This document shows, piece by piece, positions 1 through 64,000 of a DNA stretch of 64,000 nucleotides (the first letter of the stretch is position 1; each line of letters starts with the position of its first letter). The stretch is taken from positions 186,001 to 250,000 of the forward strand of contig NZ_JASJOC010000005.1 of the NCBI RefSeq assembly GCF_030068615.1, read 5' to 3'. Under the pieces are notes generated by a model. The model saw only the letters and a list, made by a program, of their open reading frames with translations, was not told the DNA's origin and searched no databases. The position numbers were made by a program, and so were the translations under genes. The stretch is from Halostagnicola sp. A-GB9-2 (lineage in GTDB: Archaea > Halobacteriota > Halobacteria > Halobacteriales > Natrialbaceae).

Positions 1-30
1 TTCACAATCGCCATGATTACTGTGCAATGA
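1..30 (+). CDS. 3' end of an upstream gene, partial
   Basis: The first ten codons in frame 1 read to a TGA at 28-30, and this stop overlaps the ATG of the next gene at 27 as ATGA. That is the usual signature of translationally coupled genes in one operon. By analogy with other CUT1 sugar importers, the missing gene would be the solute-binding protein or another importer component. Only about nine residues are visible and they are hydrophobic, so the identity is a guess. Confidence 0.4.
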   Translation, partial: FTIAMITVQ

Positions 31-986
31 TAGAGAAGCTATATCGAACCGTATCGCCCATCCTATACAGGATCGAACGATTAGACGAGGATAAGTACGG
101 CTATCTTCTCATTGGCCCGATGATTCTCGTGCTTTCGGTCCTGGCGTTTTATCCCCTCGTTCGGACGTTCTGGTTGTCGCTCCAGAGTGACGACCTGTAC
201 GGAGAACATCCGATCGGCGAGTTCAGGGGGATCGACGGCTACGTAGAGATACTCACCGGTGAACTGAACATCATCCTCAACTATCCCTTTTTCAGCTTGA
301 GCGATCCGCTCTCGAGCGCGTTAGTTGTTACGCTACTGATTACGGGATTCAGTGTCGCGATCGGGACTGTTCTCGGTCTCGGGATGGCACTCATCCTCAA
401 CAAGGAGTTTCGCGGCCGTTCGGTCGCCCGGATGATCGTAATTCTTCCGTGGTCGATCCCAATCGTCATTCAGGGAATGATGTTTTACTTGATGTTTCAA
501 CCTAGCATCAGTCCCTTCGTCGAGCCGCTCAACCAGCTCGGGATACTCTCTTCGAGACCGCTCGGCAGCACTCGAGATTCCATTATTATCGTTATTCTTA
601 TCGATGTCTGGCGAAAGATCCCGTTCATTGCGCTCATCATCCTCGCTGGCTTAGCGAGCGTCGATCAGAGTCTGTACAACGTAGCGAAGGTCGCGGGAGC
701 ATCGAAATGGCAACAATTCAGGCTCATCACGCTTCCGTTGATCAAACCCGTCGTGCTGATCGGGATGATCTTCTACACGATCAGCTCGATGAAGGTTTAC
801 GGCGTCGTCGAAGCGTCTGCGGGCTGTAATACGGTTCCAACCCTTACGTGTCTCGTAGTGGACACGTTCCGCATGCAGCGATGGGCAACCGCCTCAGCGA
901 TTGCCTTCCTGACCGCACTCATCATCGCGGGGATCGTGATGGTGTATCTGGTCAAATTCCGTGACGAGGTCGATACCTATGAGTAA
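27..986 (+). CDS. Carbohydrate ABC transporter permease, MalF/UgpA type (CUT1)
   Basis: This is the first membrane subunit of a CUT1-type sugar importer, 319 aa with about six hydrophobic segments, the first near residues 26-48. The EAA loop that contacts the ATPase is visible around residues 219-238 (VAKVAGASKWQQF, then LPLIKP). A longer extracytoplasmic stretch follows the first membrane segment, as in MalF-like subunits. The ATG at 27 overlaps the upstream stop, and the gene ends inside the next permease at ATGAGTAA, so it sits in a tight operon with the second permease and the ATPase. The substrate cannot be read from the sequence. The neighbouring genes suggest an oligosaccharide from pectin or rhamnogalacturonan. 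Confidence 0.9.
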   Translation: MIEKLYRTVSPILYRIERLDEDKYGYLLIGPMILVLSVLAFYPLVRTFWLSLQSDDLYGEHPIGEFRGIDGYVEILTGELNIILNYPFFSLSDPLSSALVVTLLITGFSVAIGTVLGLGMALILNKEFRGRSVARMIVILPWSIPIVIQGMMFYLMFQPSISPFVEPLNQLGILSSRPLGSTRDSIIIVILIDVWRKIPFIALIILAGLASVDQSLYNVAKVAGASKWQQFRLITLPLIKPVVLIGMIFYTISSMKVYGVVEASAGCNTVPTLTCLVVDTFRMQRWATASAIAFLTALIIAGIVMVYLVKFRDEVDTYE

Positions 987-1896
987 TGCAGTGACAGACG
1001 AATCGAAAGGTCGCGTCGGACAGTTCGTGGATCTGATGGTCAACAATCCGTACGACACCTACCGGATTCTGTTCTACGTCGGGCTCACGTCGTTCCTCAT
1101 GATCACCCTGTTTCCGTTCTACTGGCTGCTCGTTCTGGCGGTCTCTGGCGGGGGTACGTACGGAATGGGCTTTCTCCCGGACAGTGTCAACATCGGCGTC
1201 TTCGTCGAAATATTTAGCCAACAACCGATTCATCTCTACATCTTCAACAGTATCGTCATCGCGATGATTACCGTGGTCATCTGTCTCGTCATCGGGAGTC
1301 TCGCAGGATACGCGTTCGGTCGCGTCGACTTCCGCGGCAAAGGACCGCTAATGCTCTTGCTACTGATCGTCTCGTACTTCCCCGGAATCGCCTACCTGAT
1401 TCCGCTGTACGAGATGTTAACGGGATCACTCACGGTTGGTCCGTTCATGACGCCGGACCTCTATAACACGCCGTGGGCGATGGCCTTCCCGTTCACCATG
1501 CTCACGCTACCGATTACGATCTTTATTTTGACGACGTTCTTCAGTCAGATCCCCGACGGACTCGAGGACGCCGCGAGGGTTGAAGGGACAACGCGACTGG
1601 GGGCGTTGTTCCGGGTTATCCTCCCCCTCTCCGCACCGGGGGTCGTGACGGCCGCGATCATCGTGTTTATCAGCGTCTATCGAGAGTTCTTCTTCTCGTT
1701 CATGATGAGTCGCGGTAACCCCGACGACTGGGCCGTGCTCGTCTACGGCATCCTCGCGTTCGAACAGCAATCCGGCAGCCAACACCACTTCATGGCAGCC
1801 GCAAGTATCGTCGGGGTCATTCCGGTCGCGGTACTAGTAATATTCGCACAGAAACACATCGTTAGAGGCTTAACGCAGGGCGGTCTAAAGGAGTGA
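979..1896 (+). CDS. Carbohydrate ABC transporter permease, MalG/UgpE type (CUT1)
   Basis: This is the second permease subunit of the importer, 305 aa from the ATG at 979. An upstream in-frame GTG at 961 is possible. The ATG is preferred because it overlaps the previous stop by 8 bases and has a GAGGT Shine-Dalgarno-like stretch about 10 bases upstream. About six membrane segments are visible. The EAA loop is near residues 196-216 (EDAARVEGTT...FRVILPLSAPG). The ATPase gene follows after 4 bases. It should form the heterodimeric membrane channel with the preceding permease. Confidence 0.9.
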   Translation: MSNAVTDESKGRVGQFVDLMVNNPYDTYRILFYVGLTSFLMITLFPFYWLLVLAVSGGGTYGMGFLPDSVNIGVFVEIFSQQPIHLYIFNSIVIAMITVVICLVIGSLAGYAFGRVDFRGKGPLMLLLLIVSYFPGIAYLIPLYEMLTGSLTVGPFMTPDLYNTPWAMAFPFTMLTLPITIFILTTFFSQIPDGLEDAARVEGTTRLGALFRVILPLSAPGVVTAAIIVFISVYREFFFSFMMSRGNPDDWAVLVYGILAFEQQSGSQHHFMAAASIVGVIPVAVLVIFAQKHIVRGLTQGGLKE

Positions 1897-1900
1897 TATC

Positions 1901-3085
1901 ATGGGACACGTTACACTTACGGACACGACGAAGCGCTACGAAGAGGTCGTCGCAGTCGACGAAATGAATCTCCAGATCGAGGACGGCGAGTTCCTCTGTC
2001 TCGTCGGTCCCTCGGGGTGTGGCAAGTCGACCACCCTCGAGATGATTTCGGGCTTGACGCTCCCGACGAGCGGAACGGTCGAAATCGCTGGCGAGGACGT
2101 TACGAACGAGCCCCCTAAAGACCGAAACATCTCGATGGTCTTCCAGAACATCGCGTTGTTCCCGCACATGGACGTTCGCGACAACATCAGCTTCGGCCTC
2201 CGTCTCCGCGATTTCGAGGACGAAGAGATCGAACGACGAGTCCAACAAGCGGCCAAAACCGTCCAACTCGAGGGAATGCTCGATCGAACGCCGAGCGAAC
2301 TCTCCGGCGGTCAACAACAGCGCGTCGGAATCGCCCGAGCCATCGTTCGCGAACCAGCAGTGTTCCTGATGGATGAGCCGCTGGCCAATCTCGACGCGAA
2401 ACTTCGCGTCCACATGCGAACCGAGATCCAGCGTCTCCAGAAGGAGTTAGACATCACGACGATCTACGTCACGCACGATCAGGAGGAAGCGATGACGATG
2501 GCGGATCGGATCGCCATCATCAATCAGGGGAACCTCCAGCAGTGTGCACCGCCGCTGGAGTGTTACGACCGGCCCGCTAACAGGTTCGTCGCGAGCTTTA
2601 TCGGAAGTCCGTCGATGAACCTGTACGACGGGAGTGCGAGCGGCGACGTCCTCGATCTGACTCACTTCCAGGTCGATCACGCACTCGATCTCGACGCCGA
2701 TCACAACGACGTGACGGTCGGCATCCGTCCCGAAGACGTCTACCTCGTCTCGAGCGAGGACGAACCCGCGACGCCGAGTACCGCGTTCGAAGCGGTCGTG
2801 GACGTCCTCGAGCCGGTGGGCGATCAGACGTACGCATACTTGACGCCACAGGGCGCACAGAGCGACTCCGATTCGGTCATGGGCGAAGGTGGGCCAGAGT
2901 TGCTCGTGAGTATCGATCCGGATACCACAATCGAAGAAGAAGCGACGATCGAAATCGTCTTCGACCGGGAGAAAACCCACGTATTCGACGGGGAGACTGG
3001 CGATGCAATCGCCCACGGAGTCATCGATGAAACGGTCGCCGAGCCGACGGCAGTCTCCGCCGAAAACGAGGCCAGGGGGGACTGA
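1901..3085 (+). CDS. Sugar ABC transporter ATP-binding protein, MalK/MsmX/UgpC type
   Basis: This is the cytoplasmic ATPase that powers the two permeases encoded upstream, 394 aa. Visible motifs are Walker A GPSGCGKST at residues 36-44, the Q-loop FQN near 81, the signature LSGGQQQR at 134-141, Walker B FLMDEP at 155-160 and the switch histidine in YVTHDQ near 191. The C-terminal 130 residues contain the TOBE-type regulatory region typical of MalK/UgpC (VGIRPEDV). An AAGGAG Shine-Dalgarno stretch lies about 10 bases before the ATG. The C-terminal tail is longer and more acidic than in bacterial MsmX, as is usual in haloarchaea. Confidence 0.93.
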   Translation: MGHVTLTDTTKRYEEVVAVDEMNLQIEDGEFLCLVGPSGCGKSTTLEMISGLTLPTSGTVEIAGEDVTNEPPKDRNISMVFQNIALFPHMDVRDNISFGLRLRDFEDEEIERRVQQAAKTVQLEGMLDRTPSELSGGQQQRVGIARAIVREPAVFLMDEPLANLDAKLRVHMRTEIQRLQKELDITTIYVTHDQEEAMTMADRIAIINQGNLQQCAPPLECYDRPANRFVASFIGSPSMNLYDGSASGDVLDLTHFQVDHALDLDADHNDVTVGIRPEDVYLVSSEDEPATPSTAFEAVVDVLEPVGDQTYAYLTPQGAQSDSDSVMGEGGPELLVSIDPDTTIEEEATIEIVFDREKTHVFDGETGDAIAHGVIDETVAEPTAVSAENEARGD

Positions 3086-3088
3086 TCG

Positions 3089-3274
3089 ATGGTCACAACC
3101 GCAGAAACGATGTTCGTCGGCGCGGCGTTAGTGCTGTTTTTCTTCTGGTTCTACGGCATCGTCTCGTTTTACTTCGATCTGCGGTACCAGTTCGTCCCTG
3201 CAGTACGACGGTACTTCCGCGACGGGGATAACGACGAGACGAACAACCGTCCGGACCCCGAAGAGTACCTCTAA
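3089..3274 (+). CDS. Small single-pass membrane protein, function unknown
   Basis: This 61-residue protein starts 3 bases after the ATPase stop and has a purine-rich GGGGGG stretch just upstream, so it is likely co-transcribed with the sugar importer. Residues 6-30 form one strongly hydrophobic, aromatic-rich membrane helix, followed by an acidic, charged tail. I do not recognise the family. Its position suggests an accessory subunit of the transporter, but it could be unrelated. Confidence 0.6.
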   Translation: MVTTAETMFVGAALVLFFFWFYGIVSFYFDLRYQFVPAVRRYFRDGDNDETNNRPDPEEYL

Positions 3275-3344
3275 GAACGCCTCGTCCCAACGCTTCGTTT
3301 TCTGCCGTCGCAATTCTCGTCGCCGTCGATACTCGCTCTTCGAG

Positions 3345-3380
3345 GTGAGAAGTAATAAGTGAGAAGTGACAAGTGACGAG
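3345..3380. repeat. 14-bp imperfect tandem repeat
   Basis: Two full copies of a 14-bp unit, GTGAGAAGTAATAA at 3345-3358 and GTGAGAAGTGACAA at 3359-3372, plus a partial third copy (GTGACGAG). It sits between convergent genes ending at 3274 and 3539. It may be neutral slippage sequence. The rest of 3275-3538 shows nothing else. Confidence 0.6.
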
Positions 3381-3538
3381 CCATCGCGCGTGTAAGTGCC
3401 CCCTCGACAGTCGAGACTTGAATCGATCAACGCATTTGACACCGTCTCGACGAGCGGAACCCGAGACGATGGCCAAAACGGTCGAATGGGCCGTTCGTCG
3501 GTCGCATTCACGTAGGCGTTGATTTTCTCGCTTGCGGG

Positions 3539-5617
3539 CTACAGTCGTTCGAACGTCCAGATCTGGTGGGCCCCGCCTTCCCACTCGCCGGCACGTACCG
3601 TCGCTCCGGACTCATCCGAGGCGTCGGCGACCTCGAGACGCCCGTCGGGAACGTCGATCTGGAAGCCGTTCTCGTAACGTTCCATCCGGTATTCCTCCGG
3701 GGTTCCCTGAACCGCATCGGCACCCGAGAACGCGATACCCATCCCGCTGTGTTCGGCGGTGAGGGTGAAATTGCCCTGCCGACCGTCCATCTCGCCCTCG
3801 ACCGTCCAGCGTTGGTGTGGCTGGTCGTTCCACTCGCCTTGCTGGATCTGTGCTCCGGACGACGTGGAACCGTCGGCGACTTCGAGCACCTTGCCGCTGT
3901 GTTCGGCGACGACTCGATACGTTCCGGGTTCGATCGATTGGACGCCGTCCTCCCAGATCGCATCTCGATCTACGTCGCGCTCGACGGTCGTTCCCGGCTG
4001 ATCGACGACGTAATCGACCTCGAGACTCGTCCCGGGATCGGTTCGCCACTCGAAGACGAGGTCCCACGCTTCGGACTCGGCGTTCCACTCCGGATAGCTC
4101 TCCCACGCCGCCGACGCGCCGGCACCGTCGGACGGAGCCGTTCGAGCCTCGAGCGTCGACTGATAGTGTTCCGAAATCCCTTCGACGCGTGCAGCCGGTG
4201 ACGCATCCGGCTCGAGCGTTGCGGTTCCCCGATCAATCCCGCCGCCGACGTTACCGTGGACGACGGTCGTTTCGGATGCGACGTGGATCCGGCCTGCTTC
4301 ATCGTCGTCGCTCCCGCCGTCAGATCCGGGGACGCGAACGTCGTTATTGATGAACTGGTTGTACAGACACGCACCCCGTTCGTTGATCGCCCACGGCTGT
4401 TCGGGCTCGTCGCGGTCGTCCGTTATCCGGAGATTCGCGAGCGTGACTCCTTCGTTTATCTCCGAGGATTCGCCCATGAGTCCGAGCGACCAGAAGTTCA
4501 CGCCCGGGCCGTCGGTGTTCTTGATGACGCCGCCGAGGACCTTGATATTCCGAACGTCAACGAGGAGGATACCGGCCTTCGACGCCCCCTGGACGTTAAC
4601 CTCGCCGACGGTGACGTCTCGAGTACCCGTGATAATCGAGAGACCGCGAACACCGCCCCGACTGACAACGCGACCGACTGAAACGTTCTGACAACCGTTT
4701 GCGAGCCGGAACGTGGCGTAATCGAACTGTGGATTCTCGCCGACGACCTGCCCGACCGACGCGTCGAACGTCTCGTTCAACAGGAGAACACAACTCCCCG
4801 GATCGACGCCGAGCACCTGTCCGATCTGGATCCGTTCGACGTCGTAGGTCTCTATTCCGTGGTGACCCGTGTTCGTAACGTACGCGGTATCTAACTGAAC
4901 GTCGGTACAGCCGCCCTCGAGGCGAACGCCCTGGCTGGTGACGCCGTCGATCCACAGCCGTCCGAATGCGAGGTTCGAGGAATCGTCCGCGAACACGGCT
5001 CTACTTGCTTCTCCGTCGACGGTGAGACGCGGGACGTGAACGTTTTCGACCCCGACCATCGAAAGGACGTCACCGGTTTCTCCATCGATCGTTACCGTTC
5101 CCGCGATGTCGAGTCGGGTGTGGCTCGGCACGTCGACACCGTGTACGTCGTGGTCCTCGCTGACCCCGAGGTCGCTCGTCGCGCGAACGGTCGCTTTCGT
5201 CGTTCGATCGTCCTCGAGCGAATCGAGTGCGTCCTGCAGGATCGCCATCGGCTCCTCGCCACTCGAGATCGTTTCGGTCGCGGTATCGGCGTGATAGGTG
5301 CCCTCACCATCACACCAAACTGTCACGTCGGCGTCTCCGGACGGCGTATAGGTGTGATCGGCCTCGAGCGACTCGAGATTGTATAATCCGTTTTCTCCCG
5401 CGTCGACATCGGCCTCCCACTCGTACCACGGCTGGTTGCCAGTATTCGGAGTGGACCTTCCCCCTTGCCCCGTTGCGCTTCCCGAACCGCTGAACGCGGC
5501 ACCGAGACCCGCTGCGCCGAGTACTGTCAGTGCGCCACGGCGTCCCATCGAAATCGGAGACGGCGCGGCTGAACGAGTCGATTCCCCTGTCTGGTGGTCG
5601 CCAGTCTCATCAGTCAT
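3539..5617 (-). CDS. Tat-exported right-handed parallel beta-helix protein with C-terminal ricin-type lectin domain
   Basis: This is a secreted protein of 692 aa from the ATG at 5617. A longer in-frame reading from 5653 is less likely, because the Tat signal is complete without it. The signal (GRRGALTVLG, then a hydrophobic stretch ending in small residues) lies near residues 25-50. It is followed by a conserved segment beginning GNQPWYEW, then repeated short beta-strand rungs (NVHVPRLTV, IQIGQV, VSVGRV, VTVGEV) typical of a right-handed beta-helix. H252-H253 belong to a HHGIETYDV motif shared by four paralogues in this window. A WDLVFEW...DPG...VDYVVD module precedes a ricin B-type beta-trefoil near residues 555-692 with QxW repeats (QRWTV, QIWTF). 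Pectin or rhamnogalacturonan binding or cleavage is inferred from context. No known catalytic signature was recognised. Confidence 0.8.
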   Translation of the reverse strand: MTDETGDHQTGESTRSAAPSPISMGRRGALTVLGAAGLGAAFSGSGSATGQGGRSTPNTGNQPWYEWEADVDAGENGLYNLESLEADHTYTPSGDADVTVWCDGEGTYHADTATETISSGEEPMAILQDALDSLEDDRTTKATVRATSDLGVSEDHDVHGVDVPSHTRLDIAGTVTIDGETGDVLSMVGVENVHVPRLTVDGEASRAVFADDSSNLAFGRLWIDGVTSQGVRLEGGCTDVQLDTAYVTNTGHHGIETYDVERIQIGQVLGVDPGSCVLLLNETFDASVGQVVGENPQFDYATFRLANGCQNVSVGRVVSRGGVRGLSIITGTRDVTVGEVNVQGASKAGILLVDVRNIKVLGGVIKNTDGPGVNFWSLGLMGESSEINEGVTLANLRITDDRDEPEQPWAINERGACLYNQFINNDVRVPGSDGGSDDDEAGRIHVASETTVVHGNVGGGIDRGTATLEPDASPAARVEGISEHYQSTLEARTAPSDGAGASAAWESYPEWNAESEAWDLVFEWRTDPGTSLEVDYVVDQPGTTVERDVDRDAIWEDGVQSIEPGTYRVVAEHSGKVLEVADGSTSSGAQIQQGEWNDQPHQRWTVEGEMDGRQGNFTLTAEHSGMGIAFSGADAVQGTPEEYRMERYENGFQIDVPDGRLEVADASDESGATVRAGEWEGGAHQIWTFERL

Positions 5618-5626
5618 GATATGCGC

Positions 5627-5644
5627 TGTCGCGTTATTGCGACA
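5627..5644. promoter_or_regulatory. Perfect 6-bp inverted repeat in the leader of the beta-helix/ricin gene
   Basis: TGTCGC-GTTATT-GCGACA lies 10-27 bases upstream of the ATG at 5617. A related dyad, GTCGC-AAAC-GCGAC, sits 11 bases upstream of the other ricin-bearing paralogue at 58770. Its position between promoter and start codon suits an operator or a leader hairpin. This is inference from sequence symmetry only. Confidence 0.4.
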
Positions 5645-5843
5645 CACCCACATATCGGAGCAATTGACCTTAATTCTTTGCAGATAGTCACTATATTTGA
5701 CTTGATAGGAGTCGTCAAAACAGCGATATGGTGCGAGAGTACTGATGGAGCCGACTCCAATCGGAGTGGTGTACGTCGGCTAGTACGAAGACGGCGGTTC
5801 GACGACCGAAATCGTTATCCGTCAGTTGGGAGACTATCCGACA

Positions 5844-7283
5844 ATGGCTGTCGAGCAACGCAACTACATCGACGGAGAATGGATCGAGTCCGAAACCGAC
5901 GACACAGTCGCAGTCGAGAACCCGGCATCGCCGGACGAAACCGTCGCCACCTACCAGTCCTCGAGCGCCGCGGACGCAAATCGGGCAATCGAAGCCGCAA
6001 CGGCCGCAGCCGACGACTGGGCGGGCATGCCCGCCCCGGAACGAGGACAAATCCTCACCGAGACCAGTCGTATACTCGCCGATCGAAAGGAGGAACTGAC
6101 CGAACTGCTGGTCCGTGAAGAGGGCAAGACCACGGGCGAAGCGGGCGGCGAGGTTCAACGAGCGATCGACATTTTCAGTTATTACGGCGCGAAGGCGAGC
6201 GACCTCGGTGGAACGGTTAAATCGGCCAGCGGCTCGCGGACGAACCTTTATACCGTCAACGAACCCCTCGGCGTCGTGGGGCTGATCACGCCGTGGAACT
6301 ACCCGATCGCCATCCCGGCCTGGAAGCTCGCACCCGCACTCGTGACCGGAAACGCCGCCGTGCTCAAACCGGCGTCACTCGCGCCCGGCGTCGCACACGC
6401 GATTTTCGAGGCACTCGACGAAGCAGGCCTTCCCGACGGCGTCGCTAACTTCGTGACCGGCTCGGGAAGCGAAGTCGGGAACGAACTCGTCACGAGCGAC
6501 GCGGTCGATGCGATTTCGTTCACGGGGAGTACCGCAGTTGGAACCAGCGTCTACGACCAGGCGACCGAGGACGGCAAACGCGTCCAGCTCGAGATGGGCG
6601 GGAAGAACCCGACGATAGTCGCCGACAGCGCGGACGTCGAGGAAGCCGCCGAGATCGTCGCAAGCGGCGCGTTCGGCGTCACCGGGCAGGCCTGTACCGC
6701 CTGCTCCCGTGCGATCGTTCACACGGATGTCTACGACGAATTCGTCGACGCCGTCGCCGACCGCGCCGCCGCGATCGAGCCCGGGCCGGGAATCGACGGC
6801 TCCGATATGGGACCACACGTCTCCGAAAGCGAACTCGAGGGAACACTCGAGTACGTCGATATCGCCCAGGACGAAGGGGCGAGTCTCGAAGCAGGCGGGA
6901 GCGAACTCGACAGGGACGGATATTACGTCGAGCCGACGGTCTTCGCCGACGTCGATCCGTCGATGCGTCTCGCACAGGAGGAAGTGTTCGGTCCGGTGCT
7001 CGCGATCCTCGAGGTCGAGGACTTTGAAGACGCACTCGCCGTTGCGAACGGCGTCGACTACGGCCTCTCCGCGAGTATCGTCACGGACGACCACACGGAG
7101 GCGAACCGCTTCATCGACGAGATCGAAGCGGGCGTCGCAAAGGTCAACGCGAAAACCACGGGACTCGAACTCCACGTCCCCTTCGGCGGGATGAAAGGCT
7201 CCTCGAGCGAAACCTGGCGAGAGCAGGGTGACGAGGGCCTCGAGTTCTACACGATCGAGAAAACCGTCTACGACAACTACTGA
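5844..7283 (+). CDS. NAD(P)-dependent aldehyde dehydrogenase, alpha-ketoglutarate-semialdehyde dehydrogenase-like
   Basis: This ALDH-superfamily enzyme has 479 aa from the ATG at 5844 (an in-frame TTG at 5826 is less likely). It shows the fold's key features: PWNYPIAIP, the cofactor motif FTGSTAVG, the general base Glu in LEMGGKNP, and the catalytic Cys284 in GQACTACS. The segment VNAKTTGLELHVPFGGMKGSS followed by WREQG resembles that of 2,5-dioxovalerate (alpha-ketoglutarate semialdehyde) dehydrogenases such as YcbD/XacF. These make 2-oxoglutarate in oxidative pentose and hexuronate pathways. Its position just upstream of the lactate-oxidation genes also makes lactaldehyde a possible substrate. 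The assignment within the superfamily is inference. Confidence 0.85.
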   Translation: MAVEQRNYIDGEWIESETDDTVAVENPASPDETVATYQSSSAADANRAIEAATAAADDWAGMPAPERGQILTETSRILADRKEELTELLVREEGKTTGEAGGEVQRAIDIFSYYGAKASDLGGTVKSASGSRTNLYTVNEPLGVVGLITPWNYPIAIPAWKLAPALVTGNAAVLKPASLAPGVAHAIFEALDEAGLPDGVANFVTGSGSEVGNELVTSDAVDAISFTGSTAVGTSVYDQATEDGKRVQLEMGGKNPTIVADSADVEEAAEIVASGAFGVTGQACTACSRAIVHTDVYDEFVDAVADRAAAIEPGPGIDGSDMGPHVSESELEGTLEYVDIAQDEGASLEAGGSELDRDGYYVEPTVFADVDPSMRLAQEEVFGPVLAILEVEDFEDALAVANGVDYGLSASIVTDDHTEANRFIDEIEAGVAKVNAKTTGLELHVPFGGMKGSSSETWREQGDEGLEFYTIEKTVYDNY

Positions 7284-7370
7284 ACGGAATCGGAATCCGC
7301 GCAACAAATCCGGTCCACGATATCGATTCGAACGCGCTCGCCGACGCGGAAAACTCGTTCGATCGACCAA

Positions 7371-7382
7371 TTTTTTTTAGTA
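7371..7382 (+). promoter_or_regulatory. T-rich stretch: TATA-like element of lutCB or terminator of the upstream aldehyde dehydrogenase gene
   Basis: A run of eight T followed by AGTA lies 88 bases after the aldehyde dehydrogenase stop and 80-90 bases before lutC. Archaeal terminators are T-runs and archaeal promoters are AT-rich, so it could serve either end. The sequence cannot decide. Confidence 0.3.
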
Positions 7383-7459
7383 CGCCAGAGATCCGCCGCG
7401 CCGCGTGCCGACCAATGGCAAGACCCAAAACCGTGGCATCCGTTAGTCACACACAACTA

Positions 7460-7963
7460 ATGACAACCCAACTCGAAACGTTCGAAACGAGTCTCGAGGA
7501 GGTCCGGACGGGGGTCACCCGGACGACGCCGGACCGGTTCCGAGAAACGCTCGGCGAGATCATCACGGAGCCGGCGATCGGTGCCGAACTTCCCTTCGAA
7601 ACCGTCTCGCTCGAGGGAACGAACGTTGTCCTCGAGCCGACGCCAGATCAGCTTCGTGAGGCCGCTTGTGGCGTCACGAGCGCCGCGCTCGGTGTCGCCG
7701 ACTACGGGACCGTCGTCCTCGAGTCGACTCCCGCAGGGGCGGAACTCACCGGTCTCTTTCCCGACCAGCACGTCGTCGTCGTACGCGAACAGGATCTCGT
7801 CGACGACATGGCGAGCGCGTTCGAACGCATGGGGGAACGCTTTCGCAACGGGCACGACGACGCCGTTCTCGCCACCGGTCCGAGTGCGACCGCCGACATG
7901 GGCGAACTCGTCTACGGCGTCCACGGACCGAAAGAAACGCACGCGATCATCGTGGAGGCATAA
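7460..7963 (+). CDS. lutC: LUD-domain protein LutC, L-lactate oxidation subunit
   Basis: This is a LUD (LutC/YkgG) family protein, 167 aa from the ATG at 7460. An alternative ATG at 7415 would add 15 residues. The shorter form is chosen because it begins at the usual family N-terminus. The conserved family features TSAALGVADYGTVVLES and TGPSATADMG are present. In bacteria LutABC oxidises L-lactate to pyruvate in the cytoplasm using iron-sulfur centres. The stop codon overlaps the start of lutB as TAATG, so the two are translationally coupled. Here it would handle the L-lactate released by the rhamnose diketo-hydrolase route encoded downstream. Confidence 0.82.
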   Translation: MTTQLETFETSLEEVRTGVTRTTPDRFRETLGEIITEPAIGAELPFETVSLEGTNVVLEPTPDQLREAACGVTSAALGVADYGTVVLESTPAGAELTGLFPDQHVVVVREQDLVDDMASAFERMGERFRNGHDDAVLATGPSATADMGELVYGVHGPKETHAIIVEA

Positions 7964-10179
7964 TGTCGAGCGAACGATCCCAGAAGGCCGAACGAATCCG
8001 CCACATCATGGAGACCGAGGGCGACAGCGTCGAGCGAAACGCGCGCGGGTTCAACGAAGGACGATACGAGTCGGTGGACCGACTCGAGGACTACGACGCG
8101 TACAAGGATCGAGCGCGGGCGATCAAAGAAGACGCGATCGAAAATCTCCCCTCGCTGATCGAGCAGGTTCGCGAGACCGTCGAAGCCAACGGCGGCACCG
8201 TCTACCTCGCCGACGACGCGGCCGACGCGAACCGGTACGTCCGCGAACTCGCCCGCGAGCGCGAGGCCGAAACCGTCGTCAAGTCCAAATCCATGACGAC
8301 GGAGGAGATAGACCTTAACGAACATCTCGAGACGGAAGGCTGTGAGGTCTGGGAGACCGACCTCGGCGAGTTCGTGCTGCAGGTCGCAGATGAGGCACCC
8401 AGCCACCTGGTCGCACCGGCGATCCACCAGTCTCGCGAAGAGATCGCCCACCTGTTCAACGAACAGTTCGATCCGGCTGAGAAACTCGAAACGGCCGAAG
8501 AGCTGACCGCGTTCGCTCGAGAGTACCTCGGAGAGCGAATTCAGGACGCGGATATTGGCGTCACCGGCGCGAACTTCGTCACCGCGGATACGGGAACGAT
8601 CGCGCTCGTGACCAGCGAGGGCAACGCCAGAAAGTCGATCGCCGTTCCCGACACGCACGTCGCCGTCGCAGGCGTCGAGAAGATCGTACCGACGTTCGAG
8701 GACCTCCAGCCGTTTGTCGAGTTGATCGCGCGCTCGGGAACCGGCCAGGACATCACCTCCTACGTCTCGTTGTTCTCGCCACCCGTCGACACGCCGACGG
8801 TCAATTTCGACAGCGACGAGCCGATCGATTCGGATGCTTCGGATCGTGACTTCCACCTCGTGCTCCTCGATAACGGCCGGATGGACATGCGCGACGATGA
8901 CCAGCTTCGAGAAACGCTGTACTGCATTCGATGTTCGGCCTGTGCGAACTCGTGTGCGAACTTCCAGTCCGTCGGCGGTCACGTCTTCGGCGGCGAGACC
9001 TACTCAGGCGGAATCGCGACCGGTTGGGAAGCGGGCGTGCACGGACAGGAGTCCGCCGACGAGTTCAACGACCTCTGTACGGGCTGTTCGCGCTGTGTCA
9101 ATCAGTGTCCGGTCAAGATCGACATTCCGTGGATCAACACCGTCGTCCGGGATCGGCGGAATCGAGGGGCCGACGACGGGGACCTGGACTTCCTCGTCGA
9201 GGGGCTTACGCCGGATGAGGAGCCGGCAGGACTCGACCTGCAAAAACGCTTTTTCGGCAACTTCGAGACGCTCGCGAAACTCGGCTCCACGACCGCACCC
9301 GTTTCGAACTGGTTCGCCGGAACGCCGCCCTCGAGGTACCTTATGGAGCGAGTGCTCGGAATCGACAGCCGCCGCGAACTGCCGACCTTCGAGCGCGAAA
9401 CGCTCGTCGAGTGGTTCCGGAACCGGGACGAACCTCGACCCGTCGACGCGGAGTACCACGCGGTCGTCTATCCCGACCTCTACACGAACCACGTCCGAAC
9501 GGAGCGAGGAAAGGCGGCGGTTCGAACGCTCGAAGCCCTCGGCGTCGCCGTCGAAGTCCCCGACGTGGCCTCCTCCGGCCGCGCACCCCTCTCTCAGGGC
9601 ATGATCGCCACGGCCGAAGAACACGCACGCGAGGTGCGCGACGACCTCGACGCCCACATCGACGCCGGCTACGACGTGGTCGTCATCGAACCGAGCGATT
9701 TGGCGATGTTCCGCGGCGAGTACGAACGGCTGCTCGAGGAGGACCGCTACGAATCGCTCGCAGAACGGAGTTACGAACTCTTCGAGTACATCTTCGGACT
9801 ATTCGAGAACGGCGCGTCCGCGGAGGCACTTCGCGACGCCGAGAGTATCGGTGCTTCAACGGATGTCGCCTACCACTCACACTGCCAACAGCGGACGCTC
9901 GAACTCGAGACGTACACGACGACTGTCCTCGAACGACAGGGATTCGACGTTCTCACGTCCGACGTCGAGTGTTGTGGCATGGCCGGCAGTTTCGGCTACA
10001 AGAGCGAGTACTACGACCTGAGCGTGGACGTCGGCGAACGGCTACAGGCGCAGTTCGAGATGCCCGATGCGACGAATCGAACGGTCGTCGCGAGCGGCAC
10101 GTCCTGCCTCGAGCAACTCGACTCGATGTTGACCCGTCAACCCCGACATCCGATTACCCTCGTGGATCCGAAGCGCTGA
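7963..10179 (+). CDS. lutB: LutB-type iron-sulfur protein fused to a LutA-like CCG domain, L-lactate oxidation
   Basis: This 738-aa protein combines functions that are separate in bacteria. Residues 1-300 are a LUD domain (DIGVTGANFVTADTGT). Near 321-385 lie two ferredoxin-like Cys clusters, CIRCSACANSC and CTGCSRCVNQCP, for two 4Fe-4S centres. The last 280 residues are LutA/GlpC-like, with an intact CCG motif (VECCGMAGSFG near residue 665). The expected first CCG motif near residue 535 reads ASSGRAPLSQG, so both cysteines are replaced. A GGAGG ribosome-binding site lies 5 bases before the ATG. It should form the lactate-oxidising unit together with LutC. The electron acceptor is unknown. Confidence 0.88.
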   Translation: MSSERSQKAERIRHIMETEGDSVERNARGFNEGRYESVDRLEDYDAYKDRARAIKEDAIENLPSLIEQVRETVEANGGTVYLADDAADANRYVRELAREREAETVVKSKSMTTEEIDLNEHLETEGCEVWETDLGEFVLQVADEAPSHLVAPAIHQSREEIAHLFNEQFDPAEKLETAEELTAFAREYLGERIQDADIGVTGANFVTADTGTIALVTSEGNARKSIAVPDTHVAVAGVEKIVPTFEDLQPFVELIARSGTGQDITSYVSLFSPPVDTPTVNFDSDEPIDSDASDRDFHLVLLDNGRMDMRDDDQLRETLYCIRCSACANSCANFQSVGGHVFGGETYSGGIATGWEAGVHGQESADEFNDLCTGCSRCVNQCPVKIDIPWINTVVRDRRNRGADDGDLDFLVEGLTPDEEPAGLDLQKRFFGNFETLAKLGSTTAPVSNWFAGTPPSRYLMERVLGIDSRRELPTFERETLVEWFRNRDEPRPVDAEYHAVVYPDLYTNHVRTERGKAAVRTLEALGVAVEVPDVASSGRAPLSQGMIATAEEHAREVRDDLDAHIDAGYDVVVIEPSDLAMFRGEYERLLEEDRYESLAERSYELFEYIFGLFENGASAEALRDAESIGASTDVAYHSHCQQRTLELETYTTTVLERQGFDVLTSDVECCGMAGSFGYKSEYYDLSVDVGERLQAQFEMPDATNRTVVASGTSCLEQLDSMLTRQPRHPITLVDPKR

Positions 10180-10263
10180 TTGATACCTTCGAGCAGTTTC
10201 TCGGATTAGGCGATACATCCAGAAACGTTGCGTTCTGATACTGTTACAATACTAACGGAAAGT

Positions 10264-10312
10264 TATATTACATCTAATGGTGATTGTCATCACGTGTCAC
10301 GAGTAGTGGCAC
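10264..10312 (+). promoter_or_regulatory. Promoter/operator region of the second beta-helix gene
   Basis: A TATA-like TTATATTA lies at 10263-10270, about 50 bases before the ATG at 10321. Downstream of it are two dyads: a perfect GTGAT-TGTC-ATCAC at 10280-10293 and an imperfect GTGTCAC-GAGTA-GTGGCAC just after it. The expected transcription start falls near the first dyad, which fits an operator. No regulator gene is nearby to match it. Confidence 0.4.
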
Positions 10313-10320
10313 GACAAATT

Positions 10321-12039
10321 ATGAGTGACAACACGCCACCGCAGACGGAGCAAGCGGAGCGGACGAATCGAACGGGGTCGGCGATTCCGAGACGAGGCGC
10401 TCTCGGACTGATCGGGGCCGCGGGGCTCGGAGCAGCGTTTTCTGGGGCCGCGAGTGCAAGCGGATCGACGAGCGGGGGACCGGAAACAGGAAACCAGCCG
10501 TGGTACAAGTGGGACGCCGATGTCGATGCGTGTGATAACGGCCTCTACGATCTGAACTCTCTCGAGGTCGATCACACGTATACGGGCGCTCGAGAACCGG
10601 ACGTCATTGTCTGGCAGGACGACGACGGGACGTATCACGCCGACGGAACGGACGACTACGTCGCCAGCGGCGACGACTATCTCGGGATTATTCAGGCCGC
10701 CGTCGACAGCCTCACCGAGGATCGAACCACGAAAGAACGCGTCCTCGTAACCGCGGACGGAACCGTCGAGGCGACCGACGAACTCGAGCAAGTCGTTCTG
10801 CCGAGCTACACCGTCGTCGACGTTCCGGCGACGATTCACGTCGAAGACGAGGGGCAATCGCTGGTCATCCCCTTCCGCGGCCTCGCCGAGGAGGAGATCG
10901 AGATTCCGCGCCTGAACGTCACGGGCAACCCACGTTTCGGGCTCGTCCTCCAGAACTGCGATAACGTTCGGCTCGGACACATCAACGTCCAGTTCGAGAA
11001 CCTCGACGTCCTCGATCCGTATCAAGATCACCCGAACTTCGATCCCGATAACGACGACTTCCCACCCTCACACGAACCCGACCGACCTCGCGACGAACAG
11101 CTCGCCGATCCCGTCCACGTGGGAGAGATCAACGAAGGAATTCGCGTCTCCGGGCGTTCGCGCGAAGGCGATGCGACCGATATTCTCCTCGAGTCGGCTT
11201 ACATCGAGAACGCGAACCACCACGCGGTCGAGTTCTACGACATCGACCGGGTCCAGATCGGCCGGGTTTTAGGCAACGAAATGCAAGGATGCGGACTGAT
11301 CCTCAACGGTATTACCGACGCCACGGTCGACAGCGTCATCGGGCGAAATCCGAGTTCGAGTACGGCTTACGCGACGTTCCGATGCGCGAACGATTGTGAA
11401 AACGCGACGATCGGAAACGTTCTCAGCCGCGACGCGCCGCGAGGGATCCACATCACGTCCGGTTCGGACGATATCACTGTCGGGAACGTAAACATCATCG
11501 GCGCAAGAAACAACGCCGGGATCGCTATCGACGGCGTCGAAAACATCACCATCGGCGGCGGCCTCATCAAGAACACCGACGGCGAGGGCGTCCGTGCCTG
11601 GGGCAACACCGTCACGATCACCAACCTTCGAGTCGTCGACGAACGAGACGAAGACGAGCGCAATCAAACTCACGGGATCGAGTTCACCGGATCCAACGGC
11701 CGAATCGTCAACAACGACGTCAGGGACGGCGGCACGGTGGCCGACCTCCACATCGACGTCGATGACGAGACCGTGGTTCGGGGCAACATCGGCGGCGGAC
11801 TCGCAGCCGGGACGACGACCCTCGAATCCGACGCGGAGCCGGCAGCCCGCGTCGAAGGCGTCAGCGACGACTGGGCCGGATCGCTCTCGGCTCGAACGCA
11901 CCTTCAGGACGAACCACCAGGGCAGTACGCTCTCGATCACCGGTTCGAGTGGACCGGCGAGGAGTGGGACCTCGTCTTCGAATGGGAGGCCGACCCGGGA
12001 TCGAATCTCGAACTCGAGTACGTCGTCGACCGACTCTAG
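10321..12039 (+). CDS. Tat-exported right-handed parallel beta-helix protein, no lectin tail
   Basis: This is a secreted paralogue of the proteins at 3539-5617 and 58770-61028, 572 aa from the ATG at 10321. The Tat signal is PRRGALGLIGAAGLGAAF (Arg24-Arg25). The shared GNQPWYKW segment, the VDSLTEDRTTKE segment and the LPSYTVVDVPATI strand come next, followed by about ten beta-helix rungs (VTITNL, ITVGNV, ITIGGG). H300-H301 lie in the paralogue-wide HHAVEFYDI motif, and YATFRCANDCEN follows. It ends with the WDLVFEWEADPG...YVVD module and lacks the ricin domain. Polysaccharide binding or cleavage is inferred only from fold and neighbours. Confidence 0.78.
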   Translation: MSDNTPPQTEQAERTNRTGSAIPRRGALGLIGAAGLGAAFSGAASASGSTSGGPETGNQPWYKWDADVDACDNGLYDLNSLEVDHTYTGAREPDVIVWQDDDGTYHADGTDDYVASGDDYLGIIQAAVDSLTEDRTTKERVLVTADGTVEATDELEQVVLPSYTVVDVPATIHVEDEGQSLVIPFRGLAEEEIEIPRLNVTGNPRFGLVLQNCDNVRLGHINVQFENLDVLDPYQDHPNFDPDNDDFPPSHEPDRPRDEQLADPVHVGEINEGIRVSGRSREGDATDILLESAYIENANHHAVEFYDIDRVQIGRVLGNEMQGCGLILNGITDATVDSVIGRNPSSSTAYATFRCANDCENATIGNVLSRDAPRGIHITSGSDDITVGNVNIIGARNNAGIAIDGVENITIGGGLIKNTDGEGVRAWGNTVTITNLRVVDERDEDERNQTHGIEFTGSNGRIVNNDVRDGGTVADLHIDVDDETVVRGNIGGGLAAGTTTLESDAEPAARVEGVSDDWAGSLSARTHLQDEPPGQYALDHRFEWTGEEWDLVFEWEADPGSNLELEYVVDRL

Positions 12040-12306
12040 CGATTCGACTCGGCGAACGACTACACTCGGCTCCCGAGTAGACCATCCACAGCTTTCTTTA
12101 CGGAACTGCCGGCAACGACACGAGACTCGAGGACTGGGAAATCCGAGCAGACACCAGTACCGATCAGACACCAATATTTCGTGAGTTGCCACTCGAGAGC
12201 CCCGTTCGATCCATCCGTTATTCGCCTGATTGCTCTCGGATTACCCTGGCCGAAAATTCGACAACCGACAGAAAGATTCAAGGTCCAGCCCTTGGATTTG
12301 AACACG

Positions 12307-13143
12307 ATGCAATTCATTCGATTCGCGACTAGCGGCGGCGTCCGCTGGGGCGTCATCGTCGACGACCAGCCGTACGCGCTGGACCGATTCGGAGAACCGA
12401 CCATCGAAGACCTCGCGACTCCGGGGTACCGCCGGCGCGTCGAGCGCGCCGTCGAGATCGGAGCGCTTCCGGCTATTGACGAACCGACGGATTATCTCGC
12501 GCCGATTCCGTCGGTGGAACAGATCATTTGTGTTGGACTCAACTACTACGATCACGCCGAAGAGCAAGACGAGGAGATCCCCGAAAAGCCGATGCTGTTC
12601 GCGAAGTCGCCCTCGAGCGTCACGGACCCTACCGCACCCATCGTCCACCCCGACGACGTCGAGCAGGTCGACTACGAGGTCGAACTCGGCATCGTCATCG
12701 GACGGACCGCCTGCGAGGTCAGCGCCGACGAAGCCGAGGAGTACGTCGCCGGCTACACGGTCATCAACGACGTGAGCGCTCGGGACGCGCAGTTCGAGGA
12801 CGAACAGTTCTTCCGCGGGAAGAGCTACGACACGTTCGCGCCGATGGGGCCCGCGCTCACCGCCCCCGAAGCGATCGATCCCAATGATGTGGACGTCGAA
12901 CTTCGCCTCAACGGCGAGGTCAAGCAGGAGTCGACGACGGCAGAGTTCATCTTCGACGTCGGCGACACGATCGAGTATTTAAGCCACGTTACGACCCTCC
13001 AGCCGGGGACCGTCATCTCGACCGGAACGCCGGGGGGCGTCGGTATCTTCCGCGATCCGCCGGAACTGCTCGCACCGGGCGACACCGTCGAAGCCGAAAT
13101 CGAAGGGATCGGAACGCTCGAGAATCACGTCGTCGAGCAGTAA
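12307..13143 (+). CDS. FAH-family hydrolase, probable 2,4-diketo-3-deoxy-L-rhamnonate/fuconate hydrolase
   Basis: This fumarylacetoacetate-hydrolase fold protein has 278 aa from the ATG at 12307. The metal-binding residues are visible as E124 and E126 in DYEVELGIVIG and D155 in INDVSARD. The C-terminal FAH signature GTVISTGTPGGVG is intact. In the archaeal and bacterial diketo-hydrolase routes, this family splits 2,4-diketo-3-deoxy-L-rhamnonate or -fuconate into pyruvate and L-lactate. That fits the rhamnonate dehydratase-like gene at 16906, the mutarotase at 19253 and LutBC at 7460-10179. Other acylpyruvate hydrolase activities remain possible. A 5-bp dyad CAAGG-N6-CCTTG precedes the start at 12279-12294. 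Confidence 0.82.
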   Translation: MQFIRFATSGGVRWGVIVDDQPYALDRFGEPTIEDLATPGYRRRVERAVEIGALPAIDEPTDYLAPIPSVEQIICVGLNYYDHAEEQDEEIPEKPMLFAKSPSSVTDPTAPIVHPDDVEQVDYEVELGIVIGRTACEVSADEAEEYVAGYTVINDVSARDAQFEDEQFFRGKSYDTFAPMGPALTAPEAIDPNDVDVELRLNGEVKQESTTAEFIFDVGDTIEYLSHVTTLQPGTVISTGTPGGVGIFRDPPELLAPGDTVEAEIEGIGTLENHVVEQ

Positions 13144-13167
13144 CCCGACGGGACGGCAGATAGCCGC

Positions 13168-14040
13168 TCAGATATCGGCGACGGTCCTGAACGAGCGGCC
13201 GGTGAGCCACGTTCGATCTTTTTTCGAGAGACAATCGACATGCTCGAGCCAGCGTAGGCTCTCCTCGTACGTCGCCTCGTCGCTGACGTTCGGGAAGTCC
13301 GAACCCCACGCGATCCGCTCGCGGCCGAACGTCTCGAGCAACCAACGGACGTGATCGTGCACGTCTCGGTACGGAAACTCCGCTTCGGAGCGGTGGACGA
13401 CTTCGGATATCTTTACAACGACCTCGTACTCGTCGGCAGCGAGTGCCTCGAGAGCGCCGAACTTGCTTTCTTCCGGCGGGACGGTCGGATCGGCGTGACA
13501 GAAGTGATCGAGCGCGTACCGCAGGTCGGGGTACGTCTCGACCAGTTCGATAACGTCCTCGAGTTGGTCGATATCGGCGAGGATCTGTACGAGTGCGTCG
13601 GTATCCCGGGCGGCCTCCCAGAACGACGTCTCCTCGATCGACTCCCGTAACCACGAGACGGACGGATCGAAGGTCTCCCACATCCGATCGTACGGGCAAA
13701 TTGCACCCAACCTGAAACCGAGGACGCCCTCGACGGCCATCCGGTCGCGCAATCGATCGGCCGCGCCGTCCGCGAACTGATCGAGCATGACGATTCCCGA
13801 GAGCCGGTCGTTCGCTTCGACGCACTCGAGCGTGTAGTGATTATCCGTCCACTCGCAGATCGGGTAGCCGACGACGACCGCCTCGTCGACGCCGACCGCA
13901 TCCATATCCTCGAGTAGCTTCTCGGCCGTGTAGACGGTATCCACGCCGAACTCGTCGACGGTTTCGACGAGCGGGCCGTTGACCCAGGGATGGTCTCGTG
14001 TCGGTCGCGTCCACGCGTGTGTGTGAGTGTCCAGCACCAT
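13168..14040 (-). CDS. Amidohydrolase (COG3618 type), probable L-rhamnono-/L-fucono-lactonase
   Basis: This is a 290-aa TIM-barrel metal hydrolase. The N-terminal metal motif DTHTHAW gives His6 and His8, a second His-rich segment LDHFCHAD lies near 178, and the final metal ligand is the Asp in WGSDFPNV near 250. The family includes L-fuconolactonase and 2-pyrone-4,6-dicarboxylate hydrolase. It is convergent with the FAH hydrolase gene (24 bases apart) and faces the same way as the zinc dehydrogenase upstream. It should open the aldonolactone made by that dehydrogenase. The sugar specificity (rhamnose versus fucose) is inference from context. Confidence 0.78.
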   Translation of the reverse strand: MVLDTHTHAWTRPTRDHPWVNGPLVETVDEFGVDTVYTAEKLLEDMDAVGVDEAVVVGYPICEWTDNHYTLECVEANDRLSGIVMLDQFADGAADRLRDRMAVEGVLGFRLGAICPYDRMWETFDPSVSWLRESIEETSFWEAARDTDALVQILADIDQLEDVIELVETYPDLRYALDHFCHADPTVPPEESKFGALEALAADEYEVVVKISEVVHRSEAEFPYRDVHDHVRWLLETFGRERIAWGSDFPNVSDEATYEESLRWLEHVDCLSKKDRTWLTGRSFRTVADI

Positions 14041-14212
14041 CAGTTACGAAACGGTCGTCTCGAGTGATACTAAACGTTTTGTTATACGGGTGTTGGTCGA
14101 AACTGTACCACGTACATCGAGACAGAAAGCGCAACGACGAGACCGCGTGCTCGCGATGAGAACGAAGCGATAACGCAGAAATTGAGCGCACGGAACCTGT
14201 CGGAAGCGGGAC

Positions 14213-15247
14213 TCAGAGATCGGTGAACGAAAAGACGGGTTTGCAGGTTTCGGACTCGAGGAACGCTTCGAACGCCGACGTCGGTTCGTCGATGCTGAAC
14301 GAGCGATCGATGATCGCATCCGCGTCGATCGCTCCGGCAGACAGCAGTCGGATTGCCTGTTCGAAGTTCTGCCAGGTCGAGCCGTAGGACGTATTCAGAT
14401 CGACTTCGCCGCGGACCACCGGCGTCATGAACACTTCACTGGGCGCTCCGGGGAGGCCGACGACAACGACCTGTCCGCCTTTGCGCACGTGGTCGATAGC
14501 TATCTCGACGCCGCTTTGATGACCCGTCGTATCGAATACCACGTCGAATCCGATCTCGTCGGTCCGTTCGTCGACGGTTTCTGACAGATCACTCGTCTGA
14601 ATATCCACCGTCTCGATGCCGAGTCGTTCGACCAATGGAAGGCGATATTCAGTGTCTTTGCCCAGCCCGGAAACGATGACGTCAGCGCCCATCGCGTCCG
14701 CAACGGCCGCTACGAGAACGCCGATCGGGCCGGGACCTTCAACGAGGACGGTGTCGCCGGGAGTCACGTTCGATTGATCGAACACCGCTCGCGTGGCGAT
14801 GCTGAGCGGTTCGGTGATGCTCGCCTGGCCGAGCGGAACGTTCTCGGGAATCTTGTGGAGATCTCGAGGTTTCACCGTCGTAAACTCGGTATAGGCACCG
14901 TCTTTGTGCATGCCCGTGATCTCGAAATTTTGACAGACGTTCGGTTGGCCGTTCTTGCACTGAAAGCACGATCCGCAGTCGTGGATCGGTTCCTCGACGA
15001 CGGAGTCGCCGACGGCAAAGTCGGTCACGTTGTCGCCGACAGCAACGACTTCGCCGGAGTATTCGTGACCCATAATCCGCGGAATCGGGATCCACTCGTA
15101 GCCGTCTTCGTACTTGTAAGCGTGTGCATCACTGCCACATAACCCGGCTGAATGGACGCGGACGAGTACTTCGCCGTCGTCGGGAACAGCTTTCTCGCGC
15201 TCTCGGATTTCGATAGATCTAGGACCGGTATGGACTATAGCCTTCAT
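14213..15247 (-). CDS. Zinc-dependent medium-chain dehydrogenase, sugar dehydrogenase (copy A)
   Basis: This MDR-family enzyme has 344 aa. Predicted catalytic zinc ligands are C37, H61 and E62, structural zinc cysteines are C91, C94, C97 and C105, and the Rossmann motif is GPGPIG at 171-176. The family contains sorbitol, threonine and 2-keto-3-deoxy-aldonate dehydrogenases. It has a close paralogue of identical length at 40450-41484, and their upstream regions also align, so the pair is a recent duplication. Its place between the lactonase and the rhamnonate dehydratase-like genes suggests oxidation of L-rhamnose/L-fucose or of 2-keto-3-deoxy-L-rhamnonate. Which step it performs cannot be told. 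Confidence 0.85.
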   Translation of the reverse strand: MKAIVHTGPRSIEIREREKAVPDDGEVLVRVHSAGLCGSDAHAYKYEDGYEWIPIPRIMGHEYSGEVVAVGDNVTDFAVGDSVVEEPIHDCGSCFQCKNGQPNVCQNFEITGMHKDGAYTEFTTVKPRDLHKIPENVPLGQASITEPLSIATRAVFDQSNVTPGDTVLVEGPGPIGVLVAAVADAMGADVIVSGLGKDTEYRLPLVERLGIETVDIQTSDLSETVDERTDEIGFDVVFDTTGHQSGVEIAIDHVRKGGQVVVVGLPGAPSEVFMTPVVRGEVDLNTSYGSTWQNFEQAIRLLSAGAIDADAIIDRSFSIDEPTSAFEAFLESETCKPVFSFTDL

Positions 15248-15274
15248 GTAGGGTTACCTCTCGCTCTGGTCAAG

Positions 15275-15325
15275 CTATCAGTAGTTGGGGGACTCTCCTA
15301 CAAATATCTTTAGGTGTGAGAACCG
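15275..15325 (-). promoter_or_regulatory. Promoter and dyad element of zinc dehydrogenase copy A
   Basis: On the minus strand a CACCTAAAGATATTTG promoter segment is followed by CTACTGATAG, with 27 bases between this element and the ATG. The same arrangement precedes copy B (40385-40421), where the element reads CTATCAGTAG in the gene direction, the exact reverse complement. The CTA...TAG arms are symmetrical. It is a candidate binding site for a regulator shared by both copies. Confidence 0.5.
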
Positions 15326-15398
15326 TCGCCGACATTCCGTTGGCGGCGCTCGAGGCCGTCGATTCGTCCCCACGGGCTCGAGAACACCGCCCAGCATA

Positions 15399-16652
15399 TC
15401 AGCTGGTGATATTGCCGTCGACGACGGTACTGCTCGAGTACACCTCGAGCTCAGCGGTCGTGCCGCCGTCGCGGACGTCGTTATCGAGAATCTCATTATC
15501 GGACGTGTCCGGGCCGGTTTCGCGGATCCCGTATGGTTGTTGTGGGTCATCCCGATCGTCGACGACACGCAAATTTTGGACCGTGACGTCCTCCGCGGGG
15601 TGGTGTTCCCCGTCGTCGCGCGAATCGATTCGGACGCCTTCCGCGCCATTGTTGCGAACCAGTCCGCCGTCGACGAGGACATCCTGACAGTCCTGAATCA
15701 GTACGCCGTGTTGGCTGGACTCGTAGACATCGAGGTTCTCGACGGTAACGCCGTGGCTCCCCGAAACGCCGAACACGCCGCGACCGCTTTCGACGCTGGT
15801 TACCTCGCCGACGTGGATGTTCGGTCCGGCGCCGTTGGCGAATCGGAAGGCCGCGTATCCGCCGCCTGCGTCGGCTCTGAAAGCATCGACGCTGTCGACG
15901 GTCGCGTCGGCCGTATCGTTCAGCAAAAGGCCACACCCGCCGGTATCGAACGTCTCGACGGTCCCGATATCGAGGCCGTCGACGCCGTACGTTTCGACGG
16001 CGTGGTGTGCGGAACCCGCGATAGTGGCCGACTCGAGGGTGACGTTCGTCGAGCGACCGCCGTCGGCGTCGTCGATGCGGATGCCCAGCCCCAAATCGGT
16101 CGTCTCGGAGAGATCCATTCCGATCTGTCCGAGAAACACGTCGGAACAGCTCTGAATCCACACGCCGTACCTCGGGTTCCCTTCTATCTGCAATCCCGGA
16201 ACGGCGATCGATTCGGCGCTCCGGGCTCGGATCGGAACGACGAGATCCTCGCCCGTGTCCTCGACGTATATTGTCCCGCGAAGATCCAGTTCGGTGTAAC
16301 TCGGGAGGTCGACGGCCTCGAGTGAGTCCGTCGGGCCGAACGTCCCCGAGTCCATGACGACGACGGTTTCCATCCCGGTGCGACCATCCGAGAGACTGTC
16401 GACGCCAGCTTGGATCGCAGCGCGCATGCTCGGTCCGTCGTAAACTGGGTCGCCCGCGTTGTCGGCGTACCACGTACCGCCGTCTTCCCAGACGGTCGCT
16501 TCGTGATCGTCAGCTCGTACACTGCCGATGAGTCCGAGTGTCGTTCCAGTGCTGACGCCGATCGTCGCGAGCACGTGCCGCCGTGAAACGCCAGCGCCTG
16601 GAGTACTCGTTCGATTCGAATCCGTCGTGCGGTGAATGCCATGTTCTGGCAT
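15399..16652 (-). CDS. Tat-exported right-handed parallel beta-helix protein, short form
   Basis: This is the shortest of the four beta-helix paralogues, 417 aa from the ATG at 16652 (an in-frame TTG at 16658 is less likely). The Tat signal is SRRHVLATIGVSTGTTLGLIG. It lacks the GNQPWYxW segment but retains VWEDGGTWYADN, the VDSL segment, LPSYTELDLRGTI, the HHAVETYGV motif and YAAFRFANG. It ends at the last helix rungs (VYSSSTVVDGNITS) with neither the WDLVFEW module nor a lectin. It may be the minimal helix domain of the family. An exported glycan-active or glycan-binding role is inference. Confidence 0.72.
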   Translation of the reverse strand: MPEHGIHRTTDSNRTSTPGAGVSRRHVLATIGVSTGTTLGLIGSVRADDHEATVWEDGGTWYADNAGDPVYDGPSMRAAIQAGVDSLSDGRTGMETVVVMDSGTFGPTDSLEAVDLPSYTELDLRGTIYVEDTGEDLVVPIRARSAESIAVPGLQIEGNPRYGVWIQSCSDVFLGQIGMDLSETTDLGLGIRIDDADGGRSTNVTLESATIAGSAHHAVETYGVDGLDIGTVETFDTGGCGLLLNDTADATVDSVDAFRADAGGGYAAFRFANGAGPNIHVGEVTSVESGRGVFGVSGSHGVTVENLDVYESSQHGVLIQDCQDVLVDGGLVRNNGAEGVRIDSRDDGEHHPAEDVTVQNLRVVDDRDDPQQPYGIRETGPDTSDNEILDNDVRDGGTTAELEVYSSSTVVDGNITS

Positions 16653-16658
16653 AGTCAA

Positions 16659-16687
16659 TTGGTATCACAAACCAACTAATATAATTT
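16659..16687 (-). promoter_or_regulatory. TATA-like box and 5-bp dyad upstream of the short beta-helix gene
   Basis: On the minus strand AATTATATTAGT at about 16676-16687 is TATA-like. Between it and the ATG at 16652 lies the perfect dyad TTGGT-N7-ACCAA (16659-16675). The predicted transcription start falls within or next to this dyad, a common place for archaeal repressor sites. Confidence 0.4.
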
Positions 16688-16905
16688 TTGATTATAGTCA
16701 ACGGTTGCGTAAAACCCCGCGCCAAATGGACAAGAATCGACGAACAAGGTTCTTTCAATCTGGCTTCGAAACTATCGGTTGGACCGGCTCACATACGGAC
16801 CGACAATGGATTCAGCAGGAACTGCTGAGCGGTTTTCTCACTATAAACACTTATGGGGCTGTTGAACGCATCTCAGCATGAGTCTTCGAAACGTGATTTG
16901 AACTT

Positions 16906-18111
16906 ATGGAAATAACAGATATCAGCGTCACGAAGGTTAGTACCGATTCCTGGGGCGAGTTCGTCGAGTTCCCGCTCGTCACCGTCATGAGCAAGTTCGA
17001 CGAGTACAACAACGCGGACGGCGACAACCCGCAGGCCCGCCGCAAGTGGATGGGGCCGGTCGGCGACGTCGTCGTCGAAGTCGAAACCAACGCGGGCATC
17101 ACCGGCGTCGGCGTCGGCAACTGGGCGACCGGCTCGATCGAAACTATCGTCAACGAGACGCTCTCGAAGCTGATCGTCGGCGAGGACCCACACGAACGCG
17201 AACGCCTGTGGGACATGATGTACCGCGCGACGATCCCCTTCGGTCGAAAGGGTGCCGCCATCGAGGCAATCAGCGCGGTCGACCTCGCACTGTGGGACAT
17301 CGCCGGCAAGGAGGCGGAAAAACCCGTCTACGAACTGCTCGGCGGTCCCGTAACCGATGATATTCCGTGTTACGCGAGTAACCTCCACCCCGTCGACCAC
17401 GAAAAGCTCGAGGAAGAAGCACTCGAGTACGCCGAGAAGGGATTCGAGACGATGAAGCTTCGCTTCCTGCACGGCCCCGAAGCGGGTCGCGAGGGGATGA
17501 AAGAAAACGAGGAGATCGTCAAGACGGTTCGAGACGCCGTCGGCGACGACATCGGAATCGCAGGCGACGCGTACATGGGGTGGAACGTTCGCTACGCCAA
17601 GAAGATGCTCAAACGCTTAGAGCGCTACGACATGGAGTGGGTCGAAGAACCCGTCATTCCCGACGATATCGACGGCTATGCGGAGCTTCGAAAGGCTTCG
17701 AACGTCCCGATTTCGGGCGGCGAACACGAGTTTACCCGATGGGGGCACAAGGAACTGCTCGAGCGCGAAGCCGTCGACATCCTCCAACCGGACGTCCACC
17801 GCTGTGGCGGCCTGACTGAACTGCTGAAGATCGACTCGATGGCGAGCGCTCGGGACGTGCCGGTGATCCCTCACTCGGGAACGAACCCGCACCTCCACTT
17901 TATCGCGGCCTCGACCAACGCGCCGATGGCCGAGTACTTCCCTATCCCCGAGTGGTATCAAGAGCGCCAGGGCGAGCAGGAATCGACCTACGCCGATGCG
18001 ATCTACGCGAACCCGCCGAACGCCGAGGACGGGTCGATCCCGATTCCTCAGAGCGTCGGCCTGAGCTCGGAAGTCAACCGCGACGCATTAGAACACTACG
18101 CGGTCGAGTAA
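16906..18111 (+). CDS. Enolase-superfamily L-rhamnonate dehydratase-like protein
   Basis: This mandelate racemase/muconate lactonising family protein has 401 aa. The N-terminal capping domain is followed by a barrel with ligands in GDAYMGW, WVEEPVIPDD and SGGEHEF, and the distinctive QPDVHRCGGLTE and VIPHSGTNPHLHF segments. The layout, including RFLHGPEAGREGMKEN and the late TNAPMAEYF segment, resembles that of E. coli RhmD from memory. The reaction would be dehydration of L-rhamnonate to 2-keto-3-deoxy-L-rhamnonate. It is 1 base from the next gene and followed by rhamnose mutarotase, which supports the rhamnose assignment. GATTTGAAC just upstream also precedes the FAH hydrolase gene. Confidence 0.84.
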   Translation: MEITDISVTKVSTDSWGEFVEFPLVTVMSKFDEYNNADGDNPQARRKWMGPVGDVVVEVETNAGITGVGVGNWATGSIETIVNETLSKLIVGEDPHERERLWDMMYRATIPFGRKGAAIEAISAVDLALWDIAGKEAEKPVYELLGGPVTDDIPCYASNLHPVDHEKLEEEALEYAEKGFETMKLRFLHGPEAGREGMKENEEIVKTVRDAVGDDIGIAGDAYMGWNVRYAKKMLKRLERYDMEWVEEPVIPDDIDGYAELRKASNVPISGGEHEFTRWGHKELLEREAVDILQPDVHRCGGLTELLKIDSMASARDVPVIPHSGTNPHLHFIAASTNAPMAEYFPIPEWYQERQGEQESTYADAIYANPPNAEDGSIPIPQSVGLSSEVNRDALEHYAVE

Positions 18112-18112
18112 C

Positions 18113-19150
18113 ATGAGCGCGACGGACATCACGTTCGAATACAACGTGCCGGTGTTCGCTGGCGCGCCGGAATCGGGAACCGATCCCGTCCACCGCGACA
18201 CGCCGTCCTACGAACGACTCGAGTGGGAGACCACCCGAGACTGCGTCCTGAAAGCCGAAGAACTCGGCTTCGACGCCGCCTGGGCTCCCGATCACCTCAT
18301 GCTCGGGCGCGACCACGCCGAGTACGAGTGCTGGACGCTCCTTTCGGCGCTCGCCGGCTGCACGGACGAGATCAACCTCGGCTCGCTCGTCCTCTGTAAC
18401 GACTACCGGAATCCGGCACTCGTCGCGAAAATGGCGGCGACACTCGATGTCATCTCCGGCGGTCGCCTCGAGCTTGGACTCGGTGCCGGCTGGCACGAAC
18501 CCGAGTACGAGGCCTACGGCTGGGAGTACCGGGACGGGTTCGAACGACTGATGCGCCTGGACGAGAGTATCCGCCTGGTGAAGGAGATGTGGAGTGCCGA
18601 CCCCGACGAAGGCGGCTCGTTTTCGGGCGATCACTACGAGATCGACGGCGCGTACTGTGAACCGGGCCCGGTTCAGGACCCGCATCCGCCGATTCTCGTC
18701 GGCGGACAGGGCGAAGAAGTCACCCTGAAACTCGTCGCCAAACACGCCGATATCTGGAACACCGACGTGTTCAACGGGACGCCCGAAACCTTAGCGCACA
18801 AGATCGACGTCATCGAAGACCACTGCGACACCGTCGGTCGTAATCCCGACGAAATCGAGTACTCCTGGGACGGTCACGTCATTTGTACGCGTGAGGAGGA
18901 GAAAAAAGAGCGCTTGCTCGAGCTCATGCTCCCGATCCAGTTCGAAGACGAGTACGTCGATCAGGCTGACATCGAAACCGAAGCGGACGCCCGCGAGTAC
19001 TTCCTCCTGGGAACGCCCGAGGAGTGCGCCGAAGCGATCGAACGCCGGATCGACGCCGGTGTGACCAAGTTCCAGTGCTGGTTCGTCGACGTGCCGGACA
19101 CCAACGGAATGGAACTGTTTGCCGACGAAGTTATCTCGCAGTTCCGCTAA
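18113..19150 (+). CDS. Luciferase-like (LLM) oxidoreductase, probably F420- or flavin-dependent
   Basis: This bacterial-luciferase-superfamily TIM-barrel protein has 345 aa. Typical features are FDAAWAPDHLML, the GAGWHEPEYEAYGW segment after the SGGRLELGLG strand, and PPILVGGQGEEVTLKLVAKHADIWN. Haloarchaea make coenzyme F420 and many LLM proteins use it, as F420-dependent glucose-6-phosphate dehydrogenase does. It begins 1 base after the rhamnonate dehydratase-like gene and precedes the mutarotase, so it is probably co-transcribed and may be one of the sugar or ketodeoxy-acid dehydrogenases of the pathway. That substrate assignment is inference, and the cofactor was not established from sequence alone. 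Confidence 0.82.
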   Translation: MSATDITFEYNVPVFAGAPESGTDPVHRDTPSYERLEWETTRDCVLKAEELGFDAAWAPDHLMLGRDHAEYECWTLLSALAGCTDEINLGSLVLCNDYRNPALVAKMAATLDVISGGRLELGLGAGWHEPEYEAYGWEYRDGFERLMRLDESIRLVKEMWSADPDEGGSFSGDHYEIDGAYCEPGPVQDPHPPILVGGQGEEVTLKLVAKHADIWNTDVFNGTPETLAHKIDVIEDHCDTVGRNPDEIEYSWDGHVICTREEEKKERLLELMLPIQFEDEYVDQADIETEADAREYFLLGTPEECAEAIERRIDAGVTKFQCWFVDVPDTNGMELFADEVISQFR

Positions 19151-19252
19151 CTCCGCCTCGATTTTTGTCGTCGGGACTACCGGGGGACCGATCCGGTATT
19201 CGAAGCTTCCTAACAGAATACCTATGGGACTCCCGCTCGATGAACAGGACGC

Positions 19253-19558
19253 ATGGCACGGATTGCATTTCATCTGAAGATCGCCGACGGACAGCGAGAC
19301 GCCTACCGAGAAGCCCACGAAAACGTCCCCGAGTGGCTCGAGGAGAGCTACCTCGACTCCGATGCCGGACTCGAGACCTACAGCGTCTTCGAGTCGGACG
19401 GGCACGTCTTCGGATTCATGGAACTCGACGATCCGGAGGCGATTCACGACGTAATGGAAACGAGTGACGCTCAGGCTCAGTGGGCGGAAACGATGGACGG
19501 TATTACGGTCGACGATGACTCCGATCAGTGGATGGACGAAGTCTATCGGATGATTTGA
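19253..19558 (+). CDS. rhaM: L-rhamnose mutarotase
   Basis: This is a compact 101-aa protein of the RhaM/YiiL family, which interconverts alpha and beta anomers of L-rhamnose in the cytoplasm. His22 in YREAHENVP aligns with the catalytic His of E. coli RhaM. The family also shows YSVFE..GHVFGFMELDD, the QWAETM segment, and the C-terminal DEVYRM. The length matches the family (about 104 aa). It lies 102 bases after the LLM gene. This small gene is the strongest marker that the surrounding oxidative block acts on L-rhamnose, although some members also act on other deoxy sugars. Confidence 0.88.
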   Translation: MARIAFHLKIADGQRDAYREAHENVPEWLEESYLDSDAGLETYSVFESDGHVFGFMELDDPEAIHDVMETSDAQAQWAETMDGITVDDDSDQWMDEVYRMI

Positions 19559-19581
19559 GAACGTAATTGAAACGTCAACTC

Positions 19582-19660
19582 ATACTGCCGGCTGTAACTA
19601 TGTGAAGATTTTCGCACCCCGGGGCGACAAAAATTGTGAACGACGTACAGCCGGCAGTAT
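19582..19660. repeat. 79-bp MITE-like palindromic element
   Basis: Perfect 15-bp terminal inverted repeats, ATACTGCCGGCTGTA at 19582-19596 and its reverse complement at 19646-19660, flank a core with a second small hairpin (TCGC-ACCCCGGGG-CGA). It begins 24 bases after the rhaM stop. An element of the same architecture lies at 22429-22510. It carries no coding capacity. It could be a miniature inverted-repeat transposable element or a strong bidirectional stem-loop terminator. No clear target-site duplication was seen. Confidence 0.6.
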
Positions 19661-19955
19661 CAACGGACCGCGAGCACCGAATGCGTTCCCAAATCGTTCG
19701 CCTTCTCCGGATAGAAACACCACTCTGTCCGTAGTAGTCCGCTAGTTGGACGGCTATACTCGCGTTCGACGGCCTCTCGGTTCGTTTTCATTCCAGATCG
19801 TTCGGTACTACCGGATTCGTAACTTGAGAGGGGTATGTGTACCTCTCCGTCAGGAATCCATCGTTCGTCGAAGAGAGGTTGTCATGACACGCAGAATATT
19901 TACACCCATACTAACGTAAGATACCTCCCACAATTCCCGCGAGCATAATCGGCAG

Positions 19956-19972
19956 TGTCCGGCACAACCGGA
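19956..19972. repeat. 17-bp hairpin sequence, copy 1
   Basis: TGTCCGGCACAACCGGA recurs exactly at 58227-58243. Within it TCCGG and CCGGA form a stem around CACAA. In this copy the next base extends the stem to GTCCGG/CCGGAC. It may be a solitary insertion-element end. Confidence 0.45.
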
Positions 19973-20180
19973 CGATTGTCGGTCTGGGGAGGAACGTAAC
20001 CCAGTTCACAAGATCAATAGAGACCGTAACACTCAGAACAGGTCCATTGGGTGAGTACCTGCCCAATCCTCCGTATTTCCGAAGAGAGTACGACTCGAGC
20101 GCAAACGATCGACTACCGGGTTCGAGAACGAGCGAGGACAAAACAGGCGTCTCGGAGAGCGTCCAACTGAAATCTACTGC

Positions 20181-21110
20181 TCAGAGGATTCGATCGAGAT
20201 CGGACTGCAATCGTTCGTATAACTCCTCTGCGTCGGTTTTCTCCGACTCGGTGAGGGGAACGATCGGCTCTCGAACGTCACCGCCGTTGTAGCCGGCCAG
20301 TTCGAGGCCGTACTTGACCGCCGGGACGCTGATCGCGTCCGCGAGGGAGTTGTCCTCGCCCGTTCGAGTCCGGAACTGCTGGTAAGGAACGGCCGCGTTC
20401 TGAAGTTCTCGAGCGCGTTCCCAATTTTCTTCGCGCAACGCCGTCAGCAATGCGGTTCCGAGTCGAGGTTCGAAGTTCGTTACGCCGGCGGTAAAGCCTT
20501 CGGCCCCCTGGGACCAGAACGACAGCGCGTACGGTTCTGCCATCCCGTCGACCCAGATCACGTCGTCGTCACCCGCTGCTATCGCCTGGCCGAGTTTTAC
20601 CTCGTCCGGAATCGCGTACTTGATCCCGGCGACGTTGTCGATCCGGGTGAGATCCGCGAGAAACTCGACCGAGGGTTCGAATCCTCGAACGTACGGCACG
20701 ATGGCGCTCTCGGCCGTTTCGGCGAGCGCTTCGTAGTACTCGAGGAGTCCGCGCTCGTGGAGGTACGTGTGATCCGGGGGCATGATCATCATCGCATCGA
20801 CGCCGAGACGGTCGTAGGTCGAGACGAGGTCCTGTGCAGTCTTCGTACTTCCCCCGACTCCCGCGAGCACGCAGTCGTCGTCCGACAACGCTTTTACGCT
20901 GGTTTCGGTGATGTCGATTCGTTCCTGGTGGGTCAACGAATGATACTCGCTGATATTCGCACACGCCAGAAAGGTACCGAGTCCCTCGCTCGAGAGGGCT
21001 TCGGCGTTTGCGGCCAGCTTTTCGTGATCGATTCGGCCAGCTTCGTCGAACGGTGTCAAGAGACCGACTGCAACGTCTCGTAACCCGTCCCGCAGCTTTG
21101 TAGAGGCCAT
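20181..21110 (-). CDS. DHDPS/NAL-superfamily aldolase or dehydratase (KdgD/KDG aldolase-like)
   Basis: This is a class I, Schiff-base (beta/alpha)8 enzyme of 309 aa from the ATG at 21110. The Lys is in GIKYAIPD and the paired Tyr in VPYVRG. The usual GTTGE segment is replaced by ACANISEYHSLT. In this superfamily the reaction can be aldol cleavage of 2-keto-3-deoxy sugar acids or dehydration and decarboxylation of 5-keto-4-deoxyglucarate to alpha-ketoglutarate semialdehyde. The latter would link the galactarolactone-cycloisomerase-like gene (51878) with the aldehyde dehydrogenase (5844). It is divergent from the GH105 gene. The exact substrate is not determined by the sequence. Confidence 0.82.
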   Translation of the reverse strand: MASTKLRDGLRDVAVGLLTPFDEAGRIDHEKLAANAEALSSEGLGTFLACANISEYHSLTHQERIDITETSVKALSDDDCVLAGVGGSTKTAQDLVSTYDRLGVDAMMIMPPDHTYLHERGLLEYYEALAETAESAIVPYVRGFEPSVEFLADLTRIDNVAGIKYAIPDEVKLGQAIAAGDDDVIWVDGMAEPYALSFWSQGAEGFTAGVTNFEPRLGTALLTALREENWERARELQNAAVPYQQFRTRTGEDNSLADAISVPAVKYGLELAGYNGGDVREPIVPLTESEKTDAEELYERLQSDLDRIL

Positions 21111-21281
21111 ACCAGGCAATTGGATGGCTTTCAGATAAAGATATCGTCACCGGCTCTCGAGCGATTCGCCACTACTCGGTTCGCCGAACTTCGCGATTGG
21201 CCGAATCGATCACAATCGGTCACGGTCGCGCCGTCAAGCAAGATTTATCATGTGTCCGTGGGAGTATTAGCTATCGTTACT

Positions 21282-22346
21282 ATGACTGAGTCCCTCGAAG
21301 AGGCAGTCTCGAACGTCGCATCGTACACCATCGATCACGACATGGAAAACGAAGTCTGGCAAAAAGGCGTCGCGATCAACGGACTCCTCGCGACGGAGCG
21401 CGAGGACTGCGTCGAACGTGCCAGAGATCTCGTCGACCGCGCCGTCGAAACCCAAGACAGCAACGGACAGCTGTCGTACGGCCCGAGCTACCCCATCGAA
21501 GTCTTCCAGCACGGGAAAGAGTACGACGCCCACTGGCATATCGACGAGCGAAAGGCGATGAACACCAACAATACGACCTCCATCGGTCACGGGGTTCTGG
21601 ACTTCTACCGACGAACCGGTGAGGAGCGATACCTCGAGGGCGCGCGAGGCGAGTACGACAACCTGCAATCGATCGAGCGCACGGAAGACGGCGGAATCCC
21701 CCACCACGTCCCCGAGCTCTCGGGCGTGAAAGGACTCTGGATCGACTCCGTCTACATGATGTGCCCGTTCTTCGCTCGCTACGGGGCCGCCGCCGACGAA
21801 TCGGAGGCGTTCGACGAAGCTGCCAAACAGATTATCGTCCACGCGAAGCACCTGCAAGACCCCCACACCGGTCTATTTCGACACATCTGGCACGAACAGC
21901 CCAACAGCTACCCCCAGAGCACCTTTTGGGCCCGCGGAAACGGCTGGGTGCAGGCCGCGATCGTCGACGTCCTGGAGTACCTGCCGGAGGACCACGAGGA
22001 CCGGGACGAACTGATCGAGATTTTCCGGGACGTTTCCTCGTCGATCATCGAACGCCAGGACGATAGCGGAATGTGGTACAACGTAGTCGACGACCCGCAC
22101 ACGCCCCTCGAGAGTTCGGGGACGCTCATGTACACCTACGCGTTCAAGCGCGCCCTCGAGTTAGGAATCGTCGACGACGACGCCTACGAGGAGGCGGCCG
22201 CGAACGCGATGGACGTTGCGGTGGGACTCGTCGACGACGATGGCGCGGTGCGTCGAGTCGCCGGCCCGCCGGGCGGACCGGGCGCGCCGCTGACGAGCAC
22301 CTCCTACGGGCAAGGCTTCTTCCTGCTCGCGGCGAACCAGTTCTAG
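21282..22346 (+). CDS. GH105 unsaturated rhamnogalacturonyl hydrolase (YteR/RhiN family)
   Basis: This is a 354-aa (alpha/alpha)6-barrel hydrolase from the ATG at 21282. A TATA-like TTTATCA lies about 35 bases upstream. The predicted general acid is Asp155 in LWIDSVYMMCPF, as in Bacillus YteR. The substrate-region motifs WARGNGW and GTLMYTYAFKRAL are intact. There is no signal peptide, so it acts in the cytoplasm. It hydrates and removes the unsaturated galacturonyl residue from rhamnogalacturonan-I fragments made by lyases. This implies that such lyase products reach this cell, although no PL4/PL9/PL11 lyase was recognised in the window. Confidence 0.88.
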   Translation: MTESLEEAVSNVASYTIDHDMENEVWQKGVAINGLLATEREDCVERARDLVDRAVETQDSNGQLSYGPSYPIEVFQHGKEYDAHWHIDERKAMNTNNTTSIGHGVLDFYRRTGEERYLEGARGEYDNLQSIERTEDGGIPHHVPELSGVKGLWIDSVYMMCPFFARYGAAADESEAFDEAAKQIIVHAKHLQDPHTGLFRHIWHEQPNSYPQSTFWARGNGWVQAAIVDVLEYLPEDHEDRDELIEIFRDVSSSIIERQDDSGMWYNVVDDPHTPLESSGTLMYTYAFKRALELGIVDDDAYEEAAANAMDVAVGLVDDDGAVRRVAGPPGGPGAPLTSTSYGQGFFLLAANQF

Positions 22347-22428
22347 ACGTTCCGTCGGACTTTCAACTCGCTCATCTTCGGGCCCACACCCATGACTCAG
22401 CCGGCGACGCGTTCTCACGTAGTGTTTC

Positions 22429-22510
22429 ATAGGGTCGGTTGTAACTGTTTACCGGTCATTCGCCAGATCGGGGTGGCGAATGGCCTGAAATGACTGACAG
22501 CCGACCCTAT
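22429..22510. repeat. 82-bp MITE-like palindromic element, second type
   Basis: Terminal inverted repeats of 14 bp with one mismatch, ATAGGGTCGGTTGT at 22429-22442 and ACAGCCGACCCTAT at 22497-22510, enclose an inner perfect 8-bp stem (ATTCGCCA/TGGCGAAT). Size, nested stems, the TGTAACT after the left arm and the flanks (TC before, CA after) match the element at 19582-19660. It lies 82 bases after the GH105 stop. Confidence 0.58.
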
Positions 22511-22860
22511 CACGCCAGCCTCGACGAGATTACTGCGAGAAGAACATGATCAATGGTAACATAACGCTTTTAGTGGTCACTCGAGTATCGTTCGACCGTC
22601 GGGCCAAATGAAGTAATGCGTCGCGTAGCGCTCGCGCGCGACGCGCTTCGATGGCTTGGCAACGAGTCGTTCCATAGCACGTCTCGAGACCGGATCGGCC
22701 GCGGTTTCGGTGCCGATATCGAGTCTCCGAGGCGATCCGGATCGGACGCGATCTCCGTGACGACGCGAATCCGCGTCTTTGGGCCCGTTCGAAGTGATTT
22801 ACGGCAGCGGCTGCACTAGAAATCGAACGATTATAGTGACGCCCGTCCCTGCGTACCTCT
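22511..22860. other. Intergenic region before the SDR gene
   Basis: This is 350 bp without a confident gene. A TATA-like GATTATAGTG at about 22829-22838 sits 25 bases upstream of the GTG start at 22861, consistent with a leaderless transcript. A possible 32-codon minus-strand coding remnant is listed separately. Confidence 0.5.
22577..22675 (-). CDS. Possible tiny protein or C-terminal gene remnant
   Basis: A 32-codon reading from ATG (22675) to TGA has a protein-like composition (MERLVAKPSK, then YATHYFIWPDG and TILE). The frame stays open about 40 codons further upstream without another ATG. It may be a small haloarchaeal protein or the surviving 3' end of a lost gene. I do not recognise it. 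Confidence 0.22.
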   Translation of the reverse strand: MERLVAKPSKRVARERYATHYFIWPDGRTILE

Positions 22861-23703
22861 GTGAACGTTTTATTGACTGGCGCGTACGGCCGGTGTGGAA
22901 CCGCTATCATCGACCACCTCCACGACGAACCCGCCTACGAGTTTACCTATCTCGACCGGGACGACCCCGACGGCGGCGAGGATTACGGCAGTCACGAGAC
23001 CGTGGCCGCAGACGTCGCCGATGGACAGGCGCTTCGAGATGCGGCGACAGGACAGGACGCGATTATCCACCTCGCGGGCTATCCGTTTACCGACGGAACG
23101 TGGCAGGACGTTCACCAGCCAAACATCATCGGGACGCTCAACGCCCTCGAGGCGGCCCGCGAGGCCGAACTCGAGACGGTCGTCTTCGCCTCGTCGAATC
23201 ACGTCATGGGGATGTACGAATCCGAAAACGCACCCAAACTGTACTTCGGAAGCGACGCTCCGTTCCGACTCTCTCAGGAGGATCCCGTTCGACCGGATTC
23301 GTACTACGGTGTCTCGAAGAGTTTCGGGGAGGACCTCTGTCGGTACTACGTCGAGAACCACGAGTACCCGAAGCGGGCCCACGCGATCCGTATCTGTAGC
23401 GTTCGCATGCCCGAGTACGACCATCCCTACGGTGACGCCGAGAACGACGTCGATAGCGGCGAATACGAACGCGGGAGCGACGAGTACGAGAAACAAGTTG
23501 CCCGTATGAAGGGGATGTGGCAATCGCGTCGCGATTTCGCCCACATGATCGACCGCTGTCTGCAGACCGACGAGAACGGGTTCGAAATCTTCAGCGGTGT
23601 CAGCGACAACGACCGGCGCTGGTACAGCATCGAAAACGCTCGAGAAACCATCGGCTACGATCCACGGGACAACGGGGAGGAGTGGGACGCGCCGCCCGAG
23701 TAA
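22861..23703 (+). CDS. NAD-dependent SDR, uronate dehydrogenase / Azf-like
   Basis: This 280-aa extended short-chain dehydrogenase begins at a GTG. The cofactor motif is LLTGAYGRCG at residues 4-13. The active-site segment is FASSNHV, and the YxxxK pair lies in RPDSYYGVSKSFGED. The C-terminus has GVSDNDRRWYSIENARETIGYDPRDN. This combination occurs in hexuronate dehydrogenases (Udh) and in the related haloarchaeal glucose-6-phosphate dehydrogenase Azf. Between GH105 and other pectin genes, oxidation of galacturonate or glucuronate to the aldarolactone is the better guess. Azf-like activity cannot be excluded. Confidence 0.8.
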   Translation: MNVLLTGAYGRCGTAIIDHLHDEPAYEFTYLDRDDPDGGEDYGSHETVAADVADGQALRDAATGQDAIIHLAGYPFTDGTWQDVHQPNIIGTLNALEAAREAELETVVFASSNHVMGMYESENAPKLYFGSDAPFRLSQEDPVRPDSYYGVSKSFGEDLCRYYVENHEYPKRAHAIRICSVRMPEYDHPYGDAENDVDSGEYERGSDEYEKQVARMKGMWQSRRDFAHMIDRCLQTDENGFEIFSGVSDNDRRWYSIENARETIGYDPRDNGEEWDAPPE

Positions 23704-23764
23704 AGCGGGTCGGATCGATGGGATAGCGGCGGTTTCAAGTGAACTCGCGAGAAAGTGGCCGGTC

Positions 23765-24046
23765 ATGCAGGTAACCTGCGAACTCTACGGGCCCCTTCGG
23801 GAAGCGGTCGGCGGAAAGTCACACGAACGTGAGGTCAAGACTGACGCGACCGTCGGTGACGTTTTCAAAGCACTCGCCGCCGAGAACCCCGAACTCGAGG
23901 GCTTCCTGTTCGATGACGAGGAGGACTTCAGCGACTCGGTTTCCGTGATTCGAAACGGGCGAAACGTCGCGTTCGAAGACGGGATCGAAACGCCCGTCGA
24001 CGAGGGGGACGTGCTTCGTGCGTCGCCGCCGGCGGAGGGCGGGTAA
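23765..24046 (+). CDS. MoaD/ThiS-family ubiquitin-like sulfur carrier
   Basis: This 93-aa beta-grasp protein ends in Gly-Gly (PAEGG), the activated C-terminus used for thiocarboxylate formation in molybdopterin/tungstopterin synthesis or for SAMP-type protein modification. It starts with the typical VTCELYGPLREAVGG. It is tail-to-tail (17 bases apart) with an aldehyde ferredoxin oxidoreductase gene, so a role in supplying its pterin cofactor is plausible. The stop lies directly after the Gly-Gly, so no C-terminal processing is needed. Confidence 0.82.
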   Translation: MQVTCELYGPLREAVGGKSHEREVKTDATVGDVFKALAAENPELEGFLFDDEEDFSDSVSVIRNGRNVAFEDGIETPVDEGDVLRASPPAEGG

Positions 24047-24063
24047 GATCGCGGAGAAAGTTC

Positions 24064-25734
24064 CTAATCAGCCTGTGCGTACTCCGCGACGGTCCCGGAC
24101 GGGACCGTGCCGTCGTCGTTCCAGCCGCGGAGTTCGTAGTACTCCTCGATCGATGACTCGAGGTCCGGGAGGTCGTAGGGCAGTCGGTCCTCCTCGCCGC
24201 CGTGTCCGCGCTGGTTCCGGAAGTGGCGCTCGAGTTCGACGATCCGGGCACCGACCTCGAGGATGTCGTCGTACTCCGCGTCGAACAGCGCCTCGAATCG
24301 GTCGCTTTCGACGGCGCGACCCACGCCGAACTGGCAGATGACGCCGCTGTCGCGGAACGCGTTTCGGTTCTCGTTCTCGACCACGAGTTCCGCCTTCCCG
24401 GCGGTCCCACGGGGGTCGACGTCACCACCGTACTCGTCGGCGAGTGTCGTCGAGTACATGTGATCGCCGCCACGGTTCGCGACGGCGTAGGACAGGCCCT
24501 GTCCATTGATCGCGCGCCCGTCGTGAGCGGCGAACTCCATACCTTTCACGGAGAAGTTCTCGACGCCGAGTTCCTCGTGGCTTCGCGCGACGCCCTCCGC
24601 CAGCAGGTCGCCTTCGTCCTCGCGGAACGCGATCTTCTCGACGATGTCGTGGACGAGTTCCGCGTTGCCGAACTCCTCTTCGCTCGCCAGATACGCCGCA
24701 ACGACGTTTCCACAGGAGATCGTGTCCATGCCGTACTGGTCACACAGTTCGTTCGACTGCATCACGTCGACCAACTCGCCGACGCCGCAGTTCGAGCCAA
24801 AGGAAAAGACCGTCTCGAGTTCGGGTCCCTCGGTTTCGATCCCGGTTTCCTCGTCTCGAGTCGGCAGTTTGCAGGCGAAGGCACAGACCGAACAGGAGGC
24901 CTTCTCGTACTTTTTCTCCTCGACGGCGTCGCCGCCGATATCCTCTGCGTGTTCGAACGACTGTTCGGAGAAGTATCGCGTCGGGAGCGAGAAATTATCG
25001 TTGACGAACTCGATCGAGTTCGTCGTTCCCTGTCGGCGCATGATGTGATCGCTGGTCGCGGCTTCTCGGTGAACCGACGACTGGACGTCTTCGGCCGGTA
25101 TCTCGACTTCGGGGGCCGAGTCACCCTGGAAGGTGATGCACTTGACGTTCTTCGAACCCATGACCGCCCCGAGTCCACCGCGGCCGAACGCTCGACTGTC
25201 GTAGGTCATCACGCATGCAAATCGCACGCCGTTTTCGCCCGCCGGGCCGATCGTCGCGAGGTTCTCGCTTTCGAGGCCGTGGCGTTCGTTCATCACTGCG
25301 GAAACTTCGGGGACGGTTGCCTCCTCGAGTTCGGGGACCTCCTCGAACTCGACGCCCTCGTCAGTGACGTGGACCGCGAGCAGTTCGTCGCTCTCACCGG
25401 TGAGTTCGACCACGCTGTGACCGGTTCCGACGAAGTTTCGGGAGAGATACCCGCCTGCGTTCGCCGAGGCGACGCCGTCAGTTAGCGGGGAGAGCGCGGT
25501 GCAATTCATTCGACCGGTAAAGCTCATCTGGGACTGCTGGAGCGGACCGGTCGAGAAGTAGAGTCGGTTTTCCTCGCCGTACGGATCCGCATCGAAGGGG
25601 ATCCGGTCGTGCGCGAGTTTGGTTGCAACGCCTCGACCGCCAACGAATTCGGACAGTTCGTCGTCAACCGTTTCCGTCCGAGCGGCTCGGTCGCCGACAT
25701 CAATCGTACACAGTGTACCTTTTGCGTGAAGCAT
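24064..25734 (-). CDS. Aldehyde ferredoxin oxidoreductase (tungstopterin, AOR family)
   Basis: This is a 556-aa cytoplasmic AOR-family enzyme from the ATG at 25734. The start is placed there because the upstream extension is translated repeat DNA. The N-terminal pterin-binding domain shows FVGGRGVATKL, FSTGPLQQSQ and RFACVMTYDSRAFGRGGLGAVMGSK split over that region. The 4Fe-4S cysteines lie in CSVCAFACK with a later Cys in SNCGVGE. It should oxidise an aldehyde to its acid and pass electrons to ferredoxin. The substrate is unknown. Sugar-derived aldehydes are possible given the neighbours. It is slightly shorter than Pyrococcus AOR (about 605 aa). Confidence 0.88.
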   Translation of the reverse strand: MLHAKGTLCTIDVGDRAARTETVDDELSEFVGGRGVATKLAHDRIPFDADPYGEENRLYFSTGPLQQSQMSFTGRMNCTALSPLTDGVASANAGGYLSRNFVGTGHSVVELTGESDELLAVHVTDEGVEFEEVPELEEATVPEVSAVMNERHGLESENLATIGPAGENGVRFACVMTYDSRAFGRGGLGAVMGSKNVKCITFQGDSAPEVEIPAEDVQSSVHREAATSDHIMRRQGTTNSIEFVNDNFSLPTRYFSEQSFEHAEDIGGDAVEEKKYEKASCSVCAFACKLPTRDEETGIETEGPELETVFSFGSNCGVGELVDVMQSNELCDQYGMDTISCGNVVAAYLASEEEFGNAELVHDIVEKIAFREDEGDLLAEGVARSHEELGVENFSVKGMEFAAHDGRAINGQGLSYAVANRGGDHMYSTTLADEYGGDVDPRGTAGKAELVVENENRNAFRDSGVICQFGVGRAVESDRFEALFDAEYDDILEVGARIVELERHFRNQRGHGGEEDRLPYDLPDLESSIEEYYELRGWNDDGTVPSGTVAEYAQAD

Positions 25735-25800
25735 TATCGGTGCCAACGGAGTTCGTAGTAAAAAAGGTAGGGATAACGATCGTATTATCGCGGTGAGATT

Positions 25801-25852
25801 GCGCGTGAGCCGAACACCAAACAGCGCGCGTGAGCCGAACACCAAACAGCGC
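25801..25852. repeat. 25-bp exact tandem duplication in the aor/GH42 divergent region
   Basis: Bases 25801-25825 are repeated exactly as 25826-25850, and the match runs 2 bases further. The unit contains CGTGAGCCGAACACC. It lies 67 bases upstream of the AOR start and 92 bases upstream of the GH42 start. It could be replication slippage or a duplicated regulatory site. Confidence 0.7.
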
Positions 25853-25943
25853 TTGCGGCTTGCCGGGGAAGTGTGGGTCCAACGGATTCCGCAGTGATCG
25901 AAATCGGAGAGTCTAAAACCGTGCTGTTTGTCGATGGTTGTAG

Positions 25944-27944
25944 ATGACCATAGGCGTCTGTTACTTCCCGGAACACTGGCCGGACGAACGATGGCGAACC
26001 GATATCGAGCAGATGGCCGAGGCGGGAATCGAGTACGTCCGCATGGCGGAGTTTGCCTGGTCGAGACTCGAGCCCGAACGCGGCGAGTTCGATTTCGAAT
26101 GGCTCGAGCGGGCGCTCGAGTTGATCGGCGAACACGATATGCAGGCGGTACTGTGTACGCCGACGGCGACGCCGCCCCGGTGGCTCGTCGACGAACATCC
26201 AGAAATACTACAGGAGGAGCCGGACGGAACGACTCGACACTTCGGCAGTCGACGCCATTATTGCTTCAACTCTCCCGAATACGCTCGGGAAACGGACCGC
26301 ATCGTCGAGCGGATGGCCGACCACTTCTCGGACCACCCGGTCGTCGCCGGCTGGCAAACCGACAACGAGTTCGGCTGTCACGGCACGGTTCGGTGTTACT
26401 GCGACGACTGCTCGAGGGCGTTCAGCGAGTGGCTCCGCGAGCGCTACGACGACATTGAGACGCTCAACGAGGAGTGGGGAACCACCTTCTGGAGCCAGCG
26501 CTACGACGCGTTCGAACAGATCGAGCCACCTCGTCACACGGTAACTGATCACCACCCGTCGTTGTTGCTCGATTTCTATCGCTTCTCGAGCGACAGCGTC
26601 GTCGACTACAACGAACGACAGCTCGACGCCCTGAAGGCCGAAAACGACGACTGGTTCGTCACCCACAACTTCATGAGCCACTTCGGCGCACTCGACAGCT
26701 ACGACGTCAGCGAGCGCCTCGAGTTCGCCTCGTGGGACTCGTACCCGACGGGTCACGTCCAGCAACAGGGAGAGCCCTCCGTCGACGAACTCCTCGCCGG
26801 CGACCCGGACGTCGTCGGACTGGATCACGACCTCTACCGGTCGGCGGCCAACGCGCCGTTCTGGGTGATGGAACAACAACCAGGGGACATCAACTGGCCG
26901 CCGTACTCGCCACAACCGGCCGAGGGAGCGATGCGACTGTGGGCCCACCACGCGGTCGCCCACGGTGCGGATGAAGTGGTCTACTTCCGATGGCGGCGCT
27001 GCCGTCAGGGTCAAGAACAGTACCACGCGGGGCTTCGCAACGCAGACGGCACTCCAGCGCGGGGCTACGACGACGCCTCGGCGGCAGCTTCCGAACTCGA
27101 GGAGCTTCCAGCGCTTTCGAACGTCGACGCCCCTGTCGCGATCGTCCACGAGTACGACAACCTCTGGGCGCTGGACAATCAGCCACACGCTCCCGAGTTC
27201 GACTACTGGAGTCACCTCGAGACCTACTATCGGGCGCTGCGGGCACGCGGCGTCTCGGTGGATATCGTTCCGCCAACCCGCGATCTTTCGTCGTACGACG
27301 CTGTCGTCGCACCGACGCTCCATCTCGTCGACGAGAATATCGCGGACACGCTTCAATCCTACACAGAGGACGGCGGCGAACTCCTCTTGACGATGCGTTC
27401 GGGCGTCAAAGACCGTGCGAATAAGCTACTAAACGAACCAGCCCCGGGTCCGCTCGCGGATATCGTCGGCGCGACGGTTACCGAGCACGGAGCGCCGCAT
27501 CCGAACATGGAACGAGTACTCGAGTACGACGGCGAAACGTTCGAGTACACGGTCTGGAACGAACGTCTCGAACTCGAGTCGGCGACCGTCAAAGCGACCT
27601 ATCAGGGCGGGGGAGCGCCGGGAACGGCAGCAATCACTCAAAACGAAATCGGCGACGGCTGCGTTACCTACTGCGGCGTCTGGCCCGAGAGCGAACTCGC
27701 CGACGCACTGATTTCGACCGTCCTCGACCGGGCGGAGATTCCGAGTACCGACGAGGCGCTCCCGACGAACGTTCGGGCGATCGAACGAGACGGGTACACG
27801 TGGGTTACGAACTTCTCAGGCGAGAAGATTACACTCGACCTTCCCGAACACGCGTCGATAATCCAGGGCGATCGAAGGGTTCCCGAATACGATCTCGCGG
27901 TCCTTGACGCGCCCGTATCCAGTATCCAGGTCGAACGCAAATAG
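25944..27944 (+). CDS. GH42 beta-galactosidase
   Basis: This is a cytoplasmic 666-aa glycoside hydrolase family 42 enzyme. The acid/base Glu142 is in QTDNEFG and the nucleophile Glu310 in FWVMEQQPG. The zinc-site cysteines are C107, C151, C153 and C156 (CYCDDC), typical of halophilic and thermophilic members. The N-terminus MTIGVCYFPEHWP begins the TIM barrel directly, so there is no signal peptide. The central trimerisation region and C-terminal small beta-domain are present. In this locus it would remove beta-galactose from pectic galactan side chains, an inference from context. A TATA-like GTCTAAAACC lies about 30 bases before the ATG. Confidence 0.92.
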   Translation: MTIGVCYFPEHWPDERWRTDIEQMAEAGIEYVRMAEFAWSRLEPERGEFDFEWLERALELIGEHDMQAVLCTPTATPPRWLVDEHPEILQEEPDGTTRHFGSRRHYCFNSPEYARETDRIVERMADHFSDHPVVAGWQTDNEFGCHGTVRCYCDDCSRAFSEWLRERYDDIETLNEEWGTTFWSQRYDAFEQIEPPRHTVTDHHPSLLLDFYRFSSDSVVDYNERQLDALKAENDDWFVTHNFMSHFGALDSYDVSERLEFASWDSYPTGHVQQQGEPSVDELLAGDPDVVGLDHDLYRSAANAPFWVMEQQPGDINWPPYSPQPAEGAMRLWAHHAVAHGADEVVYFRWRRCRQGQEQYHAGLRNADGTPARGYDDASAAASELEELPALSNVDAPVAIVHEYDNLWALDNQPHAPEFDYWSHLETYYRALRARGVSVDIVPPTRDLSSYDAVVAPTLHLVDENIADTLQSYTEDGGELLLTMRSGVKDRANKLLNEPAPGPLADIVGATVTEHGAPHPNMERVLEYDGETFEYTVWNERLELESATVKATYQGGGAPGTAAITQNEIGDGCVTYCGVWPESELADALISTVLDRAEIPSTDEALPTNVRAIERDGYTWVTNFSGEKITLDLPEHASIIQGDRRVPEYDLAVLDAPVSSIQVERK

Positions 27945-28470
27945 GGGGAAGCTTCGAAAAGAGACCCACCAAACAAGTGTCCGCCAATACCGGATGAAAT
28001 CTGCCGTCAGCCAATATTTGTGACGAGAGCGGTTAGACGGGACCACAGGAAGGACGTATAGCACTGATTACAGTCAGTGCAAACGCGGCAATGAGAGAAT
28101 TTTATTACATCCATATATTTGTAATGGGCTGTGAGCAGAATCATACGGTATCGTCGGACAACGAGGTGTTTCATCGATACCCATTTTTGGGTGGAACTTC
28201 GTTACAAACGCGGCGCACGCAGGACAGAATAAATGGGATCAGAACCGAAGACGAGACGAAAAGTAACCACGGAAAAACCCGAAACTGGGGTCAAGACACG
28301 GACTGACCGAACACTCAGATCAACAGCTCTCTTCGATAATCCGATGTAGCCGGATCGCGATAGCTGTTCAGCATCATCTCTCTGGCATCGGTTGGACCTA
28401 GAAATCGGCTGACGCAACGCTTCGCTATTCCAAAGACAGTTTATAGGGAGACGTTATAGTTGTGTGTGTA
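27945..28470. other. Intergenic region with two hairpins and a leaderless promoter
   Basis: This is 526 bp with no convincing gene. GCACTGA-TTACAG-TCAGTGC at 28061-28080 is a perfect 7-bp dyad downstream of GH42, and ACCCA-TTTT-TGGGT at 28079+100 (28179-28192) is a second small stem. A TATA-like AGTTTATAGG at about 28438-28447 lies the right distance for a leaderless start at 28471. Confidence 0.5.
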
Positions 28471-28893
28471 ATGCAAAGCCAGCAGACAGTTTCACTAGAC
28501 GAATCGAAAGAAATCTTAGACGCCGCAGAATCGAAAGCACAAGAGCTCGGAGTTCCGATGAACCTCGCCGTGACGAACAACGAAGGCAACTTGATCGGAT
28601 TTCGCCGAATGGACGGTGCGAAACTCGTCGCCGCGAGTATCGCCCGCGACAAAGGCTACACCGCGGCGGCCGTCAAAAAGCCGACCGAAGATCTCAAAGA
28701 GGGATCCGAACCGGGTGGCGACGTCTACGGACTCCAATCGACGGACGACAACCGAGTCGTTACGTTTGGCGGTGGAATCCCGCTCGAGGTCGACGGCGAG
28801 GTCGTCGGTGCGGTCGGTGCAAGCGGTGGCGACGTTTCCGAGGACATCGCGATCGCCGGAGCCGGTGTCGAGGCGTTCGAAGCCTCGAGGTAA
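28471..28893 (+). CDS. GlcG/HbpS-family heme-binding-like protein
   Basis: This small cytoplasmic alpha/beta protein of 140 aa from the ATG at 28471 belongs to the GlcG/HbpS family (heme-degrading or cofactor-binding, often near glycolate or diol metabolism). Family features are the SKAQELGVPMNLAVTNNEG start, FRRMDGAK, the ARDKGYTAA helix, and the Gly-rich GGGIPLE...VVGAVGASGG. The role in this organism is unknown. Its neighbours on both sides are long intergenic regions, so it is probably monocistronic and leaderless. Confidence 0.78.
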   Translation: MQSQQTVSLDESKEILDAAESKAQELGVPMNLAVTNNEGNLIGFRRMDGAKLVAASIARDKGYTAAAVKKPTEDLKEGSEPGGDVYGLQSTDDNRVVTFGGGIPLEVDGEVVGAVGASGGDVSEDIAIAGAGVEAFEASR

Positions 28894-29435
28894 GCGAGTA
28901 ATCACGTGAGTTCGTCGATTGGATTCGAACAGATCGAAGCTGATTCGTCATATTCTGCGCCACGGGCGACCGTCGGTAACTGGTTTAGAGTCGCGCTCTT
29001 TGCAAGTATATCATATATCTTGATATTCGAATTTATTGGGTTTTTCGGTCATCACCGGCGCAGTTGTTCGGTTCTATAGTCGTATCGAATACGATCGGTG
29101 CTTCGTTCATGAGCGAATATCCGAGGGGTATCCTGGCACCGTGTATTTCACCGGGTTTTTAGACGTCGTTATTGGTACGACAACGATTTGTCGTCGGGTA
29201 CTGTTTTTGGAGGACAAACGCTCCACATCGAAGGTCTTCGAGTTGCTGTGCAGTATCGAACCTGCAATATAATCGAAAGTGCCTATTTCAACAAGTGGTT
29301 GGTAGCTTAAAGGAATTTATAAGAATACGCTGAGTGACATAAGTGTAGTTTAATACAGAGGTATCGGATCGACGCATCGGCCGAAAAAACGAGCGGTGCG
29401 TTCGTTCGAACCGGACCGGACGAGAGAGCGGTTCG
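28894..29435. other. AT-rich intergenic region, no gene recognised
   Basis: This is 542 bp with noticeably lower GC than the neighbours and AT-rich patches (about 29005-29040 and 29315-29360). Short readings exist but none has haloarchaeal acidic composition. It may hold decayed DNA or regulatory RNA. I see no identifiable element. Confidence 0.4.
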
Positions 29436-29711
29436 TTACCTGGTGTAGGAACTCTCACCAACTACTTCCAGAAACTCACCGCGACCCGTCGCGGTCGCCT
29501 CGTCGAACTCGGTGATCCGAACCCGAACGCGTTTCTCGACGGTGTCAAAGCCGGCGCCTTCGACGATAAGTTTGGTGTCGCCGACGTACGCGTGGCCGTT
29601 TCCATCACCGTTCGCTTCGGCGATGAAGACGGCTATCTCGTCACCGACATCGAACGACGGCGTGGTGCTACGGAACGTCCATCCTTTGAGGTACTTCGTG
29701 AACAAGCTCAT
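29436..29711 (-). CDS. Small TRAM-like (OB-fold) protein
   Basis: This 91-aa protein starts at the ATG at 29711, overlapping the stop of the antiporter gene by 4 bases (ATGA), so the two are coupled. After a basic N-terminus (MSLFTKYLKGW), residues 20-85 resemble a TRAM-type nucleic-acid-binding beta-barrel (FDVGDEIAVFI, GHAYVGDTKLIVEGA, VRVRITEFD, GRGEFLEVV). Single-domain TRAM proteins in archaea act as RNA-binding proteins. A link to the antiporter beyond co-expression is unknown. Confidence 0.62.
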   Translation of the reverse strand: MSLFTKYLKGWTFRSTTPSFDVGDEIAVFIAEANGDGNGHAYVGDTKLIVEGAGFDTVEKRVRVRITEFDEATATGRGEFLEVVGESSYTR

Positions 29712-31279
29712 ATTCGTGCCACCTCCTCGCTTTCGCGGTCGGTAACGTACTCTCTCCCAAACCCGGTAATCGCTGCGATAACGAAGACTGCGACCAACAG
29801 CCAACCCTGAAAGACGAACGGAACCACGTCGATGGGCGTAACGAGCATGTCCGCCTCGAGCCAGTCGTAGGCCTCGGGGAGATCCCGCATCGCCGTATAG
29901 CCGGCCAGCACACCCCCGGACCACGGGAAGATGTAGCCGAGTGCGGCGGTCTGTCCGTCCAGAATATTCGCCCGGCGGTAGCCGTTCAAGTTGAACCGCT
30001 CACCGATCTTCGAGATGTAGGGGCCGATCGCGACCTCCGCGGCCGTATTAATAGTGATGACGCCGTTGATCAGTGCCGCGGAGCCGACCATCGTCAGTTC
30101 GGCGTTGCGAACGTTCGTCGCGAGGTTCTCGATCGACCACTCGAGGATCGCATCGAACGCGCCGCCTCGTATCATGATCTGTGCCGCCGCGATGATAAAC
30201 AACACGAGGATCGCGAGTTCGAAGAAGCCCGATGCGCCGGCGATGAGGCTCCCACTCACGCCGACCGCGTCGGCGTCCTCGACGACTGTCAAAAACGGAA
30301 GCGCGTCTAGCGGCCCGGCAAAGGGGGCATCCGGTGGGGCGTTGAACGAAATGATCTCACCGACCGTCGTCAACTCGAGGACGAGATTGGCGACGATCGC
30401 GGTCACGATTCCCCAGGAAATGGCTTCGACGATGTGACGCCCTGCGACGGCGGTCCCGATGACGACACCCATCGAGACGAGGTGAACGAGACCGATCACC
30501 TGGCTTTCTTGGTCGAGGATCGCCTGCGCATCGACGCCGATATCGAGACCGGTCATCGCCGAGCCGGCGACGAGGTACCCGCCGAACGCGACGACCGCGG
30601 CGATGATCACGTACTTGAATCGAGAGGCGACGACGCCGCCGATATCGGAGTCCTGCGTGACGGCACTAACGATCGTCGTGTCGCTTACTGGTGCGAGGTT
30701 GTCGCCGAAAATCGCCCCCGACAGGATCGCACCGAACATGAGGACGGGATTTGCTCCGAGTAAGATGCCAGCGGGAAAAAACAGGATGACGAACGCAACT
30801 GCCGCCCCGTATCCGGTCCCGATACCTGTCGTGAACAGCGCCGCCAGTACGAACGTCACCGCGGGGAACAGCGTTGCCCCGATCCCGGCGATATCAGCGA
30901 GCCAGATCAATCCACCGACGAACCCTCCGTCCTGAAGCAGTTCGGCGAACATCCCGGCCCAGATCCAGGCGACGATAGCCGTCACCGCCACGGGTTGAGT
31001 CATCCCTTCGAAAATCGTGTTCGCGTAGGACGCCCAATCGCCGCGGACGAAGAACATTCCCACGATAAGCCCAATCAGAATGCCGACGATCAACCCGCTC
31101 TCAGACTGGATGCGCAACAGCGCAGTCTGAAAAATTGCCCAGACGATGAAAAACACGATCGGCAGAGCGCTCGTTCCTCTGCCACCGTAAAATGTGATTC
31201 GTGGTTCGGTATCGTCGTCACCCTGGACGAATGAATCGGTTGGGTCGCCTGTCGACGGAGTATCATCGATTCCGCTCAT
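29708..31279 (-). CDS. NhaC-family Na+/H+ antiporter
   Basis: This is a polytopic membrane protein of 523 aa with about a dozen hydrophobic segments and an acidic cytoplasmic N-terminus. The NhaC-type core motif is visible as FGAILSGAIFGDNLAPVSDTT followed by a charged QDSDIGGV segment. It also shows GIGTGYGAAVAFVI and the late NTAAEVAIGPYISKIGERF. It would exchange sodium for protons, part of normal haloarchaeal ion homeostasis. Some NhaC-family members instead exchange organic acids such as malate and lactate, so an MleN-like role with lactate is a minor alternative. Confidence 0.87.
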   Translation of the reverse strand: MSGIDDTPSTGDPTDSFVQGDDDTEPRITFYGGRGTSALPIVFFIVWAIFQTALLRIQSESGLIVGILIGLIVGMFFVRGDWASYANTIFEGMTQPVAVTAIVAWIWAGMFAELLQDGGFVGGLIWLADIAGIGATLFPAVTFVLAALFTTGIGTGYGAAVAFVILFFPAGILLGANPVLMFGAILSGAIFGDNLAPVSDTTIVSAVTQDSDIGGVVASRFKYVIIAAVVAFGGYLVAGSAMTGLDIGVDAQAILDQESQVIGLVHLVSMGVVIGTAVAGRHIVEAISWGIVTAIVANLVLELTTVGEIISFNAPPDAPFAGPLDALPFLTVVEDADAVGVSGSLIAGASGFFELAILVLFIIAAAQIMIRGGAFDAILEWSIENLATNVRNAELTMVGSAALINGVITINTAAEVAIGPYISKIGERFNLNGYRRANILDGQTAALGYIFPWSGGVLAGYTAMRDLPEAYDWLEADMLVTPIDVVPFVFQGWLLVAVFVIAAITGFGREYVTDRESEEVARI

Positions 31280-31371
31280 TGGAAATCACGATTCGTATAA
31301 CTAAATCGATCTTGATAAGTCTTACCAGAGGTGCCCCCAAATAGCTATAGCAGACGGCAGTACAACACTCG

Positions 31372-31420
31372 GGGAGACCGAGTCGAGAGGAAGACCAAGT
31401 CGAGCGGAAGACCGAGGGAG
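31372..31420. repeat. 17-bp imperfect tandem repeat between divergent genes
   Basis: Three adjacent units: GGGAGACCGAGTCGAGA (31372-31388), GGAAGACCAAGTCGAGC (31389-31405) and a shorter GGAAGACCGAGGGAG (31406-31420). They lie between the antiporter start (31279) and the aminotransferase start (31467). They could be iterated protein-binding sites or slippage. Confidence 0.6.
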
Positions 31421-31466
31421 TTACCCGACCGCAAGCGGCTAATGACTGGAGGTCGCACGGATAGAC

Positions 31467-32531
31467 ATGCAATTCACACCCGGACCGACGACGGTGCCGC
31501 CGGCAGTACGGGAGGCGATGGCATCCGAGCAACCGAACCCGGATATCGAAGCCGCGTTCGCAACCCGCTACGACGAAACATGTACGAAACTGGCGGAAAT
31601 ATACGGAACGACCCACGATATCGTCGTCCTCGGCGGTGAGGGAATCCTCGGGCTCGAGACGGCAATCTCCTCGCTGGTTTCGCCCGGCGACCGCGTCCTC
31701 TGTATTTCTAATGGCCTCTACGGCGACGGGTTTGCGGATTTCGTCGACGCTTCCGACGGTGACGCGACGCTCGTTTCCGGGTCGTACAACGAGGGGTACG
31801 ATATCGATGCCATCGAAGCGACGCTCGAGTCGGCAGCGGCCGCTGACGATCCGTTTTCGCTCGCGACACTGGTTCACTGCGAAACGCCGACGGGTGCGCT
31901 CAACGATTTGGGGCCCGTTCTGGACCTCCTCGAGGAGTACGACGTCCTCAGCGTCGTCGACGCCGTCTCGTCGCTCGGCGGGACGCCTGTTCCAACCGAT
32001 CGAATCGACGTCTGTCTCGGGGCCTCCCAGAAGTGTTTCAGCGCGCCGCCGGGGCTGACGACTGCGGCGATCAGCGATCGAGCCTGGGATAGGATGGAAG
32101 AGCGAGAGCCGGCCTCGCTATATACCAATTTTCTTCCGTGGCGGGACGTCTCCGATGGGTTTCCCTACACCCACCTCAGCGCGAACGTCGCCGCGCTCGA
32201 GACAGCGCTCGACTTGCTCCTCGAAGAAGGACTCGAGAACGTCTTCGCTCGTCACGAGAACGCAGCGACGCGATGTCGCGAACGCGGTTCCGAACTGGGC
32301 CTCGAGTGCTACTCCGACCCCGAACTGCAGTCGCCGACCGTGACGGCGTTTCGTCTGCCGGGAGAAGCCAAACGAGTACAGCGACGAATCGCAGAAGAAG
32401 AGAATGTCGTTTTGGCAACCGGACTTGGAGAACTGGCCGACGATATCCTTCGGATTGGGCACATGGGATACAATGCCGACGGCGAGAAAGTAGATCATGT
32501 AATGGATGCACTCGAAGCCGTTCTCGAGTGA
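31467..32531 (+). CDS. Class V aminotransferase (alanine/serine-glyoxylate type)
   Basis: This is a 354-aa fold-type I PLP enzyme. The N-terminal FTPGPTTVPPAVREAM is the hallmark of the alanine-glyoxylate/serine-pyruvate group. PLP-contact motifs are GGEGILGLE, the Asp in SVVDAVSSLGG and the Schiff-base Lys189 in ASQKCFSAPPG. It lies apart from the sugar genes, so it is most likely part of general amino-acid or glyoxylate metabolism. The amino donor is not predictable. Confidence 0.86.
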   Translation: MQFTPGPTTVPPAVREAMASEQPNPDIEAAFATRYDETCTKLAEIYGTTHDIVVLGGEGILGLETAISSLVSPGDRVLCISNGLYGDGFADFVDASDGDATLVSGSYNEGYDIDAIEATLESAAAADDPFSLATLVHCETPTGALNDLGPVLDLLEEYDVLSVVDAVSSLGGTPVPTDRIDVCLGASQKCFSAPPGLTTAAISDRAWDRMEEREPASLYTNFLPWRDVSDGFPYTHLSANVAALETALDLLLEEGLENVFARHENAATRCRERGSELGLECYSDPELQSPTVTAFRLPGEAKRVQRRIAEEENVVLATGLGELADDILRIGHMGYNADGEKVDHVMDALEAVLE

Positions 32532-33132
32532 GTTTTGAGCTGTACTGAAGTAGTTTGGTTTTTCGGTTTTATGTATGAGTCATTATATATTACTTACGAG
32601 CCACTTTAGTAGTGGAATGGGATGTACAATTCTGCCACATTATAAAAGCCCTCGGGTCAATCATACAATACCCAGTAGTTGGAGAGAAAAAGTCATACAT
32701 TCTCGATTTTCGAATGAAATATACCAAAAGGGTCTCTCTTCACCAATTTTTAAATTTTGGATACAGAAGCCACCGGGGAACTCGTGGATATAAATGCCAA
32801 GAGTATCCGCTAGAGGATTCTATAACCAGTTATCGGTTGAGCCGAACCAATATGGATCATCGATATTCGAAGAGATTCACCCATATTATATTGTTCTAAA
32901 TATCCAATATTACTTAGATCCACCGATGGCAGAAACTCATCATGAAACGCCCACGAGAGTGTCTATCTAAAGAGATAGTTACCGACGGGTGAAGAAGTCA
33001 ATTGCGAGCTTTTTAGAAGGGAATCGCGAGTGAGTCATCAGACAGTGGGTCGACAGTATCACGACGGGTTTGCTCCGTAGAAATCGATCAATCTCCCGAA
33101 ACAGATAACATCGTTCGGAATGATATCGAAAC
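32532..33132. other. Strongly AT-rich intergenic island, no gene recognised
   Basis: This is 601 bp with the lowest GC in the window (TATATATT-like tracts at about 32583-32592 and 32875-32930). Short readings of up to 95 codons are lysine/serine-rich and unlike haloarchaeal proteins. CTATCT-AAAG-AGATAG at 32963-32978 is a perfect 6-bp stem. It may be a degraded foreign insertion or a non-coding RNA locus. Nothing can be named. Confidence 0.45.
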
Positions 33133-33402
33133 ATGTCCGTCGATGCCACTGACGAGCAGCGTTCGAACCAGTCCAACTCGACCAGCCCCACATCTTCGTT
33201 CGGCCTGGGACTCGCCGAACCGCTTCGCGGGTCGCGTTCGTTACAGGTCGCCCTGATCGGGTTGGTAGTGACCGTCGTCGCGGCCATCGTCAACACAGGC
33301 GTGTGGCCGGCAATTATCGGCGTCTGGGGAATCGGTCTCATCCTGATCGGTGTGATTTCTCACCTAGCAATCCGGTATTCACGACGCAGTTCTCGAGACT
33401 GA
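33133..33402 (+). CDS. Small membrane protein with two predicted helices
   Basis: This 89-aa protein has a polar, Ser/Asn-rich N-terminus and two hydrophobic helices (VALIGLVVTVVAAIV and WPAIIGVWGIGLILIGVI) ending in basic residues. The family is unrecognised. Codon usage fits the genome. It stands alone between an AT-rich island and a non-coding gap to the GH88 gene. Confidence 0.55.
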   Translation: MSVDATDEQRSNQSNSTSPTSSFGLGLAEPLRGSRSLQVALIGLVVTVVAAIVNTGVWPAIIGVWGIGLILIGVISHLAIRYSRRSSRD

Positions 33403-33620
33403 GAAACGATCGACGTCGTTCTCGGACTATCAGCACTCGTTTGGCACCGGCGGCGATTCGCCGCCGGACCGAGCCGACTCGTTGAACTGTCGACCTACGG
33501 ACGAGCGACGAACATCCCCCGGAAACGATGGTGACCGTTCGCGAATTCGAACCGCGAGACAGATAATTCTCGTGTCCGCCGTCGACGATCACACTCGAGA
33601 GCGGTTGTAACCGTCGATAC

Positions 33621-33632
33621 GTTTATTAAAAA
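33621..33632 (+). promoter_or_regulatory. TATA box of the GH88 gene
   Basis: GTTTATTAAAAA is an archaeal TATA box centred about 25 bases before the ATG at 33652. This supports a leaderless transcript and that start codon over the in-frame GTG at 33640. The rest of 33403-33620 shows nothing. Confidence 0.55.
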
Positions 33633-33651
33633 TAGTCGTGTGATCTATCGT

Positions 33652-34863
33652 ATGACGCGAAATTCCTCGGCACCCATAGCTGACGTTTCCGATCCGGGCG
33701 TCCCGAGTCGGTACGACGGGTGTCGATCGGCCCCCGAATCAGCATTCCGTGGGGCGTTGATTGACGCGCTCGACGGGATCGATTCCAATCTGGTGACGTT
33801 TCACGATCGGTTCCCGACGGCCTCGAGCGACGACCTCGTCTATCCGTCGACGGATAACTCGAAGGGGTGGACCAGCGGATTCTGGACCGGGCAGTGTTGG
33901 CTCGCCTATGAGGTGACTGGAGACGAGCAGTATCGAAATGCGGCACAAACGCAACTCGAGACGTTCGATCGACGGCTCGAGGACGGCGACATGGAGACAC
34001 ACGACTTGGGGTTTCTCTACACGCTCTCGGCGGTCGCCGGCTACCGACTGACCGGCCAGTTCGAGTACCGGGAACTCGCGGTCGCCGCCGCGGAGTTGCT
34101 GACAGATCGATACTGGGATGACCTGGGATTGATCCAGGCGTGGGGACCGCTCGACGCGTCGGCATCCGACGAGTGGGTGCAGGGCCGGATGATCGCCGAC
34201 ACCATGATGAACCTCCCGCTGCTGTTCTGGGCCAGCGAGACGACCGACGAGCGACGGTACGCGACGATAGCCGACGCCCACGCCCGAACGAACGTGCGAC
34301 ACATCGTCAGGGATGACGCCTCGACCGCTCACACGTTCAAATCCGATATCGAGTCGGGAGCGCCACTCGGCGTGGAAACCCACCAGGGATACGCCGATGA
34401 CTCCTGCTGGGCGCGCGGCCAGGCGTGGCAGCTCTACGGGTACGCGATCGCGGCGACGTACACGGGCGAGTCTGCCTACGCCGAACTCGCGTCGAAACTG
34501 GCCAACTACTACCTCGAGCGCGTCGAAGCGGATCACGTTCCGCGGTGGGATTTCGACGCCCCGGCCGACGACGGAGTACGTGACTCTTCCGCCGCCGCAG
34601 TCGCCGCGTGCGGCCTCGACGAACTCTCGAGAATCCTCCCGAGCGCTGACGATCGAACACGCCAGTATCGCACCGCCGCCCTCGAGACGCTCGAGTCGCT
34701 CGCCGAGAACTACACCACGGATCCCGACAGCTCGAACGGGCTTCTAATGGAGGGTTCGTACCATCGGACCGACGACGACTTCGACGAGTGTTGTCTCTGG
34801 GGCGATTACTTCTACGTCGAAGGGTTGGTTCGGGCGACCGAGCAGTGGGAGCGATACTGGTAG
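33652..34863 (+). CDS. GH88 unsaturated glucuronyl/galacturonyl hydrolase
   Basis: This is a 403-aa (alpha/alpha)6-barrel enzyme without a signal peptide. Two aspartates in the positions known for Bacillus UGL are present: D118 in ETHDLGFLYTLS and D183 in MIADTMMNLPLLFWA. The family tail RDSSAAAVAACGL and CCLWGDYFYVEGLVR is also seen. It hydrates the double bond of unsaturated uronyl residues left by polysaccharide lyases, releasing the 4-deoxy uronate that enters the ketodeoxygluconate pathway. It is convergent with the DUF2264 gene and complements the GH105 enzyme at 21282. Confidence 0.9.
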   Translation: MTRNSSAPIADVSDPGVPSRYDGCRSAPESAFRGALIDALDGIDSNLVTFHDRFPTASSDDLVYPSTDNSKGWTSGFWTGQCWLAYEVTGDEQYRNAAQTQLETFDRRLEDGDMETHDLGFLYTLSAVAGYRLTGQFEYRELAVAAAELLTDRYWDDLGLIQAWGPLDASASDEWVQGRMIADTMMNLPLLFWASETTDERRYATIADAHARTNVRHIVRDDASTAHTFKSDIESGAPLGVETHQGYADDSCWARGQAWQLYGYAIAATYTGESAYAELASKLANYYLERVEADHVPRWDFDAPADDGVRDSSAAAVAACGLDELSRILPSADDRTRQYRTAALETLESLAENYTTDPDSSNGLLMEGSYHRTDDDFDECCLWGDYFYVEGLVRATEQWERYW

Positions 34864-34967
34864 GGGCGAAGACCATCGTCTCCCACAGTGTCGATTCATT
34901 TGACCGCGTCCAAACCAGTTACAGACTCGACGGCTGTGACGGTCTGTGCCGTCTAGGCGGAAACGTT

Positions 34968-34991
34968 CACTATTCGTGTTCAACAATAGTG
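34968..34991. terminator. Candidate bidirectional terminator
   Basis: CACTATT-N10-AATAGTG is a perfect 7-bp inverted repeat placed between convergent genes ending at 34863 (GH88) and 34996 (DUF2264). Part of the arm (CTATTCG then GTTCA) recurs at the very end of the DUF2264 gene. There is no long T-run, so the terminator role is tentative. Confidence 0.35.
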
Positions 34992-34995
34992 CTCG

Positions 34996-36822
34996 CTATT
35001 CGCGTTCACACCGAATCAGTTCCTCGCCGTCGACATCAGTCACGACGAGCGGGTCGGCGGACGCGAGTTGCGGTGCCCGATTCCATCGGTCGTCACCGTC
35101 GGCGCGAGCCGCCGTGACTGCACCAACTAGCCAGTGAGTTCCCGGCTCGTGCTCTCCGACGAGCGTCGGCACGACCGTTCGCGGGTGACAGACGTTCGTG
35201 TTCGGATCCTGCCCCGTGGTTTTGCCCTCGCGTCGCTCGAAGAGATCACGAATGCCGCTCGTTCCCCCCGGCGACCGACACCGCGCGCTCCCGCCGCTCG
35301 TTTGGCGTCCGTTGGGCTCCGATCGACCGTCATCGCCCCGAGGCAACGCAAAGCCGCCCTCGGCGCTGTGGACCGATCGGTCCGTCTCAAGCCGGTGGAC
35401 GCGGACGTGCCACGGGGTGGCGGGAGCGAGCCACGTTTCGACGCAGACGTCGTCCCAGGGAGTCCATCGGGAGTAAAGCGTTCCGTCCCGGACGGCAGTT
35501 TCGTCGACTGCGAGTCGGATTCGATAGTTCCTGCCGTCTTCACTCAACGCGAGCGCGCTGTCGTGACCTGCTCCCTCGAGGCCCGCACGACGGCTTCTGA
35601 CGCCGAAGCCGAACGCGTTCGAGTACGCGAATTTGGTGTATTTCTCGAGATAGGGCGTCGACTGCCCTGCGGCGAGTGCGTAGTGATGATCGGCTGTCTG
35701 ATCCCGACAAACGACCAGCTTCGGTTCGGATTGGACCACCTGCTCGGGTAACTCCGAAAGCGGCTTCGGCTCCGCCTGCCAGAAAGGGTGATCCGACTCG
35801 AGCGCGAGCGGGAGAAATACTTTGAGCGCCCAGTAGGGCGAACTGGCCGAGTTGTACGGCTCGCTCACTTTCAACGTCGGGTACCGATAGCCGACCGAGA
35901 GCACGCCGCCGTCGGTGAAGATTGGCTGGGTAGCCCACCACCGAAGGTTTCGGAGCCACAACCCCTTGATCTCACCCCACGGGAGCGCTTTAACGTCTGC
36001 GAACGCGAGCGCACCCCAGAACGCCGCCTGTGCGAAACGGTAGGTCAAACTTCGACCGTAGGGAAGCGCGGCACCGTCCCGACGGAACCAGTGTCTGAAC
36101 TGCGGCGCGAACTCGGCGGCTCGCTCGCGGAAGCGATCGGCTCGGTCGGGGTCGATTTCCTCGGCGACCGTCGCGTAGATGAGTCCGTACGTGTGCATCG
36201 CCCAGGGAACGTAGTAATCCACCGCGTTTTCCTCGGGCGATCCGTCCGCGTACCAGCCGTCTTCGATCGCGAACGACTCGAGTTTGTCGAGCGTCTCCCG
36301 GGACAGTTCGCGGTCGTACTCCACCCCGACGCGCTCGAGCCCGAGGTGAACCAGCTCTCGGAAGAACAGCCAGTTACAGTCATAGAGCGAGGCGTCGTCC
36401 ACCTGTCGGAGGTACGCCGCGAGGCGGTCTTTTGTTTCAGCCTCGAGGGGATCCCAGAGGATTTCGGGGACGAGTGCAAGCCCGAATCCGATGGCGGCGG
36501 GCTCGACGTGTTTCTGGGAGTTGTCACCCGCAGGTCCCCAATACTCCGGATGGTCAGGGTCGGTACCGTGTTTGATCCCTTCGCGGATCCGCGGCCAGCC
36601 GTCGAAGTCGCCGCCGCCGGCGGCGAGTGGCACGAGTCCCCACAGCGGACGGGCGAACCCTTCCAATTCCGCCGCCGTCTCGGGAAACCAGGCGCTCGCC
36701 GGCCCGGGTTTCACGCGGGCGGAGCCCGGACTGCGGTGTGTCTCGAGTGGTTCGGTCAACTGTCGAACGGCTCGTTGAACGTCAGTTCGTGACGTTAACG
36801 GATTATCGGCGAACGGGTTCAT
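34996..36822 (-). CDS. DUF2264 protein, probable alpha/alpha-barrel glycan-active enzyme
   Basis: This 608-aa protein matches the DUF2264 family in its N-terminal half: PETAAELEGFARPLWGLVPLAAGG, EAAIGFGLAL-like segments, DCNWLFFRELVHLGL, DGWYADGSPEENAVDYYVPWAMH and ALPYGRSLTYRFAQAAFWGALAFA. This pattern is typical of an (alpha/alpha) toroid. It has no signal peptide. It follows the alpha-L-rhamnosidase gene on the same strand after 99 bases, so the two are probably co-transcribed. The family often sits with rhamnosidases and unsaturated uronyl hydrolases, and related proteins include beta-glucuronidases. The C-terminal beta-rich part is family-typical but variable. The substrate is unknown. 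Confidence 0.8.
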   Translation of the reverse strand: MNPFADNPLTSRTDVQRAVRQLTEPLETHRSPGSARVKPGPASAWFPETAAELEGFARPLWGLVPLAAGGGDFDGWPRIREGIKHGTDPDHPEYWGPAGDNSQKHVEPAAIGFGLALVPEILWDPLEAETKDRLAAYLRQVDDASLYDCNWLFFRELVHLGLERVGVEYDRELSRETLDKLESFAIEDGWYADGSPEENAVDYYVPWAMHTYGLIYATVAEEIDPDRADRFRERAAEFAPQFRHWFRRDGAALPYGRSLTYRFAQAAFWGALAFADVKALPWGEIKGLWLRNLRWWATQPIFTDGGVLSVGYRYPTLKVSEPYNSASSPYWALKVFLPLALESDHPFWQAEPKPLSELPEQVVQSEPKLVVCRDQTADHHYALAAGQSTPYLEKYTKFAYSNAFGFGVRSRRAGLEGAGHDSALALSEDGRNYRIRLAVDETAVRDGTLYSRWTPWDDVCVETWLAPATPWHVRVHRLETDRSVHSAEGGFALPRGDDGRSEPNGRQTSGGSARCRSPGGTSGIRDLFERREGKTTGQDPNTNVCHPRTVVPTLVGEHEPGTHWLVGAVTAARADGDDRWNRAPQLASADPLVVTDVDGEELIRCERE

Positions 36823-36922
36823 ACAGAAGACTCTCGAGCGAATCAGTTAACCCTTCCGCGCCAACCGCTTTGTCGCGTATCGCTGATCGACCACTCGTCG
36901 GGCGCTTCGACTCGATCACGGA

Positions 36923-39673
36923 TTACTCGAGTTCGAACCGGTACCGACCGGATTCGACGTCGATCGAAACCGCTTCGCCGAGTCGAGTCGCGGTGACACC
37001 CTCGAGAGCCGGTCCCGAAGACGGGTCCGGTTTCGATGACGAACTGTCGGTGGTCGAAAGCACCGTTCCGTTGACTCGCACGGCGTCAGCGTCGACGGGA
37101 AGAACCACTGAGGCAGTCGCATTCCAGGGCACCGTCACTTCGAGGTCAAACGTCTCCCCTTCTCGACTCCAAGAGACGTCCACCGTTCCCCGTTCGGTCG
37201 GGACCCGTCCGGACGCGGCCTCGAGGCCCGACGCCGGCGGACGAATCTCGAGGTGACTTCCCTCGCGCTCTGCGAGTCGAACGCCGAGTAAGGCGCGCTG
37301 GATGCTCACCAGAACCGGCCCGCCCATCGCGTGGGACTCGCTCCGGTTTCGCCGCTCGCTCGTCGGGAGGTCGGGATCGCGACAATGCCAGGTTTCCCAG
37401 GTGAACGTCCCACCCTGTTCGAGGATGTTCGCCCAGCCGTCGTCGTCGGGGTTCGTCAACAGGTCGACCAGCGCGTCGGTTCGATCCGCGGCCTCGAGCG
37501 CTTCACAGAGCCAGGGGACCATCATCGGTCCCATTTGCATACCCATTTCCGCGACGTGGTCGGCAACCCTGTCGATCGCCTCGTCGGGGACGAGTCCAAA
37601 CGCGAGTGCGAGGGCGTTGGCGTGCTGGGACCGACTCTCGCTCCTTCCGGAGGCTCCACAGCCGTCGACGTACAATTCCCCGTCGAAGAGGTGTTCTTGA
37701 ACGGCGGACTCGAGGGCCGCCCGCCGTTCACGATAGCGCTCGAGTTCTCCGCCGGGACACTCGAGTTCCTCGGCGATGGCCGCGGCTTTGGCGAAAGCGT
37801 TGGCACCGAGAATGTTGATCGTCGTTCGGGCGGGCCAGTCCCGATCGTAACCGTAGCGCATCTCGGGGGGCCAGTCGACGATCCCCTCCTCGTAGGGACC
37901 TCCCTCGCCGCCCGAGAGGTTCATCACGAGACCGGTTTCCGCGTCGACGTGGTCGGCGATGTACTCGGTGATCGCTCGCACGACGGGGTAAGCGGCCTCG
38001 AGGATCGACCGGTCGCCAGACATCCGATAGTACTGCCAGACCCACTCGGGGAAGGCTTCGGTGAAGTCGGGAATGTCGCGCTTGCCGTCGCCGTTGGGAT
38101 AAACGGCGTTTATCCGCCCCTCGGCCACCCAGTAGCGGTAGTGCGAGCGAACGAATTCCCGAATCGCCTGGCGGGTTAGCGCACGCTCTCCGAACGCGCG
38201 CGTCGACACCGCAGAGATATTCAGCGCGTCCACGAGGAACTGTCCTTTCTCTCGCGTCGGTGTATCGATGAACTGCTCTTGACACCCGTAGAGCGTTGAG
38301 TGGCGCGCGAGTTCGAAAACATCGTCGACGGTTTCGTTGGACGATTCGAAGGTCGCCGCGTGCTCGTCAGGTACCTCGTTGTGAAGCGCCCGAAGCGACA
38401 CCTGTTCGGGATCGAGTTCCTCGCCCGGCGCGTCGATCTGCAGGTACCGAACGCCGAGGTAATTAAACGGACGGAACGTGCAATCGCCGTCGCGCTGGAC
38501 GTACGCATAGTGCATGTCGGTCCACTGGGTCCCCTCCTGTTCGTCCACCATTCTGTCACCTCGGAGGCGATATCCCGCCCGCACGTCGACGCGGTGGCCT
38601 GCAGTTCCGCCCTTGAACGTGATCTCTGGGATCCCGGCGTAGATCCGACCGAAGTCGGCGACGTAGGTCTCGTCGTCGACCCTGGTTACGGTCACCGGTT
38701 CGACCTGCGAGCCGACGACCTCGCGATTCTGGGCGATGAGTCGCTCCCAGGGCTCGGTCGGGTGCCGGCCGATGACACCGGCCGGCTTCCACGTCTCGTC
38801 GTCGAACCCCGGTCCGGCCCAGTCCGAGGGCGCGTCGCGGCCGTCGATGAGTTCGACCGCCTCACCGACTTCTTCGTTCCGTACCGGGGCGTCCTCGTCC
38901 CATTCAGCTTCGCGAAGTCGCCACGCTTCGTCGGTGACTATCGTGCGTTCGCTCCCGTCGGCGAGTTCGATCTCGAGCTGGCAGAGAAAGCCGGGCTCGC
39001 CCGTTGGACGCCCCTGACCCTCTCCGTGCCACGTAAAGAGCGCGCCGATAGCGTTCTCGCCGGTCTCGAGCGCGTCGGCCAGATCGATCGTCTTGTAGTA
39101 GTGGTGATCAGGATAGGAAAACGACTGGCCGCGGTCCACCCGCTCGCCGTTGACCGAGAGCTCGTACTGGTGGGAGGCGGCCACGGAGGCGCGGGCTCGT
39201 TCGACGGAAGCGTCGTCGGGGAGGGCGAACTCGCGGCGGGCGTAGGTGAACTGTCCGCGTTCGAAGTCGGTTGCACCATCGATATCGATCTCGGAGGGAC
39301 GGCGGATCCAGTTTGCGTCCCAATCATCCGACTCGAGCAACCCCATTCCCCACATCGCCGGATCGCTCCAGGGACTTTCGTCGTCGCCGTCCCAGATGCG
39401 CACCTTCCAGTGGTAGTCCGTGCCGGACTCGAGCGTCAGTCCGTCGTAAGGTATCGAAGGTTGCGAGCTCTTCTGCTTGCCAGTGTCCCAAATATCTCCC
39501 TCGTCGTCGGCCAGTCGTTCCCGACTCGAGGCGACGAGTACGCGGTAAGCGGTCTGGTGTGCACCGCGTCGGTCCGTGTCGACCCGCCAGCAGAGGTCGG
39601 GCTCGCGCTCGTCGATGCCGGGGGGATCCGAGACGAATTCGGTTCGGAGATCGGTCGGCCGGGTCAGCGTCAT
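36923..39673 (-). CDS. GH78 alpha-L-rhamnosidase
   Basis: This is a multidomain intracellular GH78 enzyme of 916 aa from the ATG at 39673. The upstream in-frame extension is non-coding leader. The N-terminal fibronectin-like domain (LCWRVDTDRRGAHQTAYRVLVAS) is followed by the beta-sandwich with GQSFSYPDHHYYKTIDL. The catalytic (alpha/alpha)6 barrel contains QFIDTPTREKGQFLVDALN, which holds the conserved Asp and general acid Glu, and GGTFTWETWH with the putative base Glu. A C-terminal beta-domain ends at FELE. It releases L-rhamnose for the oxidative pathway at 12307-19558. Its mRNA leader contains a strong stem-loop (39705-39738). Confidence 0.93.
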   Translation of the reverse strand: MTLTRPTDLRTEFVSDPPGIDEREPDLCWRVDTDRRGAHQTAYRVLVASSRERLADDEGDIWDTGKQKSSQPSIPYDGLTLESGTDYHWKVRIWDGDDESPWSDPAMWGMGLLESDDWDANWIRRPSEIDIDGATDFERGQFTYARREFALPDDASVERARASVAASHQYELSVNGERVDRGQSFSYPDHHYYKTIDLADALETGENAIGALFTWHGEGQGRPTGEPGFLCQLEIELADGSERTIVTDEAWRLREAEWDEDAPVRNEEVGEAVELIDGRDAPSDWAGPGFDDETWKPAGVIGRHPTEPWERLIAQNREVVGSQVEPVTVTRVDDETYVADFGRIYAGIPEITFKGGTAGHRVDVRAGYRLRGDRMVDEQEGTQWTDMHYAYVQRDGDCTFRPFNYLGVRYLQIDAPGEELDPEQVSLRALHNEVPDEHAATFESSNETVDDVFELARHSTLYGCQEQFIDTPTREKGQFLVDALNISAVSTRAFGERALTRQAIREFVRSHYRYWVAEGRINAVYPNGDGKRDIPDFTEAFPEWVWQYYRMSGDRSILEAAYPVVRAITEYIADHVDAETGLVMNLSGGEGGPYEEGIVDWPPEMRYGYDRDWPARTTINILGANAFAKAAAIAEELECPGGELERYRERRAALESAVQEHLFDGELYVDGCGASGRSESRSQHANALALAFGLVPDEAIDRVADHVAEMGMQMGPMMVPWLCEALEAADRTDALVDLLTNPDDDGWANILEQGGTFTWETWHCRDPDLPTSERRNRSESHAMGGPVLVSIQRALLGVRLAEREGSHLEIRPPASGLEAASGRVPTERGTVDVSWSREGETFDLEVTVPWNATASVVLPVDADAVRVNGTVLSTTDSSSSKPDPSSGPALEGVTATRLGEAVSIDVESGRYRFELE

Positions 39674-39704
39674 CTGCGTGGTTTTTTTCGGCGACTCAGT
39701 AATA

Positions 39705-39738
39705 CGTGCCGGGTTACCCAACGAGAGTTGCCGGCACG
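39705..39738 (-). promoter_or_regulatory. Structured leader of the GH78 gene (stem, bulge, stem, tetraloop)
   Basis: An 8-bp stem CGTGCCGG/CCGGCACG encloses a 6-base one-sided bulge (GTTACC on the plus strand) and a 4-bp stem CAAC/GTTG with a 4-base loop. A TATA-like CTATAC at about 39766-39771 on the opposite side puts the predicted transcript start just before it. It would form the 5' end of a leader of roughly 65 bases. Its function is unknown: mRNA stability, translation control or an operator. Confidence 0.45.
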
Positions 39739-40384
39739 AATGAGTGTCTGCCGAGACAACTACCGCTATACGCCGACACATCCCTGGGCGGGTAAATCGC
39801 GGCCGAAATCATCCCGTGAACGCCCGACACCTAATCCATCGAGCCGACCCGCGCGACCCTCGAGGCCGACGGCGAGGAAGGAGACGTCGAATCCGGTGTT
39901 CTACACCGATGTGAAACCGGTATTATGAATAGCGCACTGTTGACTCGGCCCGCGGTATAGGAGGCCACTCGAACGCTAATCGACGACGGAGCCACGTCGG
40001 AGAGTCCGTCCGCCGTCTCCGGACGGGCCACTTCGCGTGCTATTACAGTAGTTGTGAGAACATCGCACGAGACGCTCGAAGCCGGCCGAATCTGTTCTTG
40101 AAGCGTTACCGTCTCTCGTTCGTGATAAATAAACATCCGCTGTGAGCGGAGTGACCGACACTCGCATTACACAAGTACCTATGTAATCTCGCAGGGCAGT
40201 GACCACAATTTTGGAAATTCCGGCCGCTATCCCCACGCTACCCCCTCTTTAACGAAAACGAGTCGGTGACGAGCGACGATTAACAGAGAAAATGACATCC
40301 GACCTGACCGGATGAATGCTTATAGATCATGAAAGTTCGACAAAACAGACTTTCGAGAATTGTCTCCGAGCGGTTCCCTCACCT
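39739..40384. other. Intergenic region between divergent GH78 and dehydrogenase genes
   Basis: This is about 650 bp without a recognisable gene. TCCGCT-GTG-AGCGGA at 40136-40150 is a perfect 6-bp dyad with an AT-rich flank (ATAAATAAACA). Open readings on either strand lack family features. Confidence 0.45.
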
Positions 40385-40421
40385 AAAGTTATATGTGGGC
40401 AACCCACACAACTATCAGTAG
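40385..40421 (+). promoter_or_regulatory. Promoter and dyads of zinc dehydrogenase copy B
   Basis: AAAGTTATATG is a TATA-like box within a segment (CACCTAAAG...) shared with copy A. It is followed by the perfect dyad TGTGGG-CAA-CCCACA at 40394-40408 and then CTATCAGTAG at 40412-40421, 28 bases before the ATG. In copy A the latter element is inverted. Confidence 0.5.
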
Positions 40422-40449
40422 CTCAATGACAGAGCGAGGGAGCTTCATG

Positions 40450-41484
40450 ATGAAGGCTATAGTCCATACCGGTCCTAGATCTATCGAAATTCGAGAGCGC
40501 GAGAAAGCTGTTCCCGACGACGGCGAAGTACTCGTCCGCGTCCATTCGGCCGGCCTATGCGGCAGCGATGCCCACGCGTATACGTACGAAGAAGGCTACA
40601 AATGGATTCCGCTCCCACGAATTATGGGCCACGAGTACTCAGGGGAGGTCGTCGATATCGGCGACAACGTAACCGAGTTTTCGGTGGGGGATTCGGTCGT
40701 CGAGGAGCCGATCCACGACTGCGGGTCGTGCTTTCAGTGCAAGAACGGACAACCGAACGTTTGCCAGAATTTCGAGATTACGGGGATGCACAACGACGGT
40801 GCGTACGCCGAATACACGACGGTAAATCCTCGAGACCTACACAGGATACCCGACGACATGGCGCTCGGTCAGGCGAGCGTTACCGAACCACTCAGCATCG
40901 CCACGCGAGCCGTGTTCGACCGGTCGAACGTGACACCGGGCGATACGGTCCTCGTCGAAGGACCCGGTCCGATCGGGATACTGGTTGCGACCGTCGCCGA
41001 TTCGATGGGCGCGAACGTCCTCGTCTCAGGGCTGGGTAAGGACACGGCGTATCGTCTCCCACTGGCCGAACAGCTCGGCATGGACACCGTCAACGTCGAA
41101 CGAACCGATTTCTCAGAACTCGTGGACGAGAAGACCGACGGCATCGGATTCGATGTCGTTTTCGATACGACGGGTCACCAAAGCGGCGTCGAAATGGCGG
41201 TCGAGCACGTCCGAAAGGGCGGACAGGTCGTCGTCGTCGGCCTCCCCGGTGCCCCGAGCGAACTGTTCATGACGCCGGTCGTCCGCGGCGAGATTGACCT
41301 GAACACGTCCTACGGCTCGACCTGGCGGAACTTCGAACAGGCCATCCGATTGCTCTCGAGCGGCGAGATAGATGCCGAACGGATCATCGACCGGTCGTTC
41401 AGCGTCGACGAACCCGCCGCCGCCTTCGACGCCTTCCTCGCCTCCGAAACCTGCAAACCAGTCTTCTCCTTTTCGGATCTCTGA
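40450..41484 (+). CDS. Zinc-dependent medium-chain dehydrogenase, sugar dehydrogenase (copy B)
   Basis: This is the paralogue of copy A at 14213-15247, the same 344 aa with all zinc ligands (C37, H61, E62; C91, C94, C97, C105) and GPGPIG retained. Most differences are conservative and concentrated in residues 185-230, the cofactor domain. The start is the second of two adjacent ATGs (40447 and 40450), chosen by match to copy A. The first 40 codons are almost unchanged at the DNA level, so the duplication is recent or homogenised. It is followed after 119 bases by the GH4 gene. Copy B may have taken a different cofactor or substrate, or simply raise dosage. Confidence 0.85.
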   Translation: MKAIVHTGPRSIEIREREKAVPDDGEVLVRVHSAGLCGSDAHAYTYEEGYKWIPLPRIMGHEYSGEVVDIGDNVTEFSVGDSVVEEPIHDCGSCFQCKNGQPNVCQNFEITGMHNDGAYAEYTTVNPRDLHRIPDDMALGQASVTEPLSIATRAVFDRSNVTPGDTVLVEGPGPIGILVATVADSMGANVLVSGLGKDTAYRLPLAEQLGMDTVNVERTDFSELVDEKTDGIGFDVVFDTTGHQSGVEMAVEHVRKGGQVVVVGLPGAPSELFMTPVVRGEIDLNTSYGSTWRNFEQAIRLLSSGEIDAERIIDRSFSVDEPAAAFDAFLASETCKPVFSFSDL

Positions 41485-41603
41485 GCGGGTTGGTATGGAC
41501 ACCTACTGCGATACCATGATCGCTATTATCACCCGTGAAAGGGAGACGACGAACGCCTCTCTGAACGGGAACACTTTTGGGCGTCTCAACCCCTCACGGT
41601 AGT

Positions 41604-43043
41604 ATGCACCAGCTCAGTGCCACGGGCACATCGTTCCCGGAGAGCGTCTCAGACGTTACGATCGGCTACATCGGCGGCGGTAGTCGAGGATGGGCACACA
41701 CCCTCATCAACGACCTGCTCCAGTGTTCGGACGTCTCGGGGAATGTTGCCCTGTACGACGTCAATTACGAACCGGCCGAACAAAACGCGAAACTCGGCAA
41801 CGAACTGGCGACTCGCGAGGACGTCGTCAGCGACTGGACGTTCGAGGCACACGAGAGCCTTGAGAACGCCCTCGAGGGAGCCGACTTCGTTATCTGTTCG
41901 ATTCAGGATCCTCCGGAGGAGACCTTCGTTCACGATATCGACGTCCCACAGGAGTACGGCTGCTATCAGACCGTCGCCGACACCTGCGGTCCCGGCGGCG
42001 CGGTTCGAGCCCTTCGCGCGATTCCACAATATCGCGAAATCGCCGCCACGGTACGCAAGCAGTGTCCCGACGCGTGGGTGCTCAACTACACGAATCCGAT
42101 GACCGTCTGTACGCGGGCGCTCTATGAAGAGTACCCCGAGATCAACGCCATCGGCCTCTGTCACGAGGTGTTTCACATCCAGGAGATGCTGGCCGAAATC
42201 GCCGAGAAATACGTCGACGAAGCCGAGAACGTCTCCGGGAGCGAAATCGACGTGAACGTCAAGGGCGTCAACCACTTCACGTGGATCGACGAGGCCTCCT
42301 GGTACGGACATGACATCTACCAGTACCTCGATGCGGAACTCGAGGAGCGAAAGCCCCTCCCCGGATTCGATCCCAGCGATTTCGAGGGGGCAGATTACTG
42401 GATCAATCACCACCAGGTCGCGTTCGATCTCTACGACAAATTCGGGCTCCTCGGTGCCGCGGGCGACCGCCACCTCGTGGAGTTCGTTCCGTGGTACCTC
42501 TCGATTGACGACCCCGAGGAAATCCACCGGTGGGGGATTCGGCTAACGCCGAGTTCAGCCCGCGTGGGCGAAAGCGAGGAGGGGCCGGCGAAGATGGAGC
42601 GATATCTCTCCGACGCCGACGAGTTCGAGTTCAAGCAGTCCGGTGAGGAAGCCGTCGACATCATCCGCGCCCTGCAGGGATTGGACTCCATGAAAACCAA
42701 CCTCAACTACCCGAACGTCGGCCAGACGCCGGATCTCCCCGACGGGGCGATCGTCGAGACGAACGTCCTCGTCACCGGCGGCGGCATCAAAACGATCACC
42801 GCCGGAACGCTCCCTCGAGCGGTTCGGAACATGGTCACGACCGCGATCCACAATCAGGAAACGCTCGTCGAAGCCGGCTTCGCCGGCGATCTCGACCTCG
42901 CGTTCGAGGCGTTTCTGAACGAACCGCTCGTCACGCTTTCTCGAGAAGCGGCCCAGGAACTGTTCGCCGAGTTGATCGACCGCGAGCGCGAGTACTTCGA
43001 GGACTACGACCTCGAGACCGCAGCCGTTCTCGAGTCGCGCTAA
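41604..43043 (+). CDS. GH4 glycosidase, alpha-galacturonidase-like
   Basis: This is an NAD- and metal-dependent GH4 enzyme of 479 aa from the ATG at 41604. The dinucleotide motif is GYIGGGSRGW at residues 21-30. The metal-ligand Cys186-His187 pair is in GLCHEVFHIQ, and NYTNPM near 161-166 is the family substrate segment. The CHEV form of the motif is the one I associate with LplD-type alpha-galacturonidases rather than alpha-glucosidases (CHS) or alpha-galactosidases. It would release galacturonate from small pectic oligosaccharides in the cytoplasm, feeding the uronate dehydrogenase-like SDR. An alpha-glucuronidase activity is the alternative. Confidence 0.83.
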   Translation: MHQLSATGTSFPESVSDVTIGYIGGGSRGWAHTLINDLLQCSDVSGNVALYDVNYEPAEQNAKLGNELATREDVVSDWTFEAHESLENALEGADFVICSIQDPPEETFVHDIDVPQEYGCYQTVADTCGPGGAVRALRAIPQYREIAATVRKQCPDAWVLNYTNPMTVCTRALYEEYPEINAIGLCHEVFHIQEMLAEIAEKYVDEAENVSGSEIDVNVKGVNHFTWIDEASWYGHDIYQYLDAELEERKPLPGFDPSDFEGADYWINHHQVAFDLYDKFGLLGAAGDRHLVEFVPWYLSIDDPEEIHRWGIRLTPSSARVGESEEGPAKMERYLSDADEFEFKQSGEEAVDIIRALQGLDSMKTNLNYPNVGQTPDLPDGAIVETNVLVTGGGIKTITAGTLPRAVRNMVTTAIHNQETLVEAGFAGDLDLAFEAFLNEPLVTLSREAAQELFAELIDREREYFEDYDLETAAVLESR

Positions 43044-43169
43044 CCCAGCCGTAATCTGTCCCGCAGTTGGCTCGCACTCGAGGGCGATTATCGGACGGAC
43101 GGCAAAAGCAGGATACCACCGCCGGTACCCGTTCCAGACCAGTACAGCGCGGTGCGATCGGCTCAGTTC

Positions 43170-43604
43170 TCAGGAGGACGCTTCGAGTTCGAGGGTAATC
43201 TCTTCAGCCTCACCGTCCTCGAGCGTCACGTCCGCCTCCGCGGATTCGTACGCCTCACCTTCGGCGACAACCGTGTACGAACCGGCCTCGATGAATTCGG
43301 GTTCGGCGACGCCGTCCTCGATCCCTTCGTCAACGATGTACCGGTGATTTTCGTTTTGGGCGTCGATCTCGACGGCAACCCCCTCAGACACCGATTCGCC
43401 GTCTTCGTCCTCGAGAAACACGACGAGGCTCCCTTCCTCGACATCCTCGCCCCCGTCGGAGTCGTCGTTCACACCGGGTTCCGTTTCGTTCCCATCCGCC
43501 GAATCGTCTCCGTCGTCATCCGTACAACCGGCGACGCCGATTGCGAGTCCTGTGCCGATAAGCGAACTCACCTGTCGTCGCGTGAGATAGTCTCGTTGTC
43601 CCAT
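43170..43604 (-). CDS. Tat-exported lipoprotein with small beta-sandwich domain
   Basis: This 144-aa protein starts at the ATG at 43604. The signal contains TRRQVSSLIGTGLAIGVAGC, whose final GVAGC is a lipobox with Cys30 as anchor. A very acidic linker (DDDGDDSADGNE) leads to a domain of about 85 residues with alternating strands (GSLVVFLEDEDG, GVAVEIDAQNENH, AGSYTVVAEGEAY, EEITLELEA). This resembles PEGA or carboxypeptidase-regulatory-like folds that bind surfaces or glycans. It lies between the GH4 gene and the Opp-type importer. Its role is unknown. Confidence 0.68.
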   Translation of the reverse strand: MGQRDYLTRRQVSSLIGTGLAIGVAGCTDDDGDDSADGNETEPGVNDDSDGGEDVEEGSLVVFLEDEDGESVSEGVAVEIDAQNENHRYIVDEGIEDGVAEPEFIEAGSYTVVAEGEAYESAEADVTLEDGEAEEITLELEASS

Positions 43605-43787
43605 ATTCGCAGTTGTACAGAGCAAATAGAGCGAAATAATACTATCGACCAGACTGGGGCGAAGAGGATACTGTGACGGAAGGAGAACGGACGAACGAAA
43701 CCGCTCCGCAGTCCGATCGTCGGTTCGTGATGGCGGCGGGATGAGGCACAATTGGGCAAAGCGACGACCCTACCAGATCACTGTCGA

Positions 43788-45995
43788 CTAGCCGGAGACG
43801 TTCACGTGATCGTCGTCCTCGTCCCCGTCGACTGCATCGTCCGTAATCGGTTCGCTATCCCAGTACTCGTGATCGTCGTCAACGCGGAAGCAAGCGGTCC
43901 GTTGTACTCCATCCTCGTTACTGAGATCGACCAGTTCCGGTTTCTGGGTTCGACAGGTTTCTCTGGCGTCGGGACAGCGCGTGTGATATCGACAGCCCGA
44001 CGGCATGTTCTTCTGGTCGGGGACGTCGATCGTTCGGATCGGGTTCTCGTCAGGGTCGTCGTCCTGCTCGAGTTCGGGCGTCGCCCAGCGCAACGCCTGC
44101 GTGTACGGATGCTGGGGATTCTGAATGATCTGTTCGGCCGACCCGATCTCGACGAGTTCCCCAAGGTACATGACTCCGATTCGGCCGCCGGTCTTCTCCG
44201 CGAGATACCGGGCGTTCGAGAGGTCGTGCGAGACCGACAGGAACGACGTGTCGAACGCGTCTTGCAGTTCGATCATCAGGTCCATAATGCTCACCCGGAG
44301 GGATACGTCTAAGGCAGACACCGCCTCGTCGGCGAGGATGAGGTCGGGGTTGACCAACATCGCCCTGATGAGCGCGACCCGCTGTTTTTCGCCGCCCGAG
44401 AGCTGGTGTGGATACCGTTCGATGTAATCCTCGGGCGGACTGATCCCGACGTACTCTAACATTGCCAGGATCCGTTCGCGTCTGTCATTGCCGTCAAGGT
44501 CGGGATGCCATCGGTTGAGCGGGGTCGAGAGGATCGATCGAACCCGCTGATGCGAGTTCAACGAACTGCCGGGATCCTGGTGAACGATCTGGAGCGCCCG
44601 GCGAATTTCTTCGTCCTCGAGCGTGCTACTGCCGGAACTTCCCTTCCAGATGTCTCGGTCTTTGTACTCGATTGTCCCGTCCGTCGGTCGCTGGAGGCCG
44701 ACCGCGGTCTTTCCGAGCGTGGTTTTCCCACAGCCGCTTTCGCCCACCAGAACGACCACGTCGTTCTCGTAGATGTCGAACGAAATCCCGTCAACGGCTG
44801 TTACTACGTCGGACTCGCCGAAATCGAGCCAGCCGTCGTTCTCGGATCCGAACTGAACCTCGACGTCCTCGAGCGACACGAGCGGCTCCGCATCGTCCGA
44901 GTGAGAAGCGTTCCGCGTCGCGGGCGAATCATCGGAATTCGACTCCGTAAACGCCCTCTCGAGGTCGTCGATCGACTGCTCCCAGTGATGGCAGTAGACG
45001 TCGTGATTCCGGGAGTCTCCGGCGTCGTACGGACCGGGATCGATTGACTTGCACTGCTCGTCAGCCAGCGGACAGCGAGGATGATACGAACAGCCGGGTG
45101 GAATATTGACCGGATCCGGACTCTCCCCTTCTATCGGGCGCATCTGCTCGAGCGGGGCCGACAGGTTCGGCGTGGCGTTGAGCAAGGCCCGCGTGTAGGG
45201 ATGAGCGGGGCGCTCTAAGATCTCGTCGGCAGGCCCAATCTCGGCAAACTCAAAGGCGTACAGGACGGCTAGCCGATCGGAGAGATCCGCCACCAGCGGC
45301 AGGTCGTGCGTGATAAACACGATCGTAAGATCGTGTTTTTCCTGGATCTCGTTGAGCAACGAGATGATCGATTGTTGCATCAACAGATCGAGCGCGGCCG
45401 TGGGTTCGTCCATCACGAGCATTTCGGGCTCAAGGACGAGGCTCAACGCGATCAACACACGCTGTTTCATCCCGCCGCTTAGCTCGTGGGGATAGGACTC
45501 GAGCATCCGCTCGGGCTCGAGGTACAGATCCTCGAGGAGGTCTTTAGCCCGTTCGATGCCGGCATCGACGTCGTAGTCGTGTGCGCTTAGTGTCTCGACG
45601 AAGTGCGTTCGAACGGACCGAACAGGGTTGAACGAACTCATCGCGCCCTGAAAGACCATCGAAATCTCCTCCCAGCGGAACTGTTTGAGTTCCGACTTCG
45701 AGAGCCCGGTAACGTCTACCGGATCGCCGTCTTCAGGGTGATAAATGACGTCACCGGTCGTCGTACCGGGAGCGGGAACCGCATCGAGCAAGGCCGAGGC
45801 GAACATCGATTTCCCCGACCCACTCTCGCCGATTACACCGAGAATCTCGTTGCGTTCGATATCGATGTTGACCTCGTTGAGGACGCGCGACTCGCCCCGA
45901 TCCATACCGAAGCTGACGGACGTGTCCCGAAGTTCCACGATGGTGTCGGTTCCGGTCGAGTCGACCAGACTCGCATCTGATTCTGATATCGTCAT
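43788..45995 (-). CDS. Fused Opp/Dpp-type ABC ATPase (OppD-OppF in one chain)
   Basis: This is a 735-aa cytoplasmic protein with two complete ABC domains. Domain 1 has Walker A GESGSGKS, signature LSGGMKQR and Walker B MLVMDEP. Domain 2 has GESGCGKT, LSGGEKQR and LILADE. Each ends in an oligopeptide/dipeptide-type Cys-rich tail (CSYHPRCPLADEQC and CRYHTRCPDARETC). Normally these are two proteins. The fusion removes the need for OppD/OppF pairing. It is the last gene of the importer run. Peptide-type importers also carry oligosaccharides in many archaea, which fits this locus. Confidence 0.9.
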   Translation of the reverse strand: MTISESDASLVDSTGTDTIVELRDTSVSFGMDRGESRVLNEVNIDIERNEILGVIGESGSGKSMFASALLDAVPAPGTTTGDVIYHPEDGDPVDVTGLSKSELKQFRWEEISMVFQGAMSSFNPVRSVRTHFVETLSAHDYDVDAGIERAKDLLEDLYLEPERMLESYPHELSGGMKQRVLIALSLVLEPEMLVMDEPTAALDLLMQQSIISLLNEIQEKHDLTIVFITHDLPLVADLSDRLAVLYAFEFAEIGPADEILERPAHPYTRALLNATPNLSAPLEQMRPIEGESPDPVNIPPGCSYHPRCPLADEQCKSIDPGPYDAGDSRNHDVYCHHWEQSIDDLERAFTESNSDDSPATRNASHSDDAEPLVSLEDVEVQFGSENDGWLDFGESDVVTAVDGISFDIYENDVVVLVGESGCGKTTLGKTAVGLQRPTDGTIEYKDRDIWKGSSGSSTLEDEEIRRALQIVHQDPGSSLNSHQRVRSILSTPLNRWHPDLDGNDRRERILAMLEYVGISPPEDYIERYPHQLSGGEKQRVALIRAMLVNPDLILADEAVSALDVSLRVSIMDLMIELQDAFDTSFLSVSHDLSNARYLAEKTGGRIGVMYLGELVEIGSAEQIIQNPQHPYTQALRWATPELEQDDDPDENPIRTIDVPDQKNMPSGCRYHTRCPDARETCRTQKPELVDLSNEDGVQRTACFRVDDDHEYWDSEPITDDAVDGDEDDDHVNVSG

Positions 45996-46077
45996 CTGTA
46001 CACCTCGTTTCGAACGGCCGGTTGATCGTCGGTTCGATCGTGGTCAGTGTCGTGATATTGCTCGTTCATAACGTAGC

Positions 46078-47205
46078 TCACATCTGCGTAACGTTAGTTG
46101 TGTTCGGTTCCGACTCCGGCTCCGATCCCTTGCCGTCGTCGCTTCGCTCGTGTCGCGCTCTCGCACGAGGGTTGAACACTCGGTCGAGGGACTGACCGAG
46201 CAAAACGAGCCCGATCGAGATCCCCGAGATAGCGATCATCGGGACGAGGAGCCAGTGAATCGCGTCTGGGCGATACACGGCACCGGCCCGGTACGCGCTC
46301 TCGAGCATCACGCCCCAGTTCGCGTCCGAGTACGGAAGGATGCCAAGGAAGTACAACGCAACAGCTGCGAAGATGATCCGCCTGGCCGCGTTGACGAGGT
46401 TCACCACGATGTACGGCATGAGGTGTGGCAGGATTTCCTTGCGAAGGAGAGAGATCGTTGGGACATCCATCGCTCTCGAGGCTTCGACGAACGCCTCGCC
46501 TCGGAGGGTAAGTACCTGCGATCGAATCGCCCGCGCGAGCCCCGCCCACGCGGCCGCAGCTAGCAGGACCCCGACGAGCGCCGGATGCTCGGGCTCGAGC
46601 AGGACCGACAGTACGATCACCAGCGGGAGACCCGGGATATTGATGAACACGTCTGTAATAGAGCTCAGGACCGTGTCCACCATTCCGCCCTTGTATCCCG
46701 AAACGAGACCGAAGCCCGTCCCGAGGACGATGGTAAACAGCGCACCCGCACCCATCATCTGCAGGATGGGGACCGTCGAGTAGACAGTCATCGACAGGAT
46801 ATCCTGGCCGGACTGGTCGGTTCCGAGCGGGTGGCTCCAATCTTCGAACGGCCCGACGAGGGACTCACCGTGGGTCGGATGTGTCGGGTCGATCAAGTAC
46901 ACGCCGACGGTTCCTATCAATAAGTACACTACGAGGATCGAAACGCCGACGATCGCGCGCCAATCGTTTCGCATGATCGACCACGGCGTCCACAGGTAAT
47001 CCTTCAGCTTTCGGTCGATTCGATCCCGTCTCGTTTCCTCCACCGTCGCCGTCCGCTCGAATGGCGAATCCACGGTTCCGCCATCACTTCGGAGAATGTC
47101 TTCGACGCTGTCGGGTTTCGTCTCCAAATCACCGCCGCTATCCAACCCGTCCGAAGTGCGTCCGTCGAATTGATTGGTATCCTCAGAACGCTTCACGGTT
47201 CTCAC
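46078..47205 (-). CDS. Opp/Dpp-type ABC permease, DppC-like
   Basis: This is the second permease of the importer, 375 aa with a long charged N-terminal extension of about 80 residues before the first membrane helix (AIVGVSILVVYLLIG). The GTG start overlaps the upstream permease gene by 23 bases. The EAA-like loop reads VEASRAMDVPTISLLRKEILPHLMP. HPTHGESLVGPFEDWSHPLGTDQSGQDILS is the family's N-terminal extracellular segment. The C-terminus is hydrophilic and acidic. Confidence 0.9.
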   Translation of the reverse strand: MRTVKRSEDTNQFDGRTSDGLDSGGDLETKPDSVEDILRSDGGTVDSPFERTATVEETRRDRIDRKLKDYLWTPWSIMRNDWRAIVGVSILVVYLLIGTVGVYLIDPTHPTHGESLVGPFEDWSHPLGTDQSGQDILSMTVYSTVPILQMMGAGALFTIVLGTGFGLVSGYKGGMVDTVLSSITDVFINIPGLPLVIVLSVLLEPEHPALVGVLLAAAAWAGLARAIRSQVLTLRGEAFVEASRAMDVPTISLLRKEILPHLMPYIVVNLVNAARRIIFAAVALYFLGILPYSDANWGVMLESAYRAGAVYRPDAIHWLLVPMIAISGISIGLVLLGQSLDRVFNPRARARHERSDDGKGSEPESEPNTTNVTQM

Positions 47206-48178
47206 CCCCTGCGCGCGGATCGATTTTTCCGTACGTGAGATCTGCGATCAGTAACGCGATCACGACCGCGATCGTGATGACAGTAAAGGCCCCCATCATT
47301 AGCGGGTAATCCCGAGCTCGAACCGCCTCGATCAGGTACCAGCCCATGCCCCGATAGACGAAGATTTCCTCGAGCACGACGGCACCGCCGAACATGCTCC
47401 CTATCGCAATCATGAGGCCCGTGTACATCGGAAGGATGGCGTTCCGAGCGACGTAGTGGATCGCGATGGTCGGGTCCGAAAGGCCCCGTAGCCGCGCGAC
47501 CCGTAGATAATCGGAACCGAGGACGCGGATGCTGTTTCCACGCATGGTTAGTGCGGCCATCCCGGAGGTAACGAACATCGAGAAGACGGGGAGCATCGCG
47601 TGGTGGACGATCCCCGTGAGATAGAGGAAGTTGAACCCAGGTTCGACGCCCTCCGGTTGCCTTCCGCCGGTCGGGAACCAGTTAAGACGATAGGCAAAGA
47701 TCGTCAACAGCACCAGTGCGAGGACGTAAAACGGGATCGAGGTGATGATCGTCGCATAGCCCGTAAGCGCCGTATCGAACTTGCCGCCTTCCCAGTAGGC
47801 CATAACCGCACCGATCGCGATTCCGGCGGTAAATCCGAGGAAGACCGCCCAGCTCATGACGAATAGCGTCCACGGGATGGCGATAGCCAACACCTCCTCG
47901 ACCGGCATGTTCATGCTCATCGACCGACCGAGGTCACCCTGCATGAACGCCGTCATATAATCGTAGTACTCGATGTACAGGGGATCTTCCGGGTTGATGT
48001 TCATGTACAGTTCAGCCATTTCGTACGCTTGCGCGGGATCGTCCAGGTCCGGCCCGACTTCGACCAGAAAGTAGTCGATCGGATTCCCGGGCATAAAACG
48101 CGTGAGGACGAACGTCAGCGTCATCACGGCCCAAACCGTGAAGACAGACTGCCCTAATCGCCTAATTCTCCAGTCCAT
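47183..48178 (-). CDS. Opp/Dpp-type ABC permease, DppB-like
   Basis: This is the first permease subunit, 331 aa. The N-terminus MDWRIRRLGQSVFTVWAVMTLTFVLTRFMPGNP is the hallmark of DppB/OppB proteins. The membrane loop LRVARLRGLSDPTIAIHYVARNAILP contacts the ATPase, and GAVVLEEIFVYRGMGWYLIEAV follows. It lies 69 bases downstream of the binding-protein gene and overlaps the DppC-like gene. A long extracytoplasmic loop (about residues 40-95) is longer than in bacterial DppB. Confidence 0.9.
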   Translation of the reverse strand: MDWRIRRLGQSVFTVWAVMTLTFVLTRFMPGNPIDYFLVEVGPDLDDPAQAYEMAELYMNINPEDPLYIEYYDYMTAFMQGDLGRSMSMNMPVEEVLAIAIPWTLFVMSWAVFLGFTAGIAIGAVMAYWEGGKFDTALTGYATIITSIPFYVLALVLLTIFAYRLNWFPTGGRQPEGVEPGFNFLYLTGIVHHAMLPVFSMFVTSGMAALTMRGNSIRVLGSDYLRVARLRGLSDPTIAIHYVARNAILPMYTGLMIAIGSMFGGAVVLEEIFVYRGMGWYLIEAVRARDYPLMMGAFTVITIAVVIALLIADLTYGKIDPRAGGENREAF

Positions 48179-48247
48179 TGTGGATATGAGTGGTATTCTG
48201 TATCATCGGATTTAAAAATGTCTATCCGGCGGCTCGGTACCGTCGAT

Positions 48248-50104
48248 CTATTGCTCGTACGGAATGAGATCCGCGTCTTCTAACTTCAACAGGTTGTACT
48301 CCGCGACGCGGTTGTCGATGATCGAGTCCGGACCCTCCACGTGCCAGTGGTCCGCTCGAATGCCACCGTGGTCGAGTCCGGCGACGACTTCGAACTGCGG
48401 TAACACCTGGTTGTACATCCAGGTCAACCGCTGAAGGTGAACGTCGTCGTCACCCGTCCGGTGCCACTCGCCGAGTTCGTCGCCGAGGACGATGTCTTCG
48501 GTTCCGTCCGAACCGCTCGGATCGCCGATGGGCATCGGAACCTCGAACGAGTCGTTGTACCAGTCGACGTGCATCAGTTCCGAATACCAGTTCCAGACGG
48601 CATCGATCCACATGATCCCTCGAACCGAGAAGCCGCCACCGTCGTCCAACAGGATGTCGTACTCGCCGTTCAGGCGTCGATTCCCGTAGGTTGCCTCGTC
48701 GACGATGTTGAGTTCGGGATCGAGCCCGAACTCCTCGAGTTCGTAATTGATGGCGTTCAATCCGTTCCGCTGAATCCCCGACCCGGTGTTCGCCATGAGG
48801 ATGATTTCGACGGTCTCACCGTCCTCATCGTACCAGAGTTCGTCTCCCTCGTCGTACTCGTAGCCGGCGGCCTCCATATGGTCGTGTGCCGCGTCGAGAT
48901 CGGTTTCGTAATGATCGTAGCCGTCGAGGTCGACGATCCCATCGTTGGCGGCCTCCTCGGTGAGCCAGCATGGCGGGAGGTCGATCGGTTCGTACGAATC
49001 ACCCGGTGCGGTTTGTGCGACCGAACTACGGTCGACGGCGTACGCGATGGCTTTCCGGAAGTTCCGATCGTCGGTGTAGGGATCGTACGCACCATCATCC
49101 GCCGCCGAGGCGGGAATATCGTAATCCCCGAAATTGAACAGGACGGAGTGGTAGTGCAGGTAATCCCCGTTGATTTTGTGATAGTCACCCAACTGTTGTT
49201 CGATGTCGGCGGGAGCAGGGAGCGTCACGGTGATACCATCCACCTGCCCCTCCTGGAAGGCGATGTGCTGGTCCTCGTACTGTTCCCAGACGTAATCGGT
49301 GAACAGGACGTTCTCCGCGTTTGGATGCCCTTCGTACAGCGTGGCGTGCATGGTGTTATCGCCAATATCGTCGAGTTCGAAGACGCCGTTTCCGATCGCT
49401 TCCTCCTGATTCCACTCGAGGAGATCGTTCGCCACCTGTTCTTGCTCGTCCCCGTCGGTGTTTTGTAGTTCCTCAAGCCACTCTGCGTACGTCCGGTCGT
49501 CGCCCAGGTCGGCTTTGACGATGTTGAGGTCGTTGCCGAGGGCGTTCGCCATGATGAACTGCTCGCCAAACTCGTCGTGGAGGTGGAACCGAATCATGTG
49601 ATCGTCGACTGCTTCGGCCTCGTCGACGAAGGCGTTCGGATCCTCGTCATCGGATAAGATGCGTCCGAGTTCGAGGTGGAGGTTCCACTGAGTCGCGTAG
49701 TCCTGAGCGACGACGGGGTCTCCGTTGTGCCACTCGTAGTCGTCGCGAAGTTCCATCTCGAGAACGTCGCCGTCCATCTGCCAGTCCTCGGCGATCACCC
49801 CTCGCGTTTCATCTGCGCTGTGAAGGTAGACGACGTACGGATCGTACAACAATCCCGGCGGATCGAAATCCGACATCGAATTGTTCGGATCGTACGGACT
49901 CCAGTGAGCCGTCTCGAATTCGTAGGCCCCGCGATGGTTCGCGACCCGAAACTCCTGCTCGACGCGCTCTTCGACCGGATCACCGACCGGACCGTCGCCG
50001 TTCGTCGCACAACCCGCGAGTGCGACAACCCCACCTGCGATCCCCGTCTTAAGGGCAGTTCGTCTGCTAATTGGACTGCTCAACCCATTGCTATCAGTTG
50101 GCAT
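48248..50104 (-). CDS. Family 5 extracellular solute-binding lipoprotein
   Basis: This is a secreted substrate-binding protein, 618 aa from the ATG at 50104. An ATG at 50119 would add five residues. The Tat signal ISRRTALKTGIAGGVVALAGC ends in a lipobox cysteine. The SBP_bac_5 fold is recognisable by FDPPGLLYDPYVV, DVLEMELRDDYEWHNGDPV, FRKAIAYAVDRS and the central cleft region. It is first in the run of four importer genes. The ligand is not predictable from sequence. Its placement next to PL22 and GH4 makes oligogalacturonide or rhamnogalacturonan fragments likely, but peptides remain possible. Confidence 0.9.
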   Translation of the reverse strand: MPTDSNGLSSPISRRTALKTGIAGGVVALAGCATNGDGPVGDPVEERVEQEFRVANHRGAYEFETAHWSPYDPNNSMSDFDPPGLLYDPYVVYLHSADETRGVIAEDWQMDGDVLEMELRDDYEWHNGDPVVAQDYATQWNLHLELGRILSDDEDPNAFVDEAEAVDDHMIRFHLHDEFGEQFIMANALGNDLNIVKADLGDDRTYAEWLEELQNTDGDEQEQVANDLLEWNQEEAIGNGVFELDDIGDNTMHATLYEGHPNAENVLFTDYVWEQYEDQHIAFQEGQVDGITVTLPAPADIEQQLGDYHKINGDYLHYHSVLFNFGDYDIPASAADDGAYDPYTDDRNFRKAIAYAVDRSSVAQTAPGDSYEPIDLPPCWLTEEAANDGIVDLDGYDHYETDLDAAHDHMEAAGYEYDEGDELWYDEDGETVEIILMANTGSGIQRNGLNAINYELEEFGLDPELNIVDEATYGNRRLNGEYDILLDDGGGFSVRGIMWIDAVWNWYSELMHVDWYNDSFEVPMPIGDPSGSDGTEDIVLGDELGEWHRTGDDDVHLQRLTWMYNQVLPQFEVVAGLDHGGIRADHWHVEGPDSIIDNRVAEYNLLKLEDADLIPYEQ

Positions 50105-50246
50105 CGAGCACACATTCATGATAGACCCATATATATTTTCCTATCAACTTGTTCCGATGACGTTTTGCAACACCGAGGAATCTCCAGCCGAGAAAGACGT
50201 TGCTGGAAACAAACTTATTTCTCTGTCGATTCGGATAGTCTACTCA

Positions 50247-50450
50247 ATGAATCGTACTCGATCCGTTCTCAAAGTGGTGTTCGGAATCAACGTCTTCTTT
50301 TTAGTTATGCTCGCCTTCTCGTATCCCTACCTCGAGCCCGGTACCGGGTCGTACGTCGCTGCGACGATGACGTTCGTGCTGTGTCTACTCATGTTGCTCC
50401 TCGTCGTCGTCCTGACGTACTTCGAGTTGGATCTCTTCGACCGGATTTGA
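50247..50450 (+). CDS. Small two-helix membrane protein
   Basis: This 67-aa protein starts at the ATG at 50247 behind an AT-rich stretch. The first helix covers residues 9-26 (VVFGINVFFLVMLAFSYP) and the second 40-58 (ATMTFVLCLLMLLLVVVLTYF), with a short acidic tail. It is not recognised. It is convergent with the PL22 gene (12 bases) and divergent from the importer. Confidence 0.55.
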   Translation: MNRTRSVLKVVFGINVFFLVMLAFSYPYLEPGTGSYVAATMTFVLCLLMLLLVVVLTYFELDLFDRI

Positions 50451-50462
50451 GCGACTTCGCGG

Positions 50463-51659
50463 TCAGGACACGACTTCGAGATCCTCGAGCCTCGGTAGAT
50501 CCTCGAGGTCGTCGGGGACATCGACGACGTAAACATCGCTTTCGTTTCCCCCACGCGAACTATCGAACGCGATCCTCGAGCCGTCGGGGCTCAGGCGACC
50601 GTGCGGGTGGACATCGTCATCGCCCGTCCAGTCGTGAGTCGCGAGCGCCCACGGCCCGTCGTAGCCATCGGCGTCGGCGTTCCACCGCCAGAGAAGCAGA
50701 TGCGGAACGCCGCGGTGAGTGCCGTCCCCGACGATCAGATCGCGGGTGATGCTGTGAAAGTGAGTGTAGATGTCCGGCGCGGGCCACTCGCGCCGATCGG
50801 TGCCGTCGTATCGAACCTGTCCGAAGAACGCGTCGGGATCGTCGCGGGAACCGCGCCAGCCGTGGTAGCCGACGTGTTCGCCGTCGGCGAGCCAGTGCTC
50901 ATGGCCGACAGCCTCGTCCGCATCTGTCGGCCGAACCTGCCAGGTCTCGTCAGTCTCGAGATTCAACCCCCAGATCCTGTCTGCCTCCTCCCATGGCCCT
51001 TCCTCACAGTAGGTGATCAACTCCGGATTCGTCGGCGACGTATTGACGTGGGTCAGCCAGCGCTCGGTATCGACGTGAACACTGGGCTCGGCCGATCCGT
51101 CCTCGATCGGCATCGAAATTACCTTCGAACGCGGTCCCGCTTCCATCCGCGCGTTCATCCAGACCTCCCTGTTTTCGGGATCTCGTTCGTCGTCGAGGTC
51201 GAGCGCCTCGGACAGCGCGACGACGGCGCGGGTCCCGTCGGCCGTCCCGCCGAGGTGTCCGCCGTAGTATCCCTCGGGCCGCTCGTAATGAGTGGCAATC
51301 TCGAGCGTCTCGAGGTCGAGCGAAACCAGCCGTCGGCCACACCAAAACAGCGCGGTATTTCGATCGGGGAACCGCGTCGTTCCGTCGATCTCCTGCGGGA
51401 GATCGGTCAACTGCGTGAGTAAACCGGACTCGAGATCGACCGAATAGAGGTCTCGAGACCCGTCACGATCCGAGCGAAACAGCAGCCGGCGGCCATCGTC
51501 ATAGAACGCCGGCTCGGTGAAGTAGAGGTGGCGGTTCGTGGTGTTCGGATAGTTCGTGAACCGTCGAACGGTCGTCCCAGTGATTGGATCTTCGTACGTC
51601 TCGGCTTCGGCCGGCCAGTGTCGGCCAGCTTTCGGGCCCTGCTGAAGGATCGTCTCCAT
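50463..51659 (-). CDS. ogl: PL22 oligogalacturonate lyase
   Basis: This is a cytoplasmic seven-bladed beta-propeller lyase of 398 aa from the ATG at 51659. The PL22 features are TNRHLYFTEPAFYDDGRRLLFRSDRDG split across the first blade, WLTHVNTSPTNPELITYCEEGPW, the metal-site histidines in VGHEHWLADG and HGWRGS, and IYTHFHSITRD. It cleaves di- and tri-galacturonates to 4-deoxy-5-ketouronate. It is the last gene of a minus-strand run that begins with GH115. No signal peptide is present. The ketouronate produced would need KduI/KduD-type enzymes, none of which was recognised here. Confidence 0.9.
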   Translation of the reverse strand: METILQQGPKAGRHWPAEAETYEDPITGTTVRRFTNYPNTTNRHLYFTEPAFYDDGRRLLFRSDRDGSRDLYSVDLESGLLTQLTDLPQEIDGTTRFPDRNTALFWCGRRLVSLDLETLEIATHYERPEGYYGGHLGGTADGTRAVVALSEALDLDDERDPENREVWMNARMEAGPRSKVISMPIEDGSAEPSVHVDTERWLTHVNTSPTNPELITYCEEGPWEEADRIWGLNLETDETWQVRPTDADEAVGHEHWLADGEHVGYHGWRGSRDDPDAFFGQVRYDGTDRREWPAPDIYTHFHSITRDLIVGDGTHRGVPHLLLWRWNADADGYDGPWALATHDWTGDDDVHPHGRLSPDGSRIAFDSSRGGNESDVYVVDVPDDLEDLPRLEDLEVVS

Positions 51660-51877
51660 TGGATGTTCGATGACAGAGGGCGGGTAAAAAGATTCGCCTC
51701 TGGTGTGCACACGTCGAACCCTGTCAATCGGGGCCCCGTCTCGTCCCCGACCAGTCCTCGACAATTCCAATTTTTGCCGTCCAGATTACCTGGAACGACT
51801 CGAGACCACGGAGCCGGAACGCCGGCTATCGCCTCGGAGACCGAACGACTGCTATCGACTAACCGTTCGTTCGGGGC

Positions 51878-53017
51878 TCACGACTCGTCTAGCCGGTACC
51901 GCTCGAGCGCGTCCTCGTCGACCGCGATTCCGAGCCCCGGCTCCTGCGGTACCTCGAGGGTGCCTCCCGACGGGTCGAACGGCGTCTCGAGGAGGTCGTC
52001 CCGAAGCGGGTTCTCGCTCCGATCGAACTCCACGAGCATCGGCTCCGGAACGTTACGGGTGTGGGGATAGTCGGGGACGCTCGCGGCGAACTGCACCGCG
52101 GCGGCTAACCCGACGGCTCCGTTCCAGACGTGTGGCCTAACGGCGACGTTTTCGGTCGTCGCCATATCGGCGATCAATCGCGCCTCCGAGAGCCCGCCAC
52201 AGCGGCCGAGATTCGGCTGGACGACATCGACCGTTCGGTCGTTGATGAGTTCTTTGAACGCGAACCGGCCGTAGTGGGCTTCGCCGGCCGCTATCGGGAT
52301 GTCGATCGCTCGTTTTACCTCCCGATAGCCGCTCGTGTTCTCCGGCGGGACGGGCTCTTCGATCCATGCGACATCGTAGTCGGCGATCGCATTTGCCGAT
52401 TCGATCGCCTGCCGAGGTCGATAGTTCCCGTTCATGTCGACCATCACCCGACCGTCCTCGCCGAGAATCTCGCGAGCCACACGGACCCGTTCGGCGTCGT
52501 CTTCCGGATCCGCACCTATCTTGATCTTTACCGCCTCGAACCCCTCCTCGACGGCCTCCTCGATGGGTGCCTCGAGCGAACGATCCTCCTCCGTGAAATA
52601 CATCGTCGACGCGTAAGGAACGAGCGAGTCGCGGCTCCGGCCGCCGAGAAGCTGATGAATCGGGCGTTCGACCGTCTTCCCGATGATGTCCCAGCAGGCG
52701 ACGTCGATCGCGCTGACGACGCTCTGGACGAACACGTCCCCGCCGAAGTGGTACGGGTCGGTGTAGGAGTCGATCGCCAGCGACTCCACGGCGAATGGGT
52801 CCATCCCGAGGACGTCGTCGACGAACAGTTCTTCGAGCGTCGCCTCGACGATCCGACCGGGCGCGAACGCTTCGCCCCACCCCACGACGCCGGTGTCGGT
52901 CTCCAGCCGGAGCAGGGACGTCTTTCGCGTGTGTCCGAATCCGCGAGCGTCGCCGAGGCCTCGACCGTCGGGCAGCGAGTGTCCGAGCGAGATCGGTTCG
53001 ATGTGAGTGATTTCCAT
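51878..53017 (-). CDS. Enolase-superfamily protein, galactarolactone cycloisomerase (Gci)-like
   Basis: This mandelate-racemase-group enzyme has 379 aa from the ATG at 53017. It shows the KxK catalytic motif in AVKIKIG, metal ligands in VDMNG, WIEEPV and AAGEAHYG, and the His of the His-Asp dyad in RPHVWNG. The tail (AAAVQFAASVP, MLVEFDRSENPLRDDLL, PGLGIAVDEDALERYR) resembles Agrobacterium galactarolactone cycloisomerase from memory. That enzyme converts galactaro-1,4-lactone to 3-deoxy-2-keto-hexarate after uronate dehydrogenase. Other sugar-acid dehydratases of the group remain possible. It is co-directional with the epimerase gene 89 bases upstream. Confidence 0.8.
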   Translation of the reverse strand: MEITHIEPISLGHSLPDGRGLGDARGFGHTRKTSLLRLETDTGVVGWGEAFAPGRIVEATLEELFVDDVLGMDPFAVESLAIDSYTDPYHFGGDVFVQSVVSAIDVACWDIIGKTVERPIHQLLGGRSRDSLVPYASTMYFTEEDRSLEAPIEEAVEEGFEAVKIKIGADPEDDAERVRVAREILGEDGRVMVDMNGNYRPRQAIESANAIADYDVAWIEEPVPPENTSGYREVKRAIDIPIAAGEAHYGRFAFKELINDRTVDVVQPNLGRCGGLSEARLIADMATTENVAVRPHVWNGAVGLAAAVQFAASVPDYPHTRNVPEPMLVEFDRSENPLRDDLLETPFDPSGGTLEVPQEPGLGIAVDEDALERYRLDES

Positions 53018-53106
53018 GCATACTGACGCGATTCCGCGTCCGATATAGCTTGTGTTTTTTCGGCTCGAGACGGACAAGTAGTCGCCTACCGGGACCGAAC
53101 ACTCCT

Positions 53107-54126
53107 TCAGCCACCCTTCTCGAACGAGGCGACGAAGTCGTCCCGGGCGTCCCGCCAGCGCGCGATGAGTCGATCGTCGAATTCGACCTCGTCGCTGTCC
53201 CGAATTCGATCGCGTTCCTCCAACCAATCGACCGTGCGCCTGACGCCCGTCTCCCAGTCGATCGTGTACTCGAAGTCGAGATCCCGCCGAGCCTTCGAAT
53301 TGTCGAAAACCGCGCTATACTGCAGGAAATCCTCGAGATGGTCTGTCCGGTCCGGCGCAACCGCCCGCAACACCTCGGTCGGAATCGTCACCAGTTCCGG
53401 GTCGGGAGCATCGAGCGCGTCCGCAATCCGCCGGTGGTACCGTCGCCAGGACATGTTGTCGTCGCTTGTGACGAGGTAGGCTTCGCCGAACGCTTGCTCG
53501 TTCCCCACGGCGTTGACGAACGCTCGAGCGACATCGTCGCGATGGCAGGGGCCCCAGACGCCGCTTCCGTCACCGTGGACGACGATGGGTTTTCCGCGGC
53601 GAATGCGATCGATATAATAGGTGCCGTCCCCGAACGTGTGCAAGAGAGAACCACCTTCGCCGTAGGTCTGCCACGGGCGAAGTATCGTCGCCTCGAAGGC
53701 ACCGTCTTCGTACGCCTCTCCCAACAGGTCCTCGCAACGGGCCTTGTCCGCGCCGTATTCGGTAGTCGGTGGTCGTCGAGGCGCGTCCTCGGTGACCGGC
53801 ATCGATCGAAACGGTCGACGATGAACCGACTCCGTGCTACAGAGGACGAACTGTTCGATCCGTCCCTCGAATGCTCGGATCGCGCTTCGGGCGTCAGCGG
53901 GACGGAAACACACCATATCGATTACGCAATCGACTTCGATATCGGCCATCCGCGTTTCGAACACGTCGTAATCGGTCCGGTCGCCGTAGACGTGTTCGAC
54001 CGAATCGGGAAGTGGAGTGGTCGTTTCCCCGCGATGGTACGCGGTCACGCCGTGACCCGCCGCGACCAACTGTCGGACGATTCCAGTGCTGATGAGTCCC
54101 GTACCGCCGATGACGAGTACGTCCAT
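53107..54126 (-). CDS. NAD-dependent epimerase/dehydratase (atypical extended SDR)
   Basis: This 339-aa protein has the Rossmann motif VIGGTGLISTG at residues 5-15. YHRGETT follows, as in the atypical SDRs that resemble CSP41 and isoflavone reductase-like proteins. The usual YxxxK is seen in EYGADKARCED. The C-terminal half contains WGPCHRDDVARAFVNA, typical of nucleotide-sugar or sugar epimerases. Its place between the AKR and cycloisomerase-like genes suggests a sugar or sugar-acid oxidoreductase or epimerase. No specific reaction can be assigned. Confidence 0.8.
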   Translation of the reverse strand: MDVLVIGGTGLISTGIVRQLVAAGHGVTAYHRGETTTPLPDSVEHVYGDRTDYDVFETRMADIEVDCVIDMVCFRPADARSAIRAFEGRIEQFVLCSTESVHRRPFRSMPVTEDAPRRPPTTEYGADKARCEDLLGEAYEDGAFEATILRPWQTYGEGGSLLHTFGDGTYYIDRIRRGKPIVVHGDGSGVWGPCHRDDVARAFVNAVGNEQAFGEAYLVTSDDNMSWRRYHRRIADALDAPDPELVTIPTEVLRAVAPDRTDHLEDFLQYSAVFDNSKARRDLDFEYTIDWETGVRRTVDWLEERDRIRDSDEVEFDDRLIARWRDARDDFVASFEKGG

Positions 54127-54179
54127 ACTGGCGGTTCAGCGCTAAAACGGATAATAATTCGGATGGGAGCGGGTCGAGA

Positions 54180-55040
54180 TCAATGGTTCCAGGCACCGAA
54201 ATCGGGATCGATGAGCCTGTGTTCCCGTTCGAACGCGTCGATCCGCTCGAGATCGGCGGCGTCTAGCTCGAGCTCTGTCGCCTGCAGATTCTCACGCATG
54301 TGGGGTTCGCTACTGGCTTTCGGAATCGCTGCGACGTTGTCCTTCGAGAGCAACCATGCCAGCGACACCTGCGCGGGCGTCGTTTCGTGTTTGTCCGCGA
54401 TTTCGCTCAGCGCGGAGACGTCGAACTCGACCGGCGTCGCGAATGGATCCGCGATGTCGCGGTCGCCCGATGTGGCGAACACTTCTCCCTTCGCGAGGGG
54501 ACAGTACGCCACCAGCCAGTGATCGTGTTCACGAGCGTAGCGGCGCAGTTCCGTTTGCTGGCAGAACGGGTGACATTCGACCTGGTGAGCGACGATTGGC
54601 GCATCGAGGACATCGCGCGCTCGATCGAGCTGGTCCGGCTCGAAGTTCGAGACGCCGACGTGGCGGATCGCTCCCCGATCGCGCAATTCGTCGAACGCCG
54701 ACAGCGTCTCTTCAGGTTCGTAGGTCTCGTGGGGCCAATGAACGTAGAGCAAGTCGACGTAGTCCGTCTCGAGACGATCGAGACTCGCCTCGACGGACTC
54801 GAGGACGTCGTCGTACGCGAGGTTCCCCGTATCGACCTTCGTCGCGAGGAAGATATCGTCCCGGTCGACGGCCGATTCGGCGATTCCCTCCCCGAGGTAC
54901 GCCTCGTTCTCGTAGCCCTGTGCCGTGTCGACGTGTCGATACCCGACCTGAAGCGCAGTTTCGACGCGCTCGGTCCACTGATCGCGATCGTTCTCGGAGT
55001 ACGTCCCGAGGCCGATCCTCGGTAGTTCTTCGGGTGGCAT
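54180..55040 (-). CDS. Aldo/keto reductase
   Basis: This is a 286-aa (alpha/beta)8 NADPH-type reductase from the ATG at 55040. An ATG at 55067 would add nine residues. The catalytic residues are visible: Asp and Tyr in VDTAQGYENE, Lys in ATKVD and His in VHWPHETY. The family signature VGVSNFEPDQLDRA and the cofactor segment IPKASSEPHMREN are intact. It lies 73 bases downstream of the GH115 gene. It may reduce an aldose, uronate or keto-acid released in this pathway. Confidence 0.87.
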   Translation of the reverse strand: MPPEELPRIGLGTYSENDRDQWTERVETALQVGYRHVDTAQGYENEAYLGEGIAESAVDRDDIFLATKVDTGNLAYDDVLESVEASLDRLETDYVDLLYVHWPHETYEPEETLSAFDELRDRGAIRHVGVSNFEPDQLDRARDVLDAPIVAHQVECHPFCQQTELRRYAREHDHWLVAYCPLAKGEVFATSGDRDIADPFATPVEFDVSALSEIADKHETTPAQVSLAWLLSKDNVAAIPKASSEPHMRENLQATELELDAADLERIDAFEREHRLIDPDFGAWNH

Positions 55041-55113
55041 AAATAACGGTGTGTGAGAATCCAACATGATTCTTTGGGTGGCAGAAAGATCGACGGGAGC
55101 GCAACCAGACGAG

Positions 55114-58044
55114 CTACCGGTCCAGTCGACGATCGCGCGTCTCGAGCGGACCGAGAGGCGATCGACGCACATCGTCTTCGGTGTAGACGATCACTCGATC
55201 GAAGACGACGTCGGGATCGACCGCATACAGCGACAGCACGTGTCTATCGGACCCGCTCAGTCCGTGATCGGTCGTCGAACGGACGCAGGATCTGAGGACG
55301 TTTCGCTGCCACTCCGGGTCGTGTTCGCCCCCGTTCGCGTCGAAGTCGACTATCGTCGGGTCGGCGTCGTCGATCGCGACCGCGTACCGGTGGGGCGTCG
55401 AGTCCGACGACGCGTGGGTCGGCAACAACTGTACCTCGACGCGAACGTCGCCCGCACTCGCCTCGAACACGTACTCGAGTCGGGCCGCTCGCTCGCGAAC
55501 GTCAGTCGCATCGACAGTGCCAGCACCGGCACCGATTCGCGGCCCGTCGATCGGACGACTGGCCATCGCAGTCCCGGTCGTTCGGCTCAGCCCGTCGACC
55601 GGCTTCCAGCGCGTCGCACCTTGCACGAGTTCCGTCGGGTGATCCGCCTCGATAGCGACCCGGCCGTTCGATTCGACGAAGACCGGTCGCTGATCCGGTT
55701 CAGAGGAGGACAAAGATTCGGCTCGAGAATCCGGCGCCGACGACGTTCGCGGCCGGATCGGTACTTCGACCTCGAGTTCGCGTCCGGCACCCTCGATCCG
55801 AATTCGGCCCGTCGTCTTCGAATCGGGAGCTGCCTCCCAGTCGATAGCCACGCGGAGCCGTCGATCGCCGTCGAACGCTCCCGACGAGTGCTCGAGGTCG
55901 ATCCACTCCTCAGCTGTCGCCGTCCACTCGATAGTTCCCGTTCCGCGGTTGTAACAGTCGACGAATCGACAGCGATCGACGCCCTGAACGAACGCTGGGA
56001 GCCGCCGTCGGCGCGGACCCGTTCCGGCGACCCCGGACGAGCCCTCAACGGCGACCTCGAGCGTCGGCCCCTGTTCTTCGGTCACGCCCGCAGTCGCCGG
56101 CTGGTCGAACACCGGGAGATCGCGCGGACTCGCGGACATCATTCCTCGCCACTTCCCGTCCGAAGAGGCGTTGTACCGCTCGGTCTCGGCGGCGACGCGC
56201 TCGAGTGCCGCTCGCGACCGCCGCGCGTAGTTCGTTGCGCTCGTTCTCCCCTGTCCGGCGTAGAGGCGACTCCGCATCGCCTCGAGAGCCGCCTCGTTCA
56301 TCGCCCGCGCACACCGGACCGGATAGCCGACGAGGTGGAAAAACGCCGTTCGGAAATGCTCGGGGAGTGTTTCGTATAGCTCCGTCGCCGTTTCTTCGAT
56401 CCGTTCGTAGGCCTCGAGCCGTCGCCGAGCCTCGTCACCGTAGTGGATCGCGCTGAACTCGGGTTCGTTTTTCTCCGTGTTCGGATATACGCCGTTCCAG
56501 CCGACGTGTTCGGGTTTGCGGGCGAGCGCGAGTCGATAGTACTCACAGAGCACGTCGGCGATTTCCGCCGCGTGGCTCTCCCCGAACTCGCGGGCGGCCC
56601 ACTCCCTCAGCCACTCCCGTGCCGACCGTTCTCCGACGCCGTCGATATCCCAGGCCAACTCGAGGAAGTACTCGGTTTCTTTCTCCGCCGGCTTGAGATC
56701 CCCGACGTTCGCGATCCACAGCGTCTCGGCTCCGTGGTGGTACGCCCGTCGCATCTCCTCGCGGATCAGCGCCGGCGGAACCGAACAAAGCCACTGGTGG
56801 TCGTGAGGACGCCCCCAGTAGGAGAGGTGGTAGTAGACACCGTGACCGCCGCTTTGCTCCCGCTTTGCTTTCGTCGGGAGCCGTCGAAGGTAACCGAAGT
56901 TGTCGTCGGGCCAGACCACACAGACGTCATCTGGGATCTCGAGGCCGTTACGGTAGAGTTCAAGCGTCTCCTTGTACGGGCAAAACGCCTGTGGAACGTC
57001 CGCGACATCGGGTTCGAGAGTCTCCTCGAGCAACTCGCGCTGGTCGTCGATAACCCGCTGGAGCAGGTCGACGCGCTCCTCGAGGGTGTCCCCGCCGGGC
57101 ATACCGGAGTCGTGGATCCCGCGCATACCGATCGTGAAGATGTTTTCTCGGCCAGCGACTTCTTCGACGCGTTCGGCCCAGTACTCTCGGACCGCCTCGG
57201 CGTTAGTCTCGTAGTTCCACTCGCCTCGGCTGTCCGTCTCCCACTCGTCGACGTTGTTTCGGTGCATCGGCTCGCAGTGGGACGTGCCGACGATGATTCC
57301 GTACCGGTCGGCGGCGTCGCGGTTCCCGTCACACCGGTAGAAGGCTTTCGTGCCATCGTGCATCGCCGGCCAGATCGTATTCGCCTTGAGCCGCAAAAGG
57401 AGTTCGAACACCCGCTCGTAGGTCTTCGGACCGATTCCGTCGGGCGTCTCCGGATCGTACGTTTGTTGGGCCCACTCGCGAATCCCAAAATCCTCGTCGT
57501 TGATGAAGATGCCACGGTAGCTGACCGATGGAGGTCCTGCCTGCTCGATGCCCCTCGTCGCATAAAGTTGCTCGCACTCGTCAGTCGGAACGTCTCCCCA
57601 CCAGTACCACGGCGAGACGCCGATTCGCTTCGACAGTTCGTAGATTCCGTAGGCCGTCCCGCGCGAATCGCTTCCTGCGATCACCAGCGCTTCATCCACG
57701 TCTTGCGGTTCTTCGCGGGCCCCGTCCCCGACGACCCCGAGAAGGAAGCTCTCGGTCTCCTCCTCGAGTCCGTGGTCGGCTACGATCCGGTCGACGTTTC
57801 GGTCGAATCCATCGTGAACTCCGTACGTCCCGACGAGAATCGCACGTTCCCCGAGGCCGTCGAACCCGCGACGACAGTTCGGTCGGTGCCCCGTAACGCG
57901 CTCGATGTCGTCTCGAAGGTCGCGCGACGCAATTTCGACGACCGGTTCGGCGGCGACGTATCGAATCGGTGCCACGGACTCTGCGACCAGCGTCATCGCG
58001 TCCGCTCTGCGCTCCTCGAGGATCGAAATCCGGTTCGTGTCCAT
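55114..58044 (-). CDS. GH115 alpha-glucuronidase
   Basis: This is a large 976-aa cytoplasmic hydrolase (no signal peptide). GH115 features are seen in order: the N-terminal alpha/beta domain (VIAGSDSRGTAYGIYELSKRIG), the catalytic barrel with SVSYRGIFINDEDFGIREWAQ, NTIWPAMHDG, GTSHCEPMHRNNVDEW and WNYETN, then VVWPDDNFGYLRRLP and YHLSYWGRPHDH. The C-terminal beta-sandwich follows (residues about 780-976). It removes 4-O-methyl-glucuronate or glucuronate side groups from internal sugars of xylan or arabinogalactan. A TATA-like ACTATTAG about 24 bases upstream suggests a leaderless transcript leading the five-gene run down to PL22. Confidence 0.93.
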   Translation of the reverse strand: MDTNRISILEERRADAMTLVAESVAPIRYVAAEPVVEIASRDLRDDIERVTGHRPNCRRGFDGLGERAILVGTYGVHDGFDRNVDRIVADHGLEEETESFLLGVVGDGAREEPQDVDEALVIAGSDSRGTAYGIYELSKRIGVSPWYWWGDVPTDECEQLYATRGIEQAGPPSVSYRGIFINDEDFGIREWAQQTYDPETPDGIGPKTYERVFELLLRLKANTIWPAMHDGTKAFYRCDGNRDAADRYGIIVGTSHCEPMHRNNVDEWETDSRGEWNYETNAEAVREYWAERVEEVAGRENIFTIGMRGIHDSGMPGGDTLEERVDLLQRVIDDQRELLEETLEPDVADVPQAFCPYKETLELYRNGLEIPDDVCVVWPDDNFGYLRRLPTKAKREQSGGHGVYYHLSYWGRPHDHQWLCSVPPALIREEMRRAYHHGAETLWIANVGDLKPAEKETEYFLELAWDIDGVGERSAREWLREWAAREFGESHAAEIADVLCEYYRLALARKPEHVGWNGVYPNTEKNEPEFSAIHYGDEARRRLEAYERIEETATELYETLPEHFRTAFFHLVGYPVRCARAMNEAALEAMRSRLYAGQGRTSATNYARRSRAALERVAAETERYNASSDGKWRGMMSASPRDLPVFDQPATAGVTEEQGPTLEVAVEGSSGVAGTGPRRRRLPAFVQGVDRCRFVDCYNRGTGTIEWTATAEEWIDLEHSSGAFDGDRRLRVAIDWEAAPDSKTTGRIRIEGAGRELEVEVPIRPRTSSAPDSRAESLSSSEPDQRPVFVESNGRVAIEADHPTELVQGATRWKPVDGLSRTTGTAMASRPIDGPRIGAGAGTVDATDVRERAARLEYVFEASAGDVRVEVQLLPTHASSDSTPHRYAVAIDDADPTIVDFDANGGEHDPEWQRNVLRSCVRSTTDHGLSGSDRHVLSLYAVDPDVVFDRVIVYTEDDVRRSPLGPLETRDRRLDR

Positions 58045-58226
58045 TGAGAACGATGTTCTTCGCTAAGCTAATAGTCTATTGGGATATGGACCCTCTCGAG
58101 ACGGGCCCGGATCGGATTCGTTCCGGAACTCGAGACGCCGCTCGTCGTATCCCTCAGGGGCATCGGTACCGATCCGGAGTAGCCGTTGAAATAGCGCGTT
58201 ACTGATTGGACCGCCCGAAGACATAT

Positions 58227-58243
58227 TGTCCGGCACAACCGGA
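58227..58243. repeat. 17-bp hairpin sequence, copy 2
   Basis: TGTCCGGCACAACCGGA is identical to 19956-19972, 38 kb away. The 5-bp stem TCCGG/CCGGA is kept. The flanking bases differ, so the repeated unit is short. Confidence 0.45.
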
Positions 58244-58745
58244 AAGGAGAGGGTTATCGACAGGATTCCCCGTGGAGATATTACAAGAATATGATTGTAA
58301 ATAAACTACCAATCGATCGGTCATTCATACGTGATTTTTCGGTGAAACCGATTCTAACAGCTTAATAATCACGGTATCGATAATATCCGCTCTAGCCGAA
58401 CGAGATATGATACCGTATGACTCGACAAATCGAACAATTCAACGACCCGCAGAGAGACGAACGACTCTATTGAGTGACGACGTTCTGTCACAAAGAATTC
58501 TCTCTGTGAAGAGGACCGGGTCCCAAAAGTCAAGGGAACGCACGAATATCAGAGGACAGGCAAAATGGAGCGCCGTTCGTGCCGAACGCGAGTCGAAGCC
58601 GCAACTCGAGTTATCACGTGACCACACACCTCGTAGGCGGTTAAGGATACGAAACGTAGCGGCGACGACAGCAGTCGTGACAGACAACCAATACGGACTT
58701 GTATAAATGCAAAATTTTTTATTATAGTCGAGTAATAATCCGATC

Positions 58746-58759
58746 GTCGCAAACGCGAC
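58746..58759. promoter_or_regulatory. Dyad upstream of the fourth beta-helix gene
   Basis: GTCGC-AAAC-GCGAC lies 10 bases before the ATG at 58770 and resembles TGTCGC-N6-GCGACA before the paralogue at 5617. Both genes encode ricin-bearing forms. It falls at or just after the predicted transcription start. Confidence 0.42.
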
Positions 58760-58769
58760 AACACTACCC

Positions 58770-61028
58770 ATGACAGAAGACAGCAATGATCAGGTTGCAA
58801 AGAGAGACAATCGAATGGTTGCAAACGGTGCCGAGCAACCAGAGCGAACCGCAAATACGGACAGGAGCGGTCTCGACGATGGATCACTTTCGATGGGGCG
58901 ACGGGGAGCGCTGGCCGTGCTCGGAGCGACAGGGCTCGGCGCCGCACTCGCTGGGAGTACAACCGCTACCCGGGACCCATCGACCGCCCCAGAGACCGGA
59001 AATCAACCCTGGTACAACTGGGACGGAGACGTTGATGCTGCCGATAACGGGCTATACAACCTTGACAGACTGCAGACGAACCATCACCACACCCCGGCTC
59101 GAGAGCCCGACGTGATCGTCTGGGAGAACGACGAGGGCTGCTATCAGGTGGATACCGACGAAACAACCGTCTACAGCGGCGAGGAGTACGTCGAAGCGAT
59201 TCAGACCGCCGTCGACAGCCTGAGCGAGGATCGGACGGTAAAAGAACGAGTGCTTGTTACCGCGTCCGGAACGATCGGGCCCGTCGACGAACTGACCCAG
59301 ATCGTTCTGCCGAGCTATACGATCCTCGACGTCGCAGGAACCATAAGAGTCGAAGACGACGGCGATCAGCCGCTCGTGATTCCGATTCGAGCGTTCGACG
59401 AGGAGGAAATCGAAATCCCGAGACTAACGATTACCGGGAATCCGCGGTTTGCGGTCTGGCTGCAGGATAGCAACTCGATCAAACTCGGCGACATCGACAT
59501 CCGGTTCGACGACACCGACGGATTCGTAAACTACTGGGAGGTCGACGAACCCGATTGGCCGCCGACATCGTTCGATCCGGACGCCAGTCGAGCGGAAATC
59601 CTGAACGATCCGGGGTGGGTCGGCGACTTCTTCGAGGCCGTCAGGATCGACGCCCGCGCTCGAGAGGACCTCGCTTCGGACGTGTTCATCAGTTCGGTCT
59701 ACGTCGAGGGCGGTCGACACCACGCCGTCGAAACGTACGACGTAGAGCGCGTCGTCGTCGACCAGGTAATCGGCGTCGACATGGGAGGCTCCGCTGTCAT
59801 CCTGAACGAAACCGAGAATGCGGTAGTAAACAGCGTCGTCGGCGAGAATCCCGAGTCGCCAACCTGGTACGCGACGTTCCGCTGTGCCAACGGCTGTGAA
59901 AACGTCTCCGTCGGACAGGTCGTCAGTCGCGACGCCCCGCGCGGAATGCACCTCACGACCGAGTCGAACGAGATTACGGTCGGCGAAGTCAATATCATCG
60001 GCGCCCGGTTCAACGGGATCGTCGTCGACGACGTCGAGAACATCACGATTCAGGGCGGCCTCGTCAAGAACGTCGTCAACGAAGCCGTCACCTCGACGGC
60101 GGACGGATTCTCCCTCTCGAATCTCCACGTTGTCGACGACCTCTCCGAGGCGGAACGAGACGAAATTACCCTTCCCGATGGTGACGGTGCACCGGACGAT
60201 CCGACCCAGACACACGGAATTCGCTTTTTCGGACAGAACGGCCGCATCGTCAACAACGACGTTCGCAACGCGGGAACGAAAGCGGACATCGAGGTCGAAG
60301 CACTGAACACGATCGTCAGGGATAATCTCGGCGGTGGAATCGCATCGGGAACGGTCACGCTCTCGTCAGGCGCCGACGAAGCCGCACGGGTCACCGATAT
60401 CCACGGTCGCCCCAATGCCGCGTTCGACGTCCGAGCCGAACTTGAGTCCGTTCCGTCCGAGCCGACCGCCTGGACGCACTACTTCGAGTGGGCCGGCGAC
60501 GGCTGGGACCTCGTCTTCGAGTGGCAAACCGACCCCGGCGAGGCGGTCGAACTCTCCTATATCGTCGACAAGACCCAGGCGGGAGACGGCGACCCCGAAC
60601 TCGATCCGATCGAGCCCGGCACCTATCGAATCAACGCTGGACACACTGGAATGCCTCTGACAGTTTCGGACGGCACCCTCGAGATGGATGACTGGGACGA
60701 CGGTGACGACCAGCGCTGGATCCTCGAGGAGGACGGCGATCACTATCGCCTCGAGCTCGAGGCGACCGGTGAGGTTCTCGAGGTCGAAGATGGCGAAATC
60801 GAAAACGGATCGAACGTGCAAGTCGCCGAGGACAGCGGTGGGGATCACCAGCGCTGGGACATCGATCCGATCTTCACTCCCACCGGTGAGTTCCGCTATT
60901 CCATGCACCCGGCCGGTGAAGACGTAGGGTTAGACGTCGAAGGCGGCAACGAGGAGCCGGGAACGGACGTGCTCCTGTGGAGCCACACCGGCGTTGCACA
61001 CCAGCAGTTCGAGTTCGACGGACTGTAA
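58770..61028 (+). CDS. Tat-exported right-handed parallel beta-helix protein with C-terminal ricin-type lectin domain
   Basis: This is the largest of the four paralogues, 752 aa. A polar N-terminal lead of about 40 residues precedes the Tat signal GRRGALAVLGATGLGAALAG. The GNQPWYNWDGD segment, VDSLSEDRTVKE, LPSYTILDVAGTI and about ten helix rungs follow, with H317-H318 in HHAVETYDV and YATFRCANGCEN downstream. After the WDLVFEWQTDPG...SYIVD module, residues about 605-752 form a ricin B-type beta-trefoil with QRWIL, QRWDI and HQQFEF repeats. An in-frame ATG at residue 16 is an alternative start. It probably binds and perhaps cleaves an acidic plant polysaccharide at the cell surface. No activity is proven by sequence. 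Confidence 0.8.
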   Translation: MTEDSNDQVAKRDNRMVANGAEQPERTANTDRSGLDDGSLSMGRRGALAVLGATGLGAALAGSTTATRDPSTAPETGNQPWYNWDGDVDAADNGLYNLDRLQTNHHHTPAREPDVIVWENDEGCYQVDTDETTVYSGEEYVEAIQTAVDSLSEDRTVKERVLVTASGTIGPVDELTQIVLPSYTILDVAGTIRVEDDGDQPLVIPIRAFDEEEIEIPRLTITGNPRFAVWLQDSNSIKLGDIDIRFDDTDGFVNYWEVDEPDWPPTSFDPDASRAEILNDPGWVGDFFEAVRIDARAREDLASDVFISSVYVEGGRHHAVETYDVERVVVDQVIGVDMGGSAVILNETENAVVNSVVGENPESPTWYATFRCANGCENVSVGQVVSRDAPRGMHLTTESNEITVGEVNIIGARFNGIVVDDVENITIQGGLVKNVVNEAVTSTADGFSLSNLHVVDDLSEAERDEITLPDGDGAPDDPTQTHGIRFFGQNGRIVNNDVRNAGTKADIEVEALNTIVRDNLGGGIASGTVTLSSGADEAARVTDIHGRPNAAFDVRAELESVPSEPTAWTHYFEWAGDGWDLVFEWQTDPGEAVELSYIVDKTQAGDGDPELDPIEPGTYRINAGHTGMPLTVSDGTLEMDDWDDGDDQRWILEEDGDHYRLELEATGEVLEVEDGEIENGSNVQVAEDSGGDHQRWDIDPIFTPTGEFRYSMHPAGEDVGLDVEGGNEEPGTDVLLWSHTGVAHQQFEFDGL

Positions 61029-61180
61029 GATCCGCGACGAACTAGACGCTCCCGTTCGACCGCACCACAGCGGTCGACGGCAATCGACGGCGGAACGTTT
61101 CAGGAAGTGTTCGAACCGAGTCAACGTGTTCGAATCGAGACAACGTGTTTCAACCGAGGCAAATCCACTCGAGCGCCCGA

Positions 61181-62224
61181 TTACGACGGACCGGATTCGA
61201 CTGCGTCGATGACACCGCGAAGGTAGCCGACGGTGTAGCCACGGCCCCGGTGACGCCAGTCGGTATCACCTGCCATTTCGGGGACGTGATCGGGGATAAC
61301 GACGCCGTCGTATCCGATCTCATCGAGCGTTTTGATGACCTCTGCCGGGTCGAAATTGCCCGCATCGACGAACGTCTCGTGGAAGTTCGGCACGGTCCCG
61401 ACGACGTCGCGAAAGTGAACGAACCCGATCTGGTCGCGCTCGCCGAAAATGCGAACCACGTCGGTCACGTCTTCACCTAACTGCGAGAAACAGCCGAGAC
61501 AAAGTTTGAGACTGTGGATATCGCTCGGGACCGAATCCATCGCACGTTCGAAATTCTCCACGTTCCGGCAGAGACGCGGGATACCACACATCGACTCGAG
61601 ACCCGGCGGATCGACCGGATGGAGCGCCAACTCGACGCCGGCGGATTCGGCGACGGGGAGTACTTCCTCGAGAAACGATTCGTAGTTGTCCCAGAACTCG
61701 TCCTCGGTGTAGACCCGATCGAGACCCGGCGCGAGTTCGTCCGGGTCCTCGAGCGCGTCGTAATCGAACGCCGTGCCGCGTGCGCCGCCGCGAAGTTCGG
61801 CCGTTCCGGTCCGCATCGGAACGACGCCGCGCGGATTCCACTGATAACCCAGAATCGGAATGTCCGCCTCGCCGAGGTTTCGGACCAGCGTCGTGATTTG
61901 CTCGAGCGCCTCGGTTTTCCCATCCCGGTCGAACATAATGTCGCCGTACAACGAGTAGGGTAACGACTGGATCCCGATCAGCGCGAGGTCCGATGCTTCG
62001 ACGCGGGCTTTCGCCGCCTCGAGTTCTCTCACCGACGGAATCGCGTTTCGGCCGACCTCGAGGGTCGCACCCGCGTCGCGGTCGTTGAATTCGTCGGGCT
62101 CCTCCTCGACGTCGGCGTGATCGACAAAGACGTCCGTCGCACCCAACTGGCGGATGTACTGAAGCCGCTCGTCCGTCAATGAGCGCGTTCGAACCCCGAC
62201 TCGGATGGTCGTCTCAGTAGTCAT
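61181..62224 (-). CDS. uxuA: Mannonate dehydratase
   Basis: This is a 347-aa TIM-barrel enzyme of the UxuA family. The metal ligands are His in ELALHPVDPP, Cys in LKLCLGCFSQLGED, His in GFVHFRDVVG and Asp/His in VIPDHVPEM. The signature FHETFVDAGNFD and the C-terminal GRGYTVGYLRGVIDA are intact. It dehydrates D-mannonate to 2-keto-3-deoxygluconate in the glucuronate isomerase pathway. It is about 45 residues shorter than E. coli UxuA, as in many archaeal and Gram-positive members. It is divergent from dgoD, sharing a 256-bp promoter region. No glucuronate isomerase (UxaC) or mannonate oxidoreductase (UxuB) was recognised here. Confidence 0.9.
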   Translation of the reverse strand: MTTETTIRVGVRTRSLTDERLQYIRQLGATDVFVDHADVEEEPDEFNDRDAGATLEVGRNAIPSVRELEAAKARVEASDLALIGIQSLPYSLYGDIMFDRDGKTEALEQITTLVRNLGEADIPILGYQWNPRGVVPMRTGTAELRGGARGTAFDYDALEDPDELAPGLDRVYTEDEFWDNYESFLEEVLPVAESAGVELALHPVDPPGLESMCGIPRLCRNVENFERAMDSVPSDIHSLKLCLGCFSQLGEDVTDVVRIFGERDQIGFVHFRDVVGTVPNFHETFVDAGNFDPAEVIKTLDEIGYDGVVIPDHVPEMAGDTDWRHRGRGYTVGYLRGVIDAVESGPS

Positions 62225-62480
62225 AGTGGTATGATCGTACGGTTTCCGTCGTAAGCATCGTATATAATAACTAGCATCACCGACAGCAGAGAGAAACGCG
62301 CCGGTAACCCACCTCCGAAACGGCCTCCGAATTTTACGGCTGATCCGCTGGCAATTCAGCGCTATCGACGGATTTCATCAGACATCAGGCCGAATGGAGA
62401 CGCCCGTCGAAGTTTGCGAGTCTGTCTATGACACATTCCAAAAGGTGAATATAGCGGGGCCACTACTCGACCGGTAGCCC
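62225..62480. promoter_or_regulatory. Shared divergent promoter region of uxuA and dgoD
   Basis: On the minus strand TTATTATATACG at about 62260-62272 is a TATA-like box for uxuA. On the plus strand GTGAATATAGCG at about 62443-62454 is one for dgoD, about 30 bases before its ATG. No clear operator dyad was seen. Confidence 0.45.
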
Positions 62481-63632
62481 ATGCAAATAACTGATTACGA
62501 ACTATTCGAGGTTCCGCCTCGGTGGCTGTTTCTCAAACTGACGACGAGCGACGGCACCGTCGGGTGGGGAGAGCCGGTCGTCGAAGGGCGAGCGAAGACC
62601 GTCCGAAGCGCCGTCGAAGAACTGCTGGACAACTACCTCCTCGGCGAAGATCCGGCGAGAATCGAAGACCACTGGCAGCGAATGTATCGTGGCGGGTTTT
62701 ATCGCGGCGGCCCGATCCTGATGAGCGCGATTGCGGGTATCGATCAGGCGCTGTGGGACATCAAGGGCAAACGATACGACGCGCCGGTGTTCGAACTGCT
62801 GGGCGGGCGCGCTCGAGACCGGATCCGCGTCTATCAGTGGATCGGCGGCGACCGACCGGAGGAAGTCGGCGAAGCGGCCGCAAAGAAAGTTGATGCTGGA
62901 TTTACGGCGTTGAAAATGAACGCGACGGCAGAGCTCCAACGAATCGATTCGCCCGACACCGTCGCGGCGGCGCGCGACCGACTCGCCGAAGTACGGGACG
63001 CCGTCGGAGACGACGTGGATATCGGCGTCGATTTCCACGGCCGGGTCAGCAAGCCAATGGCGAAGCGACTCGCGAAGGCACTCGAGCCGTACGAACCGAT
63101 GTTCATCGAAGAGCCGGTACTGCCCGAGCACAACGACGCACTTCCGGAAATCGCCCAGCACACGACGATTCCGATCGCGACAGGGGAACGAATGTTCTCT
63201 CGCTGGGACTTCAAACCCCTCCTCGAGAGCGGTGCGGTCGATCTCATTCAGCCCGATCTCTCTCACGCAGGGGGGATTACCGAAGTAAAGAAAATCGCAG
63301 GGATGGCGGAGACGTACGATGTCGCCATTGCACCCCACTGTCCGCTCGGTCCCATCGCCCTCGCATCGTGTATCCAGGTCGACGCCTGTACCCCGAACAC
63401 GCTCATTCAGGAACAGAGCCTCGACATCCATTACAACAAGACCAGCGATGTGCTCGATTACCTCGCGAAACCGGATATCTTCGAGTACGACGATGGGTAC
63501 GTGAGCCTCCCCGACGATCCCGGGCTTGGCATCGACGTAGACGAAGCCGCAGTCCGCGAGCGGTCACAACAGGATGTCAATTGGCACAACCCGGTCTGGA
63601 AACACGAGGACGGAAGCGTCGCAGAGTGGTAA
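62481..63632 (+). CDS. dgoD: D-galactonate dehydratase
   Basis: This enolase-superfamily enzyme has 383 aa and follows E. coli DgoD closely along its whole length: PPRWLFLKL near the start, GFYRGGPILMSAIAGIDQALWDIKGK at 72-97, and QEQSLDIHYNK and HEDGSVAEW near the end. Metal ligands correspond to D184, E210 and E236, and the catalytic histidines are H186 in DFHGR and H286 in APHCPLGP. It converts D-galactonate to 2-keto-3-deoxygalactonate in the cytoplasm, joining the galactose released by GH42 to the De Ley-Doudoroff route. In haloarchaea related proteins can also accept gluconate. Confidence 0.92.
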   Translation: MQITDYELFEVPPRWLFLKLTTSDGTVGWGEPVVEGRAKTVRSAVEELLDNYLLGEDPARIEDHWQRMYRGGFYRGGPILMSAIAGIDQALWDIKGKRYDAPVFELLGGRARDRIRVYQWIGGDRPEEVGEAAAKKVDAGFTALKMNATAELQRIDSPDTVAAARDRLAEVRDAVGDDVDIGVDFHGRVSKPMAKRLAKALEPYEPMFIEEPVLPEHNDALPEIAQHTTIPIATGERMFSRWDFKPLLESGAVDLIQPDLSHAGGITEVKKIAGMAETYDVAIAPHCPLGPIALASCIQVDACTPNTLIQEQSLDIHYNKTSDVLDYLAKPDIFEYDDGYVSLPDDPGLGIDVDEAAVRERSQQDVNWHNPVWKHEDGSVAEW

Positions 63633-63786
63633 CATCCCGGGTCACAGACAGCGACCATCCTGAGTCGCCTCGCGAAACCGGACGTCTTCGAGTGCCGAGT
63701 GTGCCTCTCTAAAACTGAGCGTCAACGGGAGCCCCAGCTCGGGCAGGATAGATATATCCGACAGCCGCCCATCTGTACGCGATACA

Positions 63787-64000
63787 ATGACCGACGAACA
63801 ACGATACGGTGCGCGAGTCGTCGACGGAACGCTCGCTCTCGAAGGCGAAAACGATTCGCTCGAGATCGGGCCAATGGCGGCCGTGGTCGATTTGATCGGT
63901 GGTGAAACCTACACGATCGAGTACACCGCTCGACAGGGAGCGGTTTCCTGGCTCGAGACTGATGACGATGATACGCTGACACTCGACGTGCGAACGGAAT
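63787..64000 (+). CDS. Hypothetical acidic protein, 5' part (cut by window end)
   Basis: The reading runs from the ATG at 63787 past the window end without a stop. A TATA-like ATAGATATATCC lies about 30-40 bases upstream. The visible 71 residues are acidic, with strand-like segments (GTLALEGENDSLEIG, ETYTIEYTARQG, DTLTLDVRTE). I do not recognise the family. It starts 155 bases after dgoD. Confidence 0.6.
   Translation, partial: MTDEQRYGARVVDGTLALEGENDSLEIGPMAAVVDLIGGETYTIEYTARQGAVSWLETDDDDTLTLDVRTE

Follow-up and report, generated by a model that had tools for sequence, protein, structure and literature searches.

A luciferase-like oxidoreductase gene strictly paired with rhcD in haloarchaea: a candidate F420-dependent enzyme of L-rhamnose catabolism

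Results

Gene content of the locus

The window (the whole 64,000-nucleotide stretch of DNA that was analysed) carries on its plus strand, at 18113-19150, an open reading frame with an ATG start for a luciferase-like oxidoreductase (LLM) of 345 amino acids, which was recognised as a TIM-barrel LLM-domain protein by its match to Bac_luciferase in Pfam (PF00296, E=1.3e-53). The first-pass annotation had placed this gene 1 base after a rhamnonate dehydratase-like gene and upstream of a mutarotase gene, and the coordinates agree: the TAA of the dehydratase gene ends at 18111, which leaves 1 nucleotide before the ATG at 18113, and the mutarotase gene starts 102 nucleotides past the LLM stop. The features of the window assigned to rhamnose utilization, with the basis of each assignment, were as follows.

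7415-7963, plus strand: small LUD-domain subunit, likely part of an L-lactate dehydrogenase (domain match)
7666-10179, plus strand: large LUD-domain/4Fe-4S subunit, likely part of an L-lactate dehydrogenase (domain match)
12181-13143, plus strand: FAH-family hydrolase of the RhcF type, putative 2,4-diketo-3-deoxy-L-rhamnonate hydrolase (a score of 210 bits against an equivalog cut-off of 500)
13168-14040, minus strand: amidohydrolase-2 family protein, likely L-rhamnono-lactonase (weak L-fuconolactonase match; role suggested by the cluster)
14213-15247, minus strand: RhcE-type MDR dehydrogenase (family match and RhcE-type comparison)
16906-18111, plus strand: L-rhamnonate dehydratase, RhcD orthologue (enolase superfamily; closest model L-rhamnonate dehydratase, with a score below its cut-off)
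18113-19150, plus strand: LLM-family (TIGR03560) oxidoreductase, proposed F420-dependent L-rhamnose 1-dehydrogenase (profiles, linkage and tree)
19253-19558, plus strand: L-rhamnose mutarotase, RhaM (PF05336, E=8e-14)
21120-22346, plus strand: Glyco_hydro_88-family unsaturated glycoside hydrolase, in a pectin/rhamnogalacturonan context (domain match)
36923-39781, minus strand: alpha-L-rhamnosidase with Bac_rhamnosid domains, likely a supplier of rhamnose (domain match)

The listed reading frame of the large LUD subunit begins inside the small-subunit gene, and its true start probably lies downstream of the listed one. LudBC has been linked with growth on rhamnose in an account of haloarchaeal gene functions (PMC8305020). 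Judged by family, the gene set of the window is predicted to take rhamnose to pyruvate and lactate and onward. No recognised sugar 1-dehydrogenase was seen by family in the core cluster (12-20 kb), and LLM was the sole unassigned redox gene there.

The wider statement that the window holds no other redox gene was dropped because the window also encodes a second MDR similar to RhcE, an aldehyde ferredoxin oxidoreductase, an aldo/keto reductase and an SDR of the epimerase type. The second MDR (40393-41484, plus strand) is 84% identical to that at 14213-15247 and adjoins a GH4 gene. The aldehyde ferredoxin oxidoreductase (AFOR_N and AFOR_C; 24064-25845, minus strand), an unusual redox enzyme for a sugar region, adjoins a GH42 beta-galactosidase gene and recurred in only a single region (L046) of the 48 orthologue regions compared. 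The SDR, uronate dehydrogenase-like by context, and the aldo/keto reductase are located at 53-55 kb in a pectin/uronate region (50463-62224) together with oligogalacturonate lyase, an enolase-superfamily dehydratase, GH115 and UxuA. Ricin-type beta-trefoil lectin domains were noted in two large proteins (3542-5653, minus strand, and 58770-61025, plus strand), perhaps as carbohydrate-binding parts of polysaccharide enzymes.

Linkage of LLM to rhcD

Matches to LLM at E<=1e-60 were found in 95 of the 391 haloarchaeal genomes drawn. In 49 of these the match was an orthologue at 76-100% identity, the other listed matches being at most 49% identical, and linkage was counted on these 49. RhcD orthologues (at least 72% identity) occurred in the very same 49 genomes, which represent 24 genera. 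In tblastn searches, rhcD lay directly upstream of LLM and in the same direction in all 49 regions, the window included, from the 24 genera, which argues that the pairing is not due to chance; de novo clustering of called ORFs, by comparison, missed LLM in five regions and rhcD in several. The gap between the two genes was 1-10 nucleotides in 43 of 44 measurable regions (2 or 3 nucleotides in 38 of the 44), with a 4-nucleotide overlap in the remaining one, and the surroundings of the pair were otherwise reshuffled among regions. Thus, conservation next to rhamnose genes in relatives, a check that had been set beforehand, was borne out by the linkage to rhcD.

LLM is tied less tightly to other genes of the pathway than to RhcD. 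Within 9.4 kb on either side of LLM, and at an identity of at least 45%, an RhcE-type MDR was present in 44 of 49 regions. An RhcF-type gene accompanied LLM in 36 regions, a lactonase gene in 29 and a mutarotase gene in 28. Co-occurrence with rhamnose mutarotase, which the first-pass annotation had singled out, therefore held for 28 of the 49 regions but was looser than that with rhcD. Its position beside rhcD and further rhc genes in different genera makes LLM a member of the rhc cluster.

Similar results were obtained with named loci, which included Haloferax, Haloarcula, Haloterrigena, Natrinema and Halorubrum and which partly overlap the 49 genomes, so that the two sets are not independent. 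Among 33 such loci with an LLM match of at least 72% (L098-L129 and L131; the fragment L165 was left out of the count), rhcD was upstream in 31. One exception, Salinigranum salinum (L127), has LLM (72%) with the MDR, lactonase, mutarotase and SDR types; no RhcD orthologue was found within this 17-kb locus, where a 35% enolase homologue takes the place of RhcD, and LLM thus seems to follow the pathway rather than RhcD alone. The other, Halocatena marina (L128), has an interrupted second LLM copy without rhamnose neighbours. Haloarcula records between them label the neighbours rhcD, rhcE and rhcF while leaving the LLM gene as an LLM oxidoreductase. On pHTUR01 of Haloterrigena turkmenica (L167, 18296-21032), genes annotated mftE, mftA, mftB2, mftC and mftF for mycofactocin, another unusual redox cofactor system, occur from about 7 kb off the rhamnose LLM.

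Relatives of the rhamnose-linked LLM

In a tree of 90 LLM entries, the 50 rhamnose-linked entries formed one side of a branch with support of 100/99. Next to this clade was a haloarchaeal clade of 13 entries (42-47% identity). Annotated LLMs related to the latter belong to a different sugar cluster, which also encodes an SDR, a mutarotase-like protein and a lactonase of the SMP-30 type, and in some cases an aldo/keto reductase or a mannonate dehydratase. The SDR beside members of the sister clade is annotated as glucose 1-dehydrogenase. At three loci of this second group (L185, 20374-25650; L186, 17782-22317; L181, 7395-14101), genes for an SDR, an SMP-30 lactonase and a protein resembling rhamnose mutarotase were noted in all three, and those for an aldo/keto reductase and a mannonate dehydratase in two each. 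Three more distant plasmid LLMs (39-40%) have a peptidase, a transporter and other genes as neighbours and no recognisable sugar cluster, which limits a broad reading of the family as one that uses F420 for sugars.

The rhamnose LLM shares near-invariant residues, among them D60, H61, W127 and E131, with 23 relatives. In contrast, two stretches of the rhamnose clade, one near the N terminus (residues about 26-33) and one at about 273-290, have no counterpart in most or all of these relatives, and residues D97, D218, D253, H255, W323 and D326, at the ends of barrel strands, are conserved in the clade but rare in the 23 relatives. The latter residues would suit a sugar pocket.

Evidence for the cofactor

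The LLM of the window scored 232.7 bits against TIGR03560 (F420_Rv1855c; NCBIfam), an NCBI LLM subfamily named as F420-dependent, and thus exceeded the cut-off of 231.4 by 1.3 bits, whereas a Haloarcula orthologue, at 231.0 bits, was 0.4 under it; the rhamnose LLM passes narrowly and as a separate clade. No reaction for this subfamily is described in those parts of the literature that were examined. An AlphaFold2 model (pLDDT 89.7, pTM 0.90) gave 50 listed structural matches, all with Z>30, and the top matches were a mixture of FMN enzymes or their like (SfnG, Z 34.9; 3rao, 34.2) and F420 enzymes (Mer, 34.3; Fgd, 33.9 with 5lxe). As modelled, the fold does not tell enzymes that use F420 from those that use FMN, and association with F420 biosynthesis was therefore examined instead.

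CofD was over its cut-off in G000 and in 26 of 30 bacterial genomes with LLM homologues (33-46% best-segment identity), a count that has no matched background; the other four had no CofD above the cut-off. The 30 were taken from 32 bacterial loci, two of which, L156 and L161, carry the same record prefixes as L154 and L137. In an even draw of 149 Acidobacteriota, 19 genomes had CofD and seven had TIGR03560 over cut-off, and all seven were among the 19 (Fisher p=1.8e-7). Five of the seven look alike, so that the test rests on few lineages; after these five were collapsed and G391, the genome through which the phylum was chosen, was dropped, p was 0.009. In G429 of this phylum, about 2.4 kb separate the TIGR03560 gene and cofD. 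Weaker TIGR03560 matches (E<=0.001), taken as other LLM types, were present in 53 of the 149, including genomes without CofD. In a control set of 14 well-known genomes, CofD was over cut-off in three and TIGR03560 in one. Since the TIGR03560 cut-off is just passed and the family tracks F420 biosynthesis, F420 is the probable cofactor of LLM as judged from these comparisons.

The analogy to Fgd in the first-pass annotation did not survive when taken literally. Scores of LLM with the Fgd models TIGR03554 and TIGR03557 were 54.5 and 75 bits against cut-offs of 420 and 210.4, and with the Mer model TIGR03555 70 bits against 348.7. In an alignment with Adf, whose His39, Trp43 and Glu108 we take to be the active-site residues at the F420 ring, LLM keeps the His (H61) but has L64 at the position of Trp and W127 at that of Glu, so that an active site of the Fgd/Adf type is lacking. 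Membership in the Fgd family was therefore rejected. The absence of a Trp and a Glu presumed to serve in F420 sugar and alcohol dehydrogenases also argues against an F420 sugar dehydrogenase as such. LLM shares with Fgd and Fsd the fold and the proposed chemistry, aldose C1 to lactone, and may work like Fgd though outside its family; however, Fgd and Fsd act on glucose- or sugar-6-phosphate, whereas the proposed substrate of LLM is an unphosphorylated 6-deoxyhexose. A review of F420 mentions low activity of Fsd on unphosphorylated sugars (PMC8498797), which is a weak precedent for the chemistry proposed here.

Discussion

Proposed role of LLM

Our preferred, still tentative reading is that LLM is a dedicated F420-dependent enzyme of the rhamnose pathway, most likely L-rhamnose 1-dehydrogenase. 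LLM would act in the oxidative (diketo-hydrolase) route of L-rhamnose breakdown in haloarchaea and, through presumed co-translation, would be made from a tight gene pair with RhcD. RhaM would provide the right anomer of rhamnose, and LLM would then oxidise C1 of the pyranose by hydride transfer to coenzyme F420, yielding L-rhamnono-lactone and F420H2 (step 1). The lactone would be opened by the amidohydrolase and the product dehydrated by RhcD, after which RhcE would oxidise C4, RhcF would split the product into pyruvate and L-lactate, and the lactate would be oxidised by the LUD enzyme. The observed parts of this reading are the gene, its family, the strict linkage to RhcD, the single clade and the co-occurrence of the wider family with F420 biosynthesis. 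The F420-linked rhamnose dehydrogenase of the first-pass annotation is thus upheld as to a probable F420 enzyme with a plausible role in rhamnose catabolism, while cofactor and substrate alike stand as predictions.

The main evidence against step 1 comes from an SDR of the Haloferax type, found within about 12.5 kb of LLM.

L052, 6667-7461, minus strand: rhamnose-linked SDR, candidate conventional L-rhamnose dehydrogenase (only in genomes with the rhamnose LLM)

In a survey of 382 genomes, with at most six candidates scored per genome, this SDR was present in 19, all of which were among the 49 with LLM and which included all eight Haloferax genomes (genus g43). Its confinement to LLM-positive genomes suggests that it is probably rhamnose-specific, and it may be the conventional L-rhamnose dehydrogenase of haloarchaea. 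An SDR tried earlier in that role (L073, 13183-13971) mostly tracked the second LLM clade and not RhcD, and was discarded. No orthologue of the rhamnose-linked SDR (E<=1e-70) was found in this genome or in any of the 17 genomes of the same family, this one included, and 30 of the 49 LLM genomes were without it; in these, step 1 falls most naturally to LLM. Step 1 could also fall to the second RhcE-like MDR, the aldehyde ferredoxin oxidoreductase, the epimerase-type SDR or the aldo/keto reductase of the window, or may be carried out by an enzyme unlinked to the rhamnose cluster.

It is accordingly quite possible that LLM is an F420-dependent rhamnose enzyme other than the 1-dehydrogenase, with the SDR or another enzyme oxidising rhamnose and LLM either oxidising or reducing some other intermediate or rescuing a side product around RhcD. 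The SDR is itself a good candidate for rhamnose dehydrogenase, and LLM is retained in 19 of 19 genomes that have both, so that a different or additional redox role is nearly as likely as step 1. Such a role would also fit the coupling of the LLM gene to that of RhcD and not to those of the lactonase or mutarotase, and members of the sister clade likewise accompany an SDR sugar dehydrogenase, annotated as glucose 1-dehydrogenase. However, with steps 1 and 4 assigned, the described pathway offers no further open redox step, and this alternative has to accommodate the 30 of 49 genomes without the SDR.

Activity as an FMNH2-dependent monooxygenase on a substituted rhamnose or sugar acid, with an unlinked flavin reductase, is improbable. 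The presence of SfnG and 3rao among the top structural matches is consistent with it, as are the finding that 3rao was also the best PDB sequence match, a W...E...YG segment common to LLM, 3rao and 8vw6, and the annotation of 19 plasmid records with an LLM match of at least 76%, which was flavin-dependent in 16, F420-dependent in two and missing in one. On the other hand, Mer and Fgd tie structurally with the former enzymes, and scores with the SfnG, RutA and SsuD models were 103.1, 71.3 and 70.3 bits, far below the respective equivalog cut-offs of 382.95, 498.3 and 518.2. Moreover, presence of the family goes with CofD, and no match to a flavin reductase family was found among the 40 window proteins scanned.

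The first-pass annotation had offered oxidation of 2-keto-3-deoxy-rhamnonate (KDR) as a second option, and KDR 4-dehydrogenase activity with F420, beside or instead of RhcE, would suit the pairing of LLM with the gene of RhcD, the producer of KDR, as well as the five of 49 regions without an RhcE-type MDR within 9.4 kb. This option is weak and such an activity very unlikely, since RhcE orthologues (at least 67% identity) exist somewhere in 48 of the 49 genomes, all but G226, which lacks any at E<=1e-100, and step 4 is thus covered. That LLM is a passenger gene unrelated to rhamnose, for which little speaks beyond the interrupted copy in Halocatena marina, is hardly credible given linkage in 49 of 49 regions from 24 genera with reshuffled surroundings.

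Comparison with known rhamnose pathways

In the bacterial non-phosphorylative pathway, step 1 is catalysed by an NAD(P)-dependent L-rhamnose 1-dehydrogenase of the SDR type. The intermediates occur in the same sequence in the haloarchaeal route, for which an F420-dependent LLM is proposed here at that step. The L-rhamnose (rhc) pathway of Haloferax volcanii was reportedly described in an original paper of 2019 by Reinhardt et al. RhcD, RhcE and RhcF-type genes, an IclR regulator and an ABC transporter surround LLM in Haloarcula and Haloferax loci, yet no rhc name was attached to the LLM gene among the annotated records examined. In the portions of the literature searched, outside the scope of which lies the 2019 paper, no function for the rhamnose LLM was apparent. 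HVO_B0113, which we infer to be the H. volcanii orthologue, is placed among F420-type proteins without an isofunctional characterised homologue and too distant to assign (PMC8305020).

Significance

According to a statement in the same account (PMC8305020), only one F420-dependent reaction had, to its authors' knowledge, been reported for halophilic archaea, and the importance of the coenzyme in these organisms was called enigmatic. A far-reaching interpretation, which we regard as rather doubtful, is that haloarchaeal sugar catabolism runs on F420, with the rhamnose clade as an F420-dependent L-rhamnose 1-dehydrogenase that acts on an unphosphorylated deoxysugar through an active site unlike that of Fgd, the sister clade serving likewise in the second sugar cluster, and a large part of the F420 pool acting as electron acceptor for sugars. 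LLM is a conserved, probably F420-dependent addition to the described rhamnose pathway, and it could serve as an F420 reductase that draws its electrons from an unphosphorylated sugar. Strictly linked to an established catabolic operon and present in the genetically tractable Haloferax, the LLM gene offers a concrete and testable role for F420.

Follow-up and report, generated by a model that had tools for sequence, protein, structure and literature searches.

A family of exported beta-helix proteins as candidate extracellular polysaccharide lyases in haloarchaea and bacteria

Four Tat-exported proteins, P0001 to P0004, are encoded within the 64,000-nucleotide stretch of the Halostagnicola sp. 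A-GB9-2 genome analysed here (contig positions 186001-250000 of a 4.68 Mb genome; referred to below as the window). We regard the chances as evenly poised that these are secreted beta-helix enzymes which depolymerise uronate- and rhamnose-containing glycans outside the cell, most likely by metal-independent beta-elimination. Computation supports the export motif, the predicted fold, the clustering of conserved residues on a single sheet and the linkage to genes for rhamnose, uronate and rhamnogalacturonan utilization.

The initial annotation of this region had proposed a family of four homologous proteins. When P0002 was used to search its own whole genome, the sole matches were the four loci (E 0 to 1e-30), and alignment gave 39-54% identity between P0001 and the other three. 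All four open reading frames are present, each with the expected twin-arginine motif by inspection and regular expression; the same procedure revealed no lipobox in any of them. The GNQPWYxW segment and the WDLVFEWxxDPG module were each recovered in three of the proteins, as originally described. Two further segments had been ascribed to all four: VDSL..R holds for three, P0003 having LDSL instead, and LPSYTxLD is matched exactly by P0001 and P0004, with LPSYTVVD in P0002 and VPSHTRLD in P0003. The minus-strand location of P0003 and P0004 had not been given, nor had the C-terminal ricin-type lectin domains of P0001 (Pfam E 5e-22) and P0003 (E 6e-15). Scans of the four proteins against Pfam and NCBIfam returned no enzyme family above cut-off, in agreement with the earlier view, and no strong match to a non-carbohydrate family. 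Apart from the lectins, Pfam gave generic beta-helix matches, above cut-off in P0004 alone, together with sub-threshold NosD and GH28 matches; NCBIfam gave zero matches above cut-off. Public annotation of family members reads ‘right-handed parallel beta-helix repeat-containing protein’ or ‘RICIN domain-containing protein’, and our literature search found no paper describing the family.

The AlphaFold models of P0002 and P0004 are right-handed beta-helices, the fold that had been anticipated. In an alignment of 62 archaeal and bacterial members, R275, H301, E304, N329, Y350 and R354 (P0002 numbering) are invariant, while R374 is Arg in 59 sequences and Lys in three. Y306 is kept in 58 of the 62, and position 277 is Asp in 56, Ser or Gln taking its place in some of the others, P0002 among them; the cluster contains only one invariant acidic residue. 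The same residues were found in 12 further or overlapping orthologues. When mapped by DSSP onto the predicted model, the conserved residues lie within the short strand of five consecutive rungs, or immediately ahead of it, and so form part of one sheet. Active sites of beta-helix lyases, GH28 and AlgE enzymes lie on that same sheet. The model and the alignment together predict a fully conserved, active-site-like patch. Two features sought as marks of a secreted CAZyme are present, namely an export signal (motif inspection and regular expression) and a set of conserved polar residues grouped on one face (prediction and alignment).

The genes surrounding the family members, identified by Pfam, are consistent with the proposed linkage to rhamnose, uronate and rhamnogalacturonan utilization (Table 1). 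P0001 sits between GH115 and UxuA, P0002 between the LUD/Fe-S and FAA-hydrolase genes of the rhamnose pathway, and P0003 between a sugar ABC transporter and aldehyde dehydrogenase. In total, the window encodes two GH88-type hydrolases and three enolase-superfamily proteins. Inspection revealed no evident signal peptide in the recognised glycosidases of the window, which leaves the four beta-helix proteins as the exported candidates; they are its only polysaccharide-active candidates with evident export signals. A sulfated, ulvan-like substrate was considered and set aside, since no sulfatase is present in the window and the nearest one, elsewhere on the contig, is some 100 kb distant; sulfatases do adjoin the family genes of some relatives. 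The window also carries two Zn-dependent alcohol dehydrogenase genes, at 14213-15247 (-) and 40393-41484 (+), which share 84% protein and 83% DNA identity.

Table 1. Family members and neighbouring carbohydrate-related genes in the window.
Feature	Position	Strand	Description or basis
P0001	58770..61028	+	Tat signal, GNQPWYxW segment, beta-helix core, WDLVFEW module, C-terminal ricin-type lectin
P0002	10321..12039	+	Tat signal, GNQPWYxW, beta-helix core, WDLVFEW module; no lectin; AlphaFold pLDDT 89.4
P0003	3539..5653	-	Layout as P0001/P0002, with C-terminal ricin-type lectin
P0004	15399..16658	-	Short form: Tat signal and beta-helix only; AlphaFold pLDDT 96.0
Carbohydrate ABC transporter permeases and ATPase	27..3085	+	Pfam
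Aldehyde dehydrogenase and LUD/Fe-S protein	5826..10179	+	Pfam
FAA hydrolase, amidohydrolase, Zn-ADH, rhamnonate dehydratase-like MR_MLE, luciferase-like, rhamnose mutarotase	12181..19558		Pfam
DHDPS-like aldolase (-) and GH88 unsaturated uronyl hydrolase (+)	20181..22346		Pfam
GH42 beta-galactosidase	25944..27944	+	Pfam
Second GH88-type (+) and DUF2264 (-)	33640..36822		Pfam
GH78 alpha-L-rhamnosidase	36923..39781	-	Pfam
GH4 glycosidase	41577..43043	+	Pfam
Opp-type oligomer ABC importer with binding protein	43788..50119	-	Pfam
PL22 oligogalacturonate-lyase-like, no visible export signal	50463..51770	-	Pfam; N-terminus inspected
GH115 alpha-glucuronidase-like	55114..58044	-	Pfam
UxuA mannonate dehydratase-like	61181..62224	-	Pfam

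GH88 and GH105 enzymes need 4,5-unsaturated substrates. The statement that the region lacks a recognised secreted lyase extends to the genome as a whole, in which we found no match to PL1, PL9 or PL11; for PL9 the search was made with PF22842, and the Bacillus subtilis control was positive. Among these three lyase families, then, the genome holds no other exported lyase. Its one GH28 gene lies on another contig and has no evident export signal. That contig region (G000:C36:24001-43000) is a second uronate-type cluster, in which the signal-less GH28 is accompanied by an Opp-type importer, an enolase-superfamily dehydratase and a DHDPS-like gene. The fully conserved, active-site-like patch suggests that the four proteins are probably the missing extracellular cutters.

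From these observations we infer the following scheme, in which the elimination chemistry, the roles of individual residues, catalysis itself and the substrate are all putative. The exported enzymes would cut the polymer outside the cell by metal-independent beta-elimination. R275, R354 and R374 would bind and neutralise the uronate carboxylate, H301 and Y350 would serve as base and acid, and E304 and N329 would orient both. Unsaturated oligomers would then enter via the ABC systems, and cytoplasmic finishing would fall to the GH88/GH105, PL22-like, GH78, GH4 and GH115 enzymes and to the rhamnose and uronate pathways. A candidate substrate is rhamnogalacturonan-I or a similar pectic or gum-like polymer, although a single substrate for all four proteins is unlikely because the contexts of the paralogues differ. 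P0001, which adjoins GH115 and UxuA, may be specialised on a glucuronate-bearing part and P0004 on the rhamnogalacturonan backbone set, with P0003 perhaps working alongside polygalacturonase-type genes.

Gene contexts were also compared among related organisms. GH115 adjoins or lies close to the P0001-type orthologue in each of four cases, the window included, and UxuA is nearby in three; P0003-type orthologues adjoin GH28 and a sugar ABC transporter, and P0004-type orthologues adjoin GH4, an esterase, GH78 and either PL11 or PL22. On pHTUR01 of Haloterrigena turkmenica, three family genes are clustered with two PL11 genes, a GH42-type beta-galactosidase, GH4, a GDSL esterase, GH78, PL22, DUF2264, GH115 and mannonate dehydratase; two PL11 genes have been reported in this organism (PMC3102087). 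Halostagnicola larsenii and Halomontanus rarus have similar clusters, PL11 included. In Evansella, three copies lie beside a GH88-family hydrolase, GH35 and a sensor/AraC regulator pair. Among 61 relatives, the family is present in six of seven PL22 genomes (Fisher P 3e-6) and five of six PL11 genomes (Fisher P 5e-5), and in a wider sample of 195 genomes of the order the link is weaker, PL22 occurring in four of 14 family genomes (P 8e-5); all of these P values are too small because the genomes share ancestry.

Two observations on the relatives' clusters concern other proteins or modules. A second Tat-exported type (L033:14677-16728 (-), L037:2830-4929 (-) and L124:7619-9112 (-)) has the N-terminal GNQPWYxW segment in common with the family, though not the core, scoring below 5 bits against the family profile. 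The first two of these proteins gave no Pfam match, and the type could be another uncharacterised exported family. In addition, one haloarchaeal family member (L013:946-2904) ends in an apparent dockerin-type calcium-binding repeat, which Pfam did not recognise at E 0.001.

A profile scan of GTDB genomes, which detected at least 80 family loci and so sets a lower bound on the extent of the family, placed it in Natrialbaceae, Haloarculaceae, Haloferacaceae and other haloarchaea. Among the matches listed were more than 20 haloarchaeal species, at least about 50 Actinomycetota (Streptomyces, Micromonospora, relatives of Actinoplanes and others), Evansella and Verrucomicrobiota. Evansella vedderi has three copies. 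In a tree built by a quick method and rooted at its midpoint, a long-form clade contains P0001-P0003 and is nearly all haloarchaeal, with two verrucomicrobial rows, and a short-form clade unites P0004 with Actinomycetota and Evansella (Bacillota). The separation of the clades implies that the window has three long paralogues and one distinct short form. It is the long form that carries the GNQPWYxW and WDLVFEW modules, and the core does without them. Lectin, LamG or galactose-binding modules are attached to different family members. Sequence searches found no phage relatives, the viral fold matches being confined to the general beta-helix tailspike group, and profile matches to designed Pizza propellers were discarded as low-complexity noise.

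On comparison with Pfam and NCBIfam, these proteins probably constitute a CAZyme family that is new although its fold class is known; a CAZy number may already have been given to it. More specifically, and with somewhat less than even confidence, we propose that the archaeal and bacterial members together form a new family of polysaccharide lyases, in which an AlgE-like beta-helix bears a metal-independent Arg/His/Tyr/Glu site and which in haloarchaea would initiate extracellular breakdown of rhamnogalacturonan-type or glucuronate-containing glycans through substrate-specific paralogues. In favour of a lyase are the invariance of the cluster in 62 sequences, the uronan-active enzymes among the fold neighbours, the module attachments, the gene linkage and the genome's lack of PL1, PL9 and PL11. 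Several findings count against it. The likeness to AlgE is one of fold only, the AlgE catalytic residues not being kept. The presence of PL11 in the same cluster of H. larsenii, H. turkmenica and Halomontanus means that another lyase is not obligatory there, and that the family is not simply a stand-in for a missing one. PL22 is found in only four of the 14 family genomes of the wider sample. Streptomyces members (L065-L111) occupy a recurring housekeeping neighbourhood with no carbohydrate cluster around them; by inspection, the neighbours include alanine racemase, NAD(P)HX epimerase, tsaD/tsaE, acpS and glmS-like genes. Natronoglomus mannanivorans AArc-m2/3/4 carries both the family and PL11, although no growth on pectin or rhamnogalacturonan was observed (PMC9726719). 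Finally, similar beta-helices act as adhesins (PfbA) and tailspikes. Overall, the original alternatives of extracellular depolymerase or glycan receptor are partly supported.

Uronate-glycan genes are present in haloarchaeal genomes, but it has proved difficult to demonstrate that these organisms grow on pectin or rhamnogalacturonan (PMC9726719, PMC12343721). The question becomes directly testable with a defined secreted family that offers seven residues for mutation. Furthermore, a conserved unnamed secreted protein of many Streptomyces and Micromonospora belongs to the same family, and the function of many genes could thus be assigned from a single assay.

The solved structures closest to the two models provide the setting in which other activities must be weighed. 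For both, the top matches are AlgE6 and AlgE4 (Z 35-38, rmsd 2.2-2.7 A over 317-333 residues). At about 35 and 38, these exceed phi29 gp12 (30 and 34), and below them lies a broad plateau near Z 29 of lyases, fructotransferases, tailspikes and polygalacturonases. The initial annotation had looked to pectic lyase and GH28 folds; the models bear out the beta-helix, but its nearest folds are AlgE C5-epimerases, with PL6 and GH28 types further down. The lower matches include the epimerase/lyase 8ja4, K5 lyase, PL6, AlgG and RbmB. GH28, GH91, phage tailspike hydrolases and the PfbA adhesin also appear in the list.

This list makes room for a glycoside hydrolase or transglycosidase of GH28/GH91 type, in which E304, with D277 or another acid, would hydrolyse a rhamnosyl-uronate or galacturonosyl bond. 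We think this unlikely, although E304 is invariant, Asp predominates at position 277 and GH28 genes adjoin some members. The second acid is replaced in some proteins, P0002 included, and three Arg clustered with His and Tyr are seen more typically where the chemistry concerns a carboxylate. GH28 polygalacturonases and rhamnogalacturonases resemble the family in fold and pectic context, but the best score against PF00295, that of P0004, was 17 bits against a gathering cut-off of 22.9, and the catalytic motifs are absent (GxGHG and RIK in 0/62 sequences, NTD in 4/62); membership of GH28 was therefore rejected.

It is still less probable that the proteins are non-catalytic glycan-binding proteins, secreted or on the surface, whose conserved face and lectin modules keep polysaccharide near the cell. 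The ricin-type lectins in two of the four, the shared fold of the PfbA adhesin and the lack of a match to a known catalytic family would suit such a role, but seven polar residues near-invariant from archaea to actinobacteria, with or without a lectin, exceed the usual need for binding. In the proposed lyase, three basic residues with one His and one Tyr fit carboxylate neutralisation and proton shuttling.

AlgE4 and AlgE6, together with 8ja4, provide the closest solved folds of P0002 and P0004. They share the right-handed beta-helix of the A-module, and the conserved cluster of the family lies on one sheet, as is understood for the AlgE active site. Unlike these enzymes, to which identity is about 16%, the family has different conserved residues, and the DPH[ED] catalytic motif of AlgE/AlgG occurs in none of the 62 sequences, so membership of the AlgE C5-epimerases was rejected. 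In profile alignment to AlgE4 (a query matching 2pyg over residues 1-377 save for a single mismatch near the end), the residue-by-residue register did not converge, and an equivalence with Tyr149/His154 of AlgE4 drawn by eye was abandoned because rung counting placed it one rung off. With no DPHE and no fixed register, the link of fold is not a functional assignment. A uronate C5-epimerase or epimerase/lyase that modifies the polymer for cutting by others, as AlgE acts on alginate, is thus improbable despite the top structural match and a His/Tyr/Arg cluster suited to proton abstraction at C5, the more so as the gene context is catabolic rather than biosynthetic.

Other lyases offer further points of comparison. 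PL6, PL1, PL9 and PL31 enzymes are likewise secreted right-handed beta-helices with a uronate context, but the four proteins have no Pfam match to them, and the 62 sequences show no invariant Asp set resembling a calcium site. PL1 membership was rejected as no PF00544 match was found in the four proteins and the vWiDH and DxKxxxxVTxS motifs occur in 0/62 sequences, and PL9 membership as hmmscan of the four gave no match to PF22842. PL11 rhamnogalacturonan lyase, which shares gene clusters with the family in Halostagnicola larsenii and Haloterrigena turkmenica, belongs to an unrelated Pfam family (RGL11_C/FG-GAP). The precedent for the proposed chemistry is the fucoidan lyase FdlA, likened here by description rather than by sequence: its substrate differs, being a marine fuco-glucuronomannan, but it is a beta-helix lyase of a uronate-containing polymer which employs Tyr, His, Arg and Lys and whose activity metal ions do not stimulate (PMC9410043).
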